From: a virus
DNA length: 64,000 bases
Strand: one strand, 5' to 3'
Virus record (IMG/VR): IMGVR_UViG_3300025151_000018
Span: 36,889 to 100,888 of that record
This document shows positions 1-64,000 of this stretch, piece after piece (within the stretch, counting starts at the first letter, position 1; every line of letters starts with the position of its first letter). The position numbers were made by a program, and so were the translations under genes. The notes under the pieces are model-generated. The model was given only the letters and a program-made list of their open reading frames with translations, was not told the DNA's origin and searched no databases.

Positions 1-3000
1 CCATAGCAAACGGTCTTGTAATCTCTGCGTGATTTGCTTCACTTTGCGATACTTCTTCGCCACCGCCCGGATGTGTTGATTGAGAATACCTTGCATCTGT
101 ATCAGCGTGTATTATTCCTTGCCCGTCAGTCCGTGAAGCATCGGATTTGAAATGTTGTAGCATATTCGCTGATGGTATTAGATGCCAAACCACATCACGG
201 TTGTTTGCATCAGGCCAATCAATTCTAACACCGCCCGAATTTAGGCTACTTATTGGAATCATAGGCGAAGTGCGTTCCTCATTCAACTCAAATATACCAT
301 ATCTGTTATCCCTATGGAAATGCCCTGCATTGCCAACCTTAGCATTCGGGCCTAACAACCAGCCATCTGGGTGCTGGATCGAATTGCTCTGCCCTCCTGA
401 AAATGCAGTTATCTTTAACGGTCTAACCGCCCTAACAACATAGTCCACATATTTTCTAACATTTTGACCTGCCTCTGATGACAAAGGATCGAATGAATGA
501 TGTTGGCTCAAGGCTTGTGAATCATAATCATCACGGTTAAGATATGTTTTACGGAGAATAAATACACCACCCCACGCTGGTAAATCACCGCTACCACGAA
601 CCGCCCATGTATCTATCATGGTATAATCTGGATTGTTTAGCATCTTTGACACTTCTCCACCAGCCAAAGCCCCATGACTTGAAGTTGTATGTAAATTGAA
701 AATTGGTTTGTGAACAGGTTGATTTATCAAATTCCGCCCATAGGGTTGGTCGCTAATTGATGTGCCATACACATCTGTTGCAGTTGTCGCTACTGCATCA
801 TACGGTTTTCTTGATTCATTGAATTTGGTTTTCCTGTATTTGCTGACATAAGACGGGAGAACGGGGAATTGCTGACCTACAATCAAATCTGTATGTAAAG
901 AAGCAGCCTTTGTGCTTGTAATGATATACTCTTTCTCTTGCCCTGTCCTTTTCATTGAATGGGGTTCTGTTATTAGCCCCAATCTTGGCGACATATCCGA
1001 TTGCACTTGTCTATGATCAGCAATTTCTGATAATGGTATAGGGAATACCCCTCTAACTGTTGCCGATGTAGTATCTTTCATATCAATTTCTCGCCCCCAA
1101 CCATGAGATGGGAAATGGTGTTGCCTGTCATCATGTATGAAATCTGTATTTGTTGATGAGGGTAGTGTAGTGCCTGTGAAAACATCAACAGGGTGTGCGT
1201 TTAGGTGCAGGTTATTCCCTTTCTGGTGAATGAAGTTAGTCGCTGGACTCGCTGAAAACTGTGTAGTTTGTGTCAAAGCATCAACAGAATCCTTTGCTTT
1301 CACCGCATCACCTGTATGGTGATTCAAATCAACAATTGGGTCAGAACCTTTGTTCAATGTCTTAGCAGTAAGCAAAGGTGCGTTTGTTTCCGTTGGCGAA
1401 ATGCTTGTGAAATCGGTCTTAACAGACTCCACTACCCCTGCTGGCATAGCCTTATGACTAACCAGACCTATACTCTCATCTTGTAATACTCTCCCCATTC
1501 CTACTTCCTTTTCACCTTTAGCCCAAGGTTCATTAGAGAGTCTTAGGTAATCCTCACCTGCTGAATGGCTTGTCAATACCATACCAACAGGGGTAGTCCT
1601 TTCAACACCCGCATAACCTCTCGGCCATAGCCAATCAGCACCATCGTCAATTGTCGGTAGTTTTTGCATGGTATCATGCACACCACCATCAAAGCGAGCA
1701 GATCTGGTGATAGCCTGTTGTGCGGTGTTGCTTGCTGCTGATTGTGCAGGGTCGCCAGCGAGCATATTCAAAGCATCACTTGCCCCTCTCATACCCCATG
1801 CTCTAACAGGTAGCCTACGGCTGAAATCTATTGCCGACATTGGTGATGTAATAGTATAAATCATGTCATAAATTCGGTTAGAAGCATTCTGGTGCAACAC
1901 AACTTCTTCATAACCTACTGTTGGTGTCAAACCATCTCCTATTCCCTCTCCCCTTGATAGCCTCTCAATAGGTATTCCTAACAACGGTATTTGATATTTA
2001 CTTGGTAGCCTTAGTGTTCCGTGTGCCTCTCTAACAGTAGTATGCCCCATCAATACAGAACCTGCTGCTCTTAGGCCATGTGTTGTGCCATGACCCCCTG
2101 CGTTTAGCCCATTGTAGCCATACTGTTGAAGCCATTGGAATACATACATTCTTTCAAATGGTAATGACTTTTCATCTCCATCACTATATCCAATTGTTGT
2201 GTGTGATACCTTTGCATTTCTCAACAACAAGTCCTTAGTAGCGGGGTAATTTGTTGCACCCGGCATACCTGACGCTCGGTATCTCATAGTCATGTATTGC
2301 TCACGGCTCGTGCCGAGTAATGCAGGGTGTGAATACTCGGCTAACCATGTGCAAAGGAAAGCGTCAGGCATTGCGTTTGAGTTGGTATCTTCTGCCTTTG
2401 CTAAAGCCAAATCTTTGTTTGGCATTAGTAATGGACTACCCTCAAAGTCGGAGGCTGCTGATAACGCACCACCATGAATTGGTTTAGGCGCACTTGCCTT
2501 GTTGGTTAATTGAGGATCGTGCGATAGTAATGGTGGTGTTGTTGCCAATTCTGTCGCAACTCTGGGTTGAGTCCAACCCTGTGGCATACCCTTTGTTGCT
2601 AAATATGTATGAGCAGCAGTAATTGTTCCTAAATACTGTGTCGGATATGGCCGACCACCCATTAGTTTGTATTGACCTATGAAGAAACCGTTTATTGCAA
2701 ATTCTTCACCTGCGTTATATGCCCCATTGACGATTTTGTTGCTCGCCAAATCAAATGCAACAGGCGCACCATGACCTGAAAGCGGTGTTGAATATGTTGC
2801 AACATCATCCATGCCGAGTAAAGATGGTTTGTATGTTGTTGCGTCAGCATCAACAAAGTGCGATTGTTCATAACTGCCAAATGGCATAGTATGCTCTTGA
2901 CCCGGTGCAAATAGTATTTCTGGCTCTTGTCTTGGTCTGCCTGAATAAAATTCATGGTGGAAAGCGTTTGAACCATAGGCTACTTCTTCACAAGGGAATC

Positions 3001-6000
3001 CGTCAGCCGAGAATGAGCCTGTTGAATGGTTGTAAGCATTCAATTTTGTTTCAAGTGTATCAAGATAATATCTGGTTGTAGTTTGAGATGGCTCAAGGTT
3101 TTGGAAACCCCAATGCTTATGCTCTGTTTCAGCCTCAAACATGAGGGAATACGCTGACCCATGTGAACGGTGTAATTGTCGCCTCAAGGACTTCGGTGTT
3201 CCTCTCATAGTCATGGGAGATACAAATGAATGCCCCTGCCTACCAAATCTAATCCTATGATGTGGTATTATGGTGGCTGATGGCATACCGTTTGTAGTTT
3301 CAGTAAGCACAGAACCCCGTTCAACATGATCAGACAGACGGTGCGCTGCGAACAGTCTGGTTGTTCCGCTTGGCACAGAACCTACTGTGTTATTCAAGTC
3401 CAAACCAAACTGTGATTCTAATGTGTCATGCAAAATACGCACAGGATGGAAATGTAATACTCTGTCATGTGTGTCAAATTGCGTGGCTTCACCCGGATTA
3501 CTATCTAATGTGGTGTCAAGGTTCTGTTCAACTATTCCGTTCTTTTGCATATTCGGTGCAGTTAAGCCACCCATACCCCATGTTGTATTTCTAAACGCTT
3601 GCACCCGATCATGACCGCTTCGCACCAAAATGTTGCCCGGTATTTCATCGGCACTTGGTAATGAAATGCGGAGATTTGGGGATAAACCGCTACCAGCATA
3701 AGATGGCTCGGTAGTTTCTAATCCTGTTTCGGGATCTAAACGATTTGAAGGCATCGTGTAATCTTTAATTACTGTGCCAAACGGAGAACCCCCCTCTAAA
3801 ATCAAGGCGTTGCCGTTGTCATCAACGACTTCTAAATTATCCCAAACCCTTTCTTCATTGCTTATTGTTAGACCAGATACCCTCTCTGTGTTGTAATTTC
3901 TAACCGTTCTATATCCTCTTGCCATTGTGGTTATATCAGTTGCTGAACCTGCGGTTGCATACTGTGCGATTGCGTTATTCAAATCGGTTGTGCCATTATC
4001 TATCTCTGTGATTTGTGCCAAATGACTGATAGGTGCGCCACCATGTGCAATTTCATAGATTTCATTTGGCTGATATTCAGCGAACCTTGTGGTCGCTCGC
4101 ATACCATTTTCAAACGCTATATCCCATTTGTTTTCTGATGGTGCATAGAATAACTCATCACCGTTGTTTAATTGAACGGCATTGTTAGCCGTCAAGGTGA
4201 TAGTTGTAGCCGATCTTGCTAACTTTTCAGCAGCAGGGATAGTTGTTCCAGCAAAACTAATGAATTGAAATCCATCATCAAACATTTTCCCGTAGCCGTA
4301 GTATGTTCCATCAGAACCATACAAATTAAGCCCAAACCATTGGGTATATGGGCTTGCGTATGCGAATAACTCTTGCGCTGCGGTGGCTTTTGTCGCCATA
4401 GCCTCAAAACCATGTATGCTTATGGATTTAGCAAAGGTGTTGTCAGGCGTTCCCGTTCCATCAGCAAAGACCTGTGCGGATTCGGGGTCATTCACCCGAA
4501 CATTGTGTGGTGCGGGAGAGTTTGCATCAACAAAGGTTAATTTTTGCCCTGCGTCAAAGTCGGCTTGGGTGTAATCAGAATAATTTGATGTTGAGCCATT
4601 GAAAAGACCACTTCCGGGTCTTGAAGAATCGCTTTCCCTTCGGACAAATAGCGCAACCTCTCCACCATCAATAGATTGTCCTGTATTCCCTGCAAACGCA
4701 TTACCGGGTGTATCAAATCTAATTGCTTTGGGAGATAATGTCTTTGCAGCCATTACAAAAGGCGTTGTGGGTATTGTTGGCGCACCACCACTAATATCAA
4801 CCTTAATTGTATTAGCCTCGTTATCAATTTCTGAAATGAATTTGCCCGTTCCTACTCCTATTCCACCGCTAAAATACGCCAATTCATCTCCAACGACTAA
4901 GAATCTTGAGGGTGCGTCATCTAATGTTAATACACCGTCTGTGAAGAAGGTCGCATCATTTGTGCAATTAAGGGCAACACCCGGATGTGAAGTGCTTGTA
5001 AATGCGTTTGCATCAGTAAAGTCTGGTCTAAGACATTTGACATAAGGTGTTGATGCAACTGTGCCTATTTCCGTATCACCATCAGTTTGATAGTATATCT
5101 TATCTCCAAGCACGAGTTTTTGTGATGGGTCGCCACTTGTAATCTCAAGGAAACCTGCACCATATTGAACGGCTGACCCGTTCCTTGTGTATGTTAGTCC
5201 ACACGACCTCAATCTCGGTCCGTTTGCCAATATACTGAAATTGTTAGCCGAAGGATTATGCGCTGCGCCATTGGGTGTTAGTTGTTGTAATGTTTGAAAT
5301 GAAGATACCGTTCCAACTTCTTGTTTGTTGCTATTGTATATTTTGCTACCTACTTCAAAATTCAAACCAAAGTCTGTATCTGGTGTCAAAACCTTAACAG
5401 TAGTAGTAGTGCCAGCACCTTCATTACCACCCGTAAATACATTAGAACCAGATTGTGATGCACCTTGATCAGAAGTGATAAAGCACCCAGATTCGTATGG
5501 CCCCATTCCATCTAATTCTGTTCCATGTTCAACACTTTCAACAGGCATGAGTTTTGTTGCGTCTGTATATCTGTTTGACTTTTCAGGGGCTACATTACTC
5601 ATTACGCTCGGTCCATCAAACACCATATCGGGCGGTGGCATTGGTTGTATTAAGCAAGAGTTTAGTCCTTCAATAGAAAAACGAGAAAAGCCACGATTTT
5701 TAGAAAAACTACTACCTGTTGTAGCATCTTTCTTTGGCTTGCCCCCTCGTGATTCGTGATTAAGCGCAGGTAATCCCATGTTGCCACCATCCATAGGCTT
5801 TGCAGTTAGATACCATGTCGGCAAGTCCACACCAAGACCTTGAATGATAGGGCCACCATTTGCTGACCCCCAATAACCACCGTTAGAAGGAACATCACCC
5901 TCCCATGATACAACTACTGTGTGTTGTTCTTCTGTTTCGTTTTGAATAGTGATGATTTCATTTACCGCAATATCTCCACTACTTGCACTATCCGCAGTAA

Positions 6001-6745
6001 TGGTGAAGTCCACAAAATATGTAGCAGATCCTAAGATGTTTTCTCCGACAACCTTGTAGCCATCGTATTCTAACACCCTTACCACAGAGCCATTGTCGTA
6101 ATGCAATATACCTTTCTTTGGTATATCAGTTGGGTGATGGTGCAAACAATGACCGCCTGTTGTATTACCAGAATGCGGTGCGCTGAAATCGCTCGCCATC
6201 ATCAACCTAACAAAAGGGTGTCCTGTCAATGGATAAGTCCAATCACCGACTCCCGCATTGAGAACAGAATACACTTTACCTTGATAGGTCTTAGCCCCAG
6301 ACATTTTCACATACCTTGCTTTGAGATACCTGTTTCTCCCATGTAGCCCGATTTGGTGATCTCGGCTTGAGTTAATTGCTGATGCAATCATTCTTGTCGC
6401 TTCTTCTGTGCCTAAATCGTATGTCAAGATAGGCAAAGTCGGAACGGTAATCCTTGATTGAATGTTAGCCTGTGCTGCCCTTTTCAAATCCACGACTACA
6501 AAGTTAGTGCCATCGGCAGGTGTAATAGATGTAGCATCACCTGCCTGTGGTGTTCTAATTAGCAGGTGAAAACCTTGCTGGCCTCCACCAGCAGCCCATG
6601 TGCTATCAACCGCATCTTCATAGGCGGTGTCTGGATAGGTAAAGTGCATACTAAAATAGCCACTTTTTGGCTTGCCCTGATCTGTGCCGAGAGCGACATT
6701 AGCCGAAGCAAATCTTTGTTGAGGGAAAACTGTCTTACTAACCAT
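1..6745 (-). CDS. Giant virion (tail/baseplate) protein, C-terminus beyond left edge
   Basis: One open frame runs from an ATG at 6745 to the left edge, at least 2248 codons, with its stop outside the window. I translated both ends and sampled many lines between them and found no in-frame stop. The start reads MVSKTVFPQQRFASANVALG. The ATG directly follows the TGA of the upstream gene and has a G-rich ribosome binding stretch before it. Composition is that of extracellular structural protein: rich in Gly, Thr, Ser, Asn and His, few Lys runs, no evident membrane segment. No family is recognised. Its place at the end of the tail gene block, after tape measure and two other giant proteins, suggests a baseplate, fibre or receptor-binding component. 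That role is inferred from position only. What looks like a 6.7 kb gap is therefore fully coding. Confidence 0.85.
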   Translation of the reverse strand, partial: MVSKTVFPQQRFASANVALGTDQGKPKSGYFSMHFTYPDTAYEDAVDSTWAAGGGQQGFHLLIRTPQAGDATSITPADGTNFVVVDLKRAAQANIQSRITVPTLPILTYDLGTEEATRMIASAINSSRDHQIGLHGRNRYLKARYVKMSGAKTYQGKVYSVLNAGVGDWTYPLTGHPFVRLMMASDFSAPHSGNTTGGHCLHHHPTDIPKKGILHYDNGSVVRVLEYDGYKVVGENILGSATYFVDFTITADSASSGDIAVNEIITIQNETEEQHTVVVSWEGDVPSNGGYWGSANGGPIIQGLGVDLPTWYLTAKPMDGGNMGLPALNHESRGGKPKKDATTGSSFSKNRGFSRFSIEGLNSCLIQPMPPPDMVFDGPSVMSNVAPEKSNRYTDATKLMPVESVEHGTELDGMGPYESGCFITSDQGASQSGSNVFTGGNEGAGTTTTVKVLTPDTDFGLNFEVGSKIYNSNKQEVGTVSSFQTLQQLTPNGAAHNPSANNFSILANGPRLRSCGLTYTRNGSAVQYGAGFLEITSGDPSQKLVLGDKIYYQTDGDTEIGTVASTPYVKCLRPDFTDANAFTSTSHPGVALNCTNDATFFTDGVLTLDDAPSRFLVVGDELAYFSGGIGVGTGKFISEIDNEANTIKVDISGGAPTIPTTPFVMAAKTLSPKAIRFDTPGNAFAGNTGQSIDGGEVALFVRRESDSSRPGSGLFNGSTSNYSDYTQADFDAGQKLTFVDANSPAPHNVRVNDPESAQVFADGTGTPDNTFAKSISIHGFEAMATKATAAQELFAYASPYTQWFGLNLYGSDGTYYGYGKMFDDGFQFISFAGTTIPAAEKLARSATTITLTANNAVQLNNGDELFYAPSENKWDIAFENGMRATTRFAEYQPNEIYEIAHGGAPISHLAQITEIDNGTTDLNNAIAQYATAGSATDITTMARGYRTVRNYNTERVSGLTISNEERVWDNLEVVDDNGNALILEGGSPFGTVIKDYTMPSNRLDPETGLETTEPSYAGSGLSPNLRISLPSADEIPGNILVRSGHDRVQAFRNTTWGMGGLTAPNMQKNGIVEQNLDTTLDSNPGEATQFDTHDRVLHFHPVRILHDTLESQFGLDLNNTVGSVPSGTTRLFAAHRLSDHVERGSVLTETTNGMPSATIIPHHRIRFGRQGHSFVSPMTMRGTPKSLRRQLHRSHGSAYSLMFEAETEHKHWGFQNLEPSQTTTRYYLDTLETKLNAYNHSTGSFSADGFPCEEVAYGSNAFHHEFYSGRPRQEPEILFAPGQEHTMPFGSYEQSHFVDADATTYKPSLLGMDDVATYSTPLSGHGAPVAFDLASNKIVNGAYNAGEEFAINGFFIGQYKLMGGRPYPTQYLGTITAAHTYLATKGMPQGWTQPRVATELATTPPLLSHDPQLTNKASAPKPIHGGALSAASDFEGSPLLMPNKDLALAKAEDTNSNAMPDAFLCTWLAEYSHPALLGTSREQYMTMRYRASGMPGATNYPATKDLLLRNAKVSHTTIGYSDGDEKSLPFERMYVFQWLQQYGYNGLNAGGHGTTHGLRAAGSVLMGHTTVREAHGTLRLPSKYQIPLLGIPIERLSRGEGIGDGLTPTVGYEEVVLHQNASNRIYDMIYTITSPMSAIDFSRRLPVRAWGMRGASDALNMLAGDPAQSAASNTAQQAITRSARFDGGVHDTMQKLPTIDDGADWLWPRGYAGVERTTPVGMVLTSHSAGEDYLRLSNEPWAKGEKEVGMGRVLQDESIGLVSHKAMPAGVVESVKTDFTSISPTETNAPLLTAKTLNKGSDPIVDLNHHTGDAVKAKDSVDALTQTTQFSASPATNFIHQKGNNLHLNAHPVDVFTGTTLPSSTNTDFIHDDRQHHFPSHGWGREIDMKDTTSATVRGVFPIPLSEIADHRQVQSDMSPRLGLITEPHSMKRTGQEKEYIITSTKAASLHTDLIVGQQFPVLPSYVSKYRKTKFNESRKPYDAVATTATDVYGTSISDQPYGRNLINQPVHKPIFNLHTTSSHGALAGGEVSKMLNNPDYTMIDTWAVRGSGDLPAWGGVFILRKTYLNRDDYDSQALSQHHSFDPLSSEAGQNVRKYVDYVVRAVRPLKITAFSGGQSNSIQHPDGWLLGPNAKVGNAGHFHRDNRYGIFELNEERTSPMIPISSLNSGGVRIDWPDANNRDVVWHLIPSANMLQHFKSDASRTDGQGIIHADTDARYSQSTHPGGGEEVSQSEANHAEITRPFAM

Positions 6746-9700
6746 TCAAACCCCCCAATTTTTCTGTCCTATTGTCATGGCTTCTTCAACCGATAGAGCC
6801 TTCACCCATAATCCTAACTCTGCTAACTGCCCCTTGAAATAGGTTCTTGCACGAGATGTTAATGAACCAGCCGTCTGTGAACCACCTTGACTGTTTAGAT
6901 TGTTGTTGCCGTATTGTAATTGTGCAACAGTCCAAAAACCTCCCTGTATTGTAGTGTTATCCGCCAATTCTTTGATTGAACCCCATAGGCCACTTGGTGA
7001 TATTACCATTGGCACACCATGCAGGGCAGCACCGATTACAATTTGCCCTTGATACCTACCATAATATGTGCTTCCACTTGCTAACGGATTTGCATTCGTT
7101 CCTGTTCCAAGACCTTTAGCGAGTCTTGGCATTCCTACTTGACCCCCCAAATATGTTGCATCATTGTTAAGTGGGTATGTGTTAAACGATCCACCGTATA
7201 GATAATCACCTGCGGTTTCTGTGTTTGGCATAGGCACACCATTGTCATAGATAATAGGTGTTCCATCAAGTGGTTTAACCACAGTAATTTGCCTCCAAGC
7301 ATCTTTTACTGCCACACCATTCGCCCATGTCGCATGATATTCTCCTGACGCAGCACTATTCTTATGATGGACTACAATTCTATAATCAAATTGTGCATTA
7401 GCATCACCAACTGCCGTCATACCATATTGCCTTGATAAAATTGACACACCCCAAGGTGCGCCATTGTTGTCAATACCATGCAATACAGGCCCGTTTCCAT
7501 ATCCCGATAGTTGCCATGTGGTATCGGTTGCGTTTGATGGTTTGAAACAGAAGGTGATACTCCAAGGCCCTTGAGCAAGAATATCCCCTGCTCTTGGGGG
7601 TATAGTCGGAACAGGGTATGACATGGCAGAGGACTTTGTTGGTATTTTTGATAGCGATATTGCCTTATGACCCGAACCGCCCATATCCCAATGAATACCT
7701 CTTGCTGATATGTCGCCTTCTGGCTCTGTTCCAGAGCCTTTGTATAGTGGCTTACCAACTGCCGATGCCTCATTATCCCCTAATAGTATAGAAAAACCTA
7801 ATGTGCCATTATTGAGCAAATCATTTGTAAAATCACCAATCATACCCAATTGCAATCCATATTTGTTTTCAACAGGGCGCATCACAGGTAAAGAACCGGG
7901 TGGATCATCTCCATAATCAGGCCCACCGTTGCCATCGGGGTCGCCAATGTATGGCAATCCATCATTGTTGAAACGGACATAGGCAATACAATCATCATCT
8001 TTGTAGTGCATTCCCGCATAGGAGTTTGCCTTCGCAGTATCTTGATTGTTTAATTTTGTGAAGTCTAAAACTGCTGCTGATTTTTGTATTTCCTCAACAT
8101 TTTGCAACCCGCTATATCCTGTTGGCCCTTTAGAATAATGGTGTGTATAGAAGTCAGAATAATCATTGTCTGTTCCATCACTAACATCAAATGTGATACC
8201 TGTATGTCCTCCACCAAAGAATAAGATGCCATGAGCGTCAATCATTGGCGATAGTAGTTGGATTTCAACACGCTGATACCTACCATCTTTGTCATAAAAC
8301 AAATCCTTGAATTTTTCTTTGAGTTTTGAGTCATAAGGCTGAACATCCTCTAACGCAGCACAAGCACCCGGTCCAGATACTTTGCAAAATGGTGCGCTAA
8401 ATGTGCTTACGCCACCAAAAGTTGCAAGGTGCTTGCCATCAACAAGAATTAGTCCACGCCTATCAAATTGGTTAATGTGGTTCGCTCGGTTCAGCATTTC
8501 TAAAATATCCCTATCCACCCAAAGCGTAGCCTGTGTATCAGGATCGTAGTCTGGTAGTAATTCAGCCGATGCAGTTGGATTTATTGCATTGTATCTTGGG
8601 TTCTTTACTGTAAAGAATGTCAATTCTTGCCCTATTCCCTCATACAACCGTAGTTTGTTGTCTTGCGTTTCAACAGAACCAACAACCGCACCTGTAAATG
8701 TGGTAATAGGAACATGAGTTTCACCGTCAGCACCTATTGGTAGTGGTGCAGGGAATGAATTGATTTGATAGGAACGGCTATTTGTAGTCAGCAGCCCACC
8801 GCTACCAATTGCCTGTTGCGGTCTATACCCATAGGGGCTATTGTTGTTGAACCATATAGCGAAGTTTCGTGATGAAGCACCGGGTATTGTGCTATGAATA
8901 ACGATAGTCATTCCCGATTCACCATCTCTGCTTTCCACTTCTTTACCCTCAAATGCTCTAACATAGCCCATGTGTGAACCTGTATCTGTGCTTGATGTAG
9001 CATAGAAATCATCATTTGGCATGGCACTATACGATTGAGCAAATAGTGCAGGTGGATTGAAAGCACTACCTCCATTTGTGTTAGTAGCATTAGGGTGCGC
9101 TGCTTGATTGATTAGCCTAATGACTTCATTTATGCCTTGATTGAAATCATCAACATTTGTTGCTACTTCACCAAAGTTAATGTGCATTTTTTGCACATGG
9201 TCTAAAGTTAGGTTATCGTTCTTCTTGCCCTTTAGACCAAGATAACTCGGTATCAATTCAATGGGCGGTCTTAATGGCATATCGTCAGCACCGTAGTAGT
9301 AGTGCATAGGGTCTAACTGCATACCCTCCATGCTCGGCCCATCTTTGATTAGTATTGTATTAGAGTCTTTAGGATCGAGCATGACTCTGGCTTTGCCATC
9401 GTTGCCAAGCCTCATGCCAAATAACATCTCAACACTTCTCCCAATTTTCTTCACCAAAGACAGAGCATCGGTTGTGCCAACATCAAATCTCAAATCATCT
9501 AAATTCCATGCCGTTTGCGCCCCTGTTTGAAATGAAGCACCTGTCAGCCACCCGCCCATGACAACAGGCAATCCACTTGAAATGAAATGACCGACAAAGT
9601 TTGATTGCGTTGGATCGGCTGATGATGTATTGTCTAATGGATTGTGAAATGCACCATAATAGAGTCTGTGTGAATTACCAACAATAGCAACCTTGTGTAT

Positions 9701-12658
9701 GAAAAGGCGTATGCCCCAATCACCGAGTATTCCTTCGCCTACGGTCACAATAAACCCTTTACCATCTGGTTCAGGAACGAGAGATGGGTTCTGTGTCAAA
9801 GTCCATTCGGCATCACCACCATTGTATTCCAAGCCCCCTGCGACCTGCAACGGGTCTTGAAATGCGGGTGATGTGATTGAATAAGAACCGCCTCCTGTCG
9901 GTGTTGTGTATTTTTGACCGCCTTCTTGAATAAACGGCAAGACACTATCAACTTCAATATAGGAAAGGCCGTTTTGCCAATCTGTAATGTTTGCAGATCC
10001 AGCAGCCACAGTTGATTCGGTTGCCGACCAAGACGCTGACGGTTTAGTGTATGTTGCTGCGTTTTCTCTAAAGCATCTAAATGCCTTGATGCCCTTGTTT
10101 GTCTGTGCAATGTAATCATTAACTCTAATTGCCGATATATTGGAGTCAAGCCCCCAATCTATCGCATATTTACTCTCTTGATGTTGCATCTGTGGGCGAT
10201 TAGCAGCCGTCATAGTAGCATCAATAACCATCTCAAGTGCATTTGAAGCAGGGAGAGGGCTATTCTTGTTTTTACTACTAATCAACCGTTTTTGTGTATC
10301 AAAAAACATAGATGGGAATATGGGAATCTCAACCAATGCACGAGTTGAGGCATAATAGGTTGAAGTTTGCTTGTCATTTCTAACCGATGGGTTGTTTGCG
10401 CTCATTATCACATCTTTCCAACCAGAAAGGTGCGGGTTTTCCTTGCGTATGGCTTTAATGTCAATGCCACCTTGCCCTAAACCACCCATTGTTAGGCTAA
10501 CAACAGGGCTACCTATGTCGCCAATCTCTTTCATTGGTGAACCTTCGGCTAAATTGAAATCACGATTAGAAACAGAGTCAGCAATATCTCTAACCAGAGA
10601 TCTGCCACGCAATAAGACACCATTTACCTCTCCTTCTTCACCGCCTGTCGGCACTATTTCCTCAACTCTGCCACGCAACATCATCAATTCAACATTACAA
10701 CGGTGATATTTTGTTGGTTCATCTTCCTTAGATTTCAATGTTGATAGTGTGTTGGTTCGGCTTCTTTGTTTAGGGTGAATTAGTAGTAAATGTCTGTCAT
10801 TCATCACCAAATTGTCAATAACATCAAACTGTTCTAACACAACAGGCTCAACATTCGGCAATGTTTTTCTAACAGGTTGCCCCCATTGATTATCCACCAT
10901 TGTCGGTGTTGTTGCCTTTCCTTCTTTCTGTTTGATGTCAATACTTAGAGTATGATATGCCCCTTCACTTTGCTTAACGGGGCTTCTGGTGTTAGATAGT
11001 GCAATTGGCAACCCCATAGGTCGGTTGCTTTCAAGTCCTTCTCCTGTGTATGATGCCAATTGACCTCCAAATGCAACCCCTCTTGGTGTTGATTCTATGT
11101 TAATGAATGGTGATTGTGTAGTTTCTCCTGTTGGGTTGATTAGCAACTCGTTTGATTGTATTGGCTTGTTTATGTCCTTTGTTGGTATAGAAATAAGACC
11201 ACCGGGTGCGTTAATCTTCAACGGTGAAGGCTGCGCCCCCGGTAAGGCTGAATTTCCGTATGGCTTTCTTAACCAATCCGCCAAACTTCTTAGCGTTCCG
11301 TCTGGATCATAATAGAATGTATTTGCATCGGGCATTGTCTTTTCAACTACAAGCCACCCAGACCCATCAAACTCCCATTGTTCGGAGTTTGGACTATTAA
11401 AAGACATTTCAGACCATTTGTTCTGTGCAGTATCTGTTAAACCATCATGGCTTCCTACACCAGACCCTTTTCTTGTTCCGCCCATCACTTCTCCTGTTAA
11501 GTCAATGGCATTGTAATAGACTAAAACCTTAGACGGACCACCTGCTTGTTGAAGAATAAACGGTGTTTCTATGGTGGCAATTCTGGATTCTTTTTCGGGA
11601 GATAAATGTCTAATGTAATTCCTGTTGGTGGGTCTAATGCCATTTGTATAATCAAAATGGGCTTCATGCTCTAAATCCAATCCTTTAAGCGCAAACGGTC
11701 TAATGTCATCAACCCTAATTGATATTATCGTTTCAGCCATAGAACCATCATTGTCAGCAAGAATAACTTTACTGTATGATTTGCCCTGTTGAGATATGAT
11801 TGCACTTACCTTATTTGTAGTCGCCAAATCTTCATATTGACTAATTGTTGATTGTGTTATGGTTTGTAGCCCTTCTCCTTGATACACCGTTTGAGTTATG
11901 TCGGCTTTATCATTAGTTTCAACCAAACTCCCTACTCCCATATCCTCAAACTTAGCCTCAAACCGATCAGAAATACCTTGCACCGTTTTTGATACATTAC
12001 TCTCTATTGGGTTTGGTAATTTTTTGAGGAAGAAGTGTCCTTCAACCTTATTGTATGATGTGAAACCGCACATTGAGGGGTATATTGTATCTGGCTCAAG
12101 TAGCATATTTTGATTAGCATACGCATTCATTCCAACATAAGATGCTTGTGGGCCTGTTCCCGGTGCAGGGCCAGCAGGTGCGCCACCACCACCACCGCCA
12201 CCACTTGGAGTATATACTCCCGTATTGATTGCAATATCAAATTCATTTGCAGTAAATCCAAATATCTGTTCTAAATGCGCTACATTCCAATTGGCTTTAC
12301 TAACACAACCTGTTCCACCCCACCATGTTGGATCCCAAGCCTGTCCTGTTGAAGCATAATTTACTTCATCGGGCTGACATAGGAATGAAGATTGCCCTAT
12401 ACAATATCTTTCAATGAACATTTGGATTTGACCCGGTGGCAATCCCAAGCCATTAAACATATACGCAATCATTGCCCCTATACAATCTCCCAACTCTTGC
12501 CAAGTGTTAGTAATGTGAGGATGTCCTATTGCGTTCCAATCAATTGGTGTGGCATAACCAGAACCTACAAACAAAAAGGCTCTGGGGGCGTAATCTATTT
12601 GCATTTGAAATGCAGTTGGCCCTATCGCAATCAATTCAGCCTCGGTAATAGCCGACAT
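6746..12658 (-). CDS. Giant tail protein with C-terminal LamG/ConA-like domain
   Basis: About 1970 residues. I prefer the ATG at 12658, which shares its A with the upstream TGA (TGATG); a TTG one codon earlier is also in frame. Residues about 150-170 form a Gly/Pro/Ala linker with seven consecutive glycines, which separates a small N-terminal module from the bulk. The last roughly 270 residues look like a laminin-G/concanavalin-A jelly roll: an opening strand WSITFCFKP, then WRQITVVKPLDG with a DNGVPMP hairpin, and a closing KGQLAELGLWVKALSVEEA. That closing string matches the usual 'identifying feature plus LS-x-E-E' end of these lectin folds. Known LamG modules in phage tails bind glycans, so host-surface recognition is the likely role. 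The central 1500 residues are not recognised. The gene is in a tail block, translationally coupled on both sides. Confidence 0.75.
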   Translation of the reverse strand: MSAITEAELIAIGPTAFQMQIDYAPRAFLFVGSGYATPIDWNAIGHPHITNTWQELGDCIGAMIAYMFNGLGLPPGQIQMFIERYCIGQSSFLCQPDEVNYASTGQAWDPTWWGGTGCVSKANWNVAHLEQIFGFTANEFDIAINTGVYTPSGGGGGGGAPAGPAPGTGPQASYVGMNAYANQNMLLEPDTIYPSMCGFTSYNKVEGHFFLKKLPNPIESNVSKTVQGISDRFEAKFEDMGVGSLVETNDKADITQTVYQGEGLQTITQSTISQYEDLATTNKVSAIISQQGKSYSKVILADNDGSMAETIISIRVDDIRPFALKGLDLEHEAHFDYTNGIRPTNRNYIRHLSPEKESRIATIETPFILQQAGGPSKVLVYYNAIDLTGEVMGGTRKGSGVGSHDGLTDTAQNKWSEMSFNSPNSEQWEFDGSGWLVVEKTMPDANTFYYDPDGTLRSLADWLRKPYGNSALPGAQPSPLKINAPGGLISIPTKDINKPIQSNELLINPTGETTQSPFINIESTPRGVAFGGQLASYTGEGLESNRPMGLPIALSNTRSPVKQSEGAYHTLSIDIKQKEGKATTPTMVDNQWGQPVRKTLPNVEPVVLEQFDVIDNLVMNDRHLLLIHPKQRSRTNTLSTLKSKEDEPTKYHRCNVELMMLRGRVEEIVPTGGEEGEVNGVLLRGRSLVRDIADSVSNRDFNLAEGSPMKEIGDIGSPVVSLTMGGLGQGGIDIKAIRKENPHLSGWKDVIMSANNPSVRNDKQTSTYYASTRALVEIPIFPSMFFDTQKRLISSKNKNSPLPASNALEMVIDATMTAANRPQMQHQESKYAIDWGLDSNISAIRVNDYIAQTNKGIKAFRCFRENAATYTKPSASWSATESTVAAGSANITDWQNGLSYIEVDSVLPFIQEGGQKYTTPTGGGSYSITSPAFQDPLQVAGGLEYNGGDAEWTLTQNPSLVPEPDGKGFIVTVGEGILGDWGIRLFIHKVAIVGNSHRLYYGAFHNPLDNTSSADPTQSNFVGHFISSGLPVVMGGWLTGASFQTGAQTAWNLDDLRFDVGTTDALSLVKKIGRSVEMLFGMRLGNDGKARVMLDPKDSNTILIKDGPSMEGMQLDPMHYYYGADDMPLRPPIELIPSYLGLKGKKNDNLTLDHVQKMHINFGEVATNVDDFNQGINEVIRLINQAAHPNATNTNGGSAFNPPALFAQSYSAMPNDDFYATSSTDTGSHMGYVRAFEGKEVESRDGESGMTIVIHSTIPGASSRNFAIWFNNNSPYGYRPQQAIGSGGLLTTNSRSYQINSFPAPLPIGADGETHVPITTFTGAVVGSVETQDNKLRLYEGIGQELTFFTVKNPRYNAINPTASAELLPDYDPDTQATLWVDRDILEMLNRANHINQFDRRGLILVDGKHLATFGGVSTFSAPFCKVSGPGACAALEDVQPYDSKLKEKFKDLFYDKDGRYQRVEIQLLSPMIDAHGILFFGGGHTGITFDVSDGTDNDYSDFYTHHYSKGPTGYSGLQNVEEIQKSAAVLDFTKLNNQDTAKANSYAGMHYKDDDCIAYVRFNNDGLPYIGDPDGNGGPDYGDDPPGSLPVMRPVENKYGLQLGMIGDFTNDLLNNGTLGFSILLGDNEASAVGKPLYKGSGTEPEGDISARGIHWDMGGSGHKAISLSKIPTKSSAMSYPVPTIPPRAGDILAQGPWSITFCFKPSNATDTTWQLSGYGNGPVLHGIDNNGAPWGVSILSRQYGMTAVGDANAQFDYRIVVHHKNSAASGEYHATWANGVAVKDAWRQITVVKPLDGTPIIYDNGVPMPNTETAGDYLYGGSFNTYPLNNDATYLGGQVGMPRLAKGLGTGTNANPLASGSTYYGRYQGQIVIGAALHGVPMVISPSGLWGSIKELADNTTIQGGFWTVAQLQYGNNNLNSQGGSQTAGSLTSRARTYFKGQLAELGLWVKALSVEEAMTIGQKNWGV

Positions 12659-15465
12659 CAAATATCAACTCCGTATTTATCTTCAAGGTGTTGTAGCACT
12701 ATTTCATCTTGCTGATCTGTCATGCGTTTAGGGAATACCATAATCTCATGCACTATGAAACCGGGCGGTGCTAAGTCTGTCAAGGTCGGTGTCGGACCGG
12801 AATGTAGCATTTTACCAAACATTTCAAATCCAGAATCTATTGGATTCGCATGATCGAACATCAATGGCGAAGTTGGTGTATATCCGTTTATGTTAGTATG
12901 TCCTTTAGCAAAGGAAAGACCCGATTTGAACATACCATATTCAATCATGTTATTGCTCTGGTCTATTCTAATTGACAGTATATGAGGGTCGCCTTCTGTT
13001 GGTTTTACACTTGCGATAGGGCTACCTATGCCATCAACATCAACTGAAAACTGTGTGCCAGCCGTATTGATTCTAATGTCTATGTTTTGATTACCTGCAC
13101 TATGAAGAAGCGGGAAAGAGTTTGACCCATCATACTTTGGAGTTATGACATAATAGAAAGTCCAATTACCATCAGTAGCATCTTCACCATTTATTGTTGA
13201 AATAGGCGAACCTGTGCTTGGGTCTAAGTTGAATGGCATTGGAGTTATCCCATTTACCGTTGGGATTCTAACTGTTGTTCCATTTACAAACGATGAGCCA
13301 CCATAATAGAATTGCCCTGCTGGATAACTCGGTGCTACTGTCGGTGATGAAATTGTCGGTGAACCACCCGGCAAGTTTGACGGCCCATGAGTTTGATACA
13401 GACTTCTAATGGCTTCTAACCCCGATCTGCCTCTAACATTATCGCACACCTTCTTGAATTTCCAACCATCTCCCCAACCAAATAACGCATAATTTTCGTC
13501 AGATGTTAATTGTGTTGATGGTGCTTTATTTCTCCACCAATGAACAACCATTCCATCAAATTTAGCGATTTGACCGTTTGCTTGGTATAATGTATTGAAG
13601 TCATTTGCATCATACCATAATGCCAAATCCTCAACAAACGGTGGTTGTTCAGCCAATGACTGTGATGGTTGCCCCTGTGCAAACATATTGTTGGCTAATC
13701 GTGATTTGGGTGCAAACCAATAGGCATGGTTGCCATTACCACTAACATCACTAAATCTTTGCGATTGCGTGAACCTTGCCCTTGTGTATTGTCCTCTTGG
13801 TCTTGTTAATTGCCCTGCGACAGAGGCATCGGTTTGCTCTGTGCCGGGGTCTATCGTTAAATCTCCATTTCCTAACACAAACCACACAGGAGTATCATCG
13901 GGGTGTTCAAACAAGAACCCCTGTGTTTTAGGCTCATTTGCTACTAAACCTGTTGCGGGGTCAGATGATAGAATTGTGCTTTGTATGACGACACATGGTG
14001 GCCTATTGACATAGCCACCTAACACATCACCAGCATTGTATGACTCATTGAAATTAAATTCTGGCCCTAAACCATAACCACCCGCCAAACCACCCTTGAA
14101 ATCTATTGCTACAATACGGACTCTTTCTATTGGGTTAGACATAGGATCTAAGTTAATCGCACCTGCGGTGTAAATGTCGTCATTCACCGTATCTGTCTGT
14201 GAAGCAAGAGGGCTTCTGTGTGTTCCTGTTATTGGGGATGTTCCTGATGCGTTAATTACTGCGTTTAATGGTGAAATGTGGATAGCCTTGTCAAAGTATG
14301 ATGCCTTTGTCAATTCATTTGACAAATCAAGAATACCAGACTCCCACCACGATTGCAACGGCAATTCTTCAACAGGGATATTTAGAAGATAAGATGCTAA
14401 TTTTTCATAAGCCGAAGGTTGCCTTGGGTCAATAGGACTTTCTAAAGAATCTCTGATTCTAAACCAACCATATTGATTACCTGCTGATAATGTTAGTGGA
14501 TCAGCAGCACCTGCAACGGTAGCACCCGATGGTGCTATGCTATTGAAGTCATAACCCAAACAAACCATAGGTAAAGGCATCAACCCCTCTGATTTTTCAC
14601 GCACCGCACCATCTTTACCAGATGATGGGTGCAATGGGTTTTTGTTGTTATAGAAATACACTTCTGGTATATCTATTTCATCTTCAAAATTCCATAGACC
14701 TGCGGTTTCGCTTGTTTTTGTTAGTGGTCTTAGCATTGGATCTATGACTCCCCTACTAACCCTAACGCTTTCTATTACGCCTCTAAATTCTCCACCCATG
14801 CCACCTATGAATACATCAGATGAAAATGAACGGACAATCCTATCCTCTCCGCCAAAATCAATTTCGCCAACTAAATCCATGTTAATGTATATTCTCATTT
14901 TTTGGCGGGTGAATTGTGCATTTACATACAACAATTCTCTTTGAGGGAGAGTCAAATCCTCTGGTCTATACTTTGAATATGATTCATTCATCCCATCTAT
15001 AACCATAGCACCTGAATATACATCATATTTATTGGCATTGGTGCTACCGAATGCGGGGTATGATGTGGTTGAAACAACCCTCTGGCTTTCTTCTTCTCCG
15101 TTTGGTGATAAAGTATGCACATCAAAGATGGCTCGCCCTTTATTTCTAACATCACCCACCTTCAAGGTATAGCAATTGGGTTTGTGTAATACAACACCAC
15201 CCATGTCAGGAATAATGTATGCTTCAATAGTGAATGCACCTATCATGTTATTCAATGTATTACCCTCATTAGGAATGTGATACATACCTATTTTGGTTTG
15301 ATTGCTCTCATAACTCTGTGTTGCATTTGCAGCCCCTGTTTTTTCTGGGTGATCAGGTGAAAACATATCAACACCAGACTCTGCAAAAGAGCCTGTTGGC
15401 ACTACCATCCCATCAGTATAACCATTTAGGCGAACCGCTTGTGAAAAATGAGAGCGAATAGGCAA
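12658..15465 (-). CDS. Tail protein with two LamG/ConA-like domains
   Basis: 935 residues. The start is a TTG at 15465, since no ATG lies in frame until residue 20; that assignment is uncertain. An N-terminal jelly roll at about residues 70-250 contains TIEAYIIPD, an RQKMRIYINMDLVGEIDF hairpin and a closing FRGVIESVRVSRGVID. A second at about 690-935 contains NWTFYYVITP, HILSIRIDQSNNMIEYGMF and the terminal HEIMVFPKRMTDQQ, ending LEDKYGVDI. That ending is the form common in viral ConA-like domains, where the last helix reads 'xxYLxxKYG'. Carbohydrate binding or a trimeric spike is the likely role, by analogy with other tail lectin modules. It shares its stop base with the start of the next giant gene and follows the 418-residue tail protein by a few bases. 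Confidence 0.75.
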   Translation of the reverse strand: MPIRSHFSQAVRLNGYTDGMVVPTGSFAESGVDMFSPDHPEKTGAANATQSYESNQTKIGMYHIPNEGNTLNNMIGAFTIEAYIIPDMGGVVLHKPNCYTLKVGDVRNKGRAIFDVHTLSPNGEEESQRVVSTTSYPAFGSTNANKYDVYSGAMVIDGMNESYSKYRPEDLTLPQRELLYVNAQFTRQKMRIYINMDLVGEIDFGGEDRIVRSFSSDVFIGGMGGEFRGVIESVRVSRGVIDPMLRPLTKTSETAGLWNFEDEIDIPEVYFYNNKNPLHPSSGKDGAVREKSEGLMPLPMVCLGYDFNSIAPSGATVAGAADPLTLSAGNQYGWFRIRDSLESPIDPRQPSAYEKLASYLLNIPVEELPLQSWWESGILDLSNELTKASYFDKAIHISPLNAVINASGTSPITGTHRSPLASQTDTVNDDIYTAGAINLDPMSNPIERVRIVAIDFKGGLAGGYGLGPEFNFNESYNAGDVLGGYVNRPPCVVIQSTILSSDPATGLVANEPKTQGFLFEHPDDTPVWFVLGNGDLTIDPGTEQTDASVAGQLTRPRGQYTRARFTQSQRFSDVSGNGNHAYWFAPKSRLANNMFAQGQPSQSLAEQPPFVEDLALWYDANDFNTLYQANGQIAKFDGMVVHWWRNKAPSTQLTSDENYALFGWGDGWKFKKVCDNVRGRSGLEAIRSLYQTHGPSNLPGGSPTISSPTVAPSYPAGQFYYGGSSFVNGTTVRIPTVNGITPMPFNLDPSTGSPISTINGEDATDGNWTFYYVITPKYDGSNSFPLLHSAGNQNIDIRINTAGTQFSVDVDGIGSPIASVKPTEGDPHILSIRIDQSNNMIEYGMFKSGLSFAKGHTNINGYTPTSPLMFDHANPIDSGFEMFGKMLHSGPTPTLTDLAPPGFIVHEIMVFPKRMTDQQDEIVLQHLEDKYGVDI

Positions 15466-15469
15466 TGTA

Positions 15470-16726
15470 TCACAATCCTATGAGTTGTTCACAACAATTG
15501 AACCCTAAACTGTAAGTCCAAACAGAATCACCCGCTTGGTATGCAGGTTCAAATGTTTGAATTACACCAGATATAGCCACACCTTGCCGTAAGAACGGGT
15601 TAGGTCGGCTAACATCACCGTTGCTATCAATCTCAACAGGGTCAAACGGTTCTAAATTGCTTTCCGATGGCATACTAACTCCCGGTCCTGATGGTATGAT
15701 GAATTGCCTAATTACTTCATCAGCACCCGTTGCCGTAATCATTGACTCATACGGTATTCTCATACCAACAATGTATTTTCTAACCGACTCCGCACCATCA
15801 ATTCGTAGTAATTTAGACAAATCAAAAGATGATAGTGCATCGGGCAACTCAATCAAGTCGCCTGTGAATGACTGTGGTGAAAAGAATCCACCCCCTGCTG
15901 AAACATTGACTGTCATATCAATTAGGTCTTGCAGTTTATCGCCCTTGCTTTTACGGCTACCTTCAACTCCCCCTGTGAAGTTTGAAATGAAGAACGGATT
16001 AGTCCAATCTCCTGTTGTTAGGTTTCCATGTCCTGACTTTACAATCCTAACATTACCATCGGCACTTCTTGTTATGTTTTCAAGAATTAGTTTCTCGTTC
16101 ATTGGTGTGCCTATGCCTTGTGATAGCGCACTTGTTGTTGCTGATCCTGTTGTTAATGTAATGTTAAAAAGTGATGTTGTCGCTTCTGTTGAAGAATTAA
16201 CTCGGACAAGTGCAGCAGAGAAAGCGTTGTTAATTTGGGTCGCTATATCCCCTGTATGGTTAATTGTTCCTGTCAAATTGACGGGAATTATACTCTGTGC
16301 TGCTACTGTGGCTGCTGGCGGTGCGCTTTGGGAGTAAAAGATAAGCGTAATGTCCTCCCCAAGACCTGCTGATACCTGACCTGCTGATTGAAATTTGATA
16401 GTTTTACCATGTAATGCTGATACAATCTTTGCTATTGTGTCATTACCTATTGCCTTCTGTTGTTCAAACCAATTGGTAGCAATTGTAGTGGCACGAGATA
16501 GGTCTAACGCTGCTGACGCACCTGCTGCACCAGAGATATTGTCGTCATCTGTTAAAATGCCATTAACACCAATACTAACCATTGCTGCGTTTGTATCAAA
16601 ACCGAGTCGCATACCCGCTAACGGAGGCGACCACACCGATGCACTTCTTGTGATAGAGAAGTTAATCGTTTCAGCCTCTAATTCAATAACCTGTCCGTCT
16701 TTGCGAATCAACTGTATCATTGGCAT
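15470..16726 (-). CDS. Tail-associated protein after the tape measure
   Basis: 418 residues. ATG at 16726, four bases past the stop of the tape measure gene; a second in-frame ATG follows two codons later. The N-terminus (IQLIRKDGQVIELEAETINF) looks like the beta-rich start of a distal-tail or baseplate protein. The middle is Thr/Ser-rich and the C-terminus ends in a compact Cys-Cys containing segment (SLGFNCCEQLIGL). No family is recognised with confidence. Position immediately downstream of the tape measure is where tailed viruses encode distal tail or hub proteins, so a role at the tail tip is inferred. The TAATG junction indicates translational coupling. Confidence 0.6.
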   Translation of the reverse strand: MPMIQLIRKDGQVIELEAETINFSITRSASVWSPPLAGMRLGFDTNAAMVSIGVNGILTDDDNISGAAGASAALDLSRATTIATNWFEQQKAIGNDTIAKIVSALHGKTIKFQSAGQVSAGLGEDITLIFYSQSAPPAATVAAQSIIPVNLTGTINHTGDIATQINNAFSAALVRVNSSTEATTSLFNITLTTGSATTSALSQGIGTPMNEKLILENITRSADGNVRIVKSGHGNLTTGDWTNPFFISNFTGGVEGSRKSKGDKLQDLIDMTVNVSAGGGFFSPQSFTGDLIELPDALSSFDLSKLLRIDGAESVRKYIVGMRIPYESMITATGADEVIRQFIIPSGPGVSMPSESNLEPFDPVEIDSNGDVSRPNPFLRQGVAISGVIQTFEPAYQAGDSVWTYSLGFNCCEQLIGL

Positions 16727-16729
16727 TCA

Positions 16730-18460
16730 TTAGACCCCCCTTGTATAACTGCCACCACGAGATCGTGTTCGCATGACCCTCGCAACTTCTTCTGAAATCT
16801 GTCTTGCTAACTTGCGACCATCACCGTTAGCACCATTAACTGTGATATTGATGTTGGTGTCGCCACCACCCCCGCCAGCCATACCCTTCATTACCACAGG
16901 AATACTGCGACCATCAGGCAATGGCACTATCGCTTCTGTGCCATGCAATTCAACAGGGTAGCCAGACTGTGGCCCTGATGCAATACCACCCTTCTTGAAT
17001 TTCCATGATTTGTAATTGATTGTTGGTATATTAACACCGGGTATCTTGTTTGCTAATTTGATACCTGCGTTGATACCTTTCCATAGTGGTGATGTGAAAT
17101 CAATCAAAGCATTGACGGCTTTCGCTGCAAATCCTTTCATTCTATCCCAACCTTTACCCCACATGCCGACAATACCATTCCACAATTCTTTCGCTTTCTC
17201 TGTATTTCCTGTCAAAAGAGCCATAACTATTCTTGATACTCTGATAACAGTCCTAACGATTAGCAAGATCGGTGTTAGAATAAAGCCAAGTGCGTTTAGC
17301 AAATACATCCAATACGGTTTGATATATGGATAAATCCAACCTATTATCTTGATTACAATACCTATGATGAATCCAGCGACATGAAGTATAACACCGATAA
17401 ATTCACCAGCCCACGCAATTAACTCGCCTAAGAACTCAAATATACCAGAACTAACCAAGAAGTCAAGCAGTATATTCCACCATTCCATAATTTCATTCAC
17501 TATATCATCAAAGGTCACGCCCATATCATCAAATGCACCTGTTATGTTGTCAAATACGGCAACAACGCCATCCCAAATAGACATAACTGCATCAACTATT
17601 GCTTGCACTATACCTGCTTCAACAATAGCGGTAATCAAACCAAATATCATCTCATAAATCATATTGTAGTATGTGAAGAACAATTCAACAACTGCGGTCA
17701 TGCCATCAGTAATGCCACCAAAGAATGATTCAGAGTCAATTTCTGGTAGCACTACATTTGCCTTGAGAGTTTCCCAAAGACCAGACATTCTTCCGGTTTG
17801 GTTGTCAAATAAATCTCCCATACCTGTCGTTGCTGCTGAAAACACCGGGCCAAATGTTTCGCTTGCTTTAGTGCCAATACTACCTAAGCCACCCTTTATC
17901 TTATCAAACGGTATTTTGTCTAAAGCACCCTTTACCTTATCAACGGCTGATTGAACAAAGCCAAAGGCATCACCAACCACAGGTAAATCTTCAAGCCAAG
18001 CCCGAAGTTTCCCACCCCCTTGATCTAACGATGCAACAAGAATCATCAACACCGCACTAAATGAAAATATCAAACCAACCATCGTCAATACTGTGCCAAC
18101 AATGCCCGTTAGCAGTTTTTTGAACATACCAGCAGTAGCCACAACAGGGGTCAAGACCGCACCAAAAACACCAACAGTCTTTACAAAAGTGTTGAGGGTT
18201 TTATCAGCAGCACCGCTTTTCTTGTCAAGATGTTCCATTGATTGCACACCAGCATCACCCGATGAGATAAATTTGCTCTTTACGCTCTCTAATGAGAACC
18301 CTAATTTGATGTATGTATCATACAAAGGACCGAGAAACTTCATCATTACACGATGCTTATCTGGTAATATGGTTAATTGATCGCCATACTGTTGCAGGGT
18401 CTTGATATGTTCAGCGAACTGATAGTCCATACCAGCAATAGTTTTGCCACCCTTAGCCAT
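16730..18460 (-). CDS. Tape measure protein
   Basis: 576 residues. It sets tail length and is expected to be ejected through the tail. Two long hydrophobic regions are visible, at about residues 92-140 and 345-425, typical of tape measure proteins, separated by amphipathic helical stretches. The C-terminus is diagnostic: GTEAIVPLPDGRSIPV, a Gly run, then NINITVNG and an ISEEVARVMR helix, the usual tail of this family. A short protein predicts a short tail; at 1.5 Angstrom per residue it would be somewhat under 90 nm. It follows the frameshifted tail chaperone gene, as in most siphoviruses and myoviruses, and its ATG overlaps the end of that extension. No lysozyme or peptidase domain is visible. 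Confidence 0.88.
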   Translation of the reverse strand: MAKGGKTIAGMDYQFAEHIKTLQQYGDQLTILPDKHRVMMKFLGPLYDTYIKLGFSLESVKSKFISSGDAGVQSMEHLDKKSGAADKTLNTFVKTVGVFGAVLTPVVATAGMFKKLLTGIVGTVLTMVGLIFSFSAVLMILVASLDQGGGKLRAWLEDLPVVGDAFGFVQSAVDKVKGALDKIPFDKIKGGLGSIGTKASETFGPVFSAATTGMGDLFDNQTGRMSGLWETLKANVVLPEIDSESFFGGITDGMTAVVELFFTYYNMIYEMIFGLITAIVEAGIVQAIVDAVMSIWDGVVAVFDNITGAFDDMGVTFDDIVNEIMEWWNILLDFLVSSGIFEFLGELIAWAGEFIGVILHVAGFIIGIVIKIIGWIYPYIKPYWMYLLNALGFILTPILLIVRTVIRVSRIVMALLTGNTEKAKELWNGIVGMWGKGWDRMKGFAAKAVNALIDFTSPLWKGINAGIKLANKIPGVNIPTINYKSWKFKKGGIASGPQSGYPVELHGTEAIVPLPDGRSIPVVMKGMAGGGGGDTNINITVNGANGDGRKLARQISEEVARVMRTRSRGGSYTRGV

Positions 18461-19162
18461 TATCTTTCAACCTCGCATTCATCTTCTCAAAGAAATCAGT
18501 ATCGCTTGTAGTCTTAACTGCTCTCCCCTTTGTAGCACCCATATCTTGTTCACGCTTCAATTTATCCAACATTTCAGCCTCTTTTTCCCGATATGCGGTC
18601 ATCATTAGATAATCCAAGATGACCCGTTCAGGGGGTTGGCTATCCCAAGCGTGGGGAGGACACTTGAAAAACTGTCCTAAGAAAAATGTGATAATAGACT
18701 GACCTAAGTATGTTGCTTTGCCTATGGGTATGTCTATATCGCCCTCTCCGTCATAGGAAATGAATGCTTCTATGTCGTCAAGGGTTATGCCAAAGGGCCT
18801 GTAATTCCACCTTGCATTCCCTCCATGAGAGTATCAAACGATGGCAACAATTTCTGTATTTCCTGTGCAATCTCTGGTTTTAGAGTCAGCAATTGCTTTG
18901 CGGTTAGAGATGGTTCTGACTTAGTGATGCACTTAGTGAATACAAACTTCCAAAATCCACCAAAATCAATTTGGGGAATCATATTACCATCACCGTCATT
19001 CTTCAAACCGACAAATTGACTTAGTGCCTCTTGCCTTTCAATCCAAGTTAGATCCTTTATCCATACGGATAATTCACCAAACTCGGTGTCAATAGTGTGT
19101 TGCTCTGAATTATTGTCAATTAGTAAATCATTCACTTGTGCTTTCTCCGCCATTACCTTCAC
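18453..19162 (-). CDS. Tail assembly chaperone GT-like fusion made by -1 frameshift
   Basis: Inferred product of about 236 residues. The first 124 codons are those of the shorter chaperone. At a CCCTTTG heptamer the reading frame moves back one base and continues through an open frame of 112 further codons to a TAA at 18453-18455, which overlaps the tape measure start. The extension frame is open from 18833 and has no ATG until its last third, so it is unlikely to be translated alone. Its sequence (for example GITLDDIEAFISYDGEGDID, then SIITFFLGQFFKCPPHAWD) looks like a real protein with charged helices at the end. In lambda and many other tailed viruses the G/GT pair is made this way and prevents premature polymerisation of the tail tube around the tape measure. 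Confidence 0.75.
18785..19162 (-). CDS. Tail assembly chaperone G-like, short form
   Basis: 125 residues, ending GGITGPLA. This is the unshifted product. It starts with ATG at 19162 or nine bases later (MAEKAQ); both overlap the end of the upstream gene by about 30 bases. The content is acidic and alpha-helical, with FGELSVWIKDLTWIERQEAL and a Lys/Glu-rich second half. It sits between the tail tube region and the tape measure gene, the conserved place for this chaperone. No sequence family is recognised; the assignment rests on position, size and the frameshift arrangement. Confidence 0.72.
   Translation of the reverse strand: MKVMAEKAQVNDLLIDNNSEQHTIDTEFGELSVWIKDLTWIERQEALSQFVGLKNDGDGNMIPQIDFGGFWKFVFTKCITKSEPSLTAKQLLTLKPEIAQEIQKLLPSFDTLMEGMQGGITGPLA
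18791..18797 (-). promoter_or_regulatory. Programmed -1 ribosomal frameshift site
   Basis: On the minus strand this reads CCCTTTG, positioned in the zero frame as C CCT TTG, a textbook X-XXY-YYZ heptamer. It lies six bases before the TAA of the short chaperone. The -1 frame here is open across the site and downstream to the tape measure gene. No stimulatory pseudoknot was evaluated. Confidence 0.75.
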
Positions 19163-19514
19163 CTTCTTCTGTGGTTGGCTCTGCTACTGCTTCTTCAACC
19201 ACTTCAACCTCTGGTGCGGTTAAGCGAGCCAACAGGTCAGCCTTTGTGCCTGTTGTCGCTAAACCTCTTGTGCTGCATTCAACTTGCAATTCTGTCTTAT
19301 TCATGTCCTCAAAGGACTTTGGTTCAACAGGTGCGGGTGCATCCACAGGTGTTTCAGGTGTCGGGGTCGGAGAAGGCTCAAGGATTGCTTCACGGACAAC
19401 AACAATACCTGCACTACTTAGTCCAGCACCTTCAATAATGCCTTTCTCTGTAATAGTCCAATCTAATGCTGCTCTTGTTCCGTTAATTTCCACATGCCCT
19501 GTTAGCCTTGCCAT
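19128..19514 (-). CDS. Small tail protein with SAP-like C-terminal motif
   Basis: 128 residues. ATG at 19514 follows a GGGGTGAT ribosome binding site. There are three parts. A beta-rich start, MARLTGHVEINGTRAALDW, is followed by a Pro/Thr/Glu linker (SPTPTPETPVDAPAP). Then, at about residues 70-97, a helix-extension-helix segment MNKTELQVECSTRGL followed by GTKADLLARL matches the SAP consensus closely (L-x-x-x-C-x-x-R-G-L ... G-x-K-x-x-L-x-x-R-L). SAP motifs usually bind DNA, or act as small protein modules in virions. An acidic tail ends the protein. The same plan (beta start, acidic linker, SAP-like end) recurs in the protein at 26088-26525. Location between tail tube and tail chaperone suggests a minor tail role. 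Confidence 0.65.
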   Translation of the reverse strand: MARLTGHVEINGTRAALDWTITEKGIIEGAGLSSAGIVVVREAILEPSPTPTPETPVDAPAPVEPKSFEDMNKTELQVECSTRGLATTGTKADLLARLTAPEVEVVEEAVAEPTTEEGEGNGGESTSE

Positions 19515-19561
19515 TCATATCACCCCTGTCATCTATATCTAATAAACTTAATTCACTAATT

Positions 19562-20008
19562 CTAATTCCATACCGTTGATTCGCCATCTTCATCATAAGA
19601 CCAACCGGGTTCATTCCAACATTCTTGGCATAGACCATTACGGCATTCCGCCTGTTGTTCACAGTCATTACACCAATCATCTTCAATTTCCCATTTTAAG
19701 GCTTCTTCCGGCCAGCCATCTTCATCATCATCTGGCTCTCGTAGCATATCCGCACCCGGTCCTGCTTTCATGCGTTGTGATAATTCTTCGTAGTTATCCA
19801 TCCATGAACCAACGATAGCCTGTGCTTCTCGCTTATCAATACCTATTTTTTCCAATTCCATTGGCGCACCGAACATATTGATGCGCCCAGATGCTTGCAG
19901 ATCAAAGAGAAGTTGATACCATCTATCCCATTCAGGGTTAATAGGTGTGTTTTTCAAAATAGACCACCCACGAGAAAGTGCCTTCTTCAAAACATCTGTG
20001 TCTTTCAT
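19562..20008 (-). CDS. Small acidic zinc-ribbon protein with GW-helix motif
   Basis: About 148 residues. Start ATG at 20008 gives seven bases to a GAGGG site; ATG 20011 and TTG 20014 are also in frame. Near the N-terminus is LKKALSRGWSILK, a member of the recurring A-x-x-x-G-W-x-[IVM]-[IVL]-K motif of this genome. The C-terminal third is strongly acidic and holds Cys pairs (CNDCEQQAEC and CQECW), a probable zinc ribbon. It sits between the tail tube gene and the SAP-like protein. Function is unknown; the shared motif suggests it belongs to a class of co-packaged or co-assembled small proteins. Confidence 0.6.
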   Translation of the reverse strand: MKDTDVLKKALSRGWSILKNTPINPEWDRWYQLLFDLQASGRINMFGAPMELEKIGIDKREAQAIVGSWMDNYEELSQRMKAGPGADMLREPDDDEDGWPEEALKWEIEDDWCNDCEQQAECRNGLCQECWNEPGWSYDEDGESTVWN

Positions 20009-20018
20009 CATCAATCCC

Positions 20019-22271
20019 TCAATAAATAAAGTATGGGCTTGTTTCTGTCGCCTTCATGTGCCTAATTGCAAACTCAACCTCTGCGGTCACAGGCCCTTTG
20101 TCATCGGGCAACGGGTGATTAGCCTTCAATACAGTATAGTCCTCAATTGTGATGAGAGCATTCTGGCGTGTGCTTGCCGAACCCGGTTTGAATAGTGTCA
20201 TAGTAATGTCGTTAGTGTTGATGTGGTGCTTTCTCTGTCGCAATTCATCAAACCATCGGCTATCTTCAACTAATGCACTAAACTTGAATGTGTATTCTCT
20301 TGCTGCCTCTGTGATTTCAGAAGAGTATTGTGTTGCAGCCTCTTGCACCTGATCGCCAGCAGCATAACTGCCGTCTGTTCCTTTGATATACCATCGGGCG
20401 GTGTTAGAGTTGCTAATACCCAATTCAGCACTAATAGCCCTTAGCAAAGGTGCGCCAAAGGCTTGCATACTCACATGCTGAAACAAATACGGCTTCTCGC
20501 CATTTACTGCGATACCAGACACCCTGCGATTTACATGGGTGTTTGCAGTATTTTCAAACATACGGTGCGGATTGATGAATGTATCTTGAGTATCACTATA
20601 CATTCGCCCTGCTTCATAATCTCCGCTAATCTTTACTTCACCTTCGCTATCGGCTTTGAATGTGAAAGCATTGATTTTACAACCAGAATACACCCTTAGC
20701 ATTTGATTAGCACCGGGTGTAGTGTCTGTGGATCTAAATGATTGCTCAATACTAAATGTTGGCAAGTATGAATAGCCAAAGAAGTTATGCTCAACACCAT
20801 ACTTCAACTCGTTTGTAGTGTCAATGATGGCAGGTGAACCTCTCTCCCATGTTGTTCCGTTGGTGGTGTCATAGGTGTATGCCATTCTTTCAACACCACA
20901 TGATGTAGCGGTGTGTCCGAATAGGAATGGTTCTTCAACATAAACATAAGCAGCATCACCGCCAGCAGCCGTTCCAACCGCCAAAATCCTACGGATTTCA
21001 TGCTTGTTTAGTGTTGGTGCGCTAACATCAGCACCGGGAATTTGAACGGTATCTTTGTCAAAGATTTGTATGTATTCCCCTGCGGTAAATTTGGCTGCGA
21101 TTGTTGCGCCCAAGTTTATTCTCAAATCACCTGCAACTACATCGGCAGCAGGGCCAGCGAGAATGTGAATAGGAACATTGACTGTTTGCGCTCTTGCTAA
21201 TGCGCCAGAATCTATGTCTGTGCAACCTGTAAATTCAGCAGCACCGCCATAAGCACCGTAATGTCCGAGCAATGGTAGCCCATCTGTTGAAAGAACCTTG
21301 AATATGCCACCACCTGTCGCTACGACATCAAAGTTAGCGGTTGCAGTATCTGTGGTTGTAATTGCTAATAGTGTATCAGCAACGCTCAAAGAACCTATCA
21401 ATACATCTTTATCAACTGTGCTACCCAATCCTGTAAGTGTTGAAAATCCTGTTGGTGAATCATTTGTTGTTGTTGTAATGGTGGTATCAATTGTGTTTGT
21501 TCCAAATTCCTGTGCTGCAAGGTTTTTACTTGTTTGACCGTCTTTCAAGTTTAATGGTAAAGCACCCAAGATTGTATTGGCTGATGAAACATGAGAGTAT
21601 TCACCCATGCCCTTTGCAGTATGTCCTCCAAGAGCGTATTTCATAAATCTCAAAGAATGTGCGTTTAGATCGTATGCACCACCACCAAGTGTTTCCTTGC
21701 CACTTGTTAGGACATTGACATCACGCCCCATGCCTACAATGTGTTGCTTTCTAACATCAATCTCGGACTCTGGTAATGAGAATGAGTTAAGCAATCCTAA
21801 GAATTGGTCGGCTTTGATTCGCTCGCTTGTGCCAGCAGCACAGTCAGAGTCAAAGGTTGGCATACGCAATCCATTGATTACAAAGTAATCGTCAGCGTGT
21901 CCGGGGTTGTCAGCCGATACAAGTCTTGGTTGAATTGTAATTGTTGTGTCATCATTTGCCGTGATAGTGAAACTTCTGTATGTTGAAGCGTAATTATCAT
22001 TTGCATGGTTTTGGGAAGCATAAAAGCGAAGTGAAGCACCAACAAGCATATTGTTTGGCACTTTCATCTTTCCATCGGTATGAACCCAATACATACCTTC
22101 ACCGATTGTGATTGTTGATGTGTTTGCGGTTGGCCCTACTTTGGTAGTTTTCCACCCATCGGTTGCGGTTGTTCCATCAACCCATGTTCCTGTTCCTTGT
22201 CCTACTAATCCTGTTTCCTTCGCCATAGAAACTTCGGCTAAATCTCCCTTGAATACTTGGTTTGTCGGCAT
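20019..22271 (-). CDS. Major tail tube protein, unusually large
   Basis: 750 residues. The region around 165-215 has the look of a tail tube subunit: FSLPESEIDVRKQHIVGMGR, then a Gly-rich loop and LNAHSLRFMKYALGGHTAKG. The C-terminal part repeats this type of strand content (EYTFKFSALVEDSRWFDELR and AEVEFAIRHM). Ordinary tube proteins have about 150-450 residues, so this one likely carries inserted or appended domains; residues about 290-470 are Thr/Asp/Ala-rich and may be surface Ig-like insertions. It precedes the small tail proteins and chaperones and follows the tail completion protein, the standard order. Known tube proteins polymerise in rings around the tape measure. Confidence 0.72.
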   Translation of the reverse strand: MPTNQVFKGDLAEVSMAKETGLVGQGTGTWVDGTTATDGWKTTKVGPTANTSTITIGEGMYWVHTDGKMKVPNNMLVGASLRFYASQNHANDNYASTYRSFTITANDDTTITIQPRLVSADNPGHADDYFVINGLRMPTFDSDCAAGTSERIKADQFLGLLNSFSLPESEIDVRKQHIVGMGRDVNVLTSGKETLGGGAYDLNAHSLRFMKYALGGHTAKGMGEYSHVSSANTILGALPLNLKDGQTSKNLAAQEFGTNTIDTTITTTTNDSPTGFSTLTGLGSTVDKDVLIGSLSVADTLLAITTTDTATANFDVVATGGGIFKVLSTDGLPLLGHYGAYGGAAEFTGCTDIDSGALARAQTVNVPIHILAGPAADVVAGDLRINLGATIAAKFTAGEYIQIFDKDTVQIPGADVSAPTLNKHEIRRILAVGTAAGGDAAYVYVEEPFLFGHTATSCGVERMAYTYDTTNGTTWERGSPAIIDTTNELKYGVEHNFFGYSYLPTFSIEQSFRSTDTTPGANQMLRVYSGCKINAFTFKADSEGEVKISGDYEAGRMYSDTQDTFINPHRMFENTANTHVNRRVSGIAVNGEKPYLFQHVSMQAFGAPLLRAISAELGISNSNTARWYIKGTDGSYAAGDQVQEAATQYSSEITEAAREYTFKFSALVEDSRWFDELRQRKHHINTNDITMTLFKPGSASTRQNALITIEDYTVLKANHPLPDDKGPVTAEVEFAIRHMKATETSPYFIY

Positions 22272-22282
22272 CTTTCATCATC

Positions 22283-22714
22283 TCATATTGCGGGGAGGGG
22301 TTGTGCAAAAATCACTATTTCGGCTTGCATTGTGTAGCGGAATAGCCTCTTACTACGGTCAGACAAGTCGGTTCGGGTCTTGAAGATTGCCCTATCAAAG
22401 TTAGATCCATCACCCTTTCTGTGCTTGTGCAGTATTCTCCGCACTTCATCACGAAGCGCACTTAGACGGCTTCTCCCCTTCACCGTTCTAATATCAATTG
22501 TTAGATTGACATGGATATTGACAAAATCAAATAGCAACTCTGGTTGTGCTTCATTGTGTGCAGTTTCAAAGACTCGGATAATGTCATGATCTTGCAAACG
22601 GGTTCGCTTTCCTTCGCCAGACTCTAATGTTGCTATGTCTAAAATTGAGGGTTTTGGAGATACATTCCATTCCCTGTTAAGCAAATTAACAATAGAATCA
22701 ATTGCATCAGTCAT
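22283..22714 (-). CDS. Tail completion/terminator-like protein
   Basis: 143 residues. It begins with a helix (DAIDSIVNLLNREWNVSPKP), followed by mixed strands and a basic segment (LRDEVRRILHKHRKG), and ends in a strand AEIVIFAQPLP. This arrangement and length match tail terminator or neck proteins (the gpU / HK97 gp10 type) that cap the tail tube. The match is by pattern and by position just before the tail tube gene. Its ATG overlaps the preceding stop by four bases (ATGA). Confidence 0.55.
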   Translation of the reverse strand: MTDAIDSIVNLLNREWNVSPKPSILDIATLESGEGKRTRLQDHDIIRVFETAHNEAQPELLFDFVNIHVNLTIDIRTVKGRSRLSALRDEVRRILHKHRKGDGSNFDRAIFKTRTDLSDRSKRLFRYTMQAEIVIFAQPLPAI

Positions 22715-22980
22715 TCTTTGAAAACCCCCGTTAATTTTGCTTGCGCTTGCGCTACATCTAATGCGAAGGGGCTATTCTCTTTATGCTTATTCATTATTTC
22801 GGCTAATTCACCCTCATCAAGAGGTATGTTATCTTCCTCTGCCATATTTTGCTCTTGAATCATAAGAGCCTCTAAGTGATTTGGTTCTGCGTCTTGTTGC
22901 TTGGCTACTGCTGCTTTGTATTCCTCAAGTGCCTTTGTCTTAGACTCAAAGACTTTCAACACTTCTGGTATATCCATCAT
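22711..22980 (-). CDS. Small helical protein in the neck gene group
   Basis: 89 residues, mostly charged helix: LKVFESKTKALEEYKAAVAK, then an acidic middle and LDVAQAQAKLTGVFKE. The start at 22980 overlaps the upstream stop (ATGATG). No family is recognised. It is coupled to a zinc-ribbon gene upstream and to the tail completion gene downstream, so a structural or assembly accessory role is likely but not shown. Confidence 0.5.
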   Translation of the reverse strand: MMDIPEVLKVFESKTKALEEYKAAVAKQQDAEPNHLEALMIQEQNMAEEDNIPLDEGELAEIMNKHKENSPFALDVAQAQAKLTGVFKE

Positions 22981-23162
22981 TTGTCGCCTCTCATTTCCTC
23001 TATTCCAGCATCAACGGCTCGCTTTTTGCCATCACAATCACGGCAAAACTGTCCTGTTGATTTAGAACCAGACCAAATAACACCGTATTTGTCGCAATCG
23101 CTACAATGATCTATGATTTTACCTGATGGTAATTGTTGTCTTTGTGGTGCTTTCTCAACCAT
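22977..23162 (-). CDS. Small zinc-ribbon protein
   Basis: 61 residues with two Cys pairs, HCSDCDKYG and FCRDCDGKK, spaced as in treble-clef or rubredoxin-type zinc ribbons. A GGAGG-like site precedes the ATG. It lies between the head-tail adaptor and tail completion genes. Proteins this small with a single ribbon usually act as structural knobs or bind a partner. No specific function can be given. Confidence 0.6.
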   Translation of the reverse strand: MVEKAPQRQQLPSGKIIDHCSDCDKYGVIWSGSKSTGQFCRDCDGKKRAVDAGIEEMRGDK

Positions 23163-23166
23163 TTTA

Positions 23167-24783
23167 TCAGCCTCCCATTCCCGCTACTACAATGCTCTCT
23201 TGAAACGGCACGAGAAGTTTGGCAACCTCTGCCTCTAACTTCTGGTGCTTAGATGCCAAGTCCACATTTTGTGTTCCTTCGGGGAATAATACAGAATAAT
23301 CATCGGACATGAGAATATCCATGACTACCAATTTAGTGCAAGCATCTTCAATGCTCTTATCAACATACCTTTCACCGTAAATGTAAGCCATTCTTAGCGA
23401 ATGGTTCTCAAAGAATGGATATTCATTGTTAAACAGTATTTGACCGTTCTCTTCAATAGACCACCACGATCTTTGTCGCTCTTCATCATCAATATCACAC
23501 AAAAAGCGAACCTGCTTCAAAGTAGCACCTATGGTTAGTGATGTGGTAAAACTCCCTTCTTCATCACTAATCACGGTGAAAGTGTTGCCGACTCGGTTGC
23601 ATAGCGCAATCCTGTTTGTAGTGCCATCTTGAATAAATACCAGACCATATCCATTGGTAAAGTGGCTGGCGTTATTAACCGTAAATGATGTAATAGGCGT
23701 TCCTGTTGTGCCATCAACAGTCGCTTCGCAAGTAGTATGAAGATTCTTAATGAAATTGATAGCACCGTTATCACTAATTGCTATTGTTGCATTCTTTCCA
23801 CCCTCTGTGCTACGCATAGATGAAACCTCAACCACACCATCACCCATATCGCTATTGCCAAGTGCCATAAACTCGTGATTAACATTTAGTGTTGCTGATG
23901 ACGATGTTGCAGTTTCAACGGTCAAACTGCCTATCTGTATTGCTGATTTATTAAAATCAGGGTCTTGGTTGATTAGTGCTGCGATATTTTCAGCCGTTGA
24001 TTTGTGATCAAACTGCGACCTCCACTTAGTTTGAGCGTCATCTCCCTCTGTCAATTTAGCCACACCATTTGCACCCGGACATAGGTAAATGCTCTTGCCA
24101 CTTAATGCGGTATGATCCATGATGCGGAATGCAGCACGAGCAGCAGCCATTTCACGGTAGTAATCACCTTGCCATGCACCCATCTTTAGAATGCGTTGAA
24201 TAGCCCCATGCTTGACAAATACTGCACCAACATAGTCGGTATAGTATCGCCTTCGGTATGGTTTGAATGTTGTGAAGTTTAGGTATTCCTCTGATACAAG
24301 TCGTGGTCGCCAAGCGTGTCGGGTCACGGTATCAATGTAATCTTGCCTAATCTTGATTAAATGCTCAACATGACTCTTTTTGACACCACGCTCATTACTG
24401 TTAGTAAATGCTGATTTGTGTTGAATGTATGCGTTATTTGCAGTAGTAAATGACTCCGAACCTTCTTTTGCTGCGATAAGATATATTTGACCTGCCGACC
24501 CTACTGATGCCGTTGATGTGATTGTGTATGTCTTGCCAATAGCATCGGCATCATCATACACCAATATGTTATCAGTAGCCTCATAGCCCCATCTCCTAAA
24601 GTCAGCACCAGATATGGGGAATTTAATATCACTACCATCAATTACACTATCACCTGCTAATGTGATAGGATCGGGTAATGGTAATTGAAGATACTCGCTA
24701 ACCTTTTGCACCGTTGTATAAACCAATTCATCAGGGTATAACGGTGCATTTGGTCTATGTCCGGGTGAGAATGTGCGTGGCAT
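23167..24783 (-). CDS. Head-tail adaptor (neck) protein, with insertion
   Basis: 538 residues. The ends look like an adaptor of the HK97 gp6 / SPP1 gp15 type: an N-terminal helix TTVQKVSEYLQLPLP, a helix VEHLIKIRQDYIDTVTRHAW, and a C-terminal helical bundle SIEDACTKLVVMDILMSDDY followed by LEAEVAKLLVPFQ. Between them lie about 250 residues of beta-rich, Thr/Asn-rich sequence that ordinary adaptors (100-200 residues) lack. The order capsid, decoration, this gene, tail completion, tail tube supports a neck role. The evidence is positional plus pattern, not a strong family signature. Confidence 0.55.
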   Translation of the reverse strand: MPRTFSPGHRPNAPLYPDELVYTTVQKVSEYLQLPLPDPITLAGDSVIDGSDIKFPISGADFRRWGYEATDNILVYDDADAIGKTYTITSTASVGSAGQIYLIAAKEGSESFTTANNAYIQHKSAFTNSNERGVKKSHVEHLIKIRQDYIDTVTRHAWRPRLVSEEYLNFTTFKPYRRRYYTDYVGAVFVKHGAIQRILKMGAWQGDYYREMAAARAAFRIMDHTALSGKSIYLCPGANGVAKLTEGDDAQTKWRSQFDHKSTAENIAALINQDPDFNKSAIQIGSLTVETATSSSATLNVNHEFMALGNSDMGDGVVEVSSMRSTEGGKNATIAISDNGAINFIKNLHTTCEATVDGTTGTPITSFTVNNASHFTNGYGLVFIQDGTTNRIALCNRVGNTFTVISDEEGSFTTSLTIGATLKQVRFLCDIDDEERQRSWWSIEENGQILFNNEYPFFENHSLRMAYIYGERYVDKSIEDACTKLVVMDILMSDDYSVLFPEGTQNVDLASKHQKLEAEVAKLLVPFQESIVVAGMGG

Positions 24784-25109
24784 TAGCGACCACCCCTGCT
24801 ATGTGAGCCGAGATTGTAGTGCATAGCATCACCACACACGCCACACTTTGGAGTCCAACAGAAATGCAAAGCACCACAGGATAGGCATCTTGTGCCAGCA
24901 CCTATGTTTTGTATGTTCTTTCGCTCGCTCTTTCGCATTCGCACCCTTGTTTTTGTAGCGTTCTTCATGTTCTCCTTAGAAAACGGAGAATCATCTTCGG
25001 CTATTGAAGATTGACGGGCGTTTGCAATTTCCGCCATTCGGACTTTGCGCCTTCTTTGAATGTCATAAGACTCTTCAAAGTCAAGATTTTCAACTTTCAT
25101 CCGAGCCAT
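24783..25109 (-). CDS. Basic zinc-finger protein
   Basis: 108 residues. The N-terminal two thirds are highly charged helix rich in Arg and Lys (SYDIQRRRKVRMAEIANARQ). The C-terminal part carries four cysteines in CLSCGALHFC and CGVCGDAM, a zinc-binding knuckle with His and Trp near it. Its stop shares a base with the start of the adaptor gene. It could bind nucleic acid or pack against the neck; function is unknown. Confidence 0.6.
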   Translation of the reverse strand: MARMKVENLDFEESYDIQRRRKVRMAEIANARQSSIAEDDSPFSKENMKNATKTRVRMRKSERKNIQNIGAGTRCLSCGALHFCWTPKCGVCGDAMHYNLGSHSRGGR

Positions 25110-25136
25110 TTATTGCCACCCCGTAAGGCGACAACC

Positions 25137-25466
25137 TCATGCCCTGCGCCCAACTACTGTTAGGTAAATTGTGTGTGTTGAAAGGTTTGTTCCATCACCA
25201 ACGGCATCCAGAGCAGCACCATCAGCACCTGCTTCAAAAGCCAATAGCAACTCATTATCTCGGTCATATTGCCAAACATATCCTGTTCCGCCACCGTCAA
25301 GTGTGATTGTTTCCATGATTGGGATTGAGCATAATTCACTTAGTTTCAAATCTTCACCTGCTGCCAGCCATGAGTCGTCTGGGGTGATCTTGAATGTTGC
25401 GGTGATACGGCTACCTTGAACCGAGTTTCTTCCTTCTTGTGATACTGTCAATGCCATGTCGCTCAT
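25137..25466 (-). CDS. Decoration-like virion protein
   Basis: 109 residues, entirely beta-rich: SRITATFKITPDDSWLAAGE, then LKLSELCSIPIMETITLDGG, YVWQYDRDNELLLAFEAG and THTIYLTVVGRRA. This succession (strand, 'L-x-L-x-E-L' loop, 'Y-x-x-x-N-x-L-L-A-F', acidic loop, final strand) resembles a small phage head or decoration protein type often found next to capsid genes. The assignment is by pattern and neighbourhood; it is one of three small beta proteins between the capsid and adaptor genes. Confidence 0.5.
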   Translation of the reverse strand: MSDMALTVSQEGRNSVQGSRITATFKITPDDSWLAAGEDLKLSELCSIPIMETITLDGGGTGYVWQYDRDNELLLAFEAGADGAALDAVGDGTNLSTHTIYLTVVGRRA

Positions 25467-25500
25467 TCCCTGTGTATGTGTCCTTATTCATAAGTATTGC

Positions 25501-26088
25501 TCAAGAATACAAAATTGTTAGCCTAATTTTACCTGTGTCAGCAGCCCATGCGGTTGAAGTTTCTAACTTGAAATTGACTGTTCCACAAACTCTTCCGGTC
25601 CAAGGTTGATTCTTATCAATTGGTATTTGAGTGTTTGATGGATCGCCAATCTTTGGTGTGGCTGGTGTTGAATGTGAACTTCGCCCTACGCTAACTGATA
25701 GCGAATGTTCCATACTACCCGCACCTTCTTGGGTTGCGCCTTCGGTTGTTTGAAATTGATAGAAGCCTCTTCCGCCAGATTTGTTTGTAAAATCTAACTC
25801 GGTAATTGGGTTGCAGTAATTTATTGGATCTCCGCCCAATTTACCGTAATCTCCACATTGTATCGCCAAAGACCCATGTGTAGTTTGGGTGTCTGTGTTT
25901 GTTGCCAATTTACTAATAGATGTATCTAACCAGACATTGTGAATTTCGCCATTCATTTGAATTGCTGCGGTTATTTGAGTTTGACCTGCAAGATCAGCAG
26001 CGTCATACTCAAACACAATGCGATTAACTCTGGTGCGTGAACCGTATCGGCCTTCACCATCTTCAATGCTATGTGCTATGATAGGCAT
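25501..26088 (-). CDS. Beta-rich virion protein, capsid neighbourhood
   Basis: 195 residues. The start reads MPIIAHSIEDGEGRYGSRTR and the end is a single strand GKIRLTILYS. That ending is nearly the same as the RLTLLYN that ends the 127-residue protein at 26539-26922, which suggests a shared fold or duplication. Two cysteine-containing loops are visible (IQCGDYG and NYCNP). The TAATG junction couples it to the SAP-like protein gene. Likely a decoration or head-surface protein, by position. Confidence 0.5.
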   Translation of the reverse strand: MPIIAHSIEDGEGRYGSRTRVNRIVFEYDAADLAGQTQITAAIQMNGEIHNVWLDTSISKLATNTDTQTTHGSLAIQCGDYGKLGGDPINYCNPITELDFTNKSGGRGFYQFQTTEGATQEGAGSMEHSLSVSVGRSSHSTPATPKIGDPSNTQIPIDKNQPWTGRVCGTVNFKLETSTAWAADTGKIRLTILYS

Positions 26089-26525
26089 TATTGTTCACCC
26101 TCGCCACTATCTTCGGTAGCGGGGTTCATCAAAGCCTCTGCTCTTGCAGTTAGTGAAGCCTTAGTTGCGGTGCGTGGCACACTTTCGCCACGAGCCTTGA
26201 ACCACTTTACCATTTCATTACGAGTCCAATTAGGGTCAAATGCAACTTCTTCAACAGTTTCCTCAACCACTTCTGGTGCAGGTTCTTCAACAACTACTTC
26301 TTCAACAACAGGTTCTTCAATGGCTTTTGCCATTTCTTTTGCCTGTGCCACAGGTTTGTCATCAAGGACAACCCAAATCTTAGAAGTGTCATTCTTGAAC
26401 ATCTCAACCAGATCTGCTGGTATGTCATGTTGAATCCTTTGCCGAGTCCAGCCGTATCGCACACCGTTAATGCTTGATGTGTATTCAACATAAGACCTGT
26501 TGCCTACATATTGAATGCTAACCAT
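26088..26525 (-). CDS. Small virion protein with acidic linker and SAP/HeH-like end
   Basis: 145 residues. An N-terminal beta part (MVSIQYVGNRSYVEYTS) is followed by a striking Glu/Val/Pro linker (EEPVVEEVVVEEPAPEVVEE). The C-terminal segment DPNWTRNEMVKWFKARGE, then TKASLTARAEAL, has the spacing of a helix-extension-helix or SAP-type module. The same three-part plan is seen in the protein at 19128-19514. It sits directly after the capsid and a decoration-like gene. Possible roles are head decoration with a DNA- or protein-binding tail; this is inference. Confidence 0.55.
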   Translation of the reverse strand: MVSIQYVGNRSYVEYTSSINGVRYGWTRQRIQHDIPADLVEMFKNDTSKIWVVLDDKPVAQAKEMAKAIEEPVVEEVVVEEPAPEVVEETVEEVAFDPNWTRNEMVKWFKARGESVPRTATKASLTARAEALMNPATEDSGEGEQ

Positions 26526-26538
26526 TCAGTTAGCCCCC

Positions 26539-26922
26539 TCAATTGTATAGCAAGGTCAATCGGAATGTGTCTGTGTTTGTTCCGCCCGGTGAAGTGAAAA
26601 TGACTCGTGGCCCTGCATGACGAATGTCAGCAGGTAATTCAAAACCACCAGAGTTGTTCACTACACTAAGGACAGATACTACATTAGAACCTAATACCCC
26701 TGCAATCTTTGTTGCATCAGCCGTATCAGCCAAATCAAGAGTTGTTAGGGTGCTTGCAGCAGTTATTTGAACATCAACTACCAACAGGTTTAGCGCACCT
26801 GCTGCTGAATTGCTACCAATTGGGCTTTGAAGCCAATCTGTGCTTGAAGGGTCAGACCCCGCCCACATTCTTTGATCTAATACTACTGAACATCCTGCTT
26901 GTGTCAAATTTCCGTTTGCCAT
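26539..26922 (-). CDS. Decoration-like virion protein
   Basis: 127 residues, Ala/Ser/Thr/Leu-rich and beta-rich (LNLLVVDVQITAASTLTTLD, then GPRVIFTSPGG), ending TFRLTLLYN. A GGTGG site precedes the ATG. It is the first gene after the major capsid gene, where tailed viruses often encode a decoration or stabilising protein. The C-terminal strand resembles that of the 195-residue protein two genes on. Confidence 0.5.
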   Translation of the reverse strand: MANGNLTQAGCSVVLDQRMWAGSDPSSTDWLQSPIGSNSAAGALNLLVVDVQITAASTLTTLDLADTADATKIAGVLGSNVVSVLSVVNNSGGFELPADIRHAGPRVIFTSPGGTNTDTFRLTLLYN

Positions 26923-26956
26923 ATTACCACCTACTTACTATCTCCTATTTTAACCC

Positions 26957-28105
26957 TCAACTCAAATCACGGATTTTACCGCTTGCTTTGAAGAAAGCAC
27001 AAATCAATTCACCCATAGTGTGAAACATTCCCATTTGACCTAATCGGTTGATACCGAATGGGTCGCCTGTTTCAATTCCAGACTCGTGATACAATGTTGG
27101 TTTAGCCGTTGTGAACCAACTGTAATCTGTGTCAAGGAAATACATACGGCTACTGCCGTCTTTCTTTACATCTTTAGAAGGAATGATAGGCACACCGTTG
27201 TAAGTTGCTACCATGAACCCACCTTGAATACCGGGAACTCCCTTTACACCATTTACACCCGGAACAACTCTCTTCATTTCAACGAAGCGTTGTTGTGGTT
27301 GCAATAGTTGCTGGATAGTTTCAAGTGTGTCATAGCCTGTTAGGATAACCTTTGGTTGGCCTCCCGCTTCCCAGACGCTCTTGAACATTCCATCAAGGAT
27401 ATTTAGTGATAGCGCACGATTTGCTGCTGCTACACCACCATCAACTTGAGCATCATACCAATTATCAGAAGTTCCAGCAGCACGAGTCAAATTGTAAATG
27501 TTGTGATCGGTTGCCAAATCAACGAAGTCTGTTGCAGTTTCAACGAATGCACTTGAAGTAATACGGTCAAGTGATTCAAAGTTGTTGCCAGCAGTAGTTT
27601 GCACATCTTCAAGAAGCATCTTATTGATGTGTTCTGTGTGGTGCTTTGCCATCTCCATCTTCATAACTGCTCTTGCATCTCCAAGACCATCATCTTTGTC
27701 AGCAAGGAACATAGCAGTTTCAGACAAGTCAAATGTGTGTGCGACTGTCTTTGGCTTTGTGCTTACATGCTCAAAGGTTGGCTTGGTTGTTTCTGGTAGT
27801 GTTGCGTTTTCACCGACACCGCCACCTTTCGCAAAGTCAGGCTTTGCGGTGGTGACCCTCCAACCAGACTTCTCCCAAGGCTTCTTAGGAAGGATAGAAA
27901 ATGCGTTAAACTCTTGGTTCAACTGCGACCATACTTTGCGACCAAATAGTGCTTGGTATGTTCCACTTGTGCTTGACATAAGAGGGGAATCAGCCTTCAA
28001 TAGATCTGTTCCCGAATACGCCCATGCGTTTTGTCCTGTTCCAGCCCCATAATAGAGGCGTTCCATATCTTCAATTGTGCGAATATAACCTGTGCTTCCA
28101 CTCAT
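26957..28105 (-). CDS. Major capsid protein, HK97 fold
   Basis: 382 residues. The organisation fits HK97-type capsid proteins: an N-terminal arm with LFGRKVWSQLNQEFNAFSIL, an E-loop like region around WRVTTAKPDFAKGGGVGENA, a spine helix DARAVMKMEMAKHHTEHINK, a P-domain and A-domain with QPKVILTGYDTLETIQQLL, and the closing strands around MYFLDTDYSWFT. It directly follows the prohead protease/scaffold gene, the conserved order in this virus class. There is no long N-terminal delta domain, so scaffold function is probably supplied by the C-terminal part of the protease protein. The next genes encode small decoration-like proteins. Confidence 0.85.
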   Translation of the reverse strand: MSGSTGYIRTIEDMERLYYGAGTGQNAWAYSGTDLLKADSPLMSSTSGTYQALFGRKVWSQLNQEFNAFSILPKKPWEKSGWRVTTAKPDFAKGGGVGENATLPETTKPTFEHVSTKPKTVAHTFDLSETAMFLADKDDGLGDARAVMKMEMAKHHTEHINKMLLEDVQTTAGNNFESLDRITSSAFVETATDFVDLATDHNIYNLTRAAGTSDNWYDAQVDGGVAAANRALSLNILDGMFKSVWEAGGQPKVILTGYDTLETIQQLLQPQQRFVEMKRVVPGVNGVKGVPGIQGGFMVATYNGVPIIPSKDVKKDGSSRMYFLDTDYSWFTTAKPTLYHESGIETGDPFGINRLGQMGMFHTMGELICAFFKASGKIRDLS

Positions 28106-28123
28106 CTAATCATCTCCTTCCGT

Positions 28124-29437
28124 TTATTGTGTTCCCCCGAACAAGGCTCTTTGGCCTAACTCTTCTAAGGCTCTCCATCCATCAAGGCCGTTGCCAAGTG
28201 CTGCATACTCTTCATGTGTTGGTATGCGAATGTCGCTCTGGGAGGGAATAGGTGCTGCTGACTTTTGAATCTCTGCGTTTGTGTTTCGCAGGTTTGCAAT
28301 TTCAGCCTTTAGTGCTGCAATTTGTGAACCATGATCGTTTGCTTTCTGAATCTCCAAAGCGTGTTGGGTTTCAGCCTCATATCGGTCATGCCATTCTTTC
28401 TCAACAAGTGCTTTTACCGCTTCTTCATCACGAATTGCGGAGTATGCTGCATATCCACGCTCAAGGGATTGAGGGGATAGGTCAAGACCTTGCTTGATGA
28501 TGTTCTTGCCACCTGTTGGGGCAGGGTTCTTCATCTGTTGTGGTTGCTTGATAACATATTTGTTGGATTTAGCGTTAGGTAGTGAAGGTGCTGATGCAAG
28601 GGTTGCATCTTCTCCGCTACCATATAGGTCGCCTTGTCCTCTGTGAGTATATCCGTGAGAACCATCAACGCCAACCATGTATGCTTTTCCGAGTCCGAAG
28701 TGTCCTCGTAGTCCATCAAGATCGACACCTTGCTGATGTGCAAACTTTTCAAGGGAGTCAATGTATGCAATTGCTGCTTCTTCCTCTTGTTTTGCCATCA
28801 TAGGTGCTGGTTGTTCTGTCGGTGTTTCTGGTGCATCAGCCATGTGTTTGTTAATTCTTGCCAACGCATCTCGTATCTCTGTCAATGTTTCGCCTGTTTC
28901 GCCTGTCATTATATCATCATCCATTTTCAATAGGGTGTATGTGCTTTCTGGGTTAATACCCTTTTTACATAGAGTAATCTCATGTAATTCCATGTCGGTA
29001 ATTTCCCTATGAGAACCGTGTTCTTCTGTTGTTTTAGAAACACGGAATAGGGCTTGACCGCCAATGGAGAATGCACGAAGTTCGCCAGAGCGAACCTGCT
29101 TTTGGACTTCACGAGCCTTTTCTATGTCATCACGAATGCGACATACTACAAATAAGCCGTGATCATCAACTGTTGATTTCCATACTCTGCCATCACTATC
29201 TGTATATGATGGTAGCACTTCACCAACCTGAATACCACTATGTGCAAGTTGCACATTACGGTATGATGGGTTTTGCATGAACCCGTTAAATGCCTTTTTC
29301 AATGCTGAAACAGGGATTCTATCTCCTTGTTTATCAACCATATCAACAGAGGCATAGCCAGCAATAACAAGGTCGTTTCCTGAATCGGCTTTCAGAATAA
29401 ACTCTGAACCCGTTGCAGACCATGTTGCGCTTGCCAT
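28124..29437 (-). CDS. Prohead protease fused to scaffold-like domain
   Basis: 437 residues. Residues about 20-165 form a HK97/XkdF-type serine protease: GYASVDMVDKQGDRIP, catalytic His at about 66 (QLAHSG), catalytic Ser at about 124 (RAFSIGG) and the closing MELHEITLCKKGINPE, which is the usual 'E-x-S-L-C-x-x-P-x-N-P' strand. Residues about 180-437 are helical and charged, with a coiled coil near IAALKAEIANLRNTNAEIQ, consistent with an internal scaffold that is later degraded. Fusion of protease and scaffold is known in several virus groups. Its substrates should include the capsid interior proteins of this operon. Confidence 0.82.
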   Translation of the reverse strand: MASATWSATGSEFILKADSGNDLVIAGYASVDMVDKQGDRIPVSALKKAFNGFMQNPSYRNVQLAHSGIQVGEVLPSYTDSDGRVWKSTVDDHGLFVVCRIRDDIEKAREVQKQVRSGELRAFSIGGQALFRVSKTTEEHGSHREITDMELHEITLCKKGINPESTYTLLKMDDDIMTGETGETLTEIRDALARINKHMADAPETPTEQPAPMMAKQEEEAAIAYIDSLEKFAHQQGVDLDGLRGHFGLGKAYMVGVDGSHGYTHRGQGDLYGSGEDATLASAPSLPNAKSNKYVIKQPQQMKNPAPTGGKNIIKQGLDLSPQSLERGYAAYSAIRDEEAVKALVEKEWHDRYEAETQHALEIQKANDHGSQIAALKAEIANLRNTNAEIQKSAAPIPSQSDIRIPTHEEYAALGNGLDGWRALEELGQRALFGGTQ

Positions 29438-29464
29438 TGTCCTACCAAACTAATGTTATGGTAT

Positions 29465-32400
29465 TTAAGCCATTTGGGGTTGATCGGGTTGTGGTGGGGG
29501 TAATTGCGGTTCTTCTGGTTCTTCAAGCGGGGTCTTAACCTTAGCCTCTTTTTCGGCTTCACGCTTTGTTTTTTGAGGGAATGAAAGCGTTGCTTCGCCA
29601 CCCTCAACCTCTAACTCTCCCTCAACCTCTTCGCCTAAATTGTTAGTGCTTTGTAATGAAATGTGCAGGGCTTGTTGTATTTGCTCTCCATCTTCCTGTT
29701 GATATGGGTCAAACATAGGTGTGGCTTCTTCATCAATCAATTCAGTCGGCCCTCTTGGTGCAGTTAGCATATCCATTTCACCAGACCAACCGCCCCCGGT
29801 CATAGCCCCAGATATGCGAGCCATATTCATGCCCTGCTTCTCTTGAACATCATCGTCTATGGCTTCATTGACAGTCCATTCGCCTTCATCTGTGCGCTCT
29901 AAACCAAATTCACCGCCCTTTTCATTTAGATCTTCTTCTGTCAATCCATCAATCTCTGATAGCAATTGTTCAGTAGTCAGCGATTCATCGGTATTAGCAA
30001 TATGCCTTCTTGCTGCTACTAACAAATTAGATGATTCTCTTGGATCACCTGATGGGTCTAATAATTCAGCACGAGTAAATAGCATACTCCCATGATTTGA
30101 GATGAAAGGTGGATAAGGTGTAATCTCTTTAATGTCATACTTGAATAGATGCGCTGCAACAGGCCCCCAGATTGATACCTGCTTTTCAGCGTGTTTTGCT
30201 AAGGGAGTATCATCATCAATCTGTAAATCTAATCCGTTGCCATCCCATTCAGCCTTTACTACAAGTGGATTTAACTCTGCATATTCCAATACTATGTTGC
30301 CGTTTATGCGAGAAACATAAGGTAATGCGCTCTTTGTAATATCACCATCAGGCGCATACAACACCCACTTGTGGTGTGATTCTTTACCTTTCATAAATGT
30401 TGAAGTAGCATCTCTTAACCATACTTCACCACCTATTGCATCAATGTTTTTTACCAATCCATCACGATCTGTAAATTTGCAATCCTTCGGCATTGGGAAT
30501 GAAATGCCCTCATCTGTTTCATACAGGGTGCGAAGGATAGATAACCTATCTTCTAAAGCATCCATGTGTATATCTTCACCTTTGTGAACCAACAAATCAA
30601 TTGCTCGGTAATGCTTTCCTTTCAATACACCGTCAAAGGTGCAATCACCAGATTGCTTTCGCAATCCTTCTTTGACTTCTTTTGGTAATGATACGCTCTG
30701 CCCTTTACCATTATGTGCTGATATATGGCTACCACTTTTTGATACTATGACTCTTTTACCCTCTGGTCGGCTTTGGATAACCCAATTGCCTGTGAAGCCT
30801 TTGAGATCATCAATATCGCCAATGTCATACACAGTATGTGCAGGGTTGATGATGGTCTTGAAAACGCCCGTTGCTTCATAATCATCGTTTGATTTATACA
30901 AATCACCACTTACAATATGTGCAAGTCCATCTTCATTTTGTGTGAATAGTGCTGGCACATCAGTTTGCTTAGGTTGCATTGGGTGATTGAGAATTGTTGG
31001 ATTAACCATGTTCACATGGTTTTCATGGACTGTTGTTTGTAATGTATCAAATGGTTTGTCTTTAACATCAAAGCGAACAGTATTGTTAGCCCTATCCCAT
31101 TTCCACGCAAGTGTTGCTGGCATTTTATGACCCCAAGCATCAAGATTACCCGGTAAATGTGTCGGTGGGTGTGTGGCGTGTGATGAATGGTGAACAGGAC
31201 CGATAGCGACTTCTCTTGGTATTAGCCCACCTGCGCTTGGCATAGGTGCAGTAGTCTTGTAATCTGGATTTTCACCACGCATTAACATATAATTCGCAGC
31301 CTGTGCTAATTGTTGGATATTGCCACGAGCAACGGACAACCCCCTAATATCACCGGGTTTAGTGTTGAATAATTCTGGATATTGCTCTTGTAATTTCATA
31401 GCCATCTCTTGCATCATCTTTCCTTGATTCTTATCCGATGCTTGGTAATGTGGGTTGTGATAAGACCAATACTCTTCATCAGCAGGGTGTCTTTCAGCAA
31501 ACCTGCCAACTCTCGGCATTCCTAAATCGGTGTGCATTTGCACTATGTTAGCAAGTGGCTCTTGTCGCATAGCATCAGAAGGAACGGTCATTAGCCCTCC
31601 CTTTCCTTGTATTTCACTTGGGTGCAAATGGTGGTGATTAGATACCGCAGCCCATGTGCCTCTCCTTGCATTGATGCTACGGGTTCTTGGATGTTCCGAG
31701 CCAGCCTCCCAACCTGTATGCAAAGCAAACCTGTGCGGGTGGTCTTTCAGCGTTTCGTCATTAACCGTAGCGGGAAAGTGAGATGAGCCTATGCCATGAT
31801 GAGAATCCTCTGGGTCATTGATTGGGTGATCTTCATGGTGTAATACGCCTAACATTTGGTCGCCCAACCAACCGTTAAACGCTTCAGGATATGAATCACG
31901 CATTAGTCTAACAAAGGAATTGACATCTCTCCCTACACCGCCCCAATGCTGAAACGGTTGCCACCAATGGTGTGTAAATGAAGGCAATAGTGTTCCGGGT
32001 TCGGCTTCGGTCATCCAATTATGAAGATGTGTTGCTTTAGCCCAAGGCGACTTCATCTCTTCAAGTCCACCTTCTTCACTTGATGCTGATACAGGGCCAT
32101 GCCTGTGTTGTGGTCTGGCCCACCATCTTGCCATAGGTATCATTCTTTCAAACCAATTTCTCTTAGCCCTATCCCATGACATACCTGTTGCTGCTTTGAA
32201 ATCATTTCTAATTTTCTTAGCCTCTGGTGAATCATAACTTTCTGTGCCACCTAATTTACGCAAAGCACCCATAAAAGCATCGGTTTGGTCTTTCGTTTGC
32301 CATTCTGTGCCAAACAAATATGACAACAATCCCAAACGAGATGTGCGACCATTCCATTCCTGTCGCTTCAACTCTTCATACTCTTCATCGGATAAGTAGC

Positions 32401-32965
32401 CATTCCTCCCTTCACGGTCAGCAACATACAAATCTTTCAATGACTCCGTTGGGTGTCCTACAAATTCCTTCATTGACTTTGGGATATGACCCATGCGCTC
32501 GGCTTCGTGCATGTGGTCTATCATTGCTTTACCATCTTCATCTTTTTCAATTAAATGCAATAAGTGATCAACATAGTGCGGGTCGCCCCATTGCGCCCCA
32601 TGTAGCAAGGGGCATGAAGGTAATTCAAATGAAAGTGGGTGTCTGTCGCCATACGGGTTATCGTCATGTGCTTGAGGCCAATCCTCCGCATAACTCGTGC
32701 TAAACCTCCTATTTGGCAAATAAGTCATATCATTTGGTAATGATAAATTGCTTAGTGGATTGGGTTTGTTTAGATCACGCATCTTATACTGTGATGGTGT
32801 TGGCATAAGACCCGCTAACAAAGCGGAATCTTGCTTCTCTAAATTATCAAAACTACCGTAGTATTCTTTTACGGCTTTGACAAACTTATCCGTATCAACA
32901 GGGTTGTTTGTGATGAAAGACAGAGCAGTATCTGTTCTTATTCTTACTAACTCTGTTTTATCCAT
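29465..32965 (-). CDS. 1166-residue head-region protein with degenerate DNA-ligase-like domain
   Basis: ATG at 32965 follows GGGGTGA. The N-terminal 600 residues are His/Trp/Pro-rich and not recognised. Residues about 700-890 align with the nucleotidyltransferase core of ATP-dependent DNA ligases: motif I position SRPEGKRV (canonical K-x-D-G-x-R), motif III CTFDGVLKG, motif IIIa AIDLLVHKGEDI with LEDRLSILR, motif IV GEVWLRD and motif V HHKWVLY. The motif I lysine that normally carries AMP is Arg here and the following Asp is Glu, so ligase activity is doubtful. An acidic, Pro/Gln-rich tail follows. It lies between the portal group and the protease, where head-morphogenesis proteins are usual, so it may be a virion protein that has co-opted a ligase fold. 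Confidence 0.6.
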   Translation of the reverse strand: MDKTELVRIRTDTALSFITNNPVDTDKFVKAVKEYYGSFDNLEKQDSALLAGLMPTPSQYKMRDLNKPNPLSNLSLPNDMTYLPNRRFSTSYAEDWPQAHDDNPYGDRHPLSFELPSCPLLHGAQWGDPHYVDHLLHLIEKDEDGKAMIDHMHEAERMGHIPKSMKEFVGHPTESLKDLYVADREGRNGYLSDEEYEELKRQEWNGRTSRLGLLSYLFGTEWQTKDQTDAFMGALRKLGGTESYDSPEAKKIRNDFKAATGMSWDRAKRNWFERMIPMARWWARPQHRHGPVSASSEEGGLEEMKSPWAKATHLHNWMTEAEPGTLLPSFTHHWWQPFQHWGGVGRDVNSFVRLMRDSYPEAFNGWLGDQMLGVLHHEDHPINDPEDSHHGIGSSHFPATVNDETLKDHPHRFALHTGWEAGSEHPRTRSINARRGTWAAVSNHHHLHPSEIQGKGGLMTVPSDAMRQEPLANIVQMHTDLGMPRVGRFAERHPADEEYWSYHNPHYQASDKNQGKMMQEMAMKLQEQYPELFNTKPGDIRGLSVARGNIQQLAQAANYMLMRGENPDYKTTAPMPSAGGLIPREVAIGPVHHSSHATHPPTHLPGNLDAWGHKMPATLAWKWDRANNTVRFDVKDKPFDTLQTTVHENHVNMVNPTILNHPMQPKQTDVPALFTQNEDGLAHIVSGDLYKSNDDYEATGVFKTIINPAHTVYDIGDIDDLKGFTGNWVIQSRPEGKRVIVSKSGSHISAHNGKGQSVSLPKEVKEGLRKQSGDCTFDGVLKGKHYRAIDLLVHKGEDIHMDALEDRLSILRTLYETDEGISFPMPKDCKFTDRDGLVKNIDAIGGEVWLRDATSTFMKGKESHHKWVLYAPDGDITKSALPYVSRINGNIVLEYAELNPLVVKAEWDGNGLDLQIDDDTPLAKHAEKQVSIWGPVAAHLFKYDIKEITPYPPFISNHGSMLFTRAELLDPSGDPRESSNLLVAARRHIANTDESLTTEQLLSEIDGLTEEDLNEKGGEFGLERTDEGEWTVNEAIDDDVQEKQGMNMARISGAMTGGGWSGEMDMLTAPRGPTELIDEEATPMFDPYQQEDGEQIQQALHISLQSTNNLGEEVEGELEVEGGEATLSFPQKTKREAEKEAKVKTPLEEPEEPQLPPPQPDQPQMA

Positions 32966-32979
32966 GTTTTCACCCCTTA

Positions 32980-34074
32980 TCAGAGGCGACTCATTAACAC
33001 TTCTAACTCCGAAGCGATTTGCTCAACCAGACCCGGATTGCCGTAGCCACCTGCTTTTTTCAACTGCATCATGCTTTCTTCAACGGTTGAACGATAATTG
33101 TAATTGTCATGTTCACCAGCATTGTTTAGGTGCATGTGCATACTGCTGCCATTAACATCATAACTTGTCTTAGCAAAAGCAGGTATCTTTGCTTTTTCAG
33201 AGATTGGTGATATAGAAGGTGCTTTTTCTGTGAAGAATGGCATTGTTCCGTTGGTATGATAATTGATTGCCTCAACAGGTATTCCCCCGCTATGTGCCAT
33301 GAATGTCGGAACAGAGTTTTCAACAGATGGTTCTTGTTCCCACTTTGTCATAATGCCCTTTGAGCGCAAAAACTCGGTTGTTTTGTCAATCTTAGTCTTG
33401 TTGCCTTTACCGCCTTTGAGTTTAGGTGGTTCTCTCTGTCCTCTGTCAGATTTGTATGAGCCTGTTTCCTTGCCTTTGCTTTGACTCTCTTTGATTTTGT
33501 CAGCAATTGCACCCTCCCATTCCTCAATCTTTCCATTCTTATTGCGATCTGCTTCTTTGCCATGCTTATGGTCGCTCGCATATTTACCCATTTTATTCAT
33601 GTATGGTGAATCATAAGGTTCTTCCTTTGGTGTGAATGGGTTTGGCATTGGTTTTTGCTCTCGCTTGTATGGGTTTTCCTTTTCCTTTGTTGGATCGTAT
33701 GGCTTGTATGGTTCTCGCATATCCTTCGGCATATCCTGTGGTCTTTTTTCACCACGAGGATCATACGGATTGCCTTTAGTCAAGTTGCCACAATGCTTGT
33801 CGCATCGTGCTTTTTGTTCTGGTGTGCATTCGGAATAGTTGCAACCGAAGGTCTTTTGGCAGTATTTGTTCTTTTCAACCATACTTGCCTTTTCCATGTA
33901 GTTGCCCTTATCATCGGATTTGCAACCACCCATGCAATTCATGTTCTTGCACATACTGTTTTTGCACATACCCGCTTTCTCGGTCTGTTTGACAATAGCC
34001 GACTCAAGTTGTTTTACAATTAGCAGTAATTCGCCTTCGGGAGTTTGCATTGGGTCTTTCCATCGTGGTTGCAT
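32980..34074 (-). CDS. Cys-rich, EF-hand-containing head-region protein
   Basis: 364 residues from the ATG at 34074, which has a clear GGTGAT site; an upstream in-frame ATG would overlap the previous gene by 80 bases. Residues 37-95 hold twelve or so cysteines (CKNSMCKNMNCMGGC, later CDKHC), probably metal clusters or disulphides. Residues 176-187 read DRNKNGKIEEWE, a complete EF-hand calcium loop with ligand positions 1, 3, 5 and 12 filled, Gly at 6 and Ile at 8. The middle is Pro/Lys-rich and disordered. The C-terminus is a helix (LVEQIASELEVLMSRL). The combination is not a family I know. Calcium binding inside or on the virion is a reasonable inference. Confidence 0.6.
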   Translation of the reverse strand: MQPRWKDPMQTPEGELLLIVKQLESAIVKQTEKAGMCKNSMCKNMNCMGGCKSDDKGNYMEKASMVEKNKYCQKTFGCNYSECTPEQKARCDKHCGNLTKGNPYDPRGEKRPQDMPKDMREPYKPYDPTKEKENPYKREQKPMPNPFTPKEEPYDSPYMNKMGKYASDHKHGKEADRNKNGKIEEWEGAIADKIKESQSKGKETGSYKSDRGQREPPKLKGGKGNKTKIDKTTEFLRSKGIMTKWEQEPSVENSVPTFMAHSGGIPVEAINYHTNGTMPFFTEKAPSISPISEKAKIPAFAKTSYDVNGSSMHMHLNNAGEHDNYNYRSTVEESMMQLKKAGGYGNPGLVEQIASELEVLMSRL

Positions 34075-34078
34075 AATA

Positions 34079-34426
34079 TCACCTGTATGTTTTTGCTGAC
34101 GGTGAAGATGGTGCAGGTATAGCCTGTTCCATCTGTCGCCATTCATGTATTTCTTCATCTCTGCTCTTAGAGATCATGTCTTGATTAAATCCGAATATCT
34201 GTTCATCACCATTTGACCTGTTCAATGGGTCATAGGCTTCATCAGCCATAGGTGTGATTGCCTTTAGCCAACCTGCTTTACGCATCATTGTTTCTGGGTC
34301 ATCAACCGCTTTGATAAGTGAATTGTTGTTTGATTCTAATTGCTCAACACGCTTTCTAAGGACACGGATTTCTTCAACCATTTCCTTTAGCAAGTCTGCC
34401 GTTGCCTCTCCGATTTCCTCTGACAT
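34079..34426 (-). CDS. Small coiled-coil protein
   Basis: 115 residues from the ATG at 34426, which has a GGGAGG site eight bases upstream and follows the TGA of the preceding gene directly. The first 45 residues form a coiled coil (LLKEMVEEIRVLRKRVEQLE). A short MMRKAGWLKAI element vaguely recalls the recurring GW motif but lacks its spacing. The rest is acidic and disordered. It lies in the portal-to-protease interval; a scaffold or ejection accessory role is possible. Confidence 0.5.
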   Translation of the reverse strand: MSEEIGEATADLLKEMVEEIRVLRKRVEQLESNNNSLIKAVDDPETMMRKAGWLKAITPMADEAYDPLNRSNGDEQIFGFNQDMISKSRDEEIHEWRQMEQAIPAPSSPSAKTYR

Positions 34427-34427
34427 A

Positions 34428-35006
34428 TCACATTCCTCCCATTGGGCCAGCGTTAGCCATTCCACCGGGCATACCAGCAGGACCGGGTGATGGCATATTC
34501 ATAGGTGGCATTTCACCCTGTGCTGCCATCATAGGATCCATACCTGCTGCACCATGACTCACCATTGCTGCGTGTTGTTGGCGAATTATTTTGACCTTTC
34601 TTGCTATTCCTTCAACATCGTTTCGTAGTATAGTGATTGCCTCACTAAAAGCATCAGGCATATCCATTTGCAAGTTATCCATAGTTGCTTGCATATCAAC
34701 CGTTCCAACATGGTTAGTTAGGTCTGTTGCAATCTTTGTCAAACGCTCATGCACATCAGCCAACGCTTCTTCATTTGAACCATATACTGTGCCATTCTGT
34801 GCAGCCATCATCTCATCTGGTGTTGGCTCTCCCATTGGTGGTGAAGGTGGTGGTGTCATAGGCGGTGAAACTTGACCGGGCATGGCTGCGCTTTGACCGC
34901 CTTCTCCACCACCCGATGTTGGCCCTTCCTCTTGCTTTCGCAATAGAGTCGCTTTGAAATCTAAGACTCTCATGCGGTCAGCAATTGAAGGACTACCTCT
35001 ATACAT
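34428..35006 (-). CDS. Met/Pro/Gly-rich protein with central coiled coil
   Basis: 192 residues. The N-terminus is basic, followed by a Pro/Met-rich linker (PPMTPPPSPPMGEPTPDEMM). A helical section at about 80-150 (ALADVHERLTKIATDLTNHV, then EAITILRNDVEGIARKVKII) looks coiled coil. The C-terminus is Met/Gly/Pro-rich. Such sequences occur in scaffold and internal head proteins. No family is recognised. Confidence 0.5.
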   Translation of the reverse strand: MYRGSPSIADRMRVLDFKATLLRKQEEGPTSGGGEGGQSAAMPGQVSPPMTPPPSPPMGEPTPDEMMAAQNGTVYGSNEEALADVHERLTKIATDLTNHVGTVDMQATMDNLQMDMPDAFSEAITILRNDVEGIARKVKIIRQQHAAMVSHGAAGMDPMMAAQGEMPPMNMPSPGPAGMPGGMANAGPMGGM

Positions 35007-35015
35007 TGTAAATCA

Positions 35016-35390
35016 CTACTCTGATTGTGGTCGCCAATGATTTCTTCGCCCCATGCGAGATACACCAAGCACTACTGCACCTTCTGTGCCATCATAATCG
35101 CTGGTTGTTTGACTGTGTTGTGAAATGTTGCCTAATGGCAATCCTTGACCGAGAATTTCAGTAGTGGTATCGCTTTTACGGATTTCACCTGCCTTTTGTA
35201 ATGATTTTTGCAAATTCAAATCACGCTCAAGAACCGCCAATGCGTTCTTAGCCTCTTCAATGTGCTTTGCTACATCATCTAAGTTGTTATGTGCTATTGC
35301 AGTTTGCATAGCCTCCATACTTGCAGTTGCCCTTCTTGCCATTGGATCCATTTTCGCCAATAATCCAAAATCCATAAAACCTTCCGTCAT
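35016..35390 (-). CDS. Small helical protein downstream of portal
   Basis: 124 residues. I place the start at the ATG at 35390 (MTEGFMDFGLLAKMD), since the frame beyond it begins only with TTG. Helices include ASMEAMQTAIAHNN and AKHIEEAKNALAVLERDLNL; the last third is loop-rich and basic. It is the first gene after the portal, with 46 bases between them. Possible head accessory protein; function unknown. Confidence 0.5.
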   Translation of the reverse strand: MTEGFMDFGLLAKMDPMARRATASMEAMQTAIAHNNLDDVAKHIEEAKNALAVLERDLNLQKSLQKAGEIRKSDTTTEILGQGLPLGNISQHSQTTSDYDGTEGAVVLGVSRMGRRNHWRPQSE

Positions 35391-35436
35391 GCCAATCAAC
35401 CTATCCGATACCTTTCAACTTATTGAATATAACCCC

Positions 35437-37224
35437 TCAATCTAACCCCAAACGGTCATCTAAGTCCTTAATTTTCCTATCCGCATTAACTTCTTCTGGT
35501 GAACGGAAATCTCGCATATCACCAAGACTACCTGCTTGCTTAGGCGCACCAGAATGTCGCTTTACATGATCAGGAGATTGACCCGCACCCCTGCGCTTCA
35601 ATGCAATTTGTGAATTTAACCCAAGTCGCCTCATAGGTGGCAATTCTGTTCCCATTGTAGTCCTAACAGATTCAGGCACAGGGCCACCGTCATTTCTATT
35701 GGAGTCCATCACAGTCCTTTTGAGAATGTCGCTCATAGTCGGAGGCATTACCCAATCGCTCGTTTGAACAGGTGCGCCCCCTTGTGCGGGTGCTGCATCA
35801 GGTGGTGGTGTCGGTGCAGGTGGTGCTTCTTTGTAATCAAAGTGAATACCCGCACTTGTATCATCACGCATAGTAGCCTCAAACCCTGCCTGTTTCATTT
35901 GCATCATGTTGCGTATCATCATCTCATCTTTACGCATCATCATAATTTCATCTTCTTCTTCATGTGGTGCTAATTTCATGTGCCATTCTGTAATTTGTAA
36001 TGCTTCAAGTAAAAGAGGGAATAGTCGGTTGTTGTAAAGCATTTGACTTGCTGCCAATGCTCTATTGGTCACCACAATTTGCATACCCTCATTGTTTAGA
36101 CCACCGCCAGATACATCATTCATAAATACATTTGATACGCCAAAGAATGATGAAATCCTCTGTCTTATGTCATCTTTGATAGGGATATATTGCAATTCTT
36201 CAAGGGTGTCCATCATTCGCACATATTCAAGACCACCACGCCCCGATTCGGTTTCAACACCGATTGTCGGTATATATTGAGGATCACGCTCAAGGTGTTC
36301 CTGTATGTTTCTTGCCGTTCTCTCCACAGTTTCAAGATTTGAAGATTTGATAACCATAACCCCTCTCGGCATACGCCTCTTTTGATAGGCTGCATAAACA
36401 TAGTTATCCATAGCAATTAGAGTATTGACTTGTCGCCAAAGTGTAGCAACAGGAGAGCGACCATAGAGTTTAGATGGCGACCACTTACTAATGTGAATTA
36501 CCTCTCCTTCGGTATAGACTTGGCCTGTGCCGACACCAGCCAAATTCATGTAATGAATAGGAACAACAGGCAACCCGGTCTTAGGGCATTTTTCATTTTT
36601 GTCGCCTGTTCTAAATGACCTGTCTAACAGGCTTGTGTATTGCTTGCCACCTTTCATACCACGCTTATCAGCAACAATACGCATGAAAATAGGGTCAGCA
36701 CGAGTTATCTCTTTGATACGGTAAAACTGTGGTTTGCCACTTGTTGGATCAACAAAGTATTCCTTTGTTAGAATAATATAAGCATCATCAACTATGTTCA
36801 AATCCATTTCTATTTCACGCAATACCTCAAGGAATGATTGCCCCATACGGTTCTCACTTTCAAGTAATACCTTTGCATAGTCTAATTGCTCTTTGTTTGG
36901 TGGCCTAACTTCACCACCACATTCGGTGCAAGTTTCAACTTCTTTTTGATATTCATGGTCGCAATCCCTACACTTCATCACAAAGTTTGGTTTCCAATCC
37001 CACCCCTTTCTAAAGCATTCAGTAGCCAAGTGGTTGAGGATAGATCGCAAAACAAGACATTCGTATGCTGCTGCATACAAAGCAGGGATAGTGATACCCT
37101 GCAACAACGGTGGTTCTTGCACACCAGAAGTGAATAGTGGCATCTCTGGGGTTGGTGTGCTATGGCGTTCCATATCCACGCCCAATGCTGAAAACAATCT
37201 TTCAATTCGTTTTTTATCAGCCAT
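35437..37224 (-). CDS. Portal protein with inserted zinc ribbon
   Basis: 595 residues. Portal features: the opening FTSGVQEPPLLQGITIPALY, the wing/stem core with KLYGRSPVATLWRQVNTLIA, and the stem and crown helices after FFGVSNVFMNDVSGGGLNNE. The C-terminal region has Met-rich helices and a Pro-rich tail. The portal forms the dodecameric DNA gate at one capsid vertex and binds the terminase. Unusually, residues 85-102 contain C-x2-C and C-x2-C (KCRDCDHEY and CTECGGEV), a complete zinc ribbon inserted in the N-terminal wing. It overlaps the upstream gene by eight bases and lies two genes after the large terminase. Confidence 0.85.
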   Translation of the reverse strand: MADKKRIERLFSALGVDMERHSTPTPEMPLFTSGVQEPPLLQGITIPALYAAAYECLVLRSILNHLATECFRKGWDWKPNFVMKCRDCDHEYQKEVETCTECGGEVRPPNKEQLDYAKVLLESENRMGQSFLEVLREIEMDLNIVDDAYIILTKEYFVDPTSGKPQFYRIKEITRADPIFMRIVADKRGMKGGKQYTSLLDRSFRTGDKNEKCPKTGLPVVPIHYMNLAGVGTGQVYTEGEVIHISKWSPSKLYGRSPVATLWRQVNTLIAMDNYVYAAYQKRRMPRGVMVIKSSNLETVERTARNIQEHLERDPQYIPTIGVETESGRGGLEYVRMMDTLEELQYIPIKDDIRQRISSFFGVSNVFMNDVSGGGLNNEGMQIVVTNRALAASQMLYNNRLFPLLLEALQITEWHMKLAPHEEEDEIMMMRKDEMMIRNMMQMKQAGFEATMRDDTSAGIHFDYKEAPPAPTPPPDAAPAQGGAPVQTSDWVMPPTMSDILKRTVMDSNRNDGGPVPESVRTTMGTELPPMRRLGLNSQIALKRRGAGQSPDHVKRHSGAPKQAGSLGDMRDFRSPEEVNADRKIKDLDDRLGLD

Positions 37225-38791
37225 TAGTAATCACCTGCGCCCATTCGTCTATTGTATCTTCTGACACATTCCACTTCTTTAATAACTCAACTTGCATTTC
37301 AGGATTGTTTTCATACGCCAAGATTCTCCCTGCGTTTGTATCACCTTTCATAGCAGCAACCAAAATACTCGCCTCTCGCTTTTTCTCAATTAGATACGGT
37401 ATGGCTTGCTCTGCTGCCTTTTCAAAGGTATTAGAACCTTCAAAGACAAACTGATTGCCCTCCCAACTAATACCACCTACACCCAATCTCTGTTTTAATA
37501 CCACAGTATAATCTTCTCCACGCTTTGTGTTAAAAGGCAGGGTTAGGCGTGGTGCGCCTGTTGCAGTAAAGTCCACAGAACCATCAACTTCCCACAGGTT
37601 GCCAATGAAAGAATCAATCTTTTTGAGGAAAATAGGTGGCTTAGGTGTATCATAGTATAGTGTCCTATCGTCATGCTTTGTTCCACGACCAACCACATTT
37701 ACATCATACAAGTAGCCGTATGACTTAATCAAAGAGCCAATTTCTGATGATGAGCCATTAACACCGTTTGCTGATAATGCTTGACTATTCATCATACCAT
37801 GCTTTGTCAATACATCATAACATTCTTTGAGTATTCCTCTTTCTCTTCGGCTTAGTCTGTTTTCAGCATCAAGACGACTGTGCCATTTATCCCAAATCTC
37901 TTGCTTTTGGATTTCCGTATCAGACTTCTTTACACCAACAATGGTTTGCCTTAATGGTAATTCTAATCGATCAGGGTGCATAACAAGCATATTGAAATCA
38001 TTATCTTTCAATTGCAACATATCCCAATCTTGGTCTTGCCACCAATCAAACTGCTTTAGAACCGCTTTTTGCTCTTCTCGCAACAAATCAACAATTGATG
38101 TCGCCATCTCTGTTTCGCCACCCTTCTCTAACAAATCTATCAATTCAGGGCCATTTATACCAAAGTTATCCATAAAGAATGATTTGCTAACTTGAACCAC
38201 AGGAGGGGCATCTGTTCCCGGTTGTTCAGTCGGTGAACCTGCCCCTTCATTACCATCAAGACCGCCTATGGCTTTACCAGCAGTAGCAACGGCTGGCATA
38301 GGCGCATTTTGTTGCGCTTCTTGCGGTGCGGGGGCTTTCGCTGCCTGTTGTTCCATAGTCGCCAATTCAGCCTGTGCCTGTTGCAACTCTTGTTCTTTTT
38401 GCTGAACTTTCTGTTGAGCCGATGAAACTGCTGCGTCATTCCCATCTCCACCACCAATAGCATTACTTGCCACACTACCTACTGATGAAAGTGCATTACC
38501 TGCTGCACTTGTAGCAGTTTGCGCTGCTGAACCAACTGCATCGGTTGCTGCACCTACTGCTTTACCTGCTGCCTTAGCACCGAGTTTAGCAGCACCAACA
38601 CCAGCCTTAACACCAGCCTTAGCACCTTGATAAGCGACCTTGCCACCTATTTTCGCTGCTTGCAAACCAGCCTTAGCACCGAGTTTAGCAGCACCTAATC
38701 CGACCCTACCTGCACCCGCAGCAACTGCACCGAGTATTTTCTCAATGGAGTCATCCATAGTGCGAATGTCTGGATCGTATTCAACTCTCAT
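37217..38791 (-). CDS. Protein with synuclein-like 11-residue repeats, between terminase and portal
   Basis: 524 residues. Residues 33-76 are four near-perfect 11-residue units of the type GAAKLGAKAGL, QAAKIGGKVAY, QGAKAGVKAGV, GAAKLGAKAAG, followed by about three weaker units to residue 109. This periodicity (lysines flanking an apolar Ala/Gly face) is that of alpha-synuclein and apolipoprotein-type amphipathic helices, which lie on membranes. A Gln-rich coiled coil follows (QQKVQQKEQELQQAQAELAT), then a low-complexity linker and a folded C-terminal half of about 310 residues that I do not recognise. The start overlaps the terminase stop (ATGA). A membrane-active ejection protein is a plausible role, by inference from the repeats and position. 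Confidence 0.6.
   Translation of the reverse strand: MRVEYDPDIRTMDDSIEKILGAVAAGAGRVGLGAAKLGAKAGLQAAKIGGKVAYQGAKAGVKAGVGAAKLGAKAAGKAVGAATDAVGSAAQTATSAAGNALSSVGSVASNAIGGGDGNDAAVSSAQQKVQQKEQELQQAQAELATMEQQAAKAPAPQEAQQNAPMPAVATAGKAIGGLDGNEGAGSPTEQPGTDAPPVVQVSKSFFMDNFGINGPELIDLLEKGGETEMATSIVDLLREEQKAVLKQFDWWQDQDWDMLQLKDNDFNMLVMHPDRLELPLRQTIVGVKKSDTEIQKQEIWDKWHSRLDAENRLSRRERGILKECYDVLTKHGMMNSQALSANGVNGSSSEIGSLIKSYGYLYDVNVVGRGTKHDDRTLYYDTPKPPIFLKKIDSFIGNLWEVDGSVDFTATGAPRLTLPFNTKRGEDYTVVLKQRLGVGGISWEGNQFVFEGSNTFEKAAEQAIPYLIEKKREASILVAAMKGDTNAGRILAYENNPEMQVELLKKWNVSEDTIDEWAQVITNG
38564..38695 (-). repeat. Tandem 33-bp (11-codon) repeats
   Basis: Four 33-bp units encode the KAG-type 11-residue repeats. 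An exact 26-base string occurs at 38571-38596 and again at 38670-38695, offset by 99 bases, exactly three repeat units, which points to expansion by duplication of whole 11-mers. Confidence 0.8.
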
Positions 38792-40203
38792 ACATCAGCC
38801 CACCCTATGCGCTTAGTCCATTCCTTTCCATCAAGGACTACAATGTTATCCCTGTATTCTTTAGTGGCTTGCACCGCTAAAGCCAGCGCAATAACCATGT
38901 CATCATGCCGACCAAGAGATTCCATTTTCCCATTCGGAAGCATCGTGAACATAGACAACTCATTCAAAAGTGTATTCATGTGTCGGTGGGTTGCCCCATC
39001 GTCTTTGTATGGTATTATCAAATGCCGTTGCTCAAAATGTAATTGTAGTGTATGGATAACCGCCTCTTTTCTCATTCGGCTCATGGTAAATGGTTTGATA
39101 GGTAAATCGCTAATTTCCTTCAACACTTGATGAAACGCCTGTGCAAAGTTATTGGTTTCTAATTCAACAATAACAGGATTATACCGAGCGTTCAACTCAA
39201 TTATCTTATCAATTTGTGATGAGAAGTCCATACCTTTCTCATGGTGAACCCAAACAATTCGCTTATGTCGGTTTTCATCCATAGCAACTACCATCATACA
39301 GGTATAGTCGGCTTTTCTATCTGGGCTAATCGCTGGATCCCAACCGATGTAGTAATTGACATTCTCATCAACAGGTGGCTGAAACTCTAATGCGTATTCT
39401 GTATCTTTACAGGGGTCTGTCATTTCTTCTGGGAATAGACTTGACTCGCTCGCAATTGGCTTACACAGATATTCACGAGTAAATGCAATTGAAGTCATTT
39501 CACCCCTACGAGTTTGTAGTGCTTCTAACGACCATCTTTCAGGCCACAATGGTTTTCCTGTTGTTTCATTGATAGCAGGGTATTCTTTAACCCAATAACC
39601 TTTGAGTCCTTTTAACTCTTGATACAAATCAGTATATGAAAACGGTGTTCCTACAATAGCCAACTGTGCGGTGTGGTGCAATACAGGTAGCAAAGCAGTA
39701 TAGAACCAAGTAGCAATATGTGCCATTTGCGATTCCGCTTCACTTGAAAGAATATCGTCAAGCACTACAATGTCAGGGTGCGCCCCACGCACCGCTTTAC
39801 CAACTGACATAGCAGCAATAGATGATTTGTTTGTGAATTTGAATTTCTGTTTAGCCCACCCTCTTTTGGGCTTTAGGTGTTGAAGCGCAGGTGTTGTTTC
39901 AATCAACTCATTCATTTTACCCATGTGTTCAATGGACTGATGCTGACTGTGTGAAAAGAATAGGACTTCTGTGCCATCGTTGTAAGCCATTTTCCATAAT
40001 AGATAGACACGGTAAAATACAGATTTGCCGTGATCACGAGAAGCAATAACGCAAGTCTTTGTATTGTTTTGAGAAGCCTCATACCATTCCTTGTGAAAGT
40101 CGGCTAATTGAAATCCGCATATATCTTCAAAGAAGTATTTGAAATCCCTGCGACCCATCTCCCAATCAACTTGGGATGCTAAGGACAATACCGCTTCTGA
40201 CAA
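38788..40203 (-). CDS. terL: Terminase large subunit
   Basis: 471 residues. DNA-packaging ATPase and nuclease. Walker A is ASRDHGKS at about residues 54-61, Walker B with catalytic acid is IVVLDD at 145-150, and a coupling motif follows at VGTPFSYTDLY. The C-terminal RNase-H-fold nuclease shows YIGWDPA (first Asp, about residue 289), IVELETNN and the closing GRHDDMVIALALA. The start is a TTG at 40203 directly after the upstream TGA; the first ATG would be at residue 16 and would remove part of the N-terminal helix, so I prefer TTG. It opens the conserved terminase-portal-protease-capsid order. Confidence 0.92.
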   Translation of the reverse strand: MSEAVLSLASQVDWEMGRRDFKYFFEDICGFQLADFHKEWYEASQNNTKTCVIASRDHGKSVFYRVYLLWKMAYNDGTEVLFFSHSQHQSIEHMGKMNELIETTPALQHLKPKRGWAKQKFKFTNKSSIAAMSVGKAVRGAHPDIVVLDDILSSEAESQMAHIATWFYTALLPVLHHTAQLAIVGTPFSYTDLYQELKGLKGYWVKEYPAINETTGKPLWPERWSLEALQTRRGEMTSIAFTREYLCKPIASESSLFPEEMTDPCKDTEYALEFQPPVDENVNYYIGWDPAISPDRKADYTCMMVVAMDENRHKRIVWVHHEKGMDFSSQIDKIIELNARYNPVIVELETNNFAQAFHQVLKEISDLPIKPFTMSRMRKEAVIHTLQLHFEQRHLIIPYKDDGATHRHMNTLLNELSMFTMLPNGKMESLGRHDDMVIALALAVQATKEYRDNIVVLDGKEWTKRIGWADV

Positions 40204-41973
40204 TCAGACCACTTCCTCTCGCCAACCACTTGGCAAGAGGCTATAATCGGCATCTGCCTTTTGCTGACCTTTCATCTCCTTGATTAGACCTGCTGGTAAT
40301 AGCGATAAATTGGCGTTGTCAAAACTTTTCTGTCGTGCAAAGGTGTCGGCACTTGGTGGTTCATCTTCTGGGGGCCAAGGTGGTTTTTCCTTCATTTTAT
40401 CCCCATACATTCGCTTCAAGCGTTCCAACAAGTCTGGATCTCTCGGCATACCTGCGTTCATAGCAGGTGGGTCAGGGTTTCGTGATAAAACACCGTCAAG
40501 TGCGCCATCTTTTGGCAAGCGTGGGTTCATCTTTTCCATTCCGAAGTTGTCATGCACATCAAATGCGTGTGGATTGTGAAACGGATTAGCAAACGGATTC
40601 TTTACAACAGACCTTTGAAAATCAAACAAGTTTGTTTGTGGTTGCCCCCTTCGCTCATTCCTTTCCATCTGTCTTTTGTTAGCAGCAGCAACGGTTGCAT
40701 CTGGGTTTTGTTGAGGGTTTTGTGTCATTGCCATTTCAAGACCACTTGGTGGTGCTTGAGGCTTCATAGGCTTATACGGCAATCCCTGTGGTTGTGTTCG
40801 CATTGGCACACCGTCTGTTCGCCCTGCAAATGGGCTTGGTTGTTCTCGGAATTGACCTACTGAACCGCCCTTTGAACGGTTAGCAGTTGTTCCATAACCT
40901 TGCCCTGTCGGTGGAGTTTTCCCTGTTTGGTTATCAACGGGAACTCTCTCACCCCCTCTTACTGAACGGGGGTCGGAATAATTCACTTTACCATCTAATA
41001 CTGCGTTTGCATCGGATAGCGAACCATCATCAGTTTGTTTTGATTCGGCAGGTTTTCCTCTCGGTTGCGACATTGTTGGTGGTGCTTGTGCGCCAGAGTT
41101 ATCCAACACATTCATAGCATCACCGACATCCATTTGAGATGGTGCTACGGGGTTGTTTTGTAAAGCCGTTTGAGTTGGAGTTGGCTTACTTAGTGGTTGA
41201 AGGTCGGCTAAACGACCTCCCCTAACTCCCGCCCAAGGATCTGTATTAGGGTTGCTAACATTTTGATTGCGTGAAACAGGGTTGTGCGCCCCTACTCCTA
41301 ACGCTGCAAATGGGTCAGCAGGGGGTTGAGCAGGTGCTGGTGGTGTATAACCCGGTGCTACTCCTTCTGGTAATGGTGGAGGGTTAGGCCCTGTTTGTGG
41401 TGCTGGTGGTTGAGAAGGTGGTGCTTGCACCCCCGCATCTCCTGATTGACCCATAGCAGCAAAACCTGCATCAGCAGCACTTGGAGTTTCAGTTGGAGTT
41501 GGGTTTCGCAAAGCATCAACCCTTGCCCTTATGTCATCCATGTCAGTAGCACTTGGTCGCTTAGATGGCGGTGGGCCTGTTGGCCCTTTTGGTTTTGGAG
41601 GATTTGCTTCGGCCATTTCTTGAGTCAAATCTGGCTCACTTGCCCTTCTTTCACTATCCATCCGAGCGTTAGCCATTGCTTCGGTCTTTTTCCTTTCCCT
41701 TCGCTCTTTGGCTTTTTTGTTTCTTTGTTCTCTTCGCTCGGCTGCTCTGTTGCCAGCATCTTGAAGTGATTTTGGTTGTGAAGAACCGCTTTCCTTTTTA
41801 TTGCGGTTATCAGCATAGCCCTGCTTTAGACCGTCTTTGAAACCTTTTTGCATCTGATCCCAAACATACTCAAACACTACATCTGTCTGTGGTTCAGCAC
41901 GAAGCGTGTGCTTCCCAAGCATCTCTGCTCGTGCTTTAATCAAAAGGTCATCAAATCGGTCAGCCACCTTCAA
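40204..41973 (-). CDS. Disordered Pro/Gln-rich protein upstream of terminase
   Basis: 589 residues. Start TTG at 41973 (TTGA overlap with the previous stop) has a GGAGAG site at the right distance. After a folded-looking first 60 residues (VADRFDDLLIKARAEMLGKH) comes a highly basic helix (RAAERREQRNKKAKERRERK), then some 350 residues of Pro, Gln, Asn and Gly with no visible fold. A short Lys/Trp/Pro-rich end follows. No family is recognised. The basic part could bind DNA; long disordered proteins in this position may be internal head or scaffold components. Confidence 0.55.
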   Translation of the reverse strand: MKVADRFDDLLIKARAEMLGKHTLRAEPQTDVVFEYVWDQMQKGFKDGLKQGYADNRNKKESGSSQPKSLQDAGNRAAERREQRNKKAKERRERKKTEAMANARMDSERRASEPDLTQEMAEANPPKPKGPTGPPPSKRPSATDMDDIRARVDALRNPTPTETPSAADAGFAAMGQSGDAGVQAPPSQPPAPQTGPNPPPLPEGVAPGYTPPAPAQPPADPFAALGVGAHNPVSRNQNVSNPNTDPWAGVRGGRLADLQPLSKPTPTQTALQNNPVAPSQMDVGDAMNVLDNSGAQAPPTMSQPRGKPAESKQTDDGSLSDANAVLDGKVNYSDPRSVRGGERVPVDNQTGKTPPTGQGYGTTANRSKGGSVGQFREQPSPFAGRTDGVPMRTQPQGLPYKPMKPQAPPSGLEMAMTQNPQQNPDATVAAANKRQMERNERRGQPQTNLFDFQRSVVKNPFANPFHNPHAFDVHDNFGMEKMNPRLPKDGALDGVLSRNPDPPAMNAGMPRDPDLLERLKRMYGDKMKEKPPWPPEDEPPSADTFARQKSFDNANLSLLPAGLIKEMKGQQKADADYSLLPSGWREEVV

Positions 41974-43535
41974 TACTCTCCTTCAAACTCTGCCATCATT
42001 GCTCGCAATTCTTCTTCATGTGCGTCAATACCTGTATAGAATGCACCTTCATCATCACCCCTGATATATCCAGCCATGTATGTATGTTCTGAATCAATGT
42101 TAGCCCATAATTCTCCATTAGCCTTGCGACCATATTTGCCGTCATCACTAATCATTACAAAATCATCAGCACCAATTTCCTCCATTACCTTTCTGTTGTG
42201 CATTTCTTCCTCTGATACATCATCTTCTGTTAAATCAAAAATTGTTGGCAATCCTTCAAGTGATTTATCGTTCTTTGATATTGATTTGCGAATGCCAATG
42301 TGTTCAATACTTGAGTAAATTCTGTCGGCTGACTCCTGTGCTGATTTGTATTGCATCATTGGGTTTCCACCCATTGCTCTCATGTTCATACGGTTTTGAG
42401 CCTGATCGAATTGTTGGTTTTGTTGTGCAACGCCACGATTCTTCAATGCTCGCATTCCCGCACCCGCTAAGTTGCTAAGACCGCCTGTTAATACACCACC
42501 CGCAATACTTGCACCTAACTGACCCATACCTTTCATACTGCCATCGGCATTTCGTAGCCAAGACTCTTTACCTTGCCTACCTTGTTGTAGTGTATTCATG
42601 TCTTGCATTGTTCCCAGATTTTGAGCCATTTGTTGCATTTGGTTATTACCACCCTGCATTTGGTTTTGTTGTGGTGCTTGACCTTGCGGTGCTTGACCTT
42701 GCGGTGCTTGACCTTGCGGTGGTGCTGGTGGTGGGTTTCCTCCGCCACCGCCCTGTGGGTTTGGTTGTGGTGGGTTTCCTCCGCCACCGCCCTGTGGGTT
42801 TGGTTGGATTCTTGGAGGCGTTTGATTAGGTAATGGGTTTTGATTTGCTGATGGTGGCGATTGTGTTCCCGCATTGCTTGTGCCACCTGTGCCACCTGTA
42901 TTACCTGTATTACCTGTATTACCTGTATTACCTGTATTACCTGTATTACCTGTATTACCTGTATTACCTGTGCTACCTGTATTACCTGTGCTACCTGTAT
43001 TACCTGTGCCACCTGTGCCACCTGTGCCACCTGTGCCACCTGTGCCACCTGTGTTATTCTGTGGGATTTGCGGAGGGGCTTGAGATGGTAATGCAGCATT
43101 AGCCCCTGTGGTGTTCCCTTGATGGGCGTTGGCGGGGTTTCCTCCCATGCCAGCAAATTGATTTTGCATACCTTCTCTTTGTTTTGTGTTGTGAACATTC
43201 ATCATAGAAGAAGCCAAAGAACCAGCAAAACCATGTTTTGTTCCTCGCCCACTTCCCGCACTTAACATTTTATTCCCTTGAGGATCCATTGCTATGTTTT
43301 GACTTTGCATTTGTTGCCTAAATGCTTGTTGTTGGTCTGGGGGCATTTGGTTGTATTGTTTTCCCGCTTTGTTTGCTTCCATTCTTGCTTTGCCAGCCTG
43401 TGTAAAGGGATTTCCTCTTGCCAAACCTGTTTGTTGGTTTGTTGTTAGCCAATTCTTTTCAATGTCTTGAGCCTGTTCTCTCTCCATAAGTAGCCTTTGT
43501 CGGGCAATTAGATCTGCACTAAACTCTTTCTTCAT
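41970..43535 (-). CDS. Virion-like protein with collagen-like Gly-X-Thr tract
   Basis: 521 residues from the ATG at 43535, which overlaps the previous stop (ATGA) and has a GGTGG site; an in-frame ATG further upstream would overlap the preceding gene by 70 bases. Order: a Gln/Met-rich helix (ADLIARQRLLMEREQAQDIE), then residues 162-219 with about 19 Gly-X-Thr triplets (X is Gly, Asn or Ser), then Pro/Gly/Gln repeats (APQGQAPQGQAPQ and a duplicated GGGGGNPP), then a Gly-rich hydrophobic stretch (SIAGGVLTGGLSNLAGAG) and an acidic folded end. Gly-X-Thr collagens are known from viral fibres and BclA-like spore filaments, where they trimerise. The role here is unknown. Confidence 0.6.
   Translation of the reverse strand: MKKEFSADLIARQRLLMEREQAQDIEKNWLTTNQQTGLARGNPFTQAGKARMEANKAGKQYNQMPPDQQQAFRQQMQSQNIAMDPQGNKMLSAGSGRGTKHGFAGSLASSMMNVHNTKQREGMQNQFAGMGGNPANAHQGNTTGANAALPSQAPPQIPQNNTGGTGGTGGTGGTGGTGNTGSTGNTGSTGNTGNTGNTGNTGNTGNTGNTGNTGGTGGTSNAGTQSPPSANQNPLPNQTPPRIQPNPQGGGGGNPPQPNPQGGGGGNPPPAPPQGQAPQGQAPQGQAPQQNQMQGGNNQMQQMAQNLGTMQDMNTLQQGRQGKESWLRNADGSMKGMGQLGASIAGGVLTGGLSNLAGAGMRALKNRGVAQQNQQFDQAQNRMNMRAMGGNPMMQYKSAQESADRIYSSIEHIGIRKSISKNDKSLEGLPTIFDLTEDDVSEEEMHNRKVMEEIGADDFVMISDDGKYGRKANGELWANIDSEHTYMAGYIRGDDEGAFYTGIDAHEEELRAMMAEFEGEY
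42880..43054. repeat. 9-bp minisatellite encoding Gly-X-Thr triplets
   Basis: About 19 tandem 9-base units. On the plus strand they read acctgtatt, acctgtgcc or acctgtgct; on the coding minus strand they give Asn-, Gly- or Ser-Thr-Gly. The units are nearly identical at the DNA level, so the tract probably changes length by slippage. There are no spacers, so it is not a CRISPR array. Confidence 0.9.
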
Positions 43536-45454
43536 TTGAAAACCACCTTTACCAATTGTATAACATCTAACGGAACATCCATTGATTTTGACATCTCTCT
43601 CCAATCACCCTTACTATTTAGTATTGCTACAACATCAGAAGCAGGTCTTTGGATTGAGCCAGCGACAAAAGCAATATCCATTGCTTTGTTAGGATTCATT
43701 GAAACATGAGGCAACATCTTTACCACCGCATCATTTTGGAGAGCCATTTGCATTTGGACTGACTCAAGTGCATTTTCCACTTCTTCACGAGTAAAAATGT
43801 TGGCTACTTTACCAGCCCCTGCACCGAGCGCATACCCTAATCTTTCCATAAGTCCTCTCCTATTCGGTGGTAATTCCTCGCCCGATTGTTGCAGGGGAGG
43901 ACTTTGCACTTGATTAGCATTTAGGTGTTGTGGTGGTTGTTGAGGTGGTATTTGTGGTGGTTGTGGCATAGACGGTATTCTTGGGGGAATTTGATTAGGT
44001 AATTGTTGTCTTTGTGGCACAGGTTGCTCTGGCTCTCTTTGTGGCACAGGTTCTGGTGGTGGTCGCTGAATAGGTGGCTGAACAGGTGGCAACGGTTGTT
44101 CTTGTGGTGGGTTTTCTGTAAATAATGGGTCTTGTGGTTGTGGTGCGGAAGGAGTTTGACCTTCGCCCCTGTGTAATTGCATTAGACCTTGTGCTAATTT
44201 CCACATACCATGCGCCCTGCCCGGACTCATAGCCAAAACATCTTCAAATGACGGTCTTTGATCTTCGGGTATTTTACCACCATATTCTTCACTTGCCATG
44301 AAATTATTGTAAATACCTCGCTGACCTGCTTGATTAGACCACCCTCCACCATGCCTATGTCTGTCATCTCTTGTATAGTTTCCAAGCCAACTCCTGTTGT
44401 TTTTTGGATTGATTGCCAAGCCACTATCTATTAGCCAATTCAAACCTTCATTGGGGTCAGGTGGTGTTTGTTGAGCATCAACCATTGCTTCGGCTTGGTC
44501 TTGCTCGGCAATATCTGGCGGTGCTTGTTGTTCCTCTCTTTCTCTAATCCCATACAAATGTGGGTTGTGAATAGGTTGTAAATTACCATCACCCATGTCA
44601 AGTGGTGCAGCACCAAAGTGTGGCATCTTATTTCTTAGTGTTCCATGTTGAACCCACGCTGCTTTGAATTGCTCTGGTGTTGTAAGTGGCTGACCCGAAT
44701 TAGCATAATGATCCATCATGTCTTTGATTGCTTGAAAGCCCTCATTATCAATATAGACAGAATTAGGGTGCAACCTGTGGCTTTCAATGTAATCTCTTGT
44801 GCTTTTACCACCACGCAATTCCTTCAATCCTTCGGAGTATGGCCTCGCCCATGATTCTGGGGTTTTATTGTGCTGATCACGATTGACTGTTCTCAATGCG
44901 TATGACTGTCCTGTTGGGTCAAGGAATTGAAACGGCTGATTTTTATCCATTCGCCCTGCTACTCCGTTTCTCCATTCATCGGTCAAATGACCGTCAGCAG
45001 AAAAAGCAAGAGGAATAGGAGTTGGTTGTTGTGGTGGTGCTTTGCCTTGTGAAAGGGCTTGATTGTATTTTTCAGTCCACTTCTCCATTTTCTTTTGATT
45101 AGTGATTTCAATTGCTTGGTTTATCCTCTGTGAACCTGCTTGTATCGCTCTCCTTGTTGCAGCGACATAGGCTTCTTCACCGTATGGGCCTTGTGGCCCT
45201 GACATAATAATGTCATAGTCTTGTTGAGATACCCCTGCTCTTTGTCCTTCATACAAAGCCTCCCACATGGCATCGGCTTCAACACCAACCATGTAGCCTC
45301 CGCCAATATCGTCATCGGATCTCGGCATACCACCGTATGAACCATCTTCTCTTGCCATTCCTAATAGACCATTGATTAGATTATCCCATTCGTAATGCCC
45401 TAATCCTTTTTGGATTATGAATTGATCAAGAACCGCCCAACCCGCAATACTCAT
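43532..45454 (-). CDS. Large Pro/Gln-rich virion-associated protein
   Basis: 640 residues. The N-terminal 330 residues look folded (AGWAVLDQFIIQKGLGHYEW; YVAATRRAIQAGSQRINQAI; a Tyr/Asn/His-rich middle). Residues about 460-540 are a Pro/Gln/Arg linker with repeats such as PEPVPQREPEQPVPQRQQ. The C-terminal 100 residues form helices including GRRGLMERLGYALGAGAGKV and a helix-turn pattern near RPASDVVAILNSKGDWREMS. No family is recognised. Overlap junctions on both sides (ATGA) tie it to the disordered-protein group upstream of the terminase. Confidence 0.55.
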   Translation of the reverse strand: MSIAGWAVLDQFIIQKGLGHYEWDNLINGLLGMAREDGSYGGMPRSDDDIGGGYMVGVEADAMWEALYEGQRAGVSQQDYDIIMSGPQGPYGEEAYVAATRRAIQAGSQRINQAIEITNQKKMEKWTEKYNQALSQGKAPPQQPTPIPLAFSADGHLTDEWRNGVAGRMDKNQPFQFLDPTGQSYALRTVNRDQHNKTPESWARPYSEGLKELRGGKSTRDYIESHRLHPNSVYIDNEGFQAIKDMMDHYANSGQPLTTPEQFKAAWVQHGTLRNKMPHFGAAPLDMGDGNLQPIHNPHLYGIREREEQQAPPDIAEQDQAEAMVDAQQTPPDPNEGLNWLIDSGLAINPKNNRSWLGNYTRDDRHRHGGGWSNQAGQRGIYNNFMASEEYGGKIPEDQRPSFEDVLAMSPGRAHGMWKLAQGLMQLHRGEGQTPSAPQPQDPLFTENPPQEQPLPPVQPPIQRPPPEPVPQREPEQPVPQRQQLPNQIPPRIPSMPQPPQIPPQQPPQHLNANQVQSPPLQQSGEELPPNRRGLMERLGYALGAGAGKVANIFTREEVENALESVQMQMALQNDAVVKMLPHVSMNPNKAMDIAFVAGSIQRPASDVVAILNSKGDWREMSKSMDVPLDVIQLVKVVFK

Positions 45455-47259
45455 CTCTTGGTCACCCCATACGCTACATCTCGGACTGTCGGATCCTCAA
45501 AGCGGTATCGGGCTTGCAAATCTTCATCAAGTTGCGTTCCAGCATTAGAGCCGGGTTCTGTTGCACCACCTGCGGGTGAACCTCGCTTTGCATTATCCCC
45601 TAACTCTGGATTGGCTTTTGTCAATTTCTCCACCGCTTGCAACAAACGCTTGAGATCTCTTTTCATTTCAAGCAATTCACCACGCTTTAATCCTTTAATG
45701 TCTTTACCAGACATTTGTAATGTTGCTCTTTTACTAATATCCATTTTAACAGTTAGAGGGTCGCCTCCTAACGGATCACCAGCCAACGATGCCTCTCTTG
45801 CAGCAGCCTTGTTTGGTTTGAATTGTGAAAGTGATGTTCCTTTTGGTGCGCCAGACGATGGCATCTTTGTTCCAATCGTTTGCACCTTTTGCCCTGTTAT
45901 ACCACGAGTATCAGCGTGGGCTGACTGACCTCTCGGTAGCGCACCCATTTGCCTTCGGAATTTTTCAGCAGCGAGTTTTCTTTGATATGCCACAGGATCA
46001 CGGATTCTTAGCGGAATACCTGCTGCTCTTGGATTACTTGAGAACATTCGTCTTGGTGAAAAAGCCTGTTCCTTTGGAGAGCGAGATACATTTTGCTCAA
46101 CATTCCCTGCTCGCCTTTTTGTTTTGCCTTTAATATCACGGCTCGCCTCTTGCTTTCCACGCTTCATGGTTCGCTTGCGCTTTCTCTTGCGCTTGGCTTT
46201 GGTTTTCTTTTCATCTTGCTCGGACTCTTCATCCTCTTCATATTTGCGACCACGCTTCTTGCGCTTTGCTTTTACAATGTCAGATAGGAATATAGTCGGT
46301 GGCATTTGAGATTTGTTGGCTTCTTGCCAATTCTGTGATATGTCTTTATCCCACCCAAACTCGCCAACTGTTGGGTCAAGGACATTGTATAACTCCGATG
46401 GATCGTCAGAGTATCTTTCATCATCCATAGGGAATGCTACGCCAATTCCTTCAACGATGCTATGCTTTGGTGTCATTACCAACGGTTTTAGATTCCCTTG
46501 TGGGTTTGCCAACATTTCAATTTCATCAGGAGTTGGCATAGCATCCTCTCCATGAACTCGTTTATAGCCCCTTAACGAGTCAGCAGTAAAGGATTGTGCA
46601 TCGGCAGTAGCCGACCAACGACCTTCTTCACCTGTTTCTGGGTTTGGCGGAATTTTTTTCACATTAGCCCCAACAAAGGGTTGAACAAAATAACCGGGCT
46701 TTTCCTCATTCATTTGATGGATTTGTTCTATTGCCATATTCTCTGCTCGCTCACGCAGGTAATCGCTTGGGTCTATATCATCGGGTGCAAAGTCCTTTAG
46801 CATAGACCACGCATCATCAAACGCCTCATTACTTCGGCTAAAAATCAAACCCGCCCCTTCTCTGCGAACAGGGCCTGTGTTAGCACCTTGTGATATTCCT
46901 ATACCATTAGAAGCATGACCCATATCCACGCCCATAGCGGATTCAAGCAATTCACTTTCCTGTTCCATAGCAGGGGTGCGGTTTAGCACTTCACCCATTT
47001 CCTCTGGGTTTAATGTGATATGAGGCAATTCACCCTCCATTTCCCGCAATGCTCTCTTTTTCCTTGCGATAGGATCTAACTGTTCTCGCCTTTCCTCTGT
47101 TTCAGCCGAATTGCGATTATGGTGTGATAACCCATCAGAGTCCTCGTTAGGATTGACATCGTAATCACCGACCATTTCTCTTGAACGGAAACCGCCTGTA
47201 AATTCTTGAATGCGTAATGCTTCTTCATTGACTCCCCTGCGGGGGTTTGCCATTGGCAT
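45451..47259 (-). CDS. Basic protein with GW-helix motif and Lys/Arg tract
   Basis: 602 residues. The start overlaps the upstream stop as TAATG; an alternative ATG lies two codons later. Near residues 145-155 is EAFDDAWSMLKDFAP, an instance of the recurring A-F-x-x-[GA]-W-x-x-[VL]-K motif. Residues about 320-380 are extremely basic (KAKRKRKRKRTMKRGKQEAS), preceded by an acidic run. The C-terminal 100 residues contain a coiled coil (LKRGELLEMKRDLKRLLQAV). The basic tract suggests nucleic-acid binding, perhaps genome condensation. Part of the long-protein group between candidate small and large terminase genes. Confidence 0.55.
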   Translation of the reverse strand: MPMANPRRGVNEEALRIQEFTGGFRSREMVGDYDVNPNEDSDGLSHHNRNSAETEERREQLDPIARKKRALREMEGELPHITLNPEEMGEVLNRTPAMEQESELLESAMGVDMGHASNGIGISQGANTGPVRREGAGLIFSRSNEAFDDAWSMLKDFAPDDIDPSDYLRERAENMAIEQIHQMNEEKPGYFVQPFVGANVKKIPPNPETGEEGRWSATADAQSFTADSLRGYKRVHGEDAMPTPDEIEMLANPQGNLKPLVMTPKHSIVEGIGVAFPMDDERYSDDPSELYNVLDPTVGEFGWDKDISQNWQEANKSQMPPTIFLSDIVKAKRKKRGRKYEEDEESEQDEKKTKAKRKRKRKRTMKRGKQEASRDIKGKTKRRAGNVEQNVSRSPKEQAFSPRRMFSSNPRAAGIPLRIRDPVAYQRKLAAEKFRRQMGALPRGQSAHADTRGITGQKVQTIGTKMPSSGAPKGTSLSQFKPNKAAAREASLAGDPLGGDPLTVKMDISKRATLQMSGKDIKGLKRGELLEMKRDLKRLLQAVEKLTKANPELGDNAKRGSPAGGATEPGSNAGTQLDEDLQARYRFEDPTVRDVAYGVTKR

Positions 47260-47678
47260 TATCGCCCTCTCCTTAGACGGCTATATGTTCCCGCTACACG
47301 CATGGGGATAGATAGATACCATTGTGCTAACAACGGTGTCTTTGAATATGCACGAGCCAAAGGCAACATAGATGTTGTAAATAGAGCAAGGGTTTCTTGT
47401 GCCTCTTTCTCCGTTATCTCTGGTTGTCTTTGCATAAGATCTAAGAATAGCATTCTAATGCAAATGATTTGCCCGTATGCTTCTCCCGATGCTTCGTCTT
47501 GTGTTGTTAAATTGAAAGCCTCCATCCCCTCTTTCCATACTTTCACCATTTCTTCAAGGGCATCACACATTTGTAATGCTTCTTGGATTGAATAAATTGT
47601 ATAACCGCCATGCAATATATTGCCATATTCTGTGTCTTTGAGCATCAAAGACGGAATAGTGCGGTAGTCATCAGTCAT
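47259..47678 (-). CDS. Helical protein of unknown function
   Basis: 139 residues, all-alpha by appearance: IQEALQMCDALEEMVKVWKE, then IICIRMLFLDLMQRQPEITE and ALFTTSMLPLARAYSKTPLL, with a basic end (RLRRGR). No Cys pairs and no membrane segment. Coupled on both sides (ATGA and TAATG). No family is recognised; a soluble folded accessory protein of the packaging or assembly group. Confidence 0.55.
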   Translation of the reverse strand: MTDDYRTIPSLMLKDTEYGNILHGGYTIYSIQEALQMCDALEEMVKVWKEGMEAFNLTTQDEASGEAYGQIICIRMLFLDLMQRQPEITEKEAQETLALFTTSMLPLARAYSKTPLLAQWYLSIPMRVAGTYSRLRRGR

Positions 47679-48085
47679 CTATCGCACCCTGCTTTACATT
47701 TAGGCCAACCTTCTCTTTGCACCAAAGCCCCAAAAGTAGGGCCACCACAATTTGGGCAAGGTGGCACTTTGCGGATTCCCCCACAATCATCACAAGAACC
47801 ACGCCTAACCCCTGATCCTTGCATACCACTACCACGACAATTAGGGCAAATTAACCAATCAGAACCAGCCCTTGCTTGCATTCGTTCCGACCATTCTCTA
47901 TCATTCTTCACCACAGACCAACCTATGTTGAATGCTTTAGAAACCCATTTTGCTTGGCGGTTGCACTTTGAGCAATCATCATCACCGCATCCACCCCCGC
48001 ATGAGGAACAGTCGCCTCTTCCACAATAAGAAAAATCATCTTTGTGGGATTCATCTTCACAGTTTGTTGTTGCACATTGACTCAT
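47675..48085 (-). CDS. Zinc protein with DnaJ-like Cys repeats and GW-helix motif
   Basis: 136 residues. The first 45 residues are Cys/Gly/Asp-rich (FSYCGRGDCSSCGGGCG). Then comes SKAFNIGWSVVKN, a clear copy of the recurring motif, at about residues 49-61. The C-terminal 60 residues carry CPNCRGSG, CDDCGG and CPNCGG, very close to the C-x2-C-x-G-x-G repeats of the DnaJ zinc domain, which binds unfolded protein or forms paired zinc clusters. There is no J domain. It is coupled to its neighbours by ATGA overlaps. Confidence 0.65.
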   Translation of the reverse strand: MSQCATTNCEDESHKDDFSYCGRGDCSSCGGGCGDDDCSKCNRQAKWVSKAFNIGWSVVKNDREWSERMQARAGSDWLICPNCRGSGMQGSGVRRGSCDDCGGIRKVPPCPNCGGPTFGALVQREGWPKCKAGCDR

Positions 48086-48513
48086 TCTTTCATCTCCCTA
48101 AACCTGCGCTTCCATTGTTCTTCATTTTCTCTTTGAAGTTTTGCTTCATGAATCCTTCGCTCTCGCCTTAATGCCTCTTTCCTTGCGGATAGCGGATATG
48201 GCTCTCCACCAGCCGACCTATCCCAACTGTAAGGTTCTGGTCTTTCACCAGACATATCTTGATCGTGCCTATATCTAATGTCTATATCTGGAAAACTCCC
48301 TTTGTATTTGTGATAAGCGTCAGACATATCTCTTTCATTGCCTTCTTCATCAATGTAGCCTAATTGTTCAGGAACGACAACGCCATCCCATTTGCGCTGA
48401 CCGTAGCGAACCTTGTCGCCTTCAACCATTCGCTTGCCTTCCTCAACCTTTTCTCTTGGGCCGATAAACTCTTTGACTATCGCCCAACCTACTGCAAATG
48501 CTCTATTACTCAT
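48082..48513 (-). CDS. Small charged protein starting with the GW-helix motif
   Basis: 143 residues. The motif is at the very N-terminus: RAFAVGWAIVKEFIG at residues 4-18. The remainder is strongly charged, with KRMVEGDKVRYGQRKWDGVV, a Tyr/Asp/Pro-rich loop section and a final Arg/Glu helix (EALRRERRIHEAKLQ). No zinc site. No family is recognised. The gene overlaps both neighbours, by eight bases upstream and four downstream. Confidence 0.55.
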   Translation of the reverse strand: MSNRAFAVGWAIVKEFIGPREKVEEGKRMVEGDKVRYGQRKWDGVVVPEQLGYIDEEGNERDMSDAYHKYKGSFPDIDIRYRHDQDMSGERPEPYSWDRSAGGEPYPLSARKEALRRERRIHEAKLQRENEEQWKRRFREMKE

Positions 48514-49213
48514 CTAATACCCCCGCATCGGCTAATGCCTTTCTCAAGACACGCCATTCATCTGGCGATTTCTCGCTGAAATGTGCTTGTATTACAGTCA
48601 ATACATTCACCTGCTCGTTGCCACCAATAGCCTCAACCCTTTCAAGATATTCCCCAATGTCAGACAAACTATCCCTTATTTCTTTGTGTAGTCTAACTGC
48701 GGTATCAAGACCTTTGTAATCAAGTGTGCCTTCTTCTATTTGCTCTTCACGCATTATATCCACATGATCATTAAACAGGGTATTTAGCCGTTGAAGATTC
48801 CTTTCTGTCTGTTGCATAGCACCTTGAACCGTAGTAATGGTTTGAGGGATTGTTTCTATTGCAACTTGCCTCTGTATGATTGGTTGAGTATGTTCCTGTA
48901 TGTGATGTGATAAAGCATCCACAGTTATTTCTAAATCATCAGCCATAGCATCAATAGGCACTATGTGATTTAAGACGGCTTCTTCAATGTTGGCTCTTTC
49001 AGGGTGTGTGCAAACAGGACATTCGGAATTACTGTTGTTGTGAAACTCCCCTGCATGTCGCCTCATGTGCCTATGAGCCGTTCCCTCCGCCCATGATTGG
49101 TCGGCATCTAACTCGGCCTCTGAAATTAACCCAAGTCGGATATTACGCTCAAAAGCATCTCTTTGTGGGTGCTGACAAAAGGTGCAATTCCGCCTTGTCC
49201 TCCGACCCACCAT
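48506..49213 (-). CDS. Tandem zinc-finger protein, candidate small terminase
   Basis: 235 residues. There are two tandem copies of a C-x2-C-x-H-P-x-R ... H-x3-H unit: Cys 10 and 13 with His 49 and 53 (CTFCQHPQRDAFE), and Cys 65 and 68 with His 104 and 108 (CPVCTHPERANIE). The segment between the Cys and His pairs reads like a helix-turn-helix (DAMADDLEITVDALSHH). Such 'C-x-x-C-x-H-P, HTH, H-x-x-x-H' modules are common in phage DNA-binding proteins, some of them small terminases. The rest is a coiled coil (QQTERNLQRLNTLFN) and an acidic end. Small terminases bind the packaging site and are upstream of terL; the match in size and architecture supports this but does not prove it. Confidence 0.6.
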   Translation of the reverse strand: MVGRRTRRNCTFCQHPQRDAFERNIRLGLISEAELDADQSWAEGTAHRHMRRHAGEFHNNSNSECPVCTHPERANIEEAVLNHIVPIDAMADDLEITVDALSHHIQEHTQPIIQRQVAIETIPQTITTVQGAMQQTERNLQRLNTLFNDHVDIMREEQIEEGTLDYKGLDTAVRLHKEIRDSLSDIGEYLERVEAIGGNEQVNVLTVIQAHFSEKSPDEWRVLRKALADAGVLDE

Positions 49214-49225
49214 GTTTAGCGCATA

Positions 49226-49465
49226 TCATTCATCTTTATGTGTTTTCTCATATATTTTACGGTGAAGGTCGCAATATGGTGATGGTTTTTGCACCGCCTT
49301 CTTGCACCTATTACCAGATTTTGCTATCGCTTTACACCTATGTGGCTCTGGATCAGATTTAGGCACAGGCTTCGCCTGTGGTTGTTCCGCTACATACGCT
49401 TGCGGTTGCGGGGCGTAATTTACCCGCCCACTAATACCGAAAGGCTGCGTATTGTCGTATTGCAA
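49226..49465 (-). CDS. Small zinc protein
   Basis: 79 residues. It starts at a TTG at 49465 with no ATG in frame, so the exact start is uncertain; it overlaps the upstream membrane-protein gene by 35 bases. The N-terminus is Pro/Gln-rich. Residues about 44-70 read RCKAIAKSGNRCKKAV and PYCDLH, a C-x7-C-x8-C-x2-H zinc site of a type seen in many small bacterial and viral proteins that handle nucleic acid. A basic tail ends the protein. Confidence 0.5.
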   Translation of the reverse strand: MQYDNTQPFGISGRVNYAPQPQAYVAEQPQAKPVPKSDPEPHRCKAIAKSGNRCKKAVQKPSPYCDLHRKIYEKTHKDE

Positions 49466-49682
49466 GTGTTGCGGTTAAGATAAGACCAAAGAACATAGCC
49501 ATCATTTCACCTGTTCCAAGTGATGGCCCTTTCCACACTAACATTACCATTGAAAACAACATAAACGCCAAAATGAAAATCATTGTGGCACTTTCAACTA
49601 ACATCTTATTTGGCGACATTAAACCTACGGTTGTTGCCGACCAATTTACATCTCCTGATATTGTTCTATCATCTTGACCCAT
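49431..49682 (-). CDS. Two-TM membrane protein, holin-like
   Basis: 83 residues. Two hydrophobic segments are evident: MIFILAFMLFSMVMLVW at about 34-50 and MMAMFFGLILTATLAIR at about 60-76, separated by a short Gly/Ser loop. The N-terminal 28 residues are polar. Small size, two segments and a charged short end are the features of holins, but no family signature is visible, and archaeal viruses often lyse or exit by other means. It is near other membrane genes at 52 kb. Confidence 0.55.
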   Translation of the reverse strand: MGQDDRTISGDVNWSATTVGLMSPNKMLVESATMIFILAFMLFSMVMLVWKGPSLGTGEMMAMFFGLILTATLAIRQYAAFRY

Positions 49683-49686
49683 TATA

Positions 49687-50340
49687 TCACAATCCTACTG
49701 CTGCACCCTTAGCAGCCATGTTCACACCTTGCCCCATAGTAGCACCAAAGCCACCGTTTTGCTGAACCGCATTACCCATCATACCACCAAGAAGGCTACC
49801 AAAGAAGCCCGGTTGTTGTTGTTGTTGCATATTGTTCATCATCATACCTTGTTGATGTGCTGCAAGGAACATTTGTAATTGTTGTTGATTGGCGTTTAAC
49901 ACATTCTGCGCTGAACCCTGTGCCTTTTGTAATGTAAGAGCCAGATTTTCTGGTGATAGTGTTGCAAGGTCTTGTGGTAGTGTTGAAGTATCAAGAGTTA
50001 TTTTATCTCCATCTTGCTTAAATGATACATTGTTGAAAAACTCTTTAATTGACAACATCATAATTTCACCGACCAAATCAAGCACAAGTGCCATGTTTTG
50101 AGAAATCACAAAAGAGGAAACGGGGTCATATAGTTGTAGTAATTGTGAAGTCGCCAAGACAGGATCATTCGCTGCTTGTTGCATCATCGGGTTTTGTGTC
50201 GCTTGCATCATACCCATCATGCCATTGTTCATACCGCCATATTGCTGATTCATACCGCCAAACCCTTGCTGCGCTGCAAGTGATGGCGCACCAAACTGTT
50301 GCGCTGGTTCGCTCTTATTTCCAAATCCAAATAACCCCAT
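49687..50340 (-). CDS. Met/Gln/Gly-rich protein with hydrophobic core
   Basis: 217 residues. ATG at 50340 follows GGTGA. The N-terminal 60 residues are Met/Gly/Gln-rich (MNQQYGGMNNGMMGMMQATQ), the middle is a folded helical segment (SQNMALVLDLVGEIMMLSIK), and the end is again Gln/Met/Gly-rich with an apolar Gly-rich tail (FFGSLLGGMMGNAVQQ). The ends could line a membrane or assemble as disordered adhesive segments. No family is recognised. Confidence 0.5.
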   Translation of the reverse strand: MGLFGFGNKSEPAQQFGAPSLAAQQGFGGMNQQYGGMNNGMMGMMQATQNPMMQQAANDPVLATSQLLQLYDPVSSFVISQNMALVLDLVGEIMMLSIKEFFNNVSFKQDGDKITLDTSTLPQDLATLSPENLALTLQKAQGSAQNVLNANQQQLQMFLAAHQQGMMMNNMQQQQQPGFFGSLLGGMMGNAVQQNGGFGATMGQGVNMAAKGAAVGL

Positions 50341-50352
50341 TGTTTCACCTAT

Positions 50353-51246
50353 CTATTGTTTTGCTTCCATTTGCTGATTCATTTGCTGCATTTGTGGGTT
50401 GATACCCATCTGTGCCTGTTGAGTTAATTGTTCCATTTGCAACGCCCTCAAATCAAAAGTGATACTAACCAAATCCGCTATGCCTGTCATTGGGTTCGGG
50501 TGTTGCGTCATTACAACCCCTTTTGAGTATTGTGCATCTTGTTGCACCATTCTAAAGAATGGCTCATATTTCATTAGCGACTCTGGTGTTGAACGGTTTT
50601 TCTGTGTCTTTCCTGTCAAACCCGGCACACGCAAAAATCTTGTTCCTTTTGCTACTACCTTTCCAAACCCTTCTTTAGCCATATCTTGTTCTTCAACCAT
50701 GCACTTTAGTGTATGGTAAATATGCAAATGAGCAGGGCATAATGTGCTATTCATCTGGTCGCCATGATCGCCATGTGTGCGAGCATGAGGCTTATTGGCT
50801 TGCCCTGTATCTTCATTAAACCAATATATATCGGCTAATGACAATCCTGTGCGGTCATCAACAATATGAGAATATGCGTTATCACCTTCTAAGAATCGCC
50901 TGACATCAACGCCACAACAAGCACATTCATGTGGTGCATTGTAGCGATATACTTTGAATAGCCCCAAATTGTAGTTTGGTGGCCTTAGTGCTTTGCGAAG
51001 CATCTTGATATTTTTCTTTCTGGCTTTGGCTGGATTCTTGTGGTTGGTCTTTAGATTGATTTCAACCGTTGGTATCATCTGATCATCGTGCATATCGCCC
51101 GATGAACCTGCGCTTGCCATTTCAGCCCTCTGTTGTGCTTTCAACAACTCATAAGCAATGCCCGTTTGCTGCGATAAAACACGCAACTGATCGTCAGAAA
51201 CACCATTGAGGGAAACACCACCGTTGCCAAAGAAAGGGATTCCCAT
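50353..51246 (-). CDS. Metal-binding protein with HNH-like Cys/His cluster
   Basis: 297 residues. N-terminus MGIPFFGNGGVSLNG, then a basic segment (KNPAKARKKNIKMLRKALRP). Residues about 108-180 contain CACCGVD, a loop with SHIVDDRTG, and CPAHLHIYH: a Cys-Cys/His pattern reminiscent of HNH or treble-clef zinc folds, though the canonical HNH nuclease triad cannot be assigned. The C-terminus is Met/Gln-rich as in the next gene. It lies just after the GTPase gene. Confidence 0.5.
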   Translation of the reverse strand: MGIPFFGNGGVSLNGVSDDQLRVLSQQTGIAYELLKAQQRAEMASAGSSGDMHDDQMIPTVEINLKTNHKNPAKARKKNIKMLRKALRPPNYNLGLFKVYRYNAPHECACCGVDVRRFLEGDNAYSHIVDDRTGLSLADIYWFNEDTGQANKPHARTHGDHGDQMNSTLCPAHLHIYHTLKCMVEEQDMAKEGFGKVVAKGTRFLRVPGLTGKTQKNRSTPESLMKYEPFFRMVQQDAQYSKGVVMTQHPNPMTGIADLVSITFDLRALQMEQLTQQAQMGINPQMQQMNQQMEAKQ

Positions 51247-51285
51247 GATACCATGTCAGGGCTAACAGGATAAAAAAACTTCTTA

Positions 51286-52014
51286 TCAAATTAGGTGTAT
51301 AGTATCAACTATTGCCTTTTCAACATGCAAGCCGTATTGAGAAGATATTGCTTCAACATTGGTCGGAATACCTGCCCTTCTCAATCTTCTCAACTCATCT
51401 TGAAACGGTATCACCATTCTATACTGCCTTTTTAGCCCCATAGACCATAGTGCATCTGACTCTGGACTCCACCAAATATCCATCTTATTTAACAAAAGAC
51501 AGACAACCTTTGGTTTCCAACGCTTTGCCTTTTTCTTCATTTTCCTTGAAAATGTTGATGGATATTTAGTATCTGTAATCATATCAACAATATACTGAAA
51601 CCCTGCAACTGCCTCATTACGCAGGTGTGGAGATAACATTATTCTGTGATCGACAACATAGAATATAATATCCCTATGCTCATCTATTATATCTTTAGCC
51701 CACATTCCCCAATACTGTTGTTGCCCCCCTATGTCTGACGATGTAATAGGGGTTCTTTCTCCATTGAATCTAACTTGTTTCTTTGTGCTTCTCGGCATAG
51801 AGAAATTGCCATTGCGAACAGGGTGCGTAGTCCTTAACTCGGCAGGTATTGGGTCAATATCACCGGGAACAGTTAGGTATTGATCAAGAGTTGTTTTACC
51901 GACCATAGATGGCCCATATACCCCAACCCTATGCGGTTTCAACAATCTATACACATAAGTTGCTATTTGGGCTGAACCTAACAGTAAATGCCCTGCAAAC
52001 ATCCATGTTGCCAT
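51286..52014 (-). CDS. Arf/Ras-like small GTPase with N-terminal membrane segment
   Basis: 242 residues. All nucleotide-binding motifs of a small GTPase are visible: G1 GPSMVGKT (residues 34-41), G3 SSDIGGQQQYW (about 92-102, DIGG at 94-97), G4 LLNKMD (NKMD at 176-179) and a G5-like EAISSQYG (about 221-228). The DIGGQ followed by a Trp-containing helix and IIFYVVDHR resembles Arf/Sar/SR-beta GTPases (D-V-G-G-Q ... F-V-V-D) more than Ras. Residues about 4-25 are apolar (WMFAGHLLLGSAQIATYVY), a probable membrane anchor, giving the topology of SR-beta. There is a basic insertion before G4 (KMKKKAKRWKPK). It is clustered with two membrane proteins upstream. Its role may be in membrane trafficking, assembly or exit; no direct evidence. 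Confidence 0.75.
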   Translation of the reverse strand: MATWMFAGHLLLGSAQIATYVYRLLKPHRVGVYGPSMVGKTTLDQYLTVPGDIDPIPAELRTTHPVRNGNFSMPRSTKKQVRFNGERTPITSSDIGGQQQYWGMWAKDIIDEHRDIIFYVVDHRIMLSPHLRNEAVAGFQYIVDMITDTKYPSTFSRKMKKKAKRWKPKVVCLLLNKMDIWWSPESDALWSMGLKRQYRMVIPFQDELRRLRRAGIPTNVEAISSQYGLHVEKAIVDTIHLI

Positions 52015-52020
52015 TCACGA

Positions 52021-52242
52021 TCACTCGCCCCGAATGTGCTGCCAAATGGCTTCTGGGCTTATTTGAAGCCAAATATCCATGCCAACCAAAGTTAGAAAGG
52101 TTATACCAGCAGTTGCAACAACCGCAATAATTAGTTTGATGTTGTTTGTCGCTCGCTCTAACCTTCGCTCATAAGCATTCTCGGCTAATATCATAGACAT
52201 GGCTTCGGCTTGTCTTTCATTAGCGGTGCTAAACGGCCACAT
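52021..52242 (-). CDS. Small single-TM protein beside the GTPase
   Basis: 73 residues. A charged amphipathic N-terminal half (AENAYERRLERATNN) is followed by one membrane segment, IKLIIAVVATAGITFLTLVG, and a short polar end (DIWLQISPEAIWQHIRGE). Six bases separate it from the GTPase start, so the two should be made together. No family is recognised. A membrane partner of the GTPase is the simplest inference. Confidence 0.6.
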   Translation of the reverse strand: MWPFSTANERQAEAMSMILAENAYERRLERATNNIKLIIAVVATAGITFLTLVGMDIWLQISPEAIWQHIRGE

Positions 52243-52252
52243 GGGTATCGCC

Positions 52253-52738
52253 TCATTGCACTATGATGCCTTGCTCTTCTTGATTCTTTTGCTCATCGGC
52301 TGGCTCTTCATTAGGTAATCCAAAGGTTTGACCGCCCACCGCTTGATTCCAATGTTGTTGCTTTGACATTTCACTATATTGATACTGCCGATCTTTACGC
52401 ATCCTTCGCTCTTGCAATCTATGTTGAGAGCGTAGCCACTTATCATAGCGGTTCTCTTGAGCAAACTCGGCTCGCATTTGAAGCGAATCTCTGATGCCAC
52501 CGACATGAAACAAGACCATAGCAAGACAGAGGAAACCAAAACAGATTAGCCCGTATTGCAACCCCATCTCGGCTGGCCCTGCATCGGCCAAATACCAATT
52601 CAGGTGCGATACTGCTACTGCCGTTCCTGTTAGCAAAGATTGCCACAGTAGCATGGCTATTAGGTTAATATCAATTCGGTTTTCATCCATTCCACCATAC
52701 GGTGGTCTATTTGGTGGTTGTTGCTGCATTCTATTCAT
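52253..52738 (-). CDS. Two-TM protein of the GTPase cluster
   Basis: 161 residues. A Pro/Gln-rich start is followed by two apolar segments, LIAMLLWQSLLTGTAVAVSH at about 26-45 and GLICFGFLCLAMVLFHVGG at about 62-81. The C-terminal half is a long charged, Arg/Gln-rich, probably cytoplasmic helix (YDKWLRSQHRLQERRMRKDR) and a Gln/Glu tail. The start overlaps the preceding ribbon-helix-helix gene by eight bases. It could be a receptor or scaffold for the GTPase at the membrane; that is inference. Confidence 0.6.
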   Translation of the reverse strand: MNRMQQQPPNRPPYGGMDENRIDINLIAMLLWQSLLTGTAVAVSHLNWYLADAGPAEMGLQYGLICFGFLCLAMVLFHVGGIRDSLQMRAEFAQENRYDKWLRSQHRLQERRMRKDRQYQYSEMSKQQHWNQAVGGQTFGLPNEEPADEQKNQEEQGIIVQ

Positions 52739-52865
52739 CTCCCCTTTGTTTGAAGTATTGCGCTAAAATATGATTCACAAACGATGACTTAGATTCCCTG
52801 CCCCGTTCCGCCTCCATTTTGGCAAACAATTCATCAGGCATTACTACCGATACATGACGGCTCAT
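52731..52865 (-). CDS. Ribbon-helix-helix (CopG/Arc-like) regulator, 44 residues
   Basis: Start ATG at 52865, stop TAG at 52731-52733. It begins SRHVSVVMPDELFAKM, continues with EAERGRESKSSFVN and ends HILAQYFKQRGDE. This is the ribbon-helix-helix pattern: a beta strand of alternating polar residues (HVSVVMP), helix 1 (DELFAKMEAE), a turn with Gly-Arg and Ser-Lys-Ser, and helix 2 (SFVNHILAQYF). Such dimers insert the paired strand into the DNA major groove. It is the first gene of the long minus-strand operon, next to the divergent plus-strand genes, so it is likely to regulate this junction or the late genes. Confidence 0.75.
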   Translation of the reverse strand: MSRHVSVVMPDELFAKMEAERGRESKSSFVNHILAQYFKQRGDE

Positions 52866-52904
52866 GTGTAAATGCCACTACTGTTAAGGCTATCAAGGTT
52901 GTGA

Positions 52905-52911
52905 TTAAATA
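52905..52911. promoter_or_regulatory. TATA-like box in the divergent intergenic region
   Basis: TTAAATA lies about 27 bases before the ATG of the plus-strand gene at 52935, the spacing expected for an archaeal TATA box and leaderless transcript. Read on the other strand (TATTTAA) it is about 40 bases before the ribbon-helix-helix gene. The region between 52866 and 52934 is the only gap between these divergent genes and holds no other gene. Confidence 0.4.
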
Positions 52912-52934
52912 CATGGTAAGCATCGGGTTTAGTA

Positions 52935-53453
52935 ATGAGCGCAGCAAACCTACCAGAAACTGTATCGGCATTAAGGTCTTTTCAACAGACAAGCAGGTTA
53001 AATGCTGACAACCCTTCAATACTTGAAACTTGGATCCAACGACATACAAATGAAGATACTGCAACCGATTTTAGTTTCAACGCAGCAATCGCAATTTTAC
53101 ATTACCACAATCACCCACTATATGGCGACATAAACAATGTTAGCACAGAAGCACAAACATGGATTTCCCATGTTCAACCTGCTGAAACAATACTCGCACA
53201 AGAGGAAACATGGTTAGATATGCAAACTACTACTATGTTATCCACCAATTTAGTCCGAATCTTCGGATCAGATAACCATTGGTTAGGTCAATGGGGCAGC
53301 ATTAACAATCTCGGTAATGTTCCTATTGCTTATGTTGTCAATTATTTAATTACCCGCTTGCAAATATGTGAAGGAAACAACGGCCCAACAGGTGCAAATA
53401 CCATCTCTCATACCTCGCAAGAGCCACCGGGTATGCAAGAGGAAATCCCATGA
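52935..53453 (+). CDS. Unknown protein, plus-strand pair with HMG-CoA lyase-like gene
   Basis: 172 residues, largely helical with many Asn, Thr and His (FNAAIAILHYHNHPLYGDIN; QTWISHVQPAETILAQEETW). The C-terminus is Pro/Ser-rich. The stop overlaps the start of the next gene as ATGA, so the two are translationally coupled. No family is recognised. Base composition and style match the rest of the virus. Confidence 0.55.
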   Translation: MSAANLPETVSALRSFQQTSRLNADNPSILETWIQRHTNEDTATDFSFNAAIAILHYHNHPLYGDINNVSTEAQTWISHVQPAETILAQEETWLDMQTTTMLSTNLVRIFGSDNHWLGQWGSINNLGNVPIAYVVNYLITRLQICEGNNGPTGANTISHTSQEPPGMQEEIP

Positions 53454-54274
53454 ACAAAGCCATACGGATTTATGAAGTCGGCCCAAGAGATGGCATACAG
53501 GTCATGCAACACATTGTTGATACAGATCTCAAGGTAAAACTAATTGAAAGTCTGGTAAAGGCTAATTTGAAAGACATTGAAGTCGGTTCGTTTGTTCACC
53601 CCAAACTTGTTCCTAACATGGCTGATTCAGCCGAAGTGTATGAAAAAATATCACATTTAGATGGTAATTTTGGGGTTCTTGTGCCAAACGGCAAGGGTTT
53701 GAGCCGAGCGCAAGAAGTGGGTGCTAAGATGTTTAATGTATTCTTTTCACCCGTTGCCTCATTCAATATCGCTAATCACGGTAAAACCTATGATGAAGTC
53801 TTTGAGCAATACTACATTGCACTAAAGGATATACCCAGAGATAGGGTTCGGGTCTATCTATCCATGTCATTCCACGCTACAAAGAAGCAAATGCACAAGG
53901 CTATGAAAGACGCTTTGATGCTTGGCGACAAGGTTGTATTGTGTGATACAGACGGCAAAGCATCAAGCGAGCAATTCTATCACACTATACGCAGGGCATT
54001 AGAGCATACAGATAATGTTGCAATTCACCTACACCAAAGCACAAAACTCATGCAAAATGTCGCTACTGCCTATGATATGGGTATTACGGAGTTTGATTGT
54101 AGCATAGGTGGTATGGGCGGTTGCCCGTTTGTTGAAGGATCTAAGGCTAACCTTGCCACAGAAGATTTGGTTCAATGGTGCAAAGAGCGTGATATACCCT
54201 GTAATGTGGGTGATTTATCACAAGCGTTAGAGATTGTTAGTAAAATCAAAAATCATCAAGTTGTCTTGGGTTAA
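53450..54274 (+). CDS. HMG-CoA lyase-like DRE-TIM metallolyase
   Basis: 274 residues. TIM-barrel lyase of the HMG-CoA lyase family, which splits 3-hydroxy-3-methylglutaryl-CoA to acetyl-CoA and acetoacetate. Seen: EVGPRDGIQ with the catalytic Arg-Asp, IEVGSFVHPKLVPNMADSAE with the conserved Glu, HLHQSTK with the two metal-binding His, and GGMGGCPFVEG followed by SKANLATEDLV, with the reactive Cys and the metal-binding Asn. All key residues of the family are therefore present; only the Asp usual after the second His is Gln. It is slightly shorter than cellular enzymes (about 300). The gene ends 29 bases inside the convergent methylase-fusion gene. A viral role (leucine or isoprenoid metabolism of the host) is inferred; a close homologue of other specificity cannot be excluded. 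Confidence 0.8.
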   Translation: MNKAIRIYEVGPRDGIQVMQHIVDTDLKVKLIESLVKANLKDIEVGSFVHPKLVPNMADSAEVYEKISHLDGNFGVLVPNGKGLSRAQEVGAKMFNVFFSPVASFNIANHGKTYDEVFEQYYIALKDIPRDRVRVYLSMSFHATKKQMHKAMKDALMLGDKVVLCDTDGKASSEQFYHTIRRALEHTDNVAIHLHQSTKLMQNVATAYDMGITEFDCSIGGMGGCPFVEGSKANLATEDLVQWCKERDIPCNVGDLSQALEIVSKIKNHQVVLG

Positions 54275-56672
54275 GTTTGGTATTGTAAATATGCTCTAAC
54301 AATGAAGGAGGGTATCTTGCAAGTGGGTTATCGTGATCAGCATAACCGATTGTTGAACCTCTCCGATAACACGCACGACACTTCTTTTCTCCCGTCATTG
54401 GGTCAGGTTGCATATCACATTTCCTTTTGAGTTGATTAGGCTCAATTGAAGCGGGGCATACGCTAAAATTAGGGTTGTTTTCCATAAGTGTGTCATAAGT
54501 AGTGAAGTCAATCGCAGGGTGTTTTCCTAATTCGTGCAAATTAACACCCTCATACACCGTGTTGGGTTTAATGTCATCAGGAGTCATTCTTCCCGGTAAA
54601 GATACCTTTAACGCCAAATTAGGTGAAATATCTTCCCAACCTCTCGCATCAAGGAACTCTTGTAAGAACGGTAATTGGCGTGTTGAACCCCAAAAATCAA
54701 CGGCAGGGTTGTCCTCTGCTATTTTGTCTGCTGCTGCATACGCACCCGGTCCTTGAGCATCACCTGCCGACCATAACCTTGCAACAGGTTTGTCTTTTCT
54801 TGAAGTGCGGTCTAACAATGCTCTTGGTGTTGCAGTAAGTGAATAGGCTGATGCTACTTCTTCTGGGTGTTCTATCATTCTATCATAATTTCTCCAAAGT
54901 GCTGCTTGTGTTGAGTTGAATTTGTAGTTATGGTCGCAAGCATAACAATGACCGCAAGCCGAATTAGGATTATCTCTTGTAGCAAAGACACAGGCTCTTG
55001 GTGGTGCATCCATCATAGATGGCCCTGCCATTTTACCCGGTTGTCCGTAATGCCCGAACTTCTCTGGCTTTCCTCTATAATCAAGATTTACACTAACATC
55101 TTCCCATTCTGGCAATTCATAATCAGCGTCAAGGGGAATATCCATCAAGCGGGGATTACCAAACTCATCGGTGATGTGGTCTTGCACCAAATAGTCGTTT
55201 GCTTTTAACCAATTGATAAGATCCATATTTCCGCTATTCCATTTCCCTTCAACCTTTTTTCCTGATTCTTTTCCTGTTGGGATGCCAAGATCTTTCCACC
55301 AATTCATGTAATTTGGCATTTCATCAGGTGCTACTGCCTTGTTGAATATATCAGCCATTTCTGTCAAATCATTGACAATTGACCTGCGAATGATTGTCTG
55401 TGGGTCTATGCCGTCAGGAAAAAACTCGGCTTTTCCTAACCAATCGTCTGGGTTGAATGCTTCACCAAACCTTTGTTCCCATGCCATAGCCTCTTCTGGT
55501 GTTCCTAAGAATTGTTGTTGTGGGTGATCTCTAAAATACTCGGCAGCGTCAAAGTTAGGAATGTTTGCAGTAGCAATCAATTCGGGCTTAATGCCTCTTT
55601 TACCTACTGTTGCAGTATTATCCCTGCGTCTGTTCAACATTGTGCTAAAGCCTTGATCGCGATATAAATCCGCAACAAGTGGGCTATTGTATGCTATGAT
55701 AGGCAAACCATCTTCGGCTAATTCACCCAATCGCCTTGCGAGTTGTTGTTGCTGACCGCTTTTCATATCAAACTTATCAGAATACCCTGCTTGCTCTCCT
55801 TCATACGGTGGGTCAATTGGCATAATACCCCTATTGGTATCAATCTCCTTATCCCTCAAAAACTCATCAACAGGCATAGCATCCATTTCCCAATTTTCCA
55901 TCATTGGCTTGTAGTGCCTGTAATTCCATATATCAGCATAAGGGCCACCTGCGCCTCTTGTCATGGTATATCTTCCTGTTTGGTTGTTATATCTGGTAAA
56001 TGCGTTTAGTGAAGATTGCTGCGTCATAAGCCACAATTGGGCTAATCGTTTGTAGCCATCATCATCTAATTCTCCACGATTCGCCATGTCTAACATATAA
56101 TTTAGTGAACCTTCTTCTGGATTTATTGCACTACCTCTTAATGTCGGTCCATCATAATGGCTTATGTCATGTCCTCCTTGAACCGCAGCCTCTTGGCCGA
56201 ATTGAGAGCCAAAGAATGTCGGCTTGCTAATCATATTTGGCCTTGCTATATATTCCGAAGGATCCATCTGTTGCCCTGCTTTTTGTCCTGTTGGGAAAAT
56301 TTGTCTTGCCCTGTCATCATCAGGAATACCATGCCCTGTAAATTCCGACCAATCAATTTCAAAGTTGGGGTCTTGTTGCATTTGGCGATATGCGTTAATG
56401 ATGTTAGCATCTTTATCGGCTACTGATATTTCCTTCATAGGCAAATTCAATGGTAAATTCGCACCACCAACCATTGGGTCATACAGAATATCAGCACCTG
56501 TCCTTGAAACTATGCGCTTCAAAGGGTCAATGTAGTGATCTCTCCCTTTACTACCAGCCCACTTTAATGGTGATTGTATTTCTGGGCGACCCTTTTGCGG
56601 GGGTTTTATACCTCTAACACCTTGACCTTTTGGCTTAGGGTCAGGGCCATCAAAGAGATAACGGTTAGCCAT
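54246..56672 (-). CDS. Dam-type adenine methylase fused to Gp88-like Cys-rich domain
   Basis: 808 residues. Residues 34-340 form a D12-class N6-adenine methyltransferase: SPLKWAGSKGR (SAM-binding 'KWAGGK'), DPMVGGANLPL in place of the 'E-P-F-x-G-x-G' motif, and the catalytic DPPY at 287-290 (IMPIDPPYEGEQAGYSDKF). There is a long linker. Residues about 555-790 resemble the mycobacteriophage Gp88-type domain: ACGHCYACDHNY with closely spaced cysteines, later FSVCPASIEP and KCRACYRRGS. Such C-x2-C-Y clusters may bind an iron-sulphur cluster. Fusion of the two is not a combination I know. Its 3' end overlaps the lyase gene by 29 bases tail-to-tail. Likely role: DNA modification or protection, with an unknown second activity. 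Confidence 0.72.
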   Translation of the reverse strand: MANRYLFDGPDPKPKGQGVRGIKPPQKGRPEIQSPLKWAGSKGRDHYIDPLKRIVSRTGADILYDPMVGGANLPLNLPMKEISVADKDANIINAYRQMQQDPNFEIDWSEFTGHGIPDDDRARQIFPTGQKAGQQMDPSEYIARPNMISKPTFFGSQFGQEAAVQGGHDISHYDGPTLRGSAINPEEGSLNYMLDMANRGELDDDGYKRLAQLWLMTQQSSLNAFTRYNNQTGRYTMTRGAGGPYADIWNYRHYKPMMENWEMDAMPVDEFLRDKEIDTNRGIMPIDPPYEGEQAGYSDKFDMKSGQQQQLARRLGELAEDGLPIIAYNSPLVADLYRDQGFSTMLNRRRDNTATVGKRGIKPELIATANIPNFDAAEYFRDHPQQQFLGTPEEAMAWEQRFGEAFNPDDWLGKAEFFPDGIDPQTIIRRSIVNDLTEMADIFNKAVAPDEMPNYMNWWKDLGIPTGKESGKKVEGKWNSGNMDLINWLKANDYLVQDHITDEFGNPRLMDIPLDADYELPEWEDVSVNLDYRGKPEKFGHYGQPGKMAGPSMMDAPPRACVFATRDNPNSACGHCYACDHNYKFNSTQAALWRNYDRMIEHPEEVASAYSLTATPRALLDRTSRKDKPVARLWSAGDAQGPGAYAAADKIAEDNPAVDFWGSTRQLPFLQEFLDARGWEDISPNLALKVSLPGRMTPDDIKPNTVYEGVNLHELGKHPAIDFTTYDTLMENNPNFSVCPASIEPNQLKRKCDMQPDPMTGEKKCRACYRRGSTIGYADHDNPLARYPPSLLEHIYNTKLNPRQLDDF

Positions 56673-57357
56673 TGTTCCGTTCCCTCCATTCTTGTTCAGC
56701 CTTCTCTTGAGCGACCCTCAATTGTGCCATCATTTCACCCCATTGTTCACTATACATAGGGTTATCCCAAATAGTAATACCGGGATTACCTGCCGACCTA
56801 TCTTCATTTGATGGGTTTCCTTCCGCCATCATGTTAGGCCACAAATCTTCTGGGGGTATTTCTTTGGTTGAAACAACGGAGTCGCCTTCGCTCGGTTCGT
56901 AGTCTGGCCCCATCAACATTTCAGGCACAACGGCACTATGATCTATACCCGGTTGAATACTTGGGTCATCTTCATCACGCCAAAACGGTATAGTTGCTAT
57001 TTTCGGAGAACCCCGTCTGCCAAAGGACATCCAACGCCTTGCCAAATCTGGGTTTTTTGAAGCATATACTAACGCCTCTGGCCCAAACTTTATCCCATCT
57101 CTAAGAATAGGCATGACATTTTCTTCTGGTGTAGCATGATAATACCAAGGTGCTTTTACCAAACTACCTAAATCGCCATCTCTGTCATACTCTTTCCATT
57201 TGCCATCTAAATCAGCAATAAAGTATCTCCCACAACCTCTGCAAAAGATACTGCCATCTCTTGAGTTATGATATTCATCTTTCAAATTGCAAGAGGGGCA
57301 TTCAAAAAATGGGGCTTCTTTGATAATCGCCCAACCTGTATCAAATGCAACACCCAT
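56665..57357 (-). CDS. GW-helix, zinc ribbon and ADP-ribosyltransferase-like domain protein
   Basis: 230 residues. Order: GVAFDTGWAIIKEAP at residues 2-15 (recurring motif), a zinc ribbon with C20-x2-C23 (FECPSC) and C39-x2-C42 (FCRGCG), and from about 70 a segment WYYHATPEENVMPILRDGIK, then LVYASKNPDLARRW, IATIPF and STKEIPPEDLW. The pattern 'Y-H-x-T ... I-L-x-x-G-I ... Y-x-S-x-x-x-x-A ... I-x-P-E' is that of the Tpt1/KptA and ADP-ribosyltransferase fold, with His 74 in the place of the NAD-binding His. The catalytic Glu or Arg cannot be fixed by eye. Small viral ARTs modify host proteins or RNA; that role is inferred. Confidence 0.55.
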   Translation of the reverse strand: MGVAFDTGWAIIKEAPFFECPSCNLKDEYHNSRDGSIFCRGCGRYFIADLDGKWKEYDRDGDLGSLVKAPWYYHATPEENVMPILRDGIKFGPEALVYASKNPDLARRWMSFGRRGSPKIATIPFWRDEDDPSIQPGIDHSAVVPEMLMGPDYEPSEGDSVVSTKEIPPEDLWPNMMAEGNPSNEDRSAGNPGITIWDNPMYSEQWGEMMAQLRVAQEKAEQEWRERNNG

Positions 57358-60300
57358 CAGTCCTCATCCTCCAATTCCTTATCCCTTTCTCTTTGCTTCA
57401 ACTCTATATCTAATTCACGCCAATTGTGAAAACCTGCTTCTTCAAGTCGCCTATCAGCAATCTCACTAAGTATATCGGTTAAATTCTTTCGCTGATACCG
57501 TGTGTTTGGGTCATCACTTGCAGGGTTTTCCAATTGTTGCACATAACTATCTAAATCCCAATCATCAGAAACACGGCTTGCCCTTTGCTTAAACTCGCTA
57601 TCATGCGGTTCACCACCAAACGCAGGGAACATTTCACGCTCTTTTTCAGTCATCTCATCTGTTGGCTTTCTTCCATCAAAAGTTTCTTCATCTTCTTCAG
57701 GAGTCCAAACTTCTCTATCATACTCTGAATCCATGAATGCTTGAGCAATAGCCCTGCTAACAGGGTCATACTTGTGCCTCCTTTCAGCACCTGCTTTTTG
57801 TGGTTGGTATCTGGGTTTTTTACTCTTTAATCCAAAGAATAAGCCACCATCTTCTGTTCCTGTATAATAATCATCATGTCCTTTAATGTAGTATTTGTTA
57901 TATGCTTCGTTGAACGGTATTCCTTCTTTTTCAGCCATTTCAGATATATAGGACACAATATCTAAATCATCAAAGCGATTGACATTTGCTCTCATATCTG
58001 TGTAATCACTACCAGAATCTCTGCGATTGCGCCTGAAGGCATCTCCTTTTTCTGATAGTGGTTTCCATCTATCAGCCGACTCCAAACCTACATTTCTCAT
58101 AGCCGACATTGGTTTCCCTGCTAATGGGTGAGGAATTAACTGTTCCTCAATTGGTTCATACTGATCTCTTTCATAACTACCAATTCTGTCATACAGGTTT
58201 GTTAATTCACCTGTCAAGTCATACTCTGACATTTCTTTATCATCATAACGGCCTGTTCTTGTTTGATGTGGCAAACCATCTTCCTCTATATTCCATTCTT
58301 TGCCCTTGTATGTTCTTTTCATTGAGGGTAATTTGTATTTTAGATTGCGACCATCATAATTTTCTTTCAATTCCAATGCTTCTTTTGGTATCAGTCCGTA
58401 TTGTAATGATGGGAACAAATTGTAAATGGTTTGCAAATCTCTTGGGGTTTTTTCGGGGAAGCGTTCATCACGGTATCTCCCTCTTCCCGTATAATACTCG
58501 TTATATGCGTCAAGAACCTCTTTGTGTTCTGGATTGTTTTCGGGGTCAAACTCAACAAACTCCATGTCAGATCGCATCATATCAGGGAATACCTTTGGCC
58601 TGTTTAGATTCATTATATCATCTTCAATGCCTAATTCTTTCGCATAATCAATCAATTCTTGCTGAATAGCAGCCCTTTTTTGCGTTATGTCGTCAATTAC
58701 CGCTTGCTCTTTCGGACCGGGTTTCTTGTAATCTTTATCCCATTTCCAAGGATAGCCATCGTTGTAATCTTCTCTTATTGCCTCAATCATTGCTGGATTA
58801 CGATGATGATAGGATAACTCCGAACTATAATCCATGCTATCAATGTATTCATCTCGCATATTCGCCCACTTTGAATACAATTTGTAGTATGGGTTCTCTT
58901 TATTATAATCCTCTCTGAACCCGGCTGGCTTTTGTAATAACCCTAATTGACTCATTCGCCTCAATTCGGGTTTCATTGGACTATCGCCATAAGCCCCCAT
59001 ATCTTCATCCCATAAATCAAATGACATAGGATAATACCTCATATTCATTGGTCGCCAATCTTGAACATAGCCATAATCTGGGTCTTTCCAATCCCTGTCA
59101 TCTCCGATTAGTCTGGTTTGGTCGCCCACTTGACCTGCCAATATCCTTCTCAACTGCAAACGCCCAATTTCGCCCTTTACATTGTCTGGTAAATCGGCAA
59201 TCGTCTTAGGAACAGGGGCATTACCTGCTAAAACATCTTTGAAGTGATTGTCTAATGCCGACATAGCCTCCGAAGTAAATTCTTCGGCCATCTTTTTCCT
59301 TCTCGGTCCTGTATTTTCGTCATAATAGGTGGATGGAGTCATACCTGTCGGGTCAGTAGCATAAGCCCCAGATTCGTCTAAAATTCCCGCACCCTGTTGC
59401 AAGATTGCATTTCTTAGGTTTCTGTATATGCGTTCCTGTGGTGGCAGTAGTAATCTTTCAGCGTCAGGGTTTCTGACAGGTTGCCAATCTGATTCAGACA
59501 TTTCACCCAAAAGTGGCATTCCGGGTTTCCTTTCAGGAGGCACACCCATGATTCTTCTCAACTCACTTGGCCTTCTCCCACCTTTCCTTTTCGGGTTTAG
59601 GTCTTTTGCCATTCTTTGTGCGTTAATTGGATTTTCAATGCCCCACTTCTTTTGCGCCCTTGCAACCGCTTCAAGATAGGCTCTCCTTTCGGCTTGCTCA
59701 ACATCACGGTGATGAAGCCACTTAGCAGCAGCATATTCAGGATTAAACGGAAATTCTGTGGTGTATGCAGCCTTTTCATGCCATGCACTTCTGGTGCTTT
59801 TATCACTAAACCTATTTGGGAATGGTTGTCTTGGTTCTCTCATTCTTGCCCTTGCAAATGCAGGATCGTCTAACATTCGTGCCATTACTCTTGACTTTTC
59901 ATCACTTGACATTCCTGAAAATATACTTGAGGGGTCTTGCGTGAAATACTTAGAATATAACTCATCTTGTGTTGCTACATGGCCTGTTTCGTGGTCGGCA
60001 GTATCAATAATATCAGGTATCGCTTCACCTTCAAAGTCTTTCAGCCTTTCATTATATGATTCAATAAAATCATCAATTTCATCTTGATCGTAATCCATTC
60101 CATCAAAAGAGCCATCTAATCTTGGGTCATCTGGTGCGCCTCTTGTGGTTCTCCACCCAGATCCTTCGGCAAATGGTCGCAAATATGTGAAATCTCTCCC
60201 TGATCTTGGGCTAAGATAGCGAACCACATCCGTTCCACCGATGATTTCTCCCGTTGGCTTGCCTTCATCATCACGGATTCTTTTGCCACCTACATTGTCG

Positions 60301-60491
60301 GTTCTTGTTTCCCACCCTTCTGGTAAATTATCTGGGTCAAAGTCAGGGGGCAATGCTTGAACCATTGGGAAATCTCTTGCCGATGCTCTTGCATACCCCA
60401 AATAATCGCCACCACCTTTTTCTTTGAATGGTCGCACAAGAAAATCGGACTTAGTGATGATTTTTCTTGCGGTTGAAGGTGAAATACCCAT
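57357..60491 (-). CDS. Giant unknown protein with HETGH metal motif
   Basis: 1044 residues from the ATG at 60491, which shares a base with the upstream TGA (TGATG) and has a GGGGGA site; an in-frame ATG ten codons earlier is less likely. Residues 167-171 read HETGH in DTADHETGHVAT, the HExxH core of zincin metallopeptidases, embedded in a helix. A third metal ligand cannot be identified with certainty. The rest is rich in Arg, Asp, Tyr, Pro and Trp with few apolar runs (for example RGRYRDERFPEKTPRDLQTI), so it is soluble and extended. No other domain is recognised. It may be an ejected or virion-borne effector. Confidence 0.55.
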   Translation of the reverse strand: MGISPSTARKIITKSDFLVRPFKEKGGGDYLGYARASARDFPMVQALPPDFDPDNLPEGWETRTDNVGGKRIRDDEGKPTGEIIGGTDVVRYLSPRSGRDFTYLRPFAEGSGWRTTRGAPDDPRLDGSFDGMDYDQDEIDDFIESYNERLKDFEGEAIPDIIDTADHETGHVATQDELYSKYFTQDPSSIFSGMSSDEKSRVMARMLDDPAFARARMREPRQPFPNRFSDKSTRSAWHEKAAYTTEFPFNPEYAAAKWLHHRDVEQAERRAYLEAVARAQKKWGIENPINAQRMAKDLNPKRKGGRRPSELRRIMGVPPERKPGMPLLGEMSESDWQPVRNPDAERLLLPPQERIYRNLRNAILQQGAGILDESGAYATDPTGMTPSTYYDENTGPRRKKMAEEFTSEAMSALDNHFKDVLAGNAPVPKTIADLPDNVKGEIGRLQLRRILAGQVGDQTRLIGDDRDWKDPDYGYVQDWRPMNMRYYPMSFDLWDEDMGAYGDSPMKPELRRMSQLGLLQKPAGFREDYNKENPYYKLYSKWANMRDEYIDSMDYSSELSYHHRNPAMIEAIREDYNDGYPWKWDKDYKKPGPKEQAVIDDITQKRAAIQQELIDYAKELGIEDDIMNLNRPKVFPDMMRSDMEFVEFDPENNPEHKEVLDAYNEYYTGRGRYRDERFPEKTPRDLQTIYNLFPSLQYGLIPKEALELKENYDGRNLKYKLPSMKRTYKGKEWNIEEDGLPHQTRTGRYDDKEMSEYDLTGELTNLYDRIGSYERDQYEPIEEQLIPHPLAGKPMSAMRNVGLESADRWKPLSEKGDAFRRNRRDSGSDYTDMRANVNRFDDLDIVSYISEMAEKEGIPFNEAYNKYYIKGHDDYYTGTEDGGLFFGLKSKKPRYQPQKAGAERRHKYDPVSRAIAQAFMDSEYDREVWTPEEDEETFDGRKPTDEMTEKEREMFPAFGGEPHDSEFKQRASRVSDDWDLDSYVQQLENPASDDPNTRYQRKNLTDILSEIADRRLEEAGFHNWRELDIELKQRERDKELEDED

Positions 60492-61093
60492 CAAATATCC
60501 CCCTTTTGTAGCATATCCCATGTAATTTCAAAGGCATCTGATGAAGCATAGAAGCCCATGTCCTGTGATGCTTGGTCTGTTGGCAAACTCGCCTCCGAGC
60601 ATTTATCCCATGCTTCAAGCACACGGTTTGCAAGAGAATCTTCCCATGAATGATTGGATCGTGGGCTATTTGGGTTCATACCCGGCCTTGTTAGACTCCG
60701 CCTCCCATACATGAAGGCGTAGCCCTCTGCATCAAACCTGTTCTCTAAAGATTGGCGGAACTCTTCACAGGACATAGCCTCATACATTTCCAAAATACGG
60801 AGTCCTCCATCGGGATCGTTTGTATAGGTGCTATCACCCCATCCCTCCACTAAACCTTCACGCCACATTTCCTTTGCTTCGCCACAACATGGGTCATTTC
60901 CCATGTCTGTTTGTGTCATATCGGGCATAACATCATCATCGGGCATGAGTATTTCTCGCACCTTAAATGCCAAGTCTGGATCCTCAAGTGTTCTTTGAGG
61001 CTCAAACAAATCAAGAGGTTGAGATGCCTCTGGATTTATATTGATTCTTGGCGAGCCGTTAGGTCTTTCATACCTAAAGTTTCCACTCACCAT
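60491..61093 (-). CDS. Unknown acidic protein ending in a GW-like helix
   Basis: 200 residues. ATG at 61093 has a GGGGTGA site. Soluble, Asp/Glu/Met-rich, with a Cys pair (DPCCGEAKEMW) and LRILEMYEAMSCEEFRQSLE. The end reads SDAFEITWDMLQKGDI, an F-x-x-x-W-x-x-L-x-K variant of the recurring motif, here at the extreme C-terminus. It is the first gene of the minus-strand group that includes the HETGH, ART-like and methylase-fusion genes and should share their promoter. No family is recognised. Confidence 0.5.
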   Translation of the reverse strand: MVSGNFRYERPNGSPRININPEASQPLDLFEPQRTLEDPDLAFKVREILMPDDDVMPDMTQTDMGNDPCCGEAKEMWREGLVEGWGDSTYTNDPDGGLRILEMYEAMSCEEFRQSLENRFDAEGYAFMYGRRSLTRPGMNPNSPRSNHSWEDSLANRVLEAWDKCSEASLPTDQASQDMGFYASSDAFEITWDMLQKGDI

Positions 61094-61113
61094 GCTTCAC
61101 CCCAAAGCATACC

Positions 61114-61127
61114 AACCCTTTAGGGTT
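61114..61127. promoter_or_regulatory. Palindrome between divergent genes
   Basis: AACCCTTTAGGGTT has six-base arms and a TT centre, and is followed by a T run on the plus strand. It lies 21 bases upstream of the minus-strand gene start and about 80-95 before the chaperonin start. It may be an operator or, if transcribed, a small hairpin. The intergenic region 61094-61222 contains no gene. Confidence 0.45.
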
Positions 61128-61141
61128 TTTATGATAGACTT

Positions 61142-61164
61142 GTGATATATCGCTAAAATATCAC
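61142..61164. promoter_or_regulatory. Inverted repeat near the chaperonin promoter
   Basis: Perfect seven-base arms, GTGATAT at 61142-61148 and ATATCAC at 61158-61164, flank a nine-base A/T-rich centre (ATCGCTAAA). The repeat overlaps A/T-rich TATA-like sequence (CTAAAATAT) and could be an operator for a dimeric repressor controlling the divergent chaperonin and effector-type genes. Confidence 0.5.
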
Positions 61165-61222
61165 CTTGTTAATGTTGTCATTTGTGTCAAGGTTAATATG
61201 TATGGTCGGCTCGCATAGGTTC

Positions 61223-62755
61223 ATGCAAGGCCAACCCGTCTTTATCATGCAGCAGGGAACAACACAGGAACAAGGGAGAACCGCCCAAACTAACAATATC
61301 GCAGCAGCGAAGGCAGTTGCACAAGCGGTTCGCACCACTTTAGGACCAATGGGTATGGATAAAATGCTCGTTGATGAAAGTGGAGATGTGATTATTACCA
61401 ATGACGGTGCTACAATCCTTGAAGAGATTGATATTGAGCATCCAACGGCTAAAATGATTATTCAAATCGCCAAAACACAGGAACAGGAATGTTATGATGG
61501 CACTACATCAGCAGTTATTGTATCTGGCGAGTTGCTAAAGAAGTGCGAGGGGTTGATCGAGCAAGATATACACCCAACCACCATTTGCAGGGGGTTGAGA
61601 AAGGGTCTGGTCTTTATATTAGAAAAATTGAAAGACTACGAGATTGCCGACATTGACCTTGACAAAATTGCCAAAACTGCCCTTACAGGTAAATCGGCTG
61701 ACTCGTTTAAGGACATTATATCTGACATTTGCGTTAATGCGGTGATGAATACCGACAGTCTTGAGGAAATTCGCATCTCAAAAGCACTTGGTGGGTCAGC
61801 AGAGGACAGTATTATCCTTGATGGCATCATCATAGACAAGGAAAGATGCCACCCTGCTATGCCAACATACCTAAAAAAGCCGTTTATAGGGCTAATTGAC
61901 AGTAATTTGGGTGTAAAACAGACAGAAATTGATGCAAACATACAAATTACCGATCCTGCACAGATTGAGGCGTTTTTGGCTAAGGAAGAAGCCGAATTAC
62001 AGGCTATGGCAGAGAAATTCCATGCTGAAAAGGTCAATGTAGTGCTATGTCAGCGTGAAATTGATGATTTAGTCAAGTATCACTTCGCAAAATTGGGTAT
62101 TTTGGCTCTTGAGAAGGTCAATAAGACCGATATGGAGGCAGTAGCGTCAGCATCTGGTGCTACAATCATCAATAATGTCAAAGATTTGAATACTGACGCA
62201 TTAGGTTCGTTTAATTTGGCTGAACAGGAAACACTTGGCGAGTTGCCAATCCTAAAACTGTCAAATGGAGTCAATGCAGCCACTACTGTGCTACTGCGTG
62301 GCCCTACTACACACTTTGTTGATGAAATTGAAAGAGCATTTGACGATGCTTCGGGTGTTGTTAGCGTTGCACAATCCGATTCTGTTGTCCTTGCAGGTGG
62401 TGGATCCACCTATACAGGCTTATCCAACAACCTTGCAGCCCATGCAAAGACTGTATCAGGCCGTGAAGGTATGGCAATCCTTGCTATGGCGGAGGCACTT
62501 GAGGCAATTCCACGCACTTTGGCAGAAAACGCAGGGCTTGACCCCGTTGATGAGATGATGGCTTTGCATAAAGCACATGATAAGGGCAAAAAGTATCACG
62601 GAATTAACATTGAAGTCGGTGGTGCTATTGATATGCGTAGTCTGGGAGTCTTTGAGCCTAAGCGAGTTGTTGAACAGGCACTAAAGTCAGCAGTTGAAAC
62701 CGCAATCATGGTTCTCCGCATTGACGATATTATATCTTCAAAGAAGCGTGATTAA
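61223..62755 (+). CDS. Group II chaperonin (thermosome subunit)
   Basis: 510 residues from the ATG at 61223 ([13 protein letters not shown]), which matches family N-termini (GQPV-x-I); in-frame starts at 61202 and 61166 would add residues. Seen: [40 protein letters not shown], the ATP-site [15 protein letters not shown] (family GDGTTTA; the catalytic Asp is kept, the first Gly is Tyr), and the C-terminal [32 protein letters not shown], and [11 protein letters not shown]. Length equals cellular thermosomes, so the gene looks intact. Thermosomes are ATP-driven double-ring protein-folding machines of archaea. Here it may fold the large tail proteins or help the host under infection. Promoter and operator sequences lie just upstream. 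Confidence 0.92.
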
Positions 62756-62874
62756 GCCTCAAACACTTTACTGTAAATCCAAGCGATTGGTAGCAGTATG
62801 ATCAGTATTGGGATTAGAATCAAGCCACCCAGAGCCATTAGTGCGAGCAACCATAATGGTTTATTTTCATTCAT
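62752..62874 (-). CDS. 40-residue membrane peptide
   Basis: ATG at 62874 (MNENKPLWLLALMALGGL), then ILIPILIILLPIAWIY and the end SKVFEA; stop TAA at 62752-62754. Almost the whole peptide is apolar with a short polar head, one long or two tight membrane segments. It overlaps the upstream gene by eight bases (typical of this genome) and meets the chaperonin tail to tail with a four-base overlap. This junction style and the filled gap make it likely to be real. Function unknown; small membrane peptides can be holin-like or regulate other proteins. Confidence 0.6.
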   Translation of the reverse strand: MNENKPLWLLALMALGGLILIPILIILLPIAWIYSKVFEA

Positions 62875-64000
62875 CTTTAACCCCAAACATTCGCTCATAT
62901 CTAACAGGGAGGCGTTCTGACATAATTTCTTTCACATTACGGACATCTTGAATCCAATTTTCAACATGATCTGCCGTCAATGGTTCAAATTCCCCACTTT
63001 CCATTGGGTGATAATTCTCCCACCAACCATCTTCTGTTGGTGGCATAAGCACACTACCCTGTGTGACCTCACGCATACCAGATGAATGCCCTCTATCATC
63101 AGGCAGCCAAGGAGTCAAAGCATCATGCCCCATATCGCCCAATAGCACATTCATTGGTGATAAACCACCCAAATCTTTCATTCGCCAATCTAATTCCTGT
63201 AATATCTCTGGATCTTCCATCCAATCTCCGTAAAAATCATGTTCATCATCACGACCCCAACCATGCCGTTGAACAATAGGGGAGTCTTGTAAATATCGGT
63301 AAAGATTTTCGGTGTAGTAAGGTTTGATTGTGTTTTCATGCTTACCATCTTTCAAATCTTCAAAATTAGACCAATAAGAACCGGGTGAATAACTCTCTTT
63401 GCGTGGATTATCTGCGGTGTAGTAGCGTGTGAATATATCAGCATAGTGTTTTGCTTTGTCGTCATCGGATATAGGGTCATTCCATTCTGGTCGCATAACT
63501 ATGGGGGGTTCTCTATTGATATTTCCACTATACAATTTATCACGAGGGCTTTGCACTTCTCTCCAAGTATCTTTTCCGCCTTCTGCTAACACATTGTTCA
63601 ATAAAGTCATAGAAGCATCTCTAAACTTGGGTGAAGTAATAAGTGGCTTCTTTGGTTTTGGTATATACACCATTTGACTTTTATCATCATTTTCTCTCAA
63701 ATACTCTTGAATCCCTAATAATTCCTTTTCTGTGCTACCCCTATACATCGGGTCAAACGGGCCACCGTGATAATATGTTCCTGAAACACCTGTTCCAGAT
63801 CCTCTGCCGGGCAACATTTCATGGTGTGTGGGCCGATAACCACCAATCTTGGGATTTATTTCTGTGTCTAAAAATCTTCCATGTTCTTCATTCCATTTTT
63901 TGCCATAGATAGGAACGGCCTCTGTGACCGCAGGTGCAGCAAGGTCAAATCCGTGAACCCGGAAGCCCTCACCCCAATTCTTGACAATATCCCAAGCGGT
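62867..64000 (-). CDS. Partial protein with GW-like helix, N-terminus beyond right edge
   Basis: The frame stays open from 62867 to the right edge (about 377 codons seen), so the ATG at 63817 is internal. The visible start, TAWDIVKNWGEGFRV, is a [GA]-W-x-[IV]-V-K copy of the recurring motif. Further on are GTYYHGGPFDPMY and a Tyr/Asp/Trp-rich soluble sequence ending with PVRYERMFGVKDE. The YYHGG recalls the first motif of ADP-ribosyltransferase-type folds but nothing else confirms it. It is coupled to the 40-residue membrane peptide. Confidence 0.6.
   Translation of the reverse strand, partial: TAWDIVKNWGEGFRVHGFDLAAPAVTEAVPIYGKKWNEEHGRFLDTEINPKIGGYRPTHHEMLPGRGSGTGVSGTYYHGGPFDPMYRGSTEKELLGIQEYLRENDDKSQMVYIPKPKKPLITSPKFRDASMTLLNNVLAEGGKDTWREVQSPRDKLYSGNINREPPIVMRPEWNDPISDDDKAKHYADIFTRYYTADNPRKESYSPGSYWSNFEDLKDGKHENTIKPYYTENLYRYLQDSPIVQRHGWGRDDEHDFYGDWMEDPEILQELDWRMKDLGGLSPMNVLLGDMGHDALTPWLPDDRGHSSGMREVTQGSVLMPPTEDGWWENYHPMESGEFEPLTADHVENWIQDVRNVKEIMSERLPVRYERMFGVKDE

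Follow-up and report, generated by a model that had tools for sequence, protein, structure and literature searches.

We found that a gene block conserved among magroviruses encodes a predicted Ras/Arf-type small GTPase beside small membrane proteins, and that the GTPase is a core gene of the two virus clades in which it was followed. Tentatively, and with slightly more doubt than conviction, we read the block as a magrovirus core module around a Ras/Arf-type GTP switch, one that would tie assembly/packaging or exit to a membrane site. The DNA analysed, called the window below, is a stretch of 64,000 nucleotides corresponding to positions 36889-100888 of the 100,888-bp IMG/VR virus record IMGVR_UViG_3300025151_000018. 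It comes from a magrovirus, one of the tailed viruses that infect Marine Group II / Poseidoniales archaea.

Viruses of the order Magrovirales infect Poseidoniales and have genomes of 90-110 kb, their own PolB and primase, and morphogenesis and replication blocks that run in opposite directions (PMC12999244). We assigned the record to this order because its size, gene content and opposite transcription fit that definition. The minus strand of the window carries genes for the tape measure, major capsid (MCP), maturation protease, portal and large terminase (TerL) proteins, in agreement with the placement of the block in a tailed virus, on the structural-gene strand, that a preliminary description of this DNA had given. 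The plus strand in the left part of the record carries PolB (E 7.7e-29), an RFC-like AAA clamp loader, the primase large subunit and other replication genes. The window MCP shares 32-33% identity with its counterparts in the haloarchaeal viruses HVTV-1 and HCTV-1, as for the magrovirus/Druskaviridae lineage. The window virus has in common with magroviruses genome size, MCP kinship, PolB, RFC-like clamp loader, primase, two opposite gene blocks and a thermosome. Its MCP is also 82% identical to an MCP on contig 2 of the assembly 'uncultured Candidatus Poseidoniales archaeon isolate AG-422-I20', and that virus contig is collinear with the window across its readable 75-106 kb. The first ~75 kb reads N, so that the failure of a PolB query to return this contig carries no weight. 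The name suggests that AG-422-I20 is a single-cell genome; if it is, the contig would be direct host evidence for the virus. The magrovirus literature examined makes no mention of a GTPase, although the first description of 2017 and the survey of 2025, which lie outside it, may contain an earlier annotation.

Across 82 distinct contigs, of which IMG/VR supplied 80 and the Poseidoniales assembly and the window one each, the order TM161-TM73-GTPase-Zn297-Q217-TM83-c235 was kept without exception, contig edges aside (Table 1). The GTPase was found at every one of these loci, as were Zn297, Q217, TM83 and c235, and the three loci without TM161 are cut by contig ends. Counterparts of TM73 occur at the same place in the clade-2 loci examined, as judged by eye and by alignment. 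From the 44-aa ORF through TM83, the gaps between genes measure -8 to 39 bp, and a scan for Zn297 returned 41 contigs, every one of which was also in the GTPase list. The preliminary description had proposed a unit of this kind. The block is indeed real, with the same gene order and conserved membrane-protein genes in related metagenomic viruses, but it is larger than stated, extending to 48506.

Table 1. Features of the gene block and a further gene of the window virus (positions in the window; loci, number among the 82 contigs)
Feature	Position	Strand	Details
9-bp tandem direct repeats (CACAACCTT-CATAGCCTT-like), immediately upstream of the start of the RHH gene	52867-52905	-	putative operator/promoter
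44-aa putative ribbon-helix-helix (RHH) regulator, block head, clade 1 only	52731-52865	-	54/82 loci; pattern read by eye
TM161, two-TM hairpin whose long tail is charged and coiled-coil-like	52253-52738	-	TM 26-44, 64-82; 79/82 loci
TM73, single-TM protein with conserved N-terminal segment	52021-52242	-	TM 37-55; 56/82 loci by profile
Ras/Arf-type small GTPase (predicted), 242 aa, N-terminal amphipathic helix at residues 2-25	51286-52014	-	motifs, alignment, profile, model
Zn297, conserved soluble protein with Cys/His cluster	50353-51246	-	82/82 loci; alignment
Q217, Met/Gln/Gly-rich protein	49687-50340	-	82/82 loci; alignment
TM83, two-TM protein, earlier called 'holin-like'	49431-49682	-	TM 31-49, 57-75; 82/82 loci
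Zn79, small variable Cys/His protein	49226-49465	-	54/82 loci
c235, two Cys/His segments and coiled-coil	48506-49213	-	82/82 loci
Group II chaperonin (thermosome)	61166-62755	+	window virus

We also searched in the other direction, starting from the MCP. In clade 1, 18 of 38 MCP contigs carried the GTPase, 21.2-24.2 kb upstream of the MCP; one of the 18, apparently circularly permuted, has it at the other end. The 20 contigs without the gene all end within 2.4-19.8 kb, before the expected site. Clade 2, with an MCP 65-66% and a GTPase about 34-37% identical, gave the GTPase in 7/7 contigs with enough upstream DNA, at 22.1-23.3 kb from the MCP. The seven clade-2 contigs that lack it have 8.6-22.7 kb of upstream DNA, distances that were computed by hand and that leave one negative borderline. 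Because the gene is present in every MCP contig long enough to reach the site (18 in clade 1 and 7 in clade 2), we conclude that the GTPase is a core gene of both clades.

The 242-aa product has the complete small-GTPase signature noted in the preliminary description: G1 GPSMVGKT(T), G3 DIGGQ, G4 NKMD and G5 SSQYG are all present. Across an alignment of 35 homologues, which are 34-80% identical to the window protein, the invariant residues (in 242-aa numbering) are G34, G39, K40, T41, T42, T62 of switch I, D94, G97, W105, N176, K177 and D179. With the exception of the Trp, these are the GTPase-defining P-loop, switch I Thr, DxxG and NKxD positions, and such invariance of nucleotide-contact residues is far beyond chance. 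The P-loop (80% identity), switch I (71%) and switch II (65%) are among the best-kept parts of a protein that is 55% identical as a whole. Other positions vary among the 35 sequences: G5 reads SAQ, SSQ, AAQ or ATK; the first Gly of DxGGQ is replaced by Ala in part of the family; and the residue after DxGG is mostly Gln, elsewhere Glu, Asp or His, so that the catalytic Gln is not fixed. For the GTPase pair compared, dN was 0.154 with dS saturated, and hence no dN/dS was derived. One copy, in L333 (G438:C1:24365-25075), contains a single in-frame TGA, which is either a sequencing error or the mark of an inactivated copy.

Single-sequence searches of Pfam, PHROGs and the PDB with the window GTPase gave no significant match. 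With a profile, the best match was an Asgard Arf-like structure, PDB 8oun (E 1.8e-6, 30.9 bits), in a region that includes DLGGQLHFRNLW; Arl8, Arl10, Rab33, Arf1 and G-alpha followed with far weaker scores. The Pfam Arf family (PF00025) weakly matches 24/35 members, the best listed score being 2e-4 or 21.3 bits (L039), where the cut-off is 22.3, and the window GTPase itself has no Pfam Arf match. The SR-beta model weakly matches 8/35 members, and the EF-Tu, Ras, Roc and RagA models match as well, none above its own cut-off among members with listed scores. MglA was absent among the profile and structure matches listed, and Zn297, Q217 and TM161 gave no roadblock-type (MglB) match at the sequence level.

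An AlphaFold2 model built from the 35-sequence alignment (a single prediction, made with no nucleotide) reached a pLDDT of 84.6 and a pTM of 0.83. Foldseek returned 1060 PDB matches to it at E<=1e-3, and the best 50 of these were all small GTPases, including Rac, Rho, Rab, Ras, Arl3 and Arf (Rac3, E 1.3e-8). The best chain-normalised TM-score among the matches listed, 0.71, was shared by a Rab5 and 8oum_E (the Gerdarchaea Arf GTPase GerdArfR1, rmsd 4.4). The model thus shows the product to have a GTPase fold rather than a non-GTPase P-loop fold. A model from 13 sequences had been too weak (pLDDT 71.7, with no Foldseek match below 1e-3), which the larger alignment resolved.

As the best profile match is an Arf-type structure but no Pfam family reaches its cut-off, we regard the protein as representing a divergent Ras/Arf-type family, nearest to Arf by motif and profile, and do not class it as an Arf. 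Of the 'Arf-like GTPase' first proposed, the small (Ras/Arf-type) GTPase fold and the Arf-type best profile match stand, but to place the protein within the Arf family itself would go beyond this evidence. We also weighed whether the product might be a P-loop protein that binds nucleotide with no switch function, being structural or degenerate. The unfixed catalytic Gln and the Pfam GTPase scores below cut-off, in those members with listed scores, could be read in this way, but none of the defining elements (P-loop, switch I Thr, DxxG, NKxD) varies and switch I ranks with the best conserved stretches, and we consider such a protein very improbable.

A comparison with known GTPases gave likenesses and differences in each case. 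A Trp 11 residues after the G3 Asp is common to Arf and G-alpha, and the viral family has it, D94, G97 and W105 being invariant. With eukaryotic Arf/Arl and G-alpha it shares DxGGQ(x6)W, NKxD and the G5 pattern, but it does not have the Gly2 used for myristoylation, as the 35 sequences start MA, MS or MV. The Asgard Arf-like GTPases (8oum, GerdArfR1; 8oun) likewise have a helix before the P-loop and DxGGQ with Trp at +11 (DLGGQLHFRNLW / DIGGQQQYWGMW). The viral protein differs from them in being ~60 aa longer (in the G3-G4 and G4-G5 stretches) and ~16% identical, in a DxGGQ that in part of the family reads DxAGQ or has E/D/H in place of the Gln, and in belonging to a virus of Poseidoniales, not of Asgard archaea. 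SR-beta (SRPRB) is also a membrane-linked small GTPase, but no SR-alpha-like partner was recognised here and the viral protein has no N-terminal TM.

This last point bears on the N-terminal apolar anchor of the preliminary description. The best 19-residue hydropathy in the N-helix (residues 2-25) ranges from 0.7 to 1.55, below the usual TM cut-off of 1.6, with a moment of 0.27-0.69 (one truncated row excepted). Thus, the TM anchor expected of SR-beta was ruled out, and in its place both model and hydropathy indicate an amphipathic helix. Arf proteins carry an N-terminal amphipathic helix.

Among 146 Poseidoniales genomes the GTPase occurs in one, on a virus contig, and 0/146 gave an Arf-family match at 1e-3, in a search that was positive in 12/14 control genomes; derivation from a host gene was rejected on these grounds. 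Weak matches elsewhere in the phylum (Thermoplasmatota) belong to an Era-like family, which is not the same family: its P-loop stretch IGIYGPxxxGKTTL is similar (6e-6, 26 bits), but the match spans only residues about 10-71 and its G3 is DTPG, where the viral G3 is DxGG or DxAG. No relative was found in 50,697 phage records, and PHROGs held no significant one. In BFVD, the named matches among the best 50 were GTPases and other proteins of giant eukaryotic viruses. Such GTPases are virus-encoded and have the same fold, but they are annotated Ras, Rab or Ran, of the eukaryotic kind, whereas the protein described here is a core gene of archaeal tailed viruses with no host counterpart detected. 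A further hit, PAUP01000076.1 (L024), comes from a 'Cytophagaceae bacterium' MAG; it has the same length and range as the IMG/VR contig L085, which carries the module, and we rejected it as a bacterial gene, since it is probably a mis-binned virus contig.

The same data bear on a possible host take-over, in which the GTPase would redirect a membrane process of the host (secretion, division or protein insertion) or prevent superinfection. In cells, GTPases of the Arf/SR-beta type work at membranes. The GTPase of the AG-422-I20 virus contig is 49-50% identical to that of the window; at ~49%, compared with 77-82% for MCP, portal and TerL, it diverges faster than these, as a host-facing protein would. 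Nevertheless, Poseidoniales offered no Arf-family match to mimic (0/146), and the entire block is conserved, not the GTPase alone. Host take-over therefore seems improbable to us.

The partners of the GTPase in the block are ORFans. The single-TM and two-TM neighbours described earlier were confirmed as TM73 and TM161. In TM161, conservation is strongest in the TMs and loop (75-84% identity within clade 1, against 38% in the tails), a pattern that points to specific helix packing rather than simple anchoring. Residues 1-32 of TM73 are 76% identical and its TM only 41%, as for an anchored binding peptide. Zn297 has invariant residues C108, C170, H173, H175 and H178 and may bind zinc; it gave no PDB or Pfam relative, and neither Q217 nor TM161 gave a PDB relative. 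The matches of c235 in Pfam and PHROGs were weak coiled-coil ones only, and by place and build it could be small-terminase-like. As for the 'two-TM holin-like protein 1.6 kb on', TM83 does have two TMs and does lie 1.6 kb downstream of the GTPase, but it has no significant holin family match, and 'holin-like' describes its topology only. In a search of TM73, TM161 and TM83 against PHROGs for holin families, TM83 had no match and the only hit was TM73 to phrog_689 at E 0.092.

The presence of three small TM proteins in the block raises the alternative of an egress (lysis) switch, in which TM161, TM73 and TM83 would form a lesion or exit site, a holin-like role in peptidoglycan-free archaea, and the GTPase would time lysis. 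The conservation of the TM161 helices and loop is what would be seen in a packed pore or oligomer, the block is on the structural-gene strand, and no other lysis gene was recognised among the genes examined. Weighing on the other side are the holin search, which gave nothing beyond E 0.09, and the place of the block at the gene-run head, adjoining packaging genes; moreover, we know of no holin that uses a GTPase. We regard the egress switch as unlikely, albeit worth keeping in mind.

The block opens the morphogenesis gene run at its 5' end, with TerL, portal, MCP and tape measure downstream, and this position at the head of the run suggests a role in assembly, packaging or exit. Linkage on one strand to c235, TerL, portal and MCP could also mean that the block encodes virion components, such as proteins that enter the cell along with the DNA, with the GTPase acting in entry. 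We give this little credence: TM proteins are rare in tailed virions, and to our knowledge no free GTPase is known in one.

At the head of the block, the 9-bp repeats showed a period-9 self-identity of 0.445 over 43 distinct clade-1 upstream regions, whereas the remaining periods between 6 and 13 gave 0.20-0.30. The repeat motif has one occurrence in the window, where 0 are expected, and no further copies were found there. The repeats are probably the operator/promoter of the block, and they fit autoregulation by the RHH protein. The RHH regulator previously placed at the head is backed by a plausible RHH-like pattern and by the upstream 9-bp repeat, but not by Pfam, in which the 44-aa protein has no family support for RHH. 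In the clade-2 viruses L076, L078, L096 and L097, a ~2300-aa ORF (about 1-7100) lies directly upstream of TM161, in the place of the RHH-like gene.

For the assembly, packaging or exit module that we favour, the following scheme can be drawn. The block would be co-expressed with the structural genes under the control of the RHH-like regulator. With GTP bound, the N-helix would insert into the archaeal membrane from its inner side, and the switches would bind a viral membrane complex made up of a TM161 oligomer and of TM73, the latter by way of its conserved N-terminal peptide. This complex would recruit the soluble partners Zn297/Q217, and their recruitment would tie virion assembly or packaging to a membrane site, or to an exit step. 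The variation of the catalytic Gln (Q/E/D/H) argues against assured GTP cycling; as this residue is not conserved, hydrolysis would probably be slow unaided, and a partner would serve as GAP and release the complex. Linkage of the genes suggests that the GTPase contacts the membrane proteins, although neighbours in a lytic genome can stay linked without interacting.

Close to evenly poised, in our estimate, is the broader proposition that magroviruses evolved or captured a membrane G-protein system of their own, a GTPase with receptor-like/effector proteins, that organises assembly or exit and has no host counterpart. Ras/Arf-type switches at membranes typify eukaryotic cell biology, and their roots lie in the Asgard archaea. 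If the proposition is true, a prokaryotic virus would encode a membrane-traffic-like switch, and a divergent Ras/Arf-type core gene beside membrane proteins would be the first such tailed-virus system, within the libraries searched. Poseidoniales are abundant, non-Asgard ocean archaea whose viruses are abundant and uncultured, and we know of no lysis or exit gene for these viruses. The block makes it testable how magroviruses assemble in, or leave, archaeal cells.

The flanks of the block vary, and among them are an HMG-CoA-lyase-like gene, a 172-aa gene and a methylase/GP88 gene. The HMG-CoA-lyase-like gene (53450-54274, plus strand; PF00682, 6e-20) is a possible auxiliary metabolic gene that occurs in only 14/82 related loci, at a varying position. 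Beyond the tape-measure gene are two giant ORFs on the minus strand, at 2-6745 (at least 2248 aa, without a Pfam match) and 6746-12661 (1971 aa). The methylase/GP88 gene of the window (54246-56672, minus strand) encodes an 808-aa protein in which a D12-type adenine methylase part, scoring slightly below the cut-off, is fused to a GP88 domain (PF17338, 4e-12); L003 has a separate ORF for each part.
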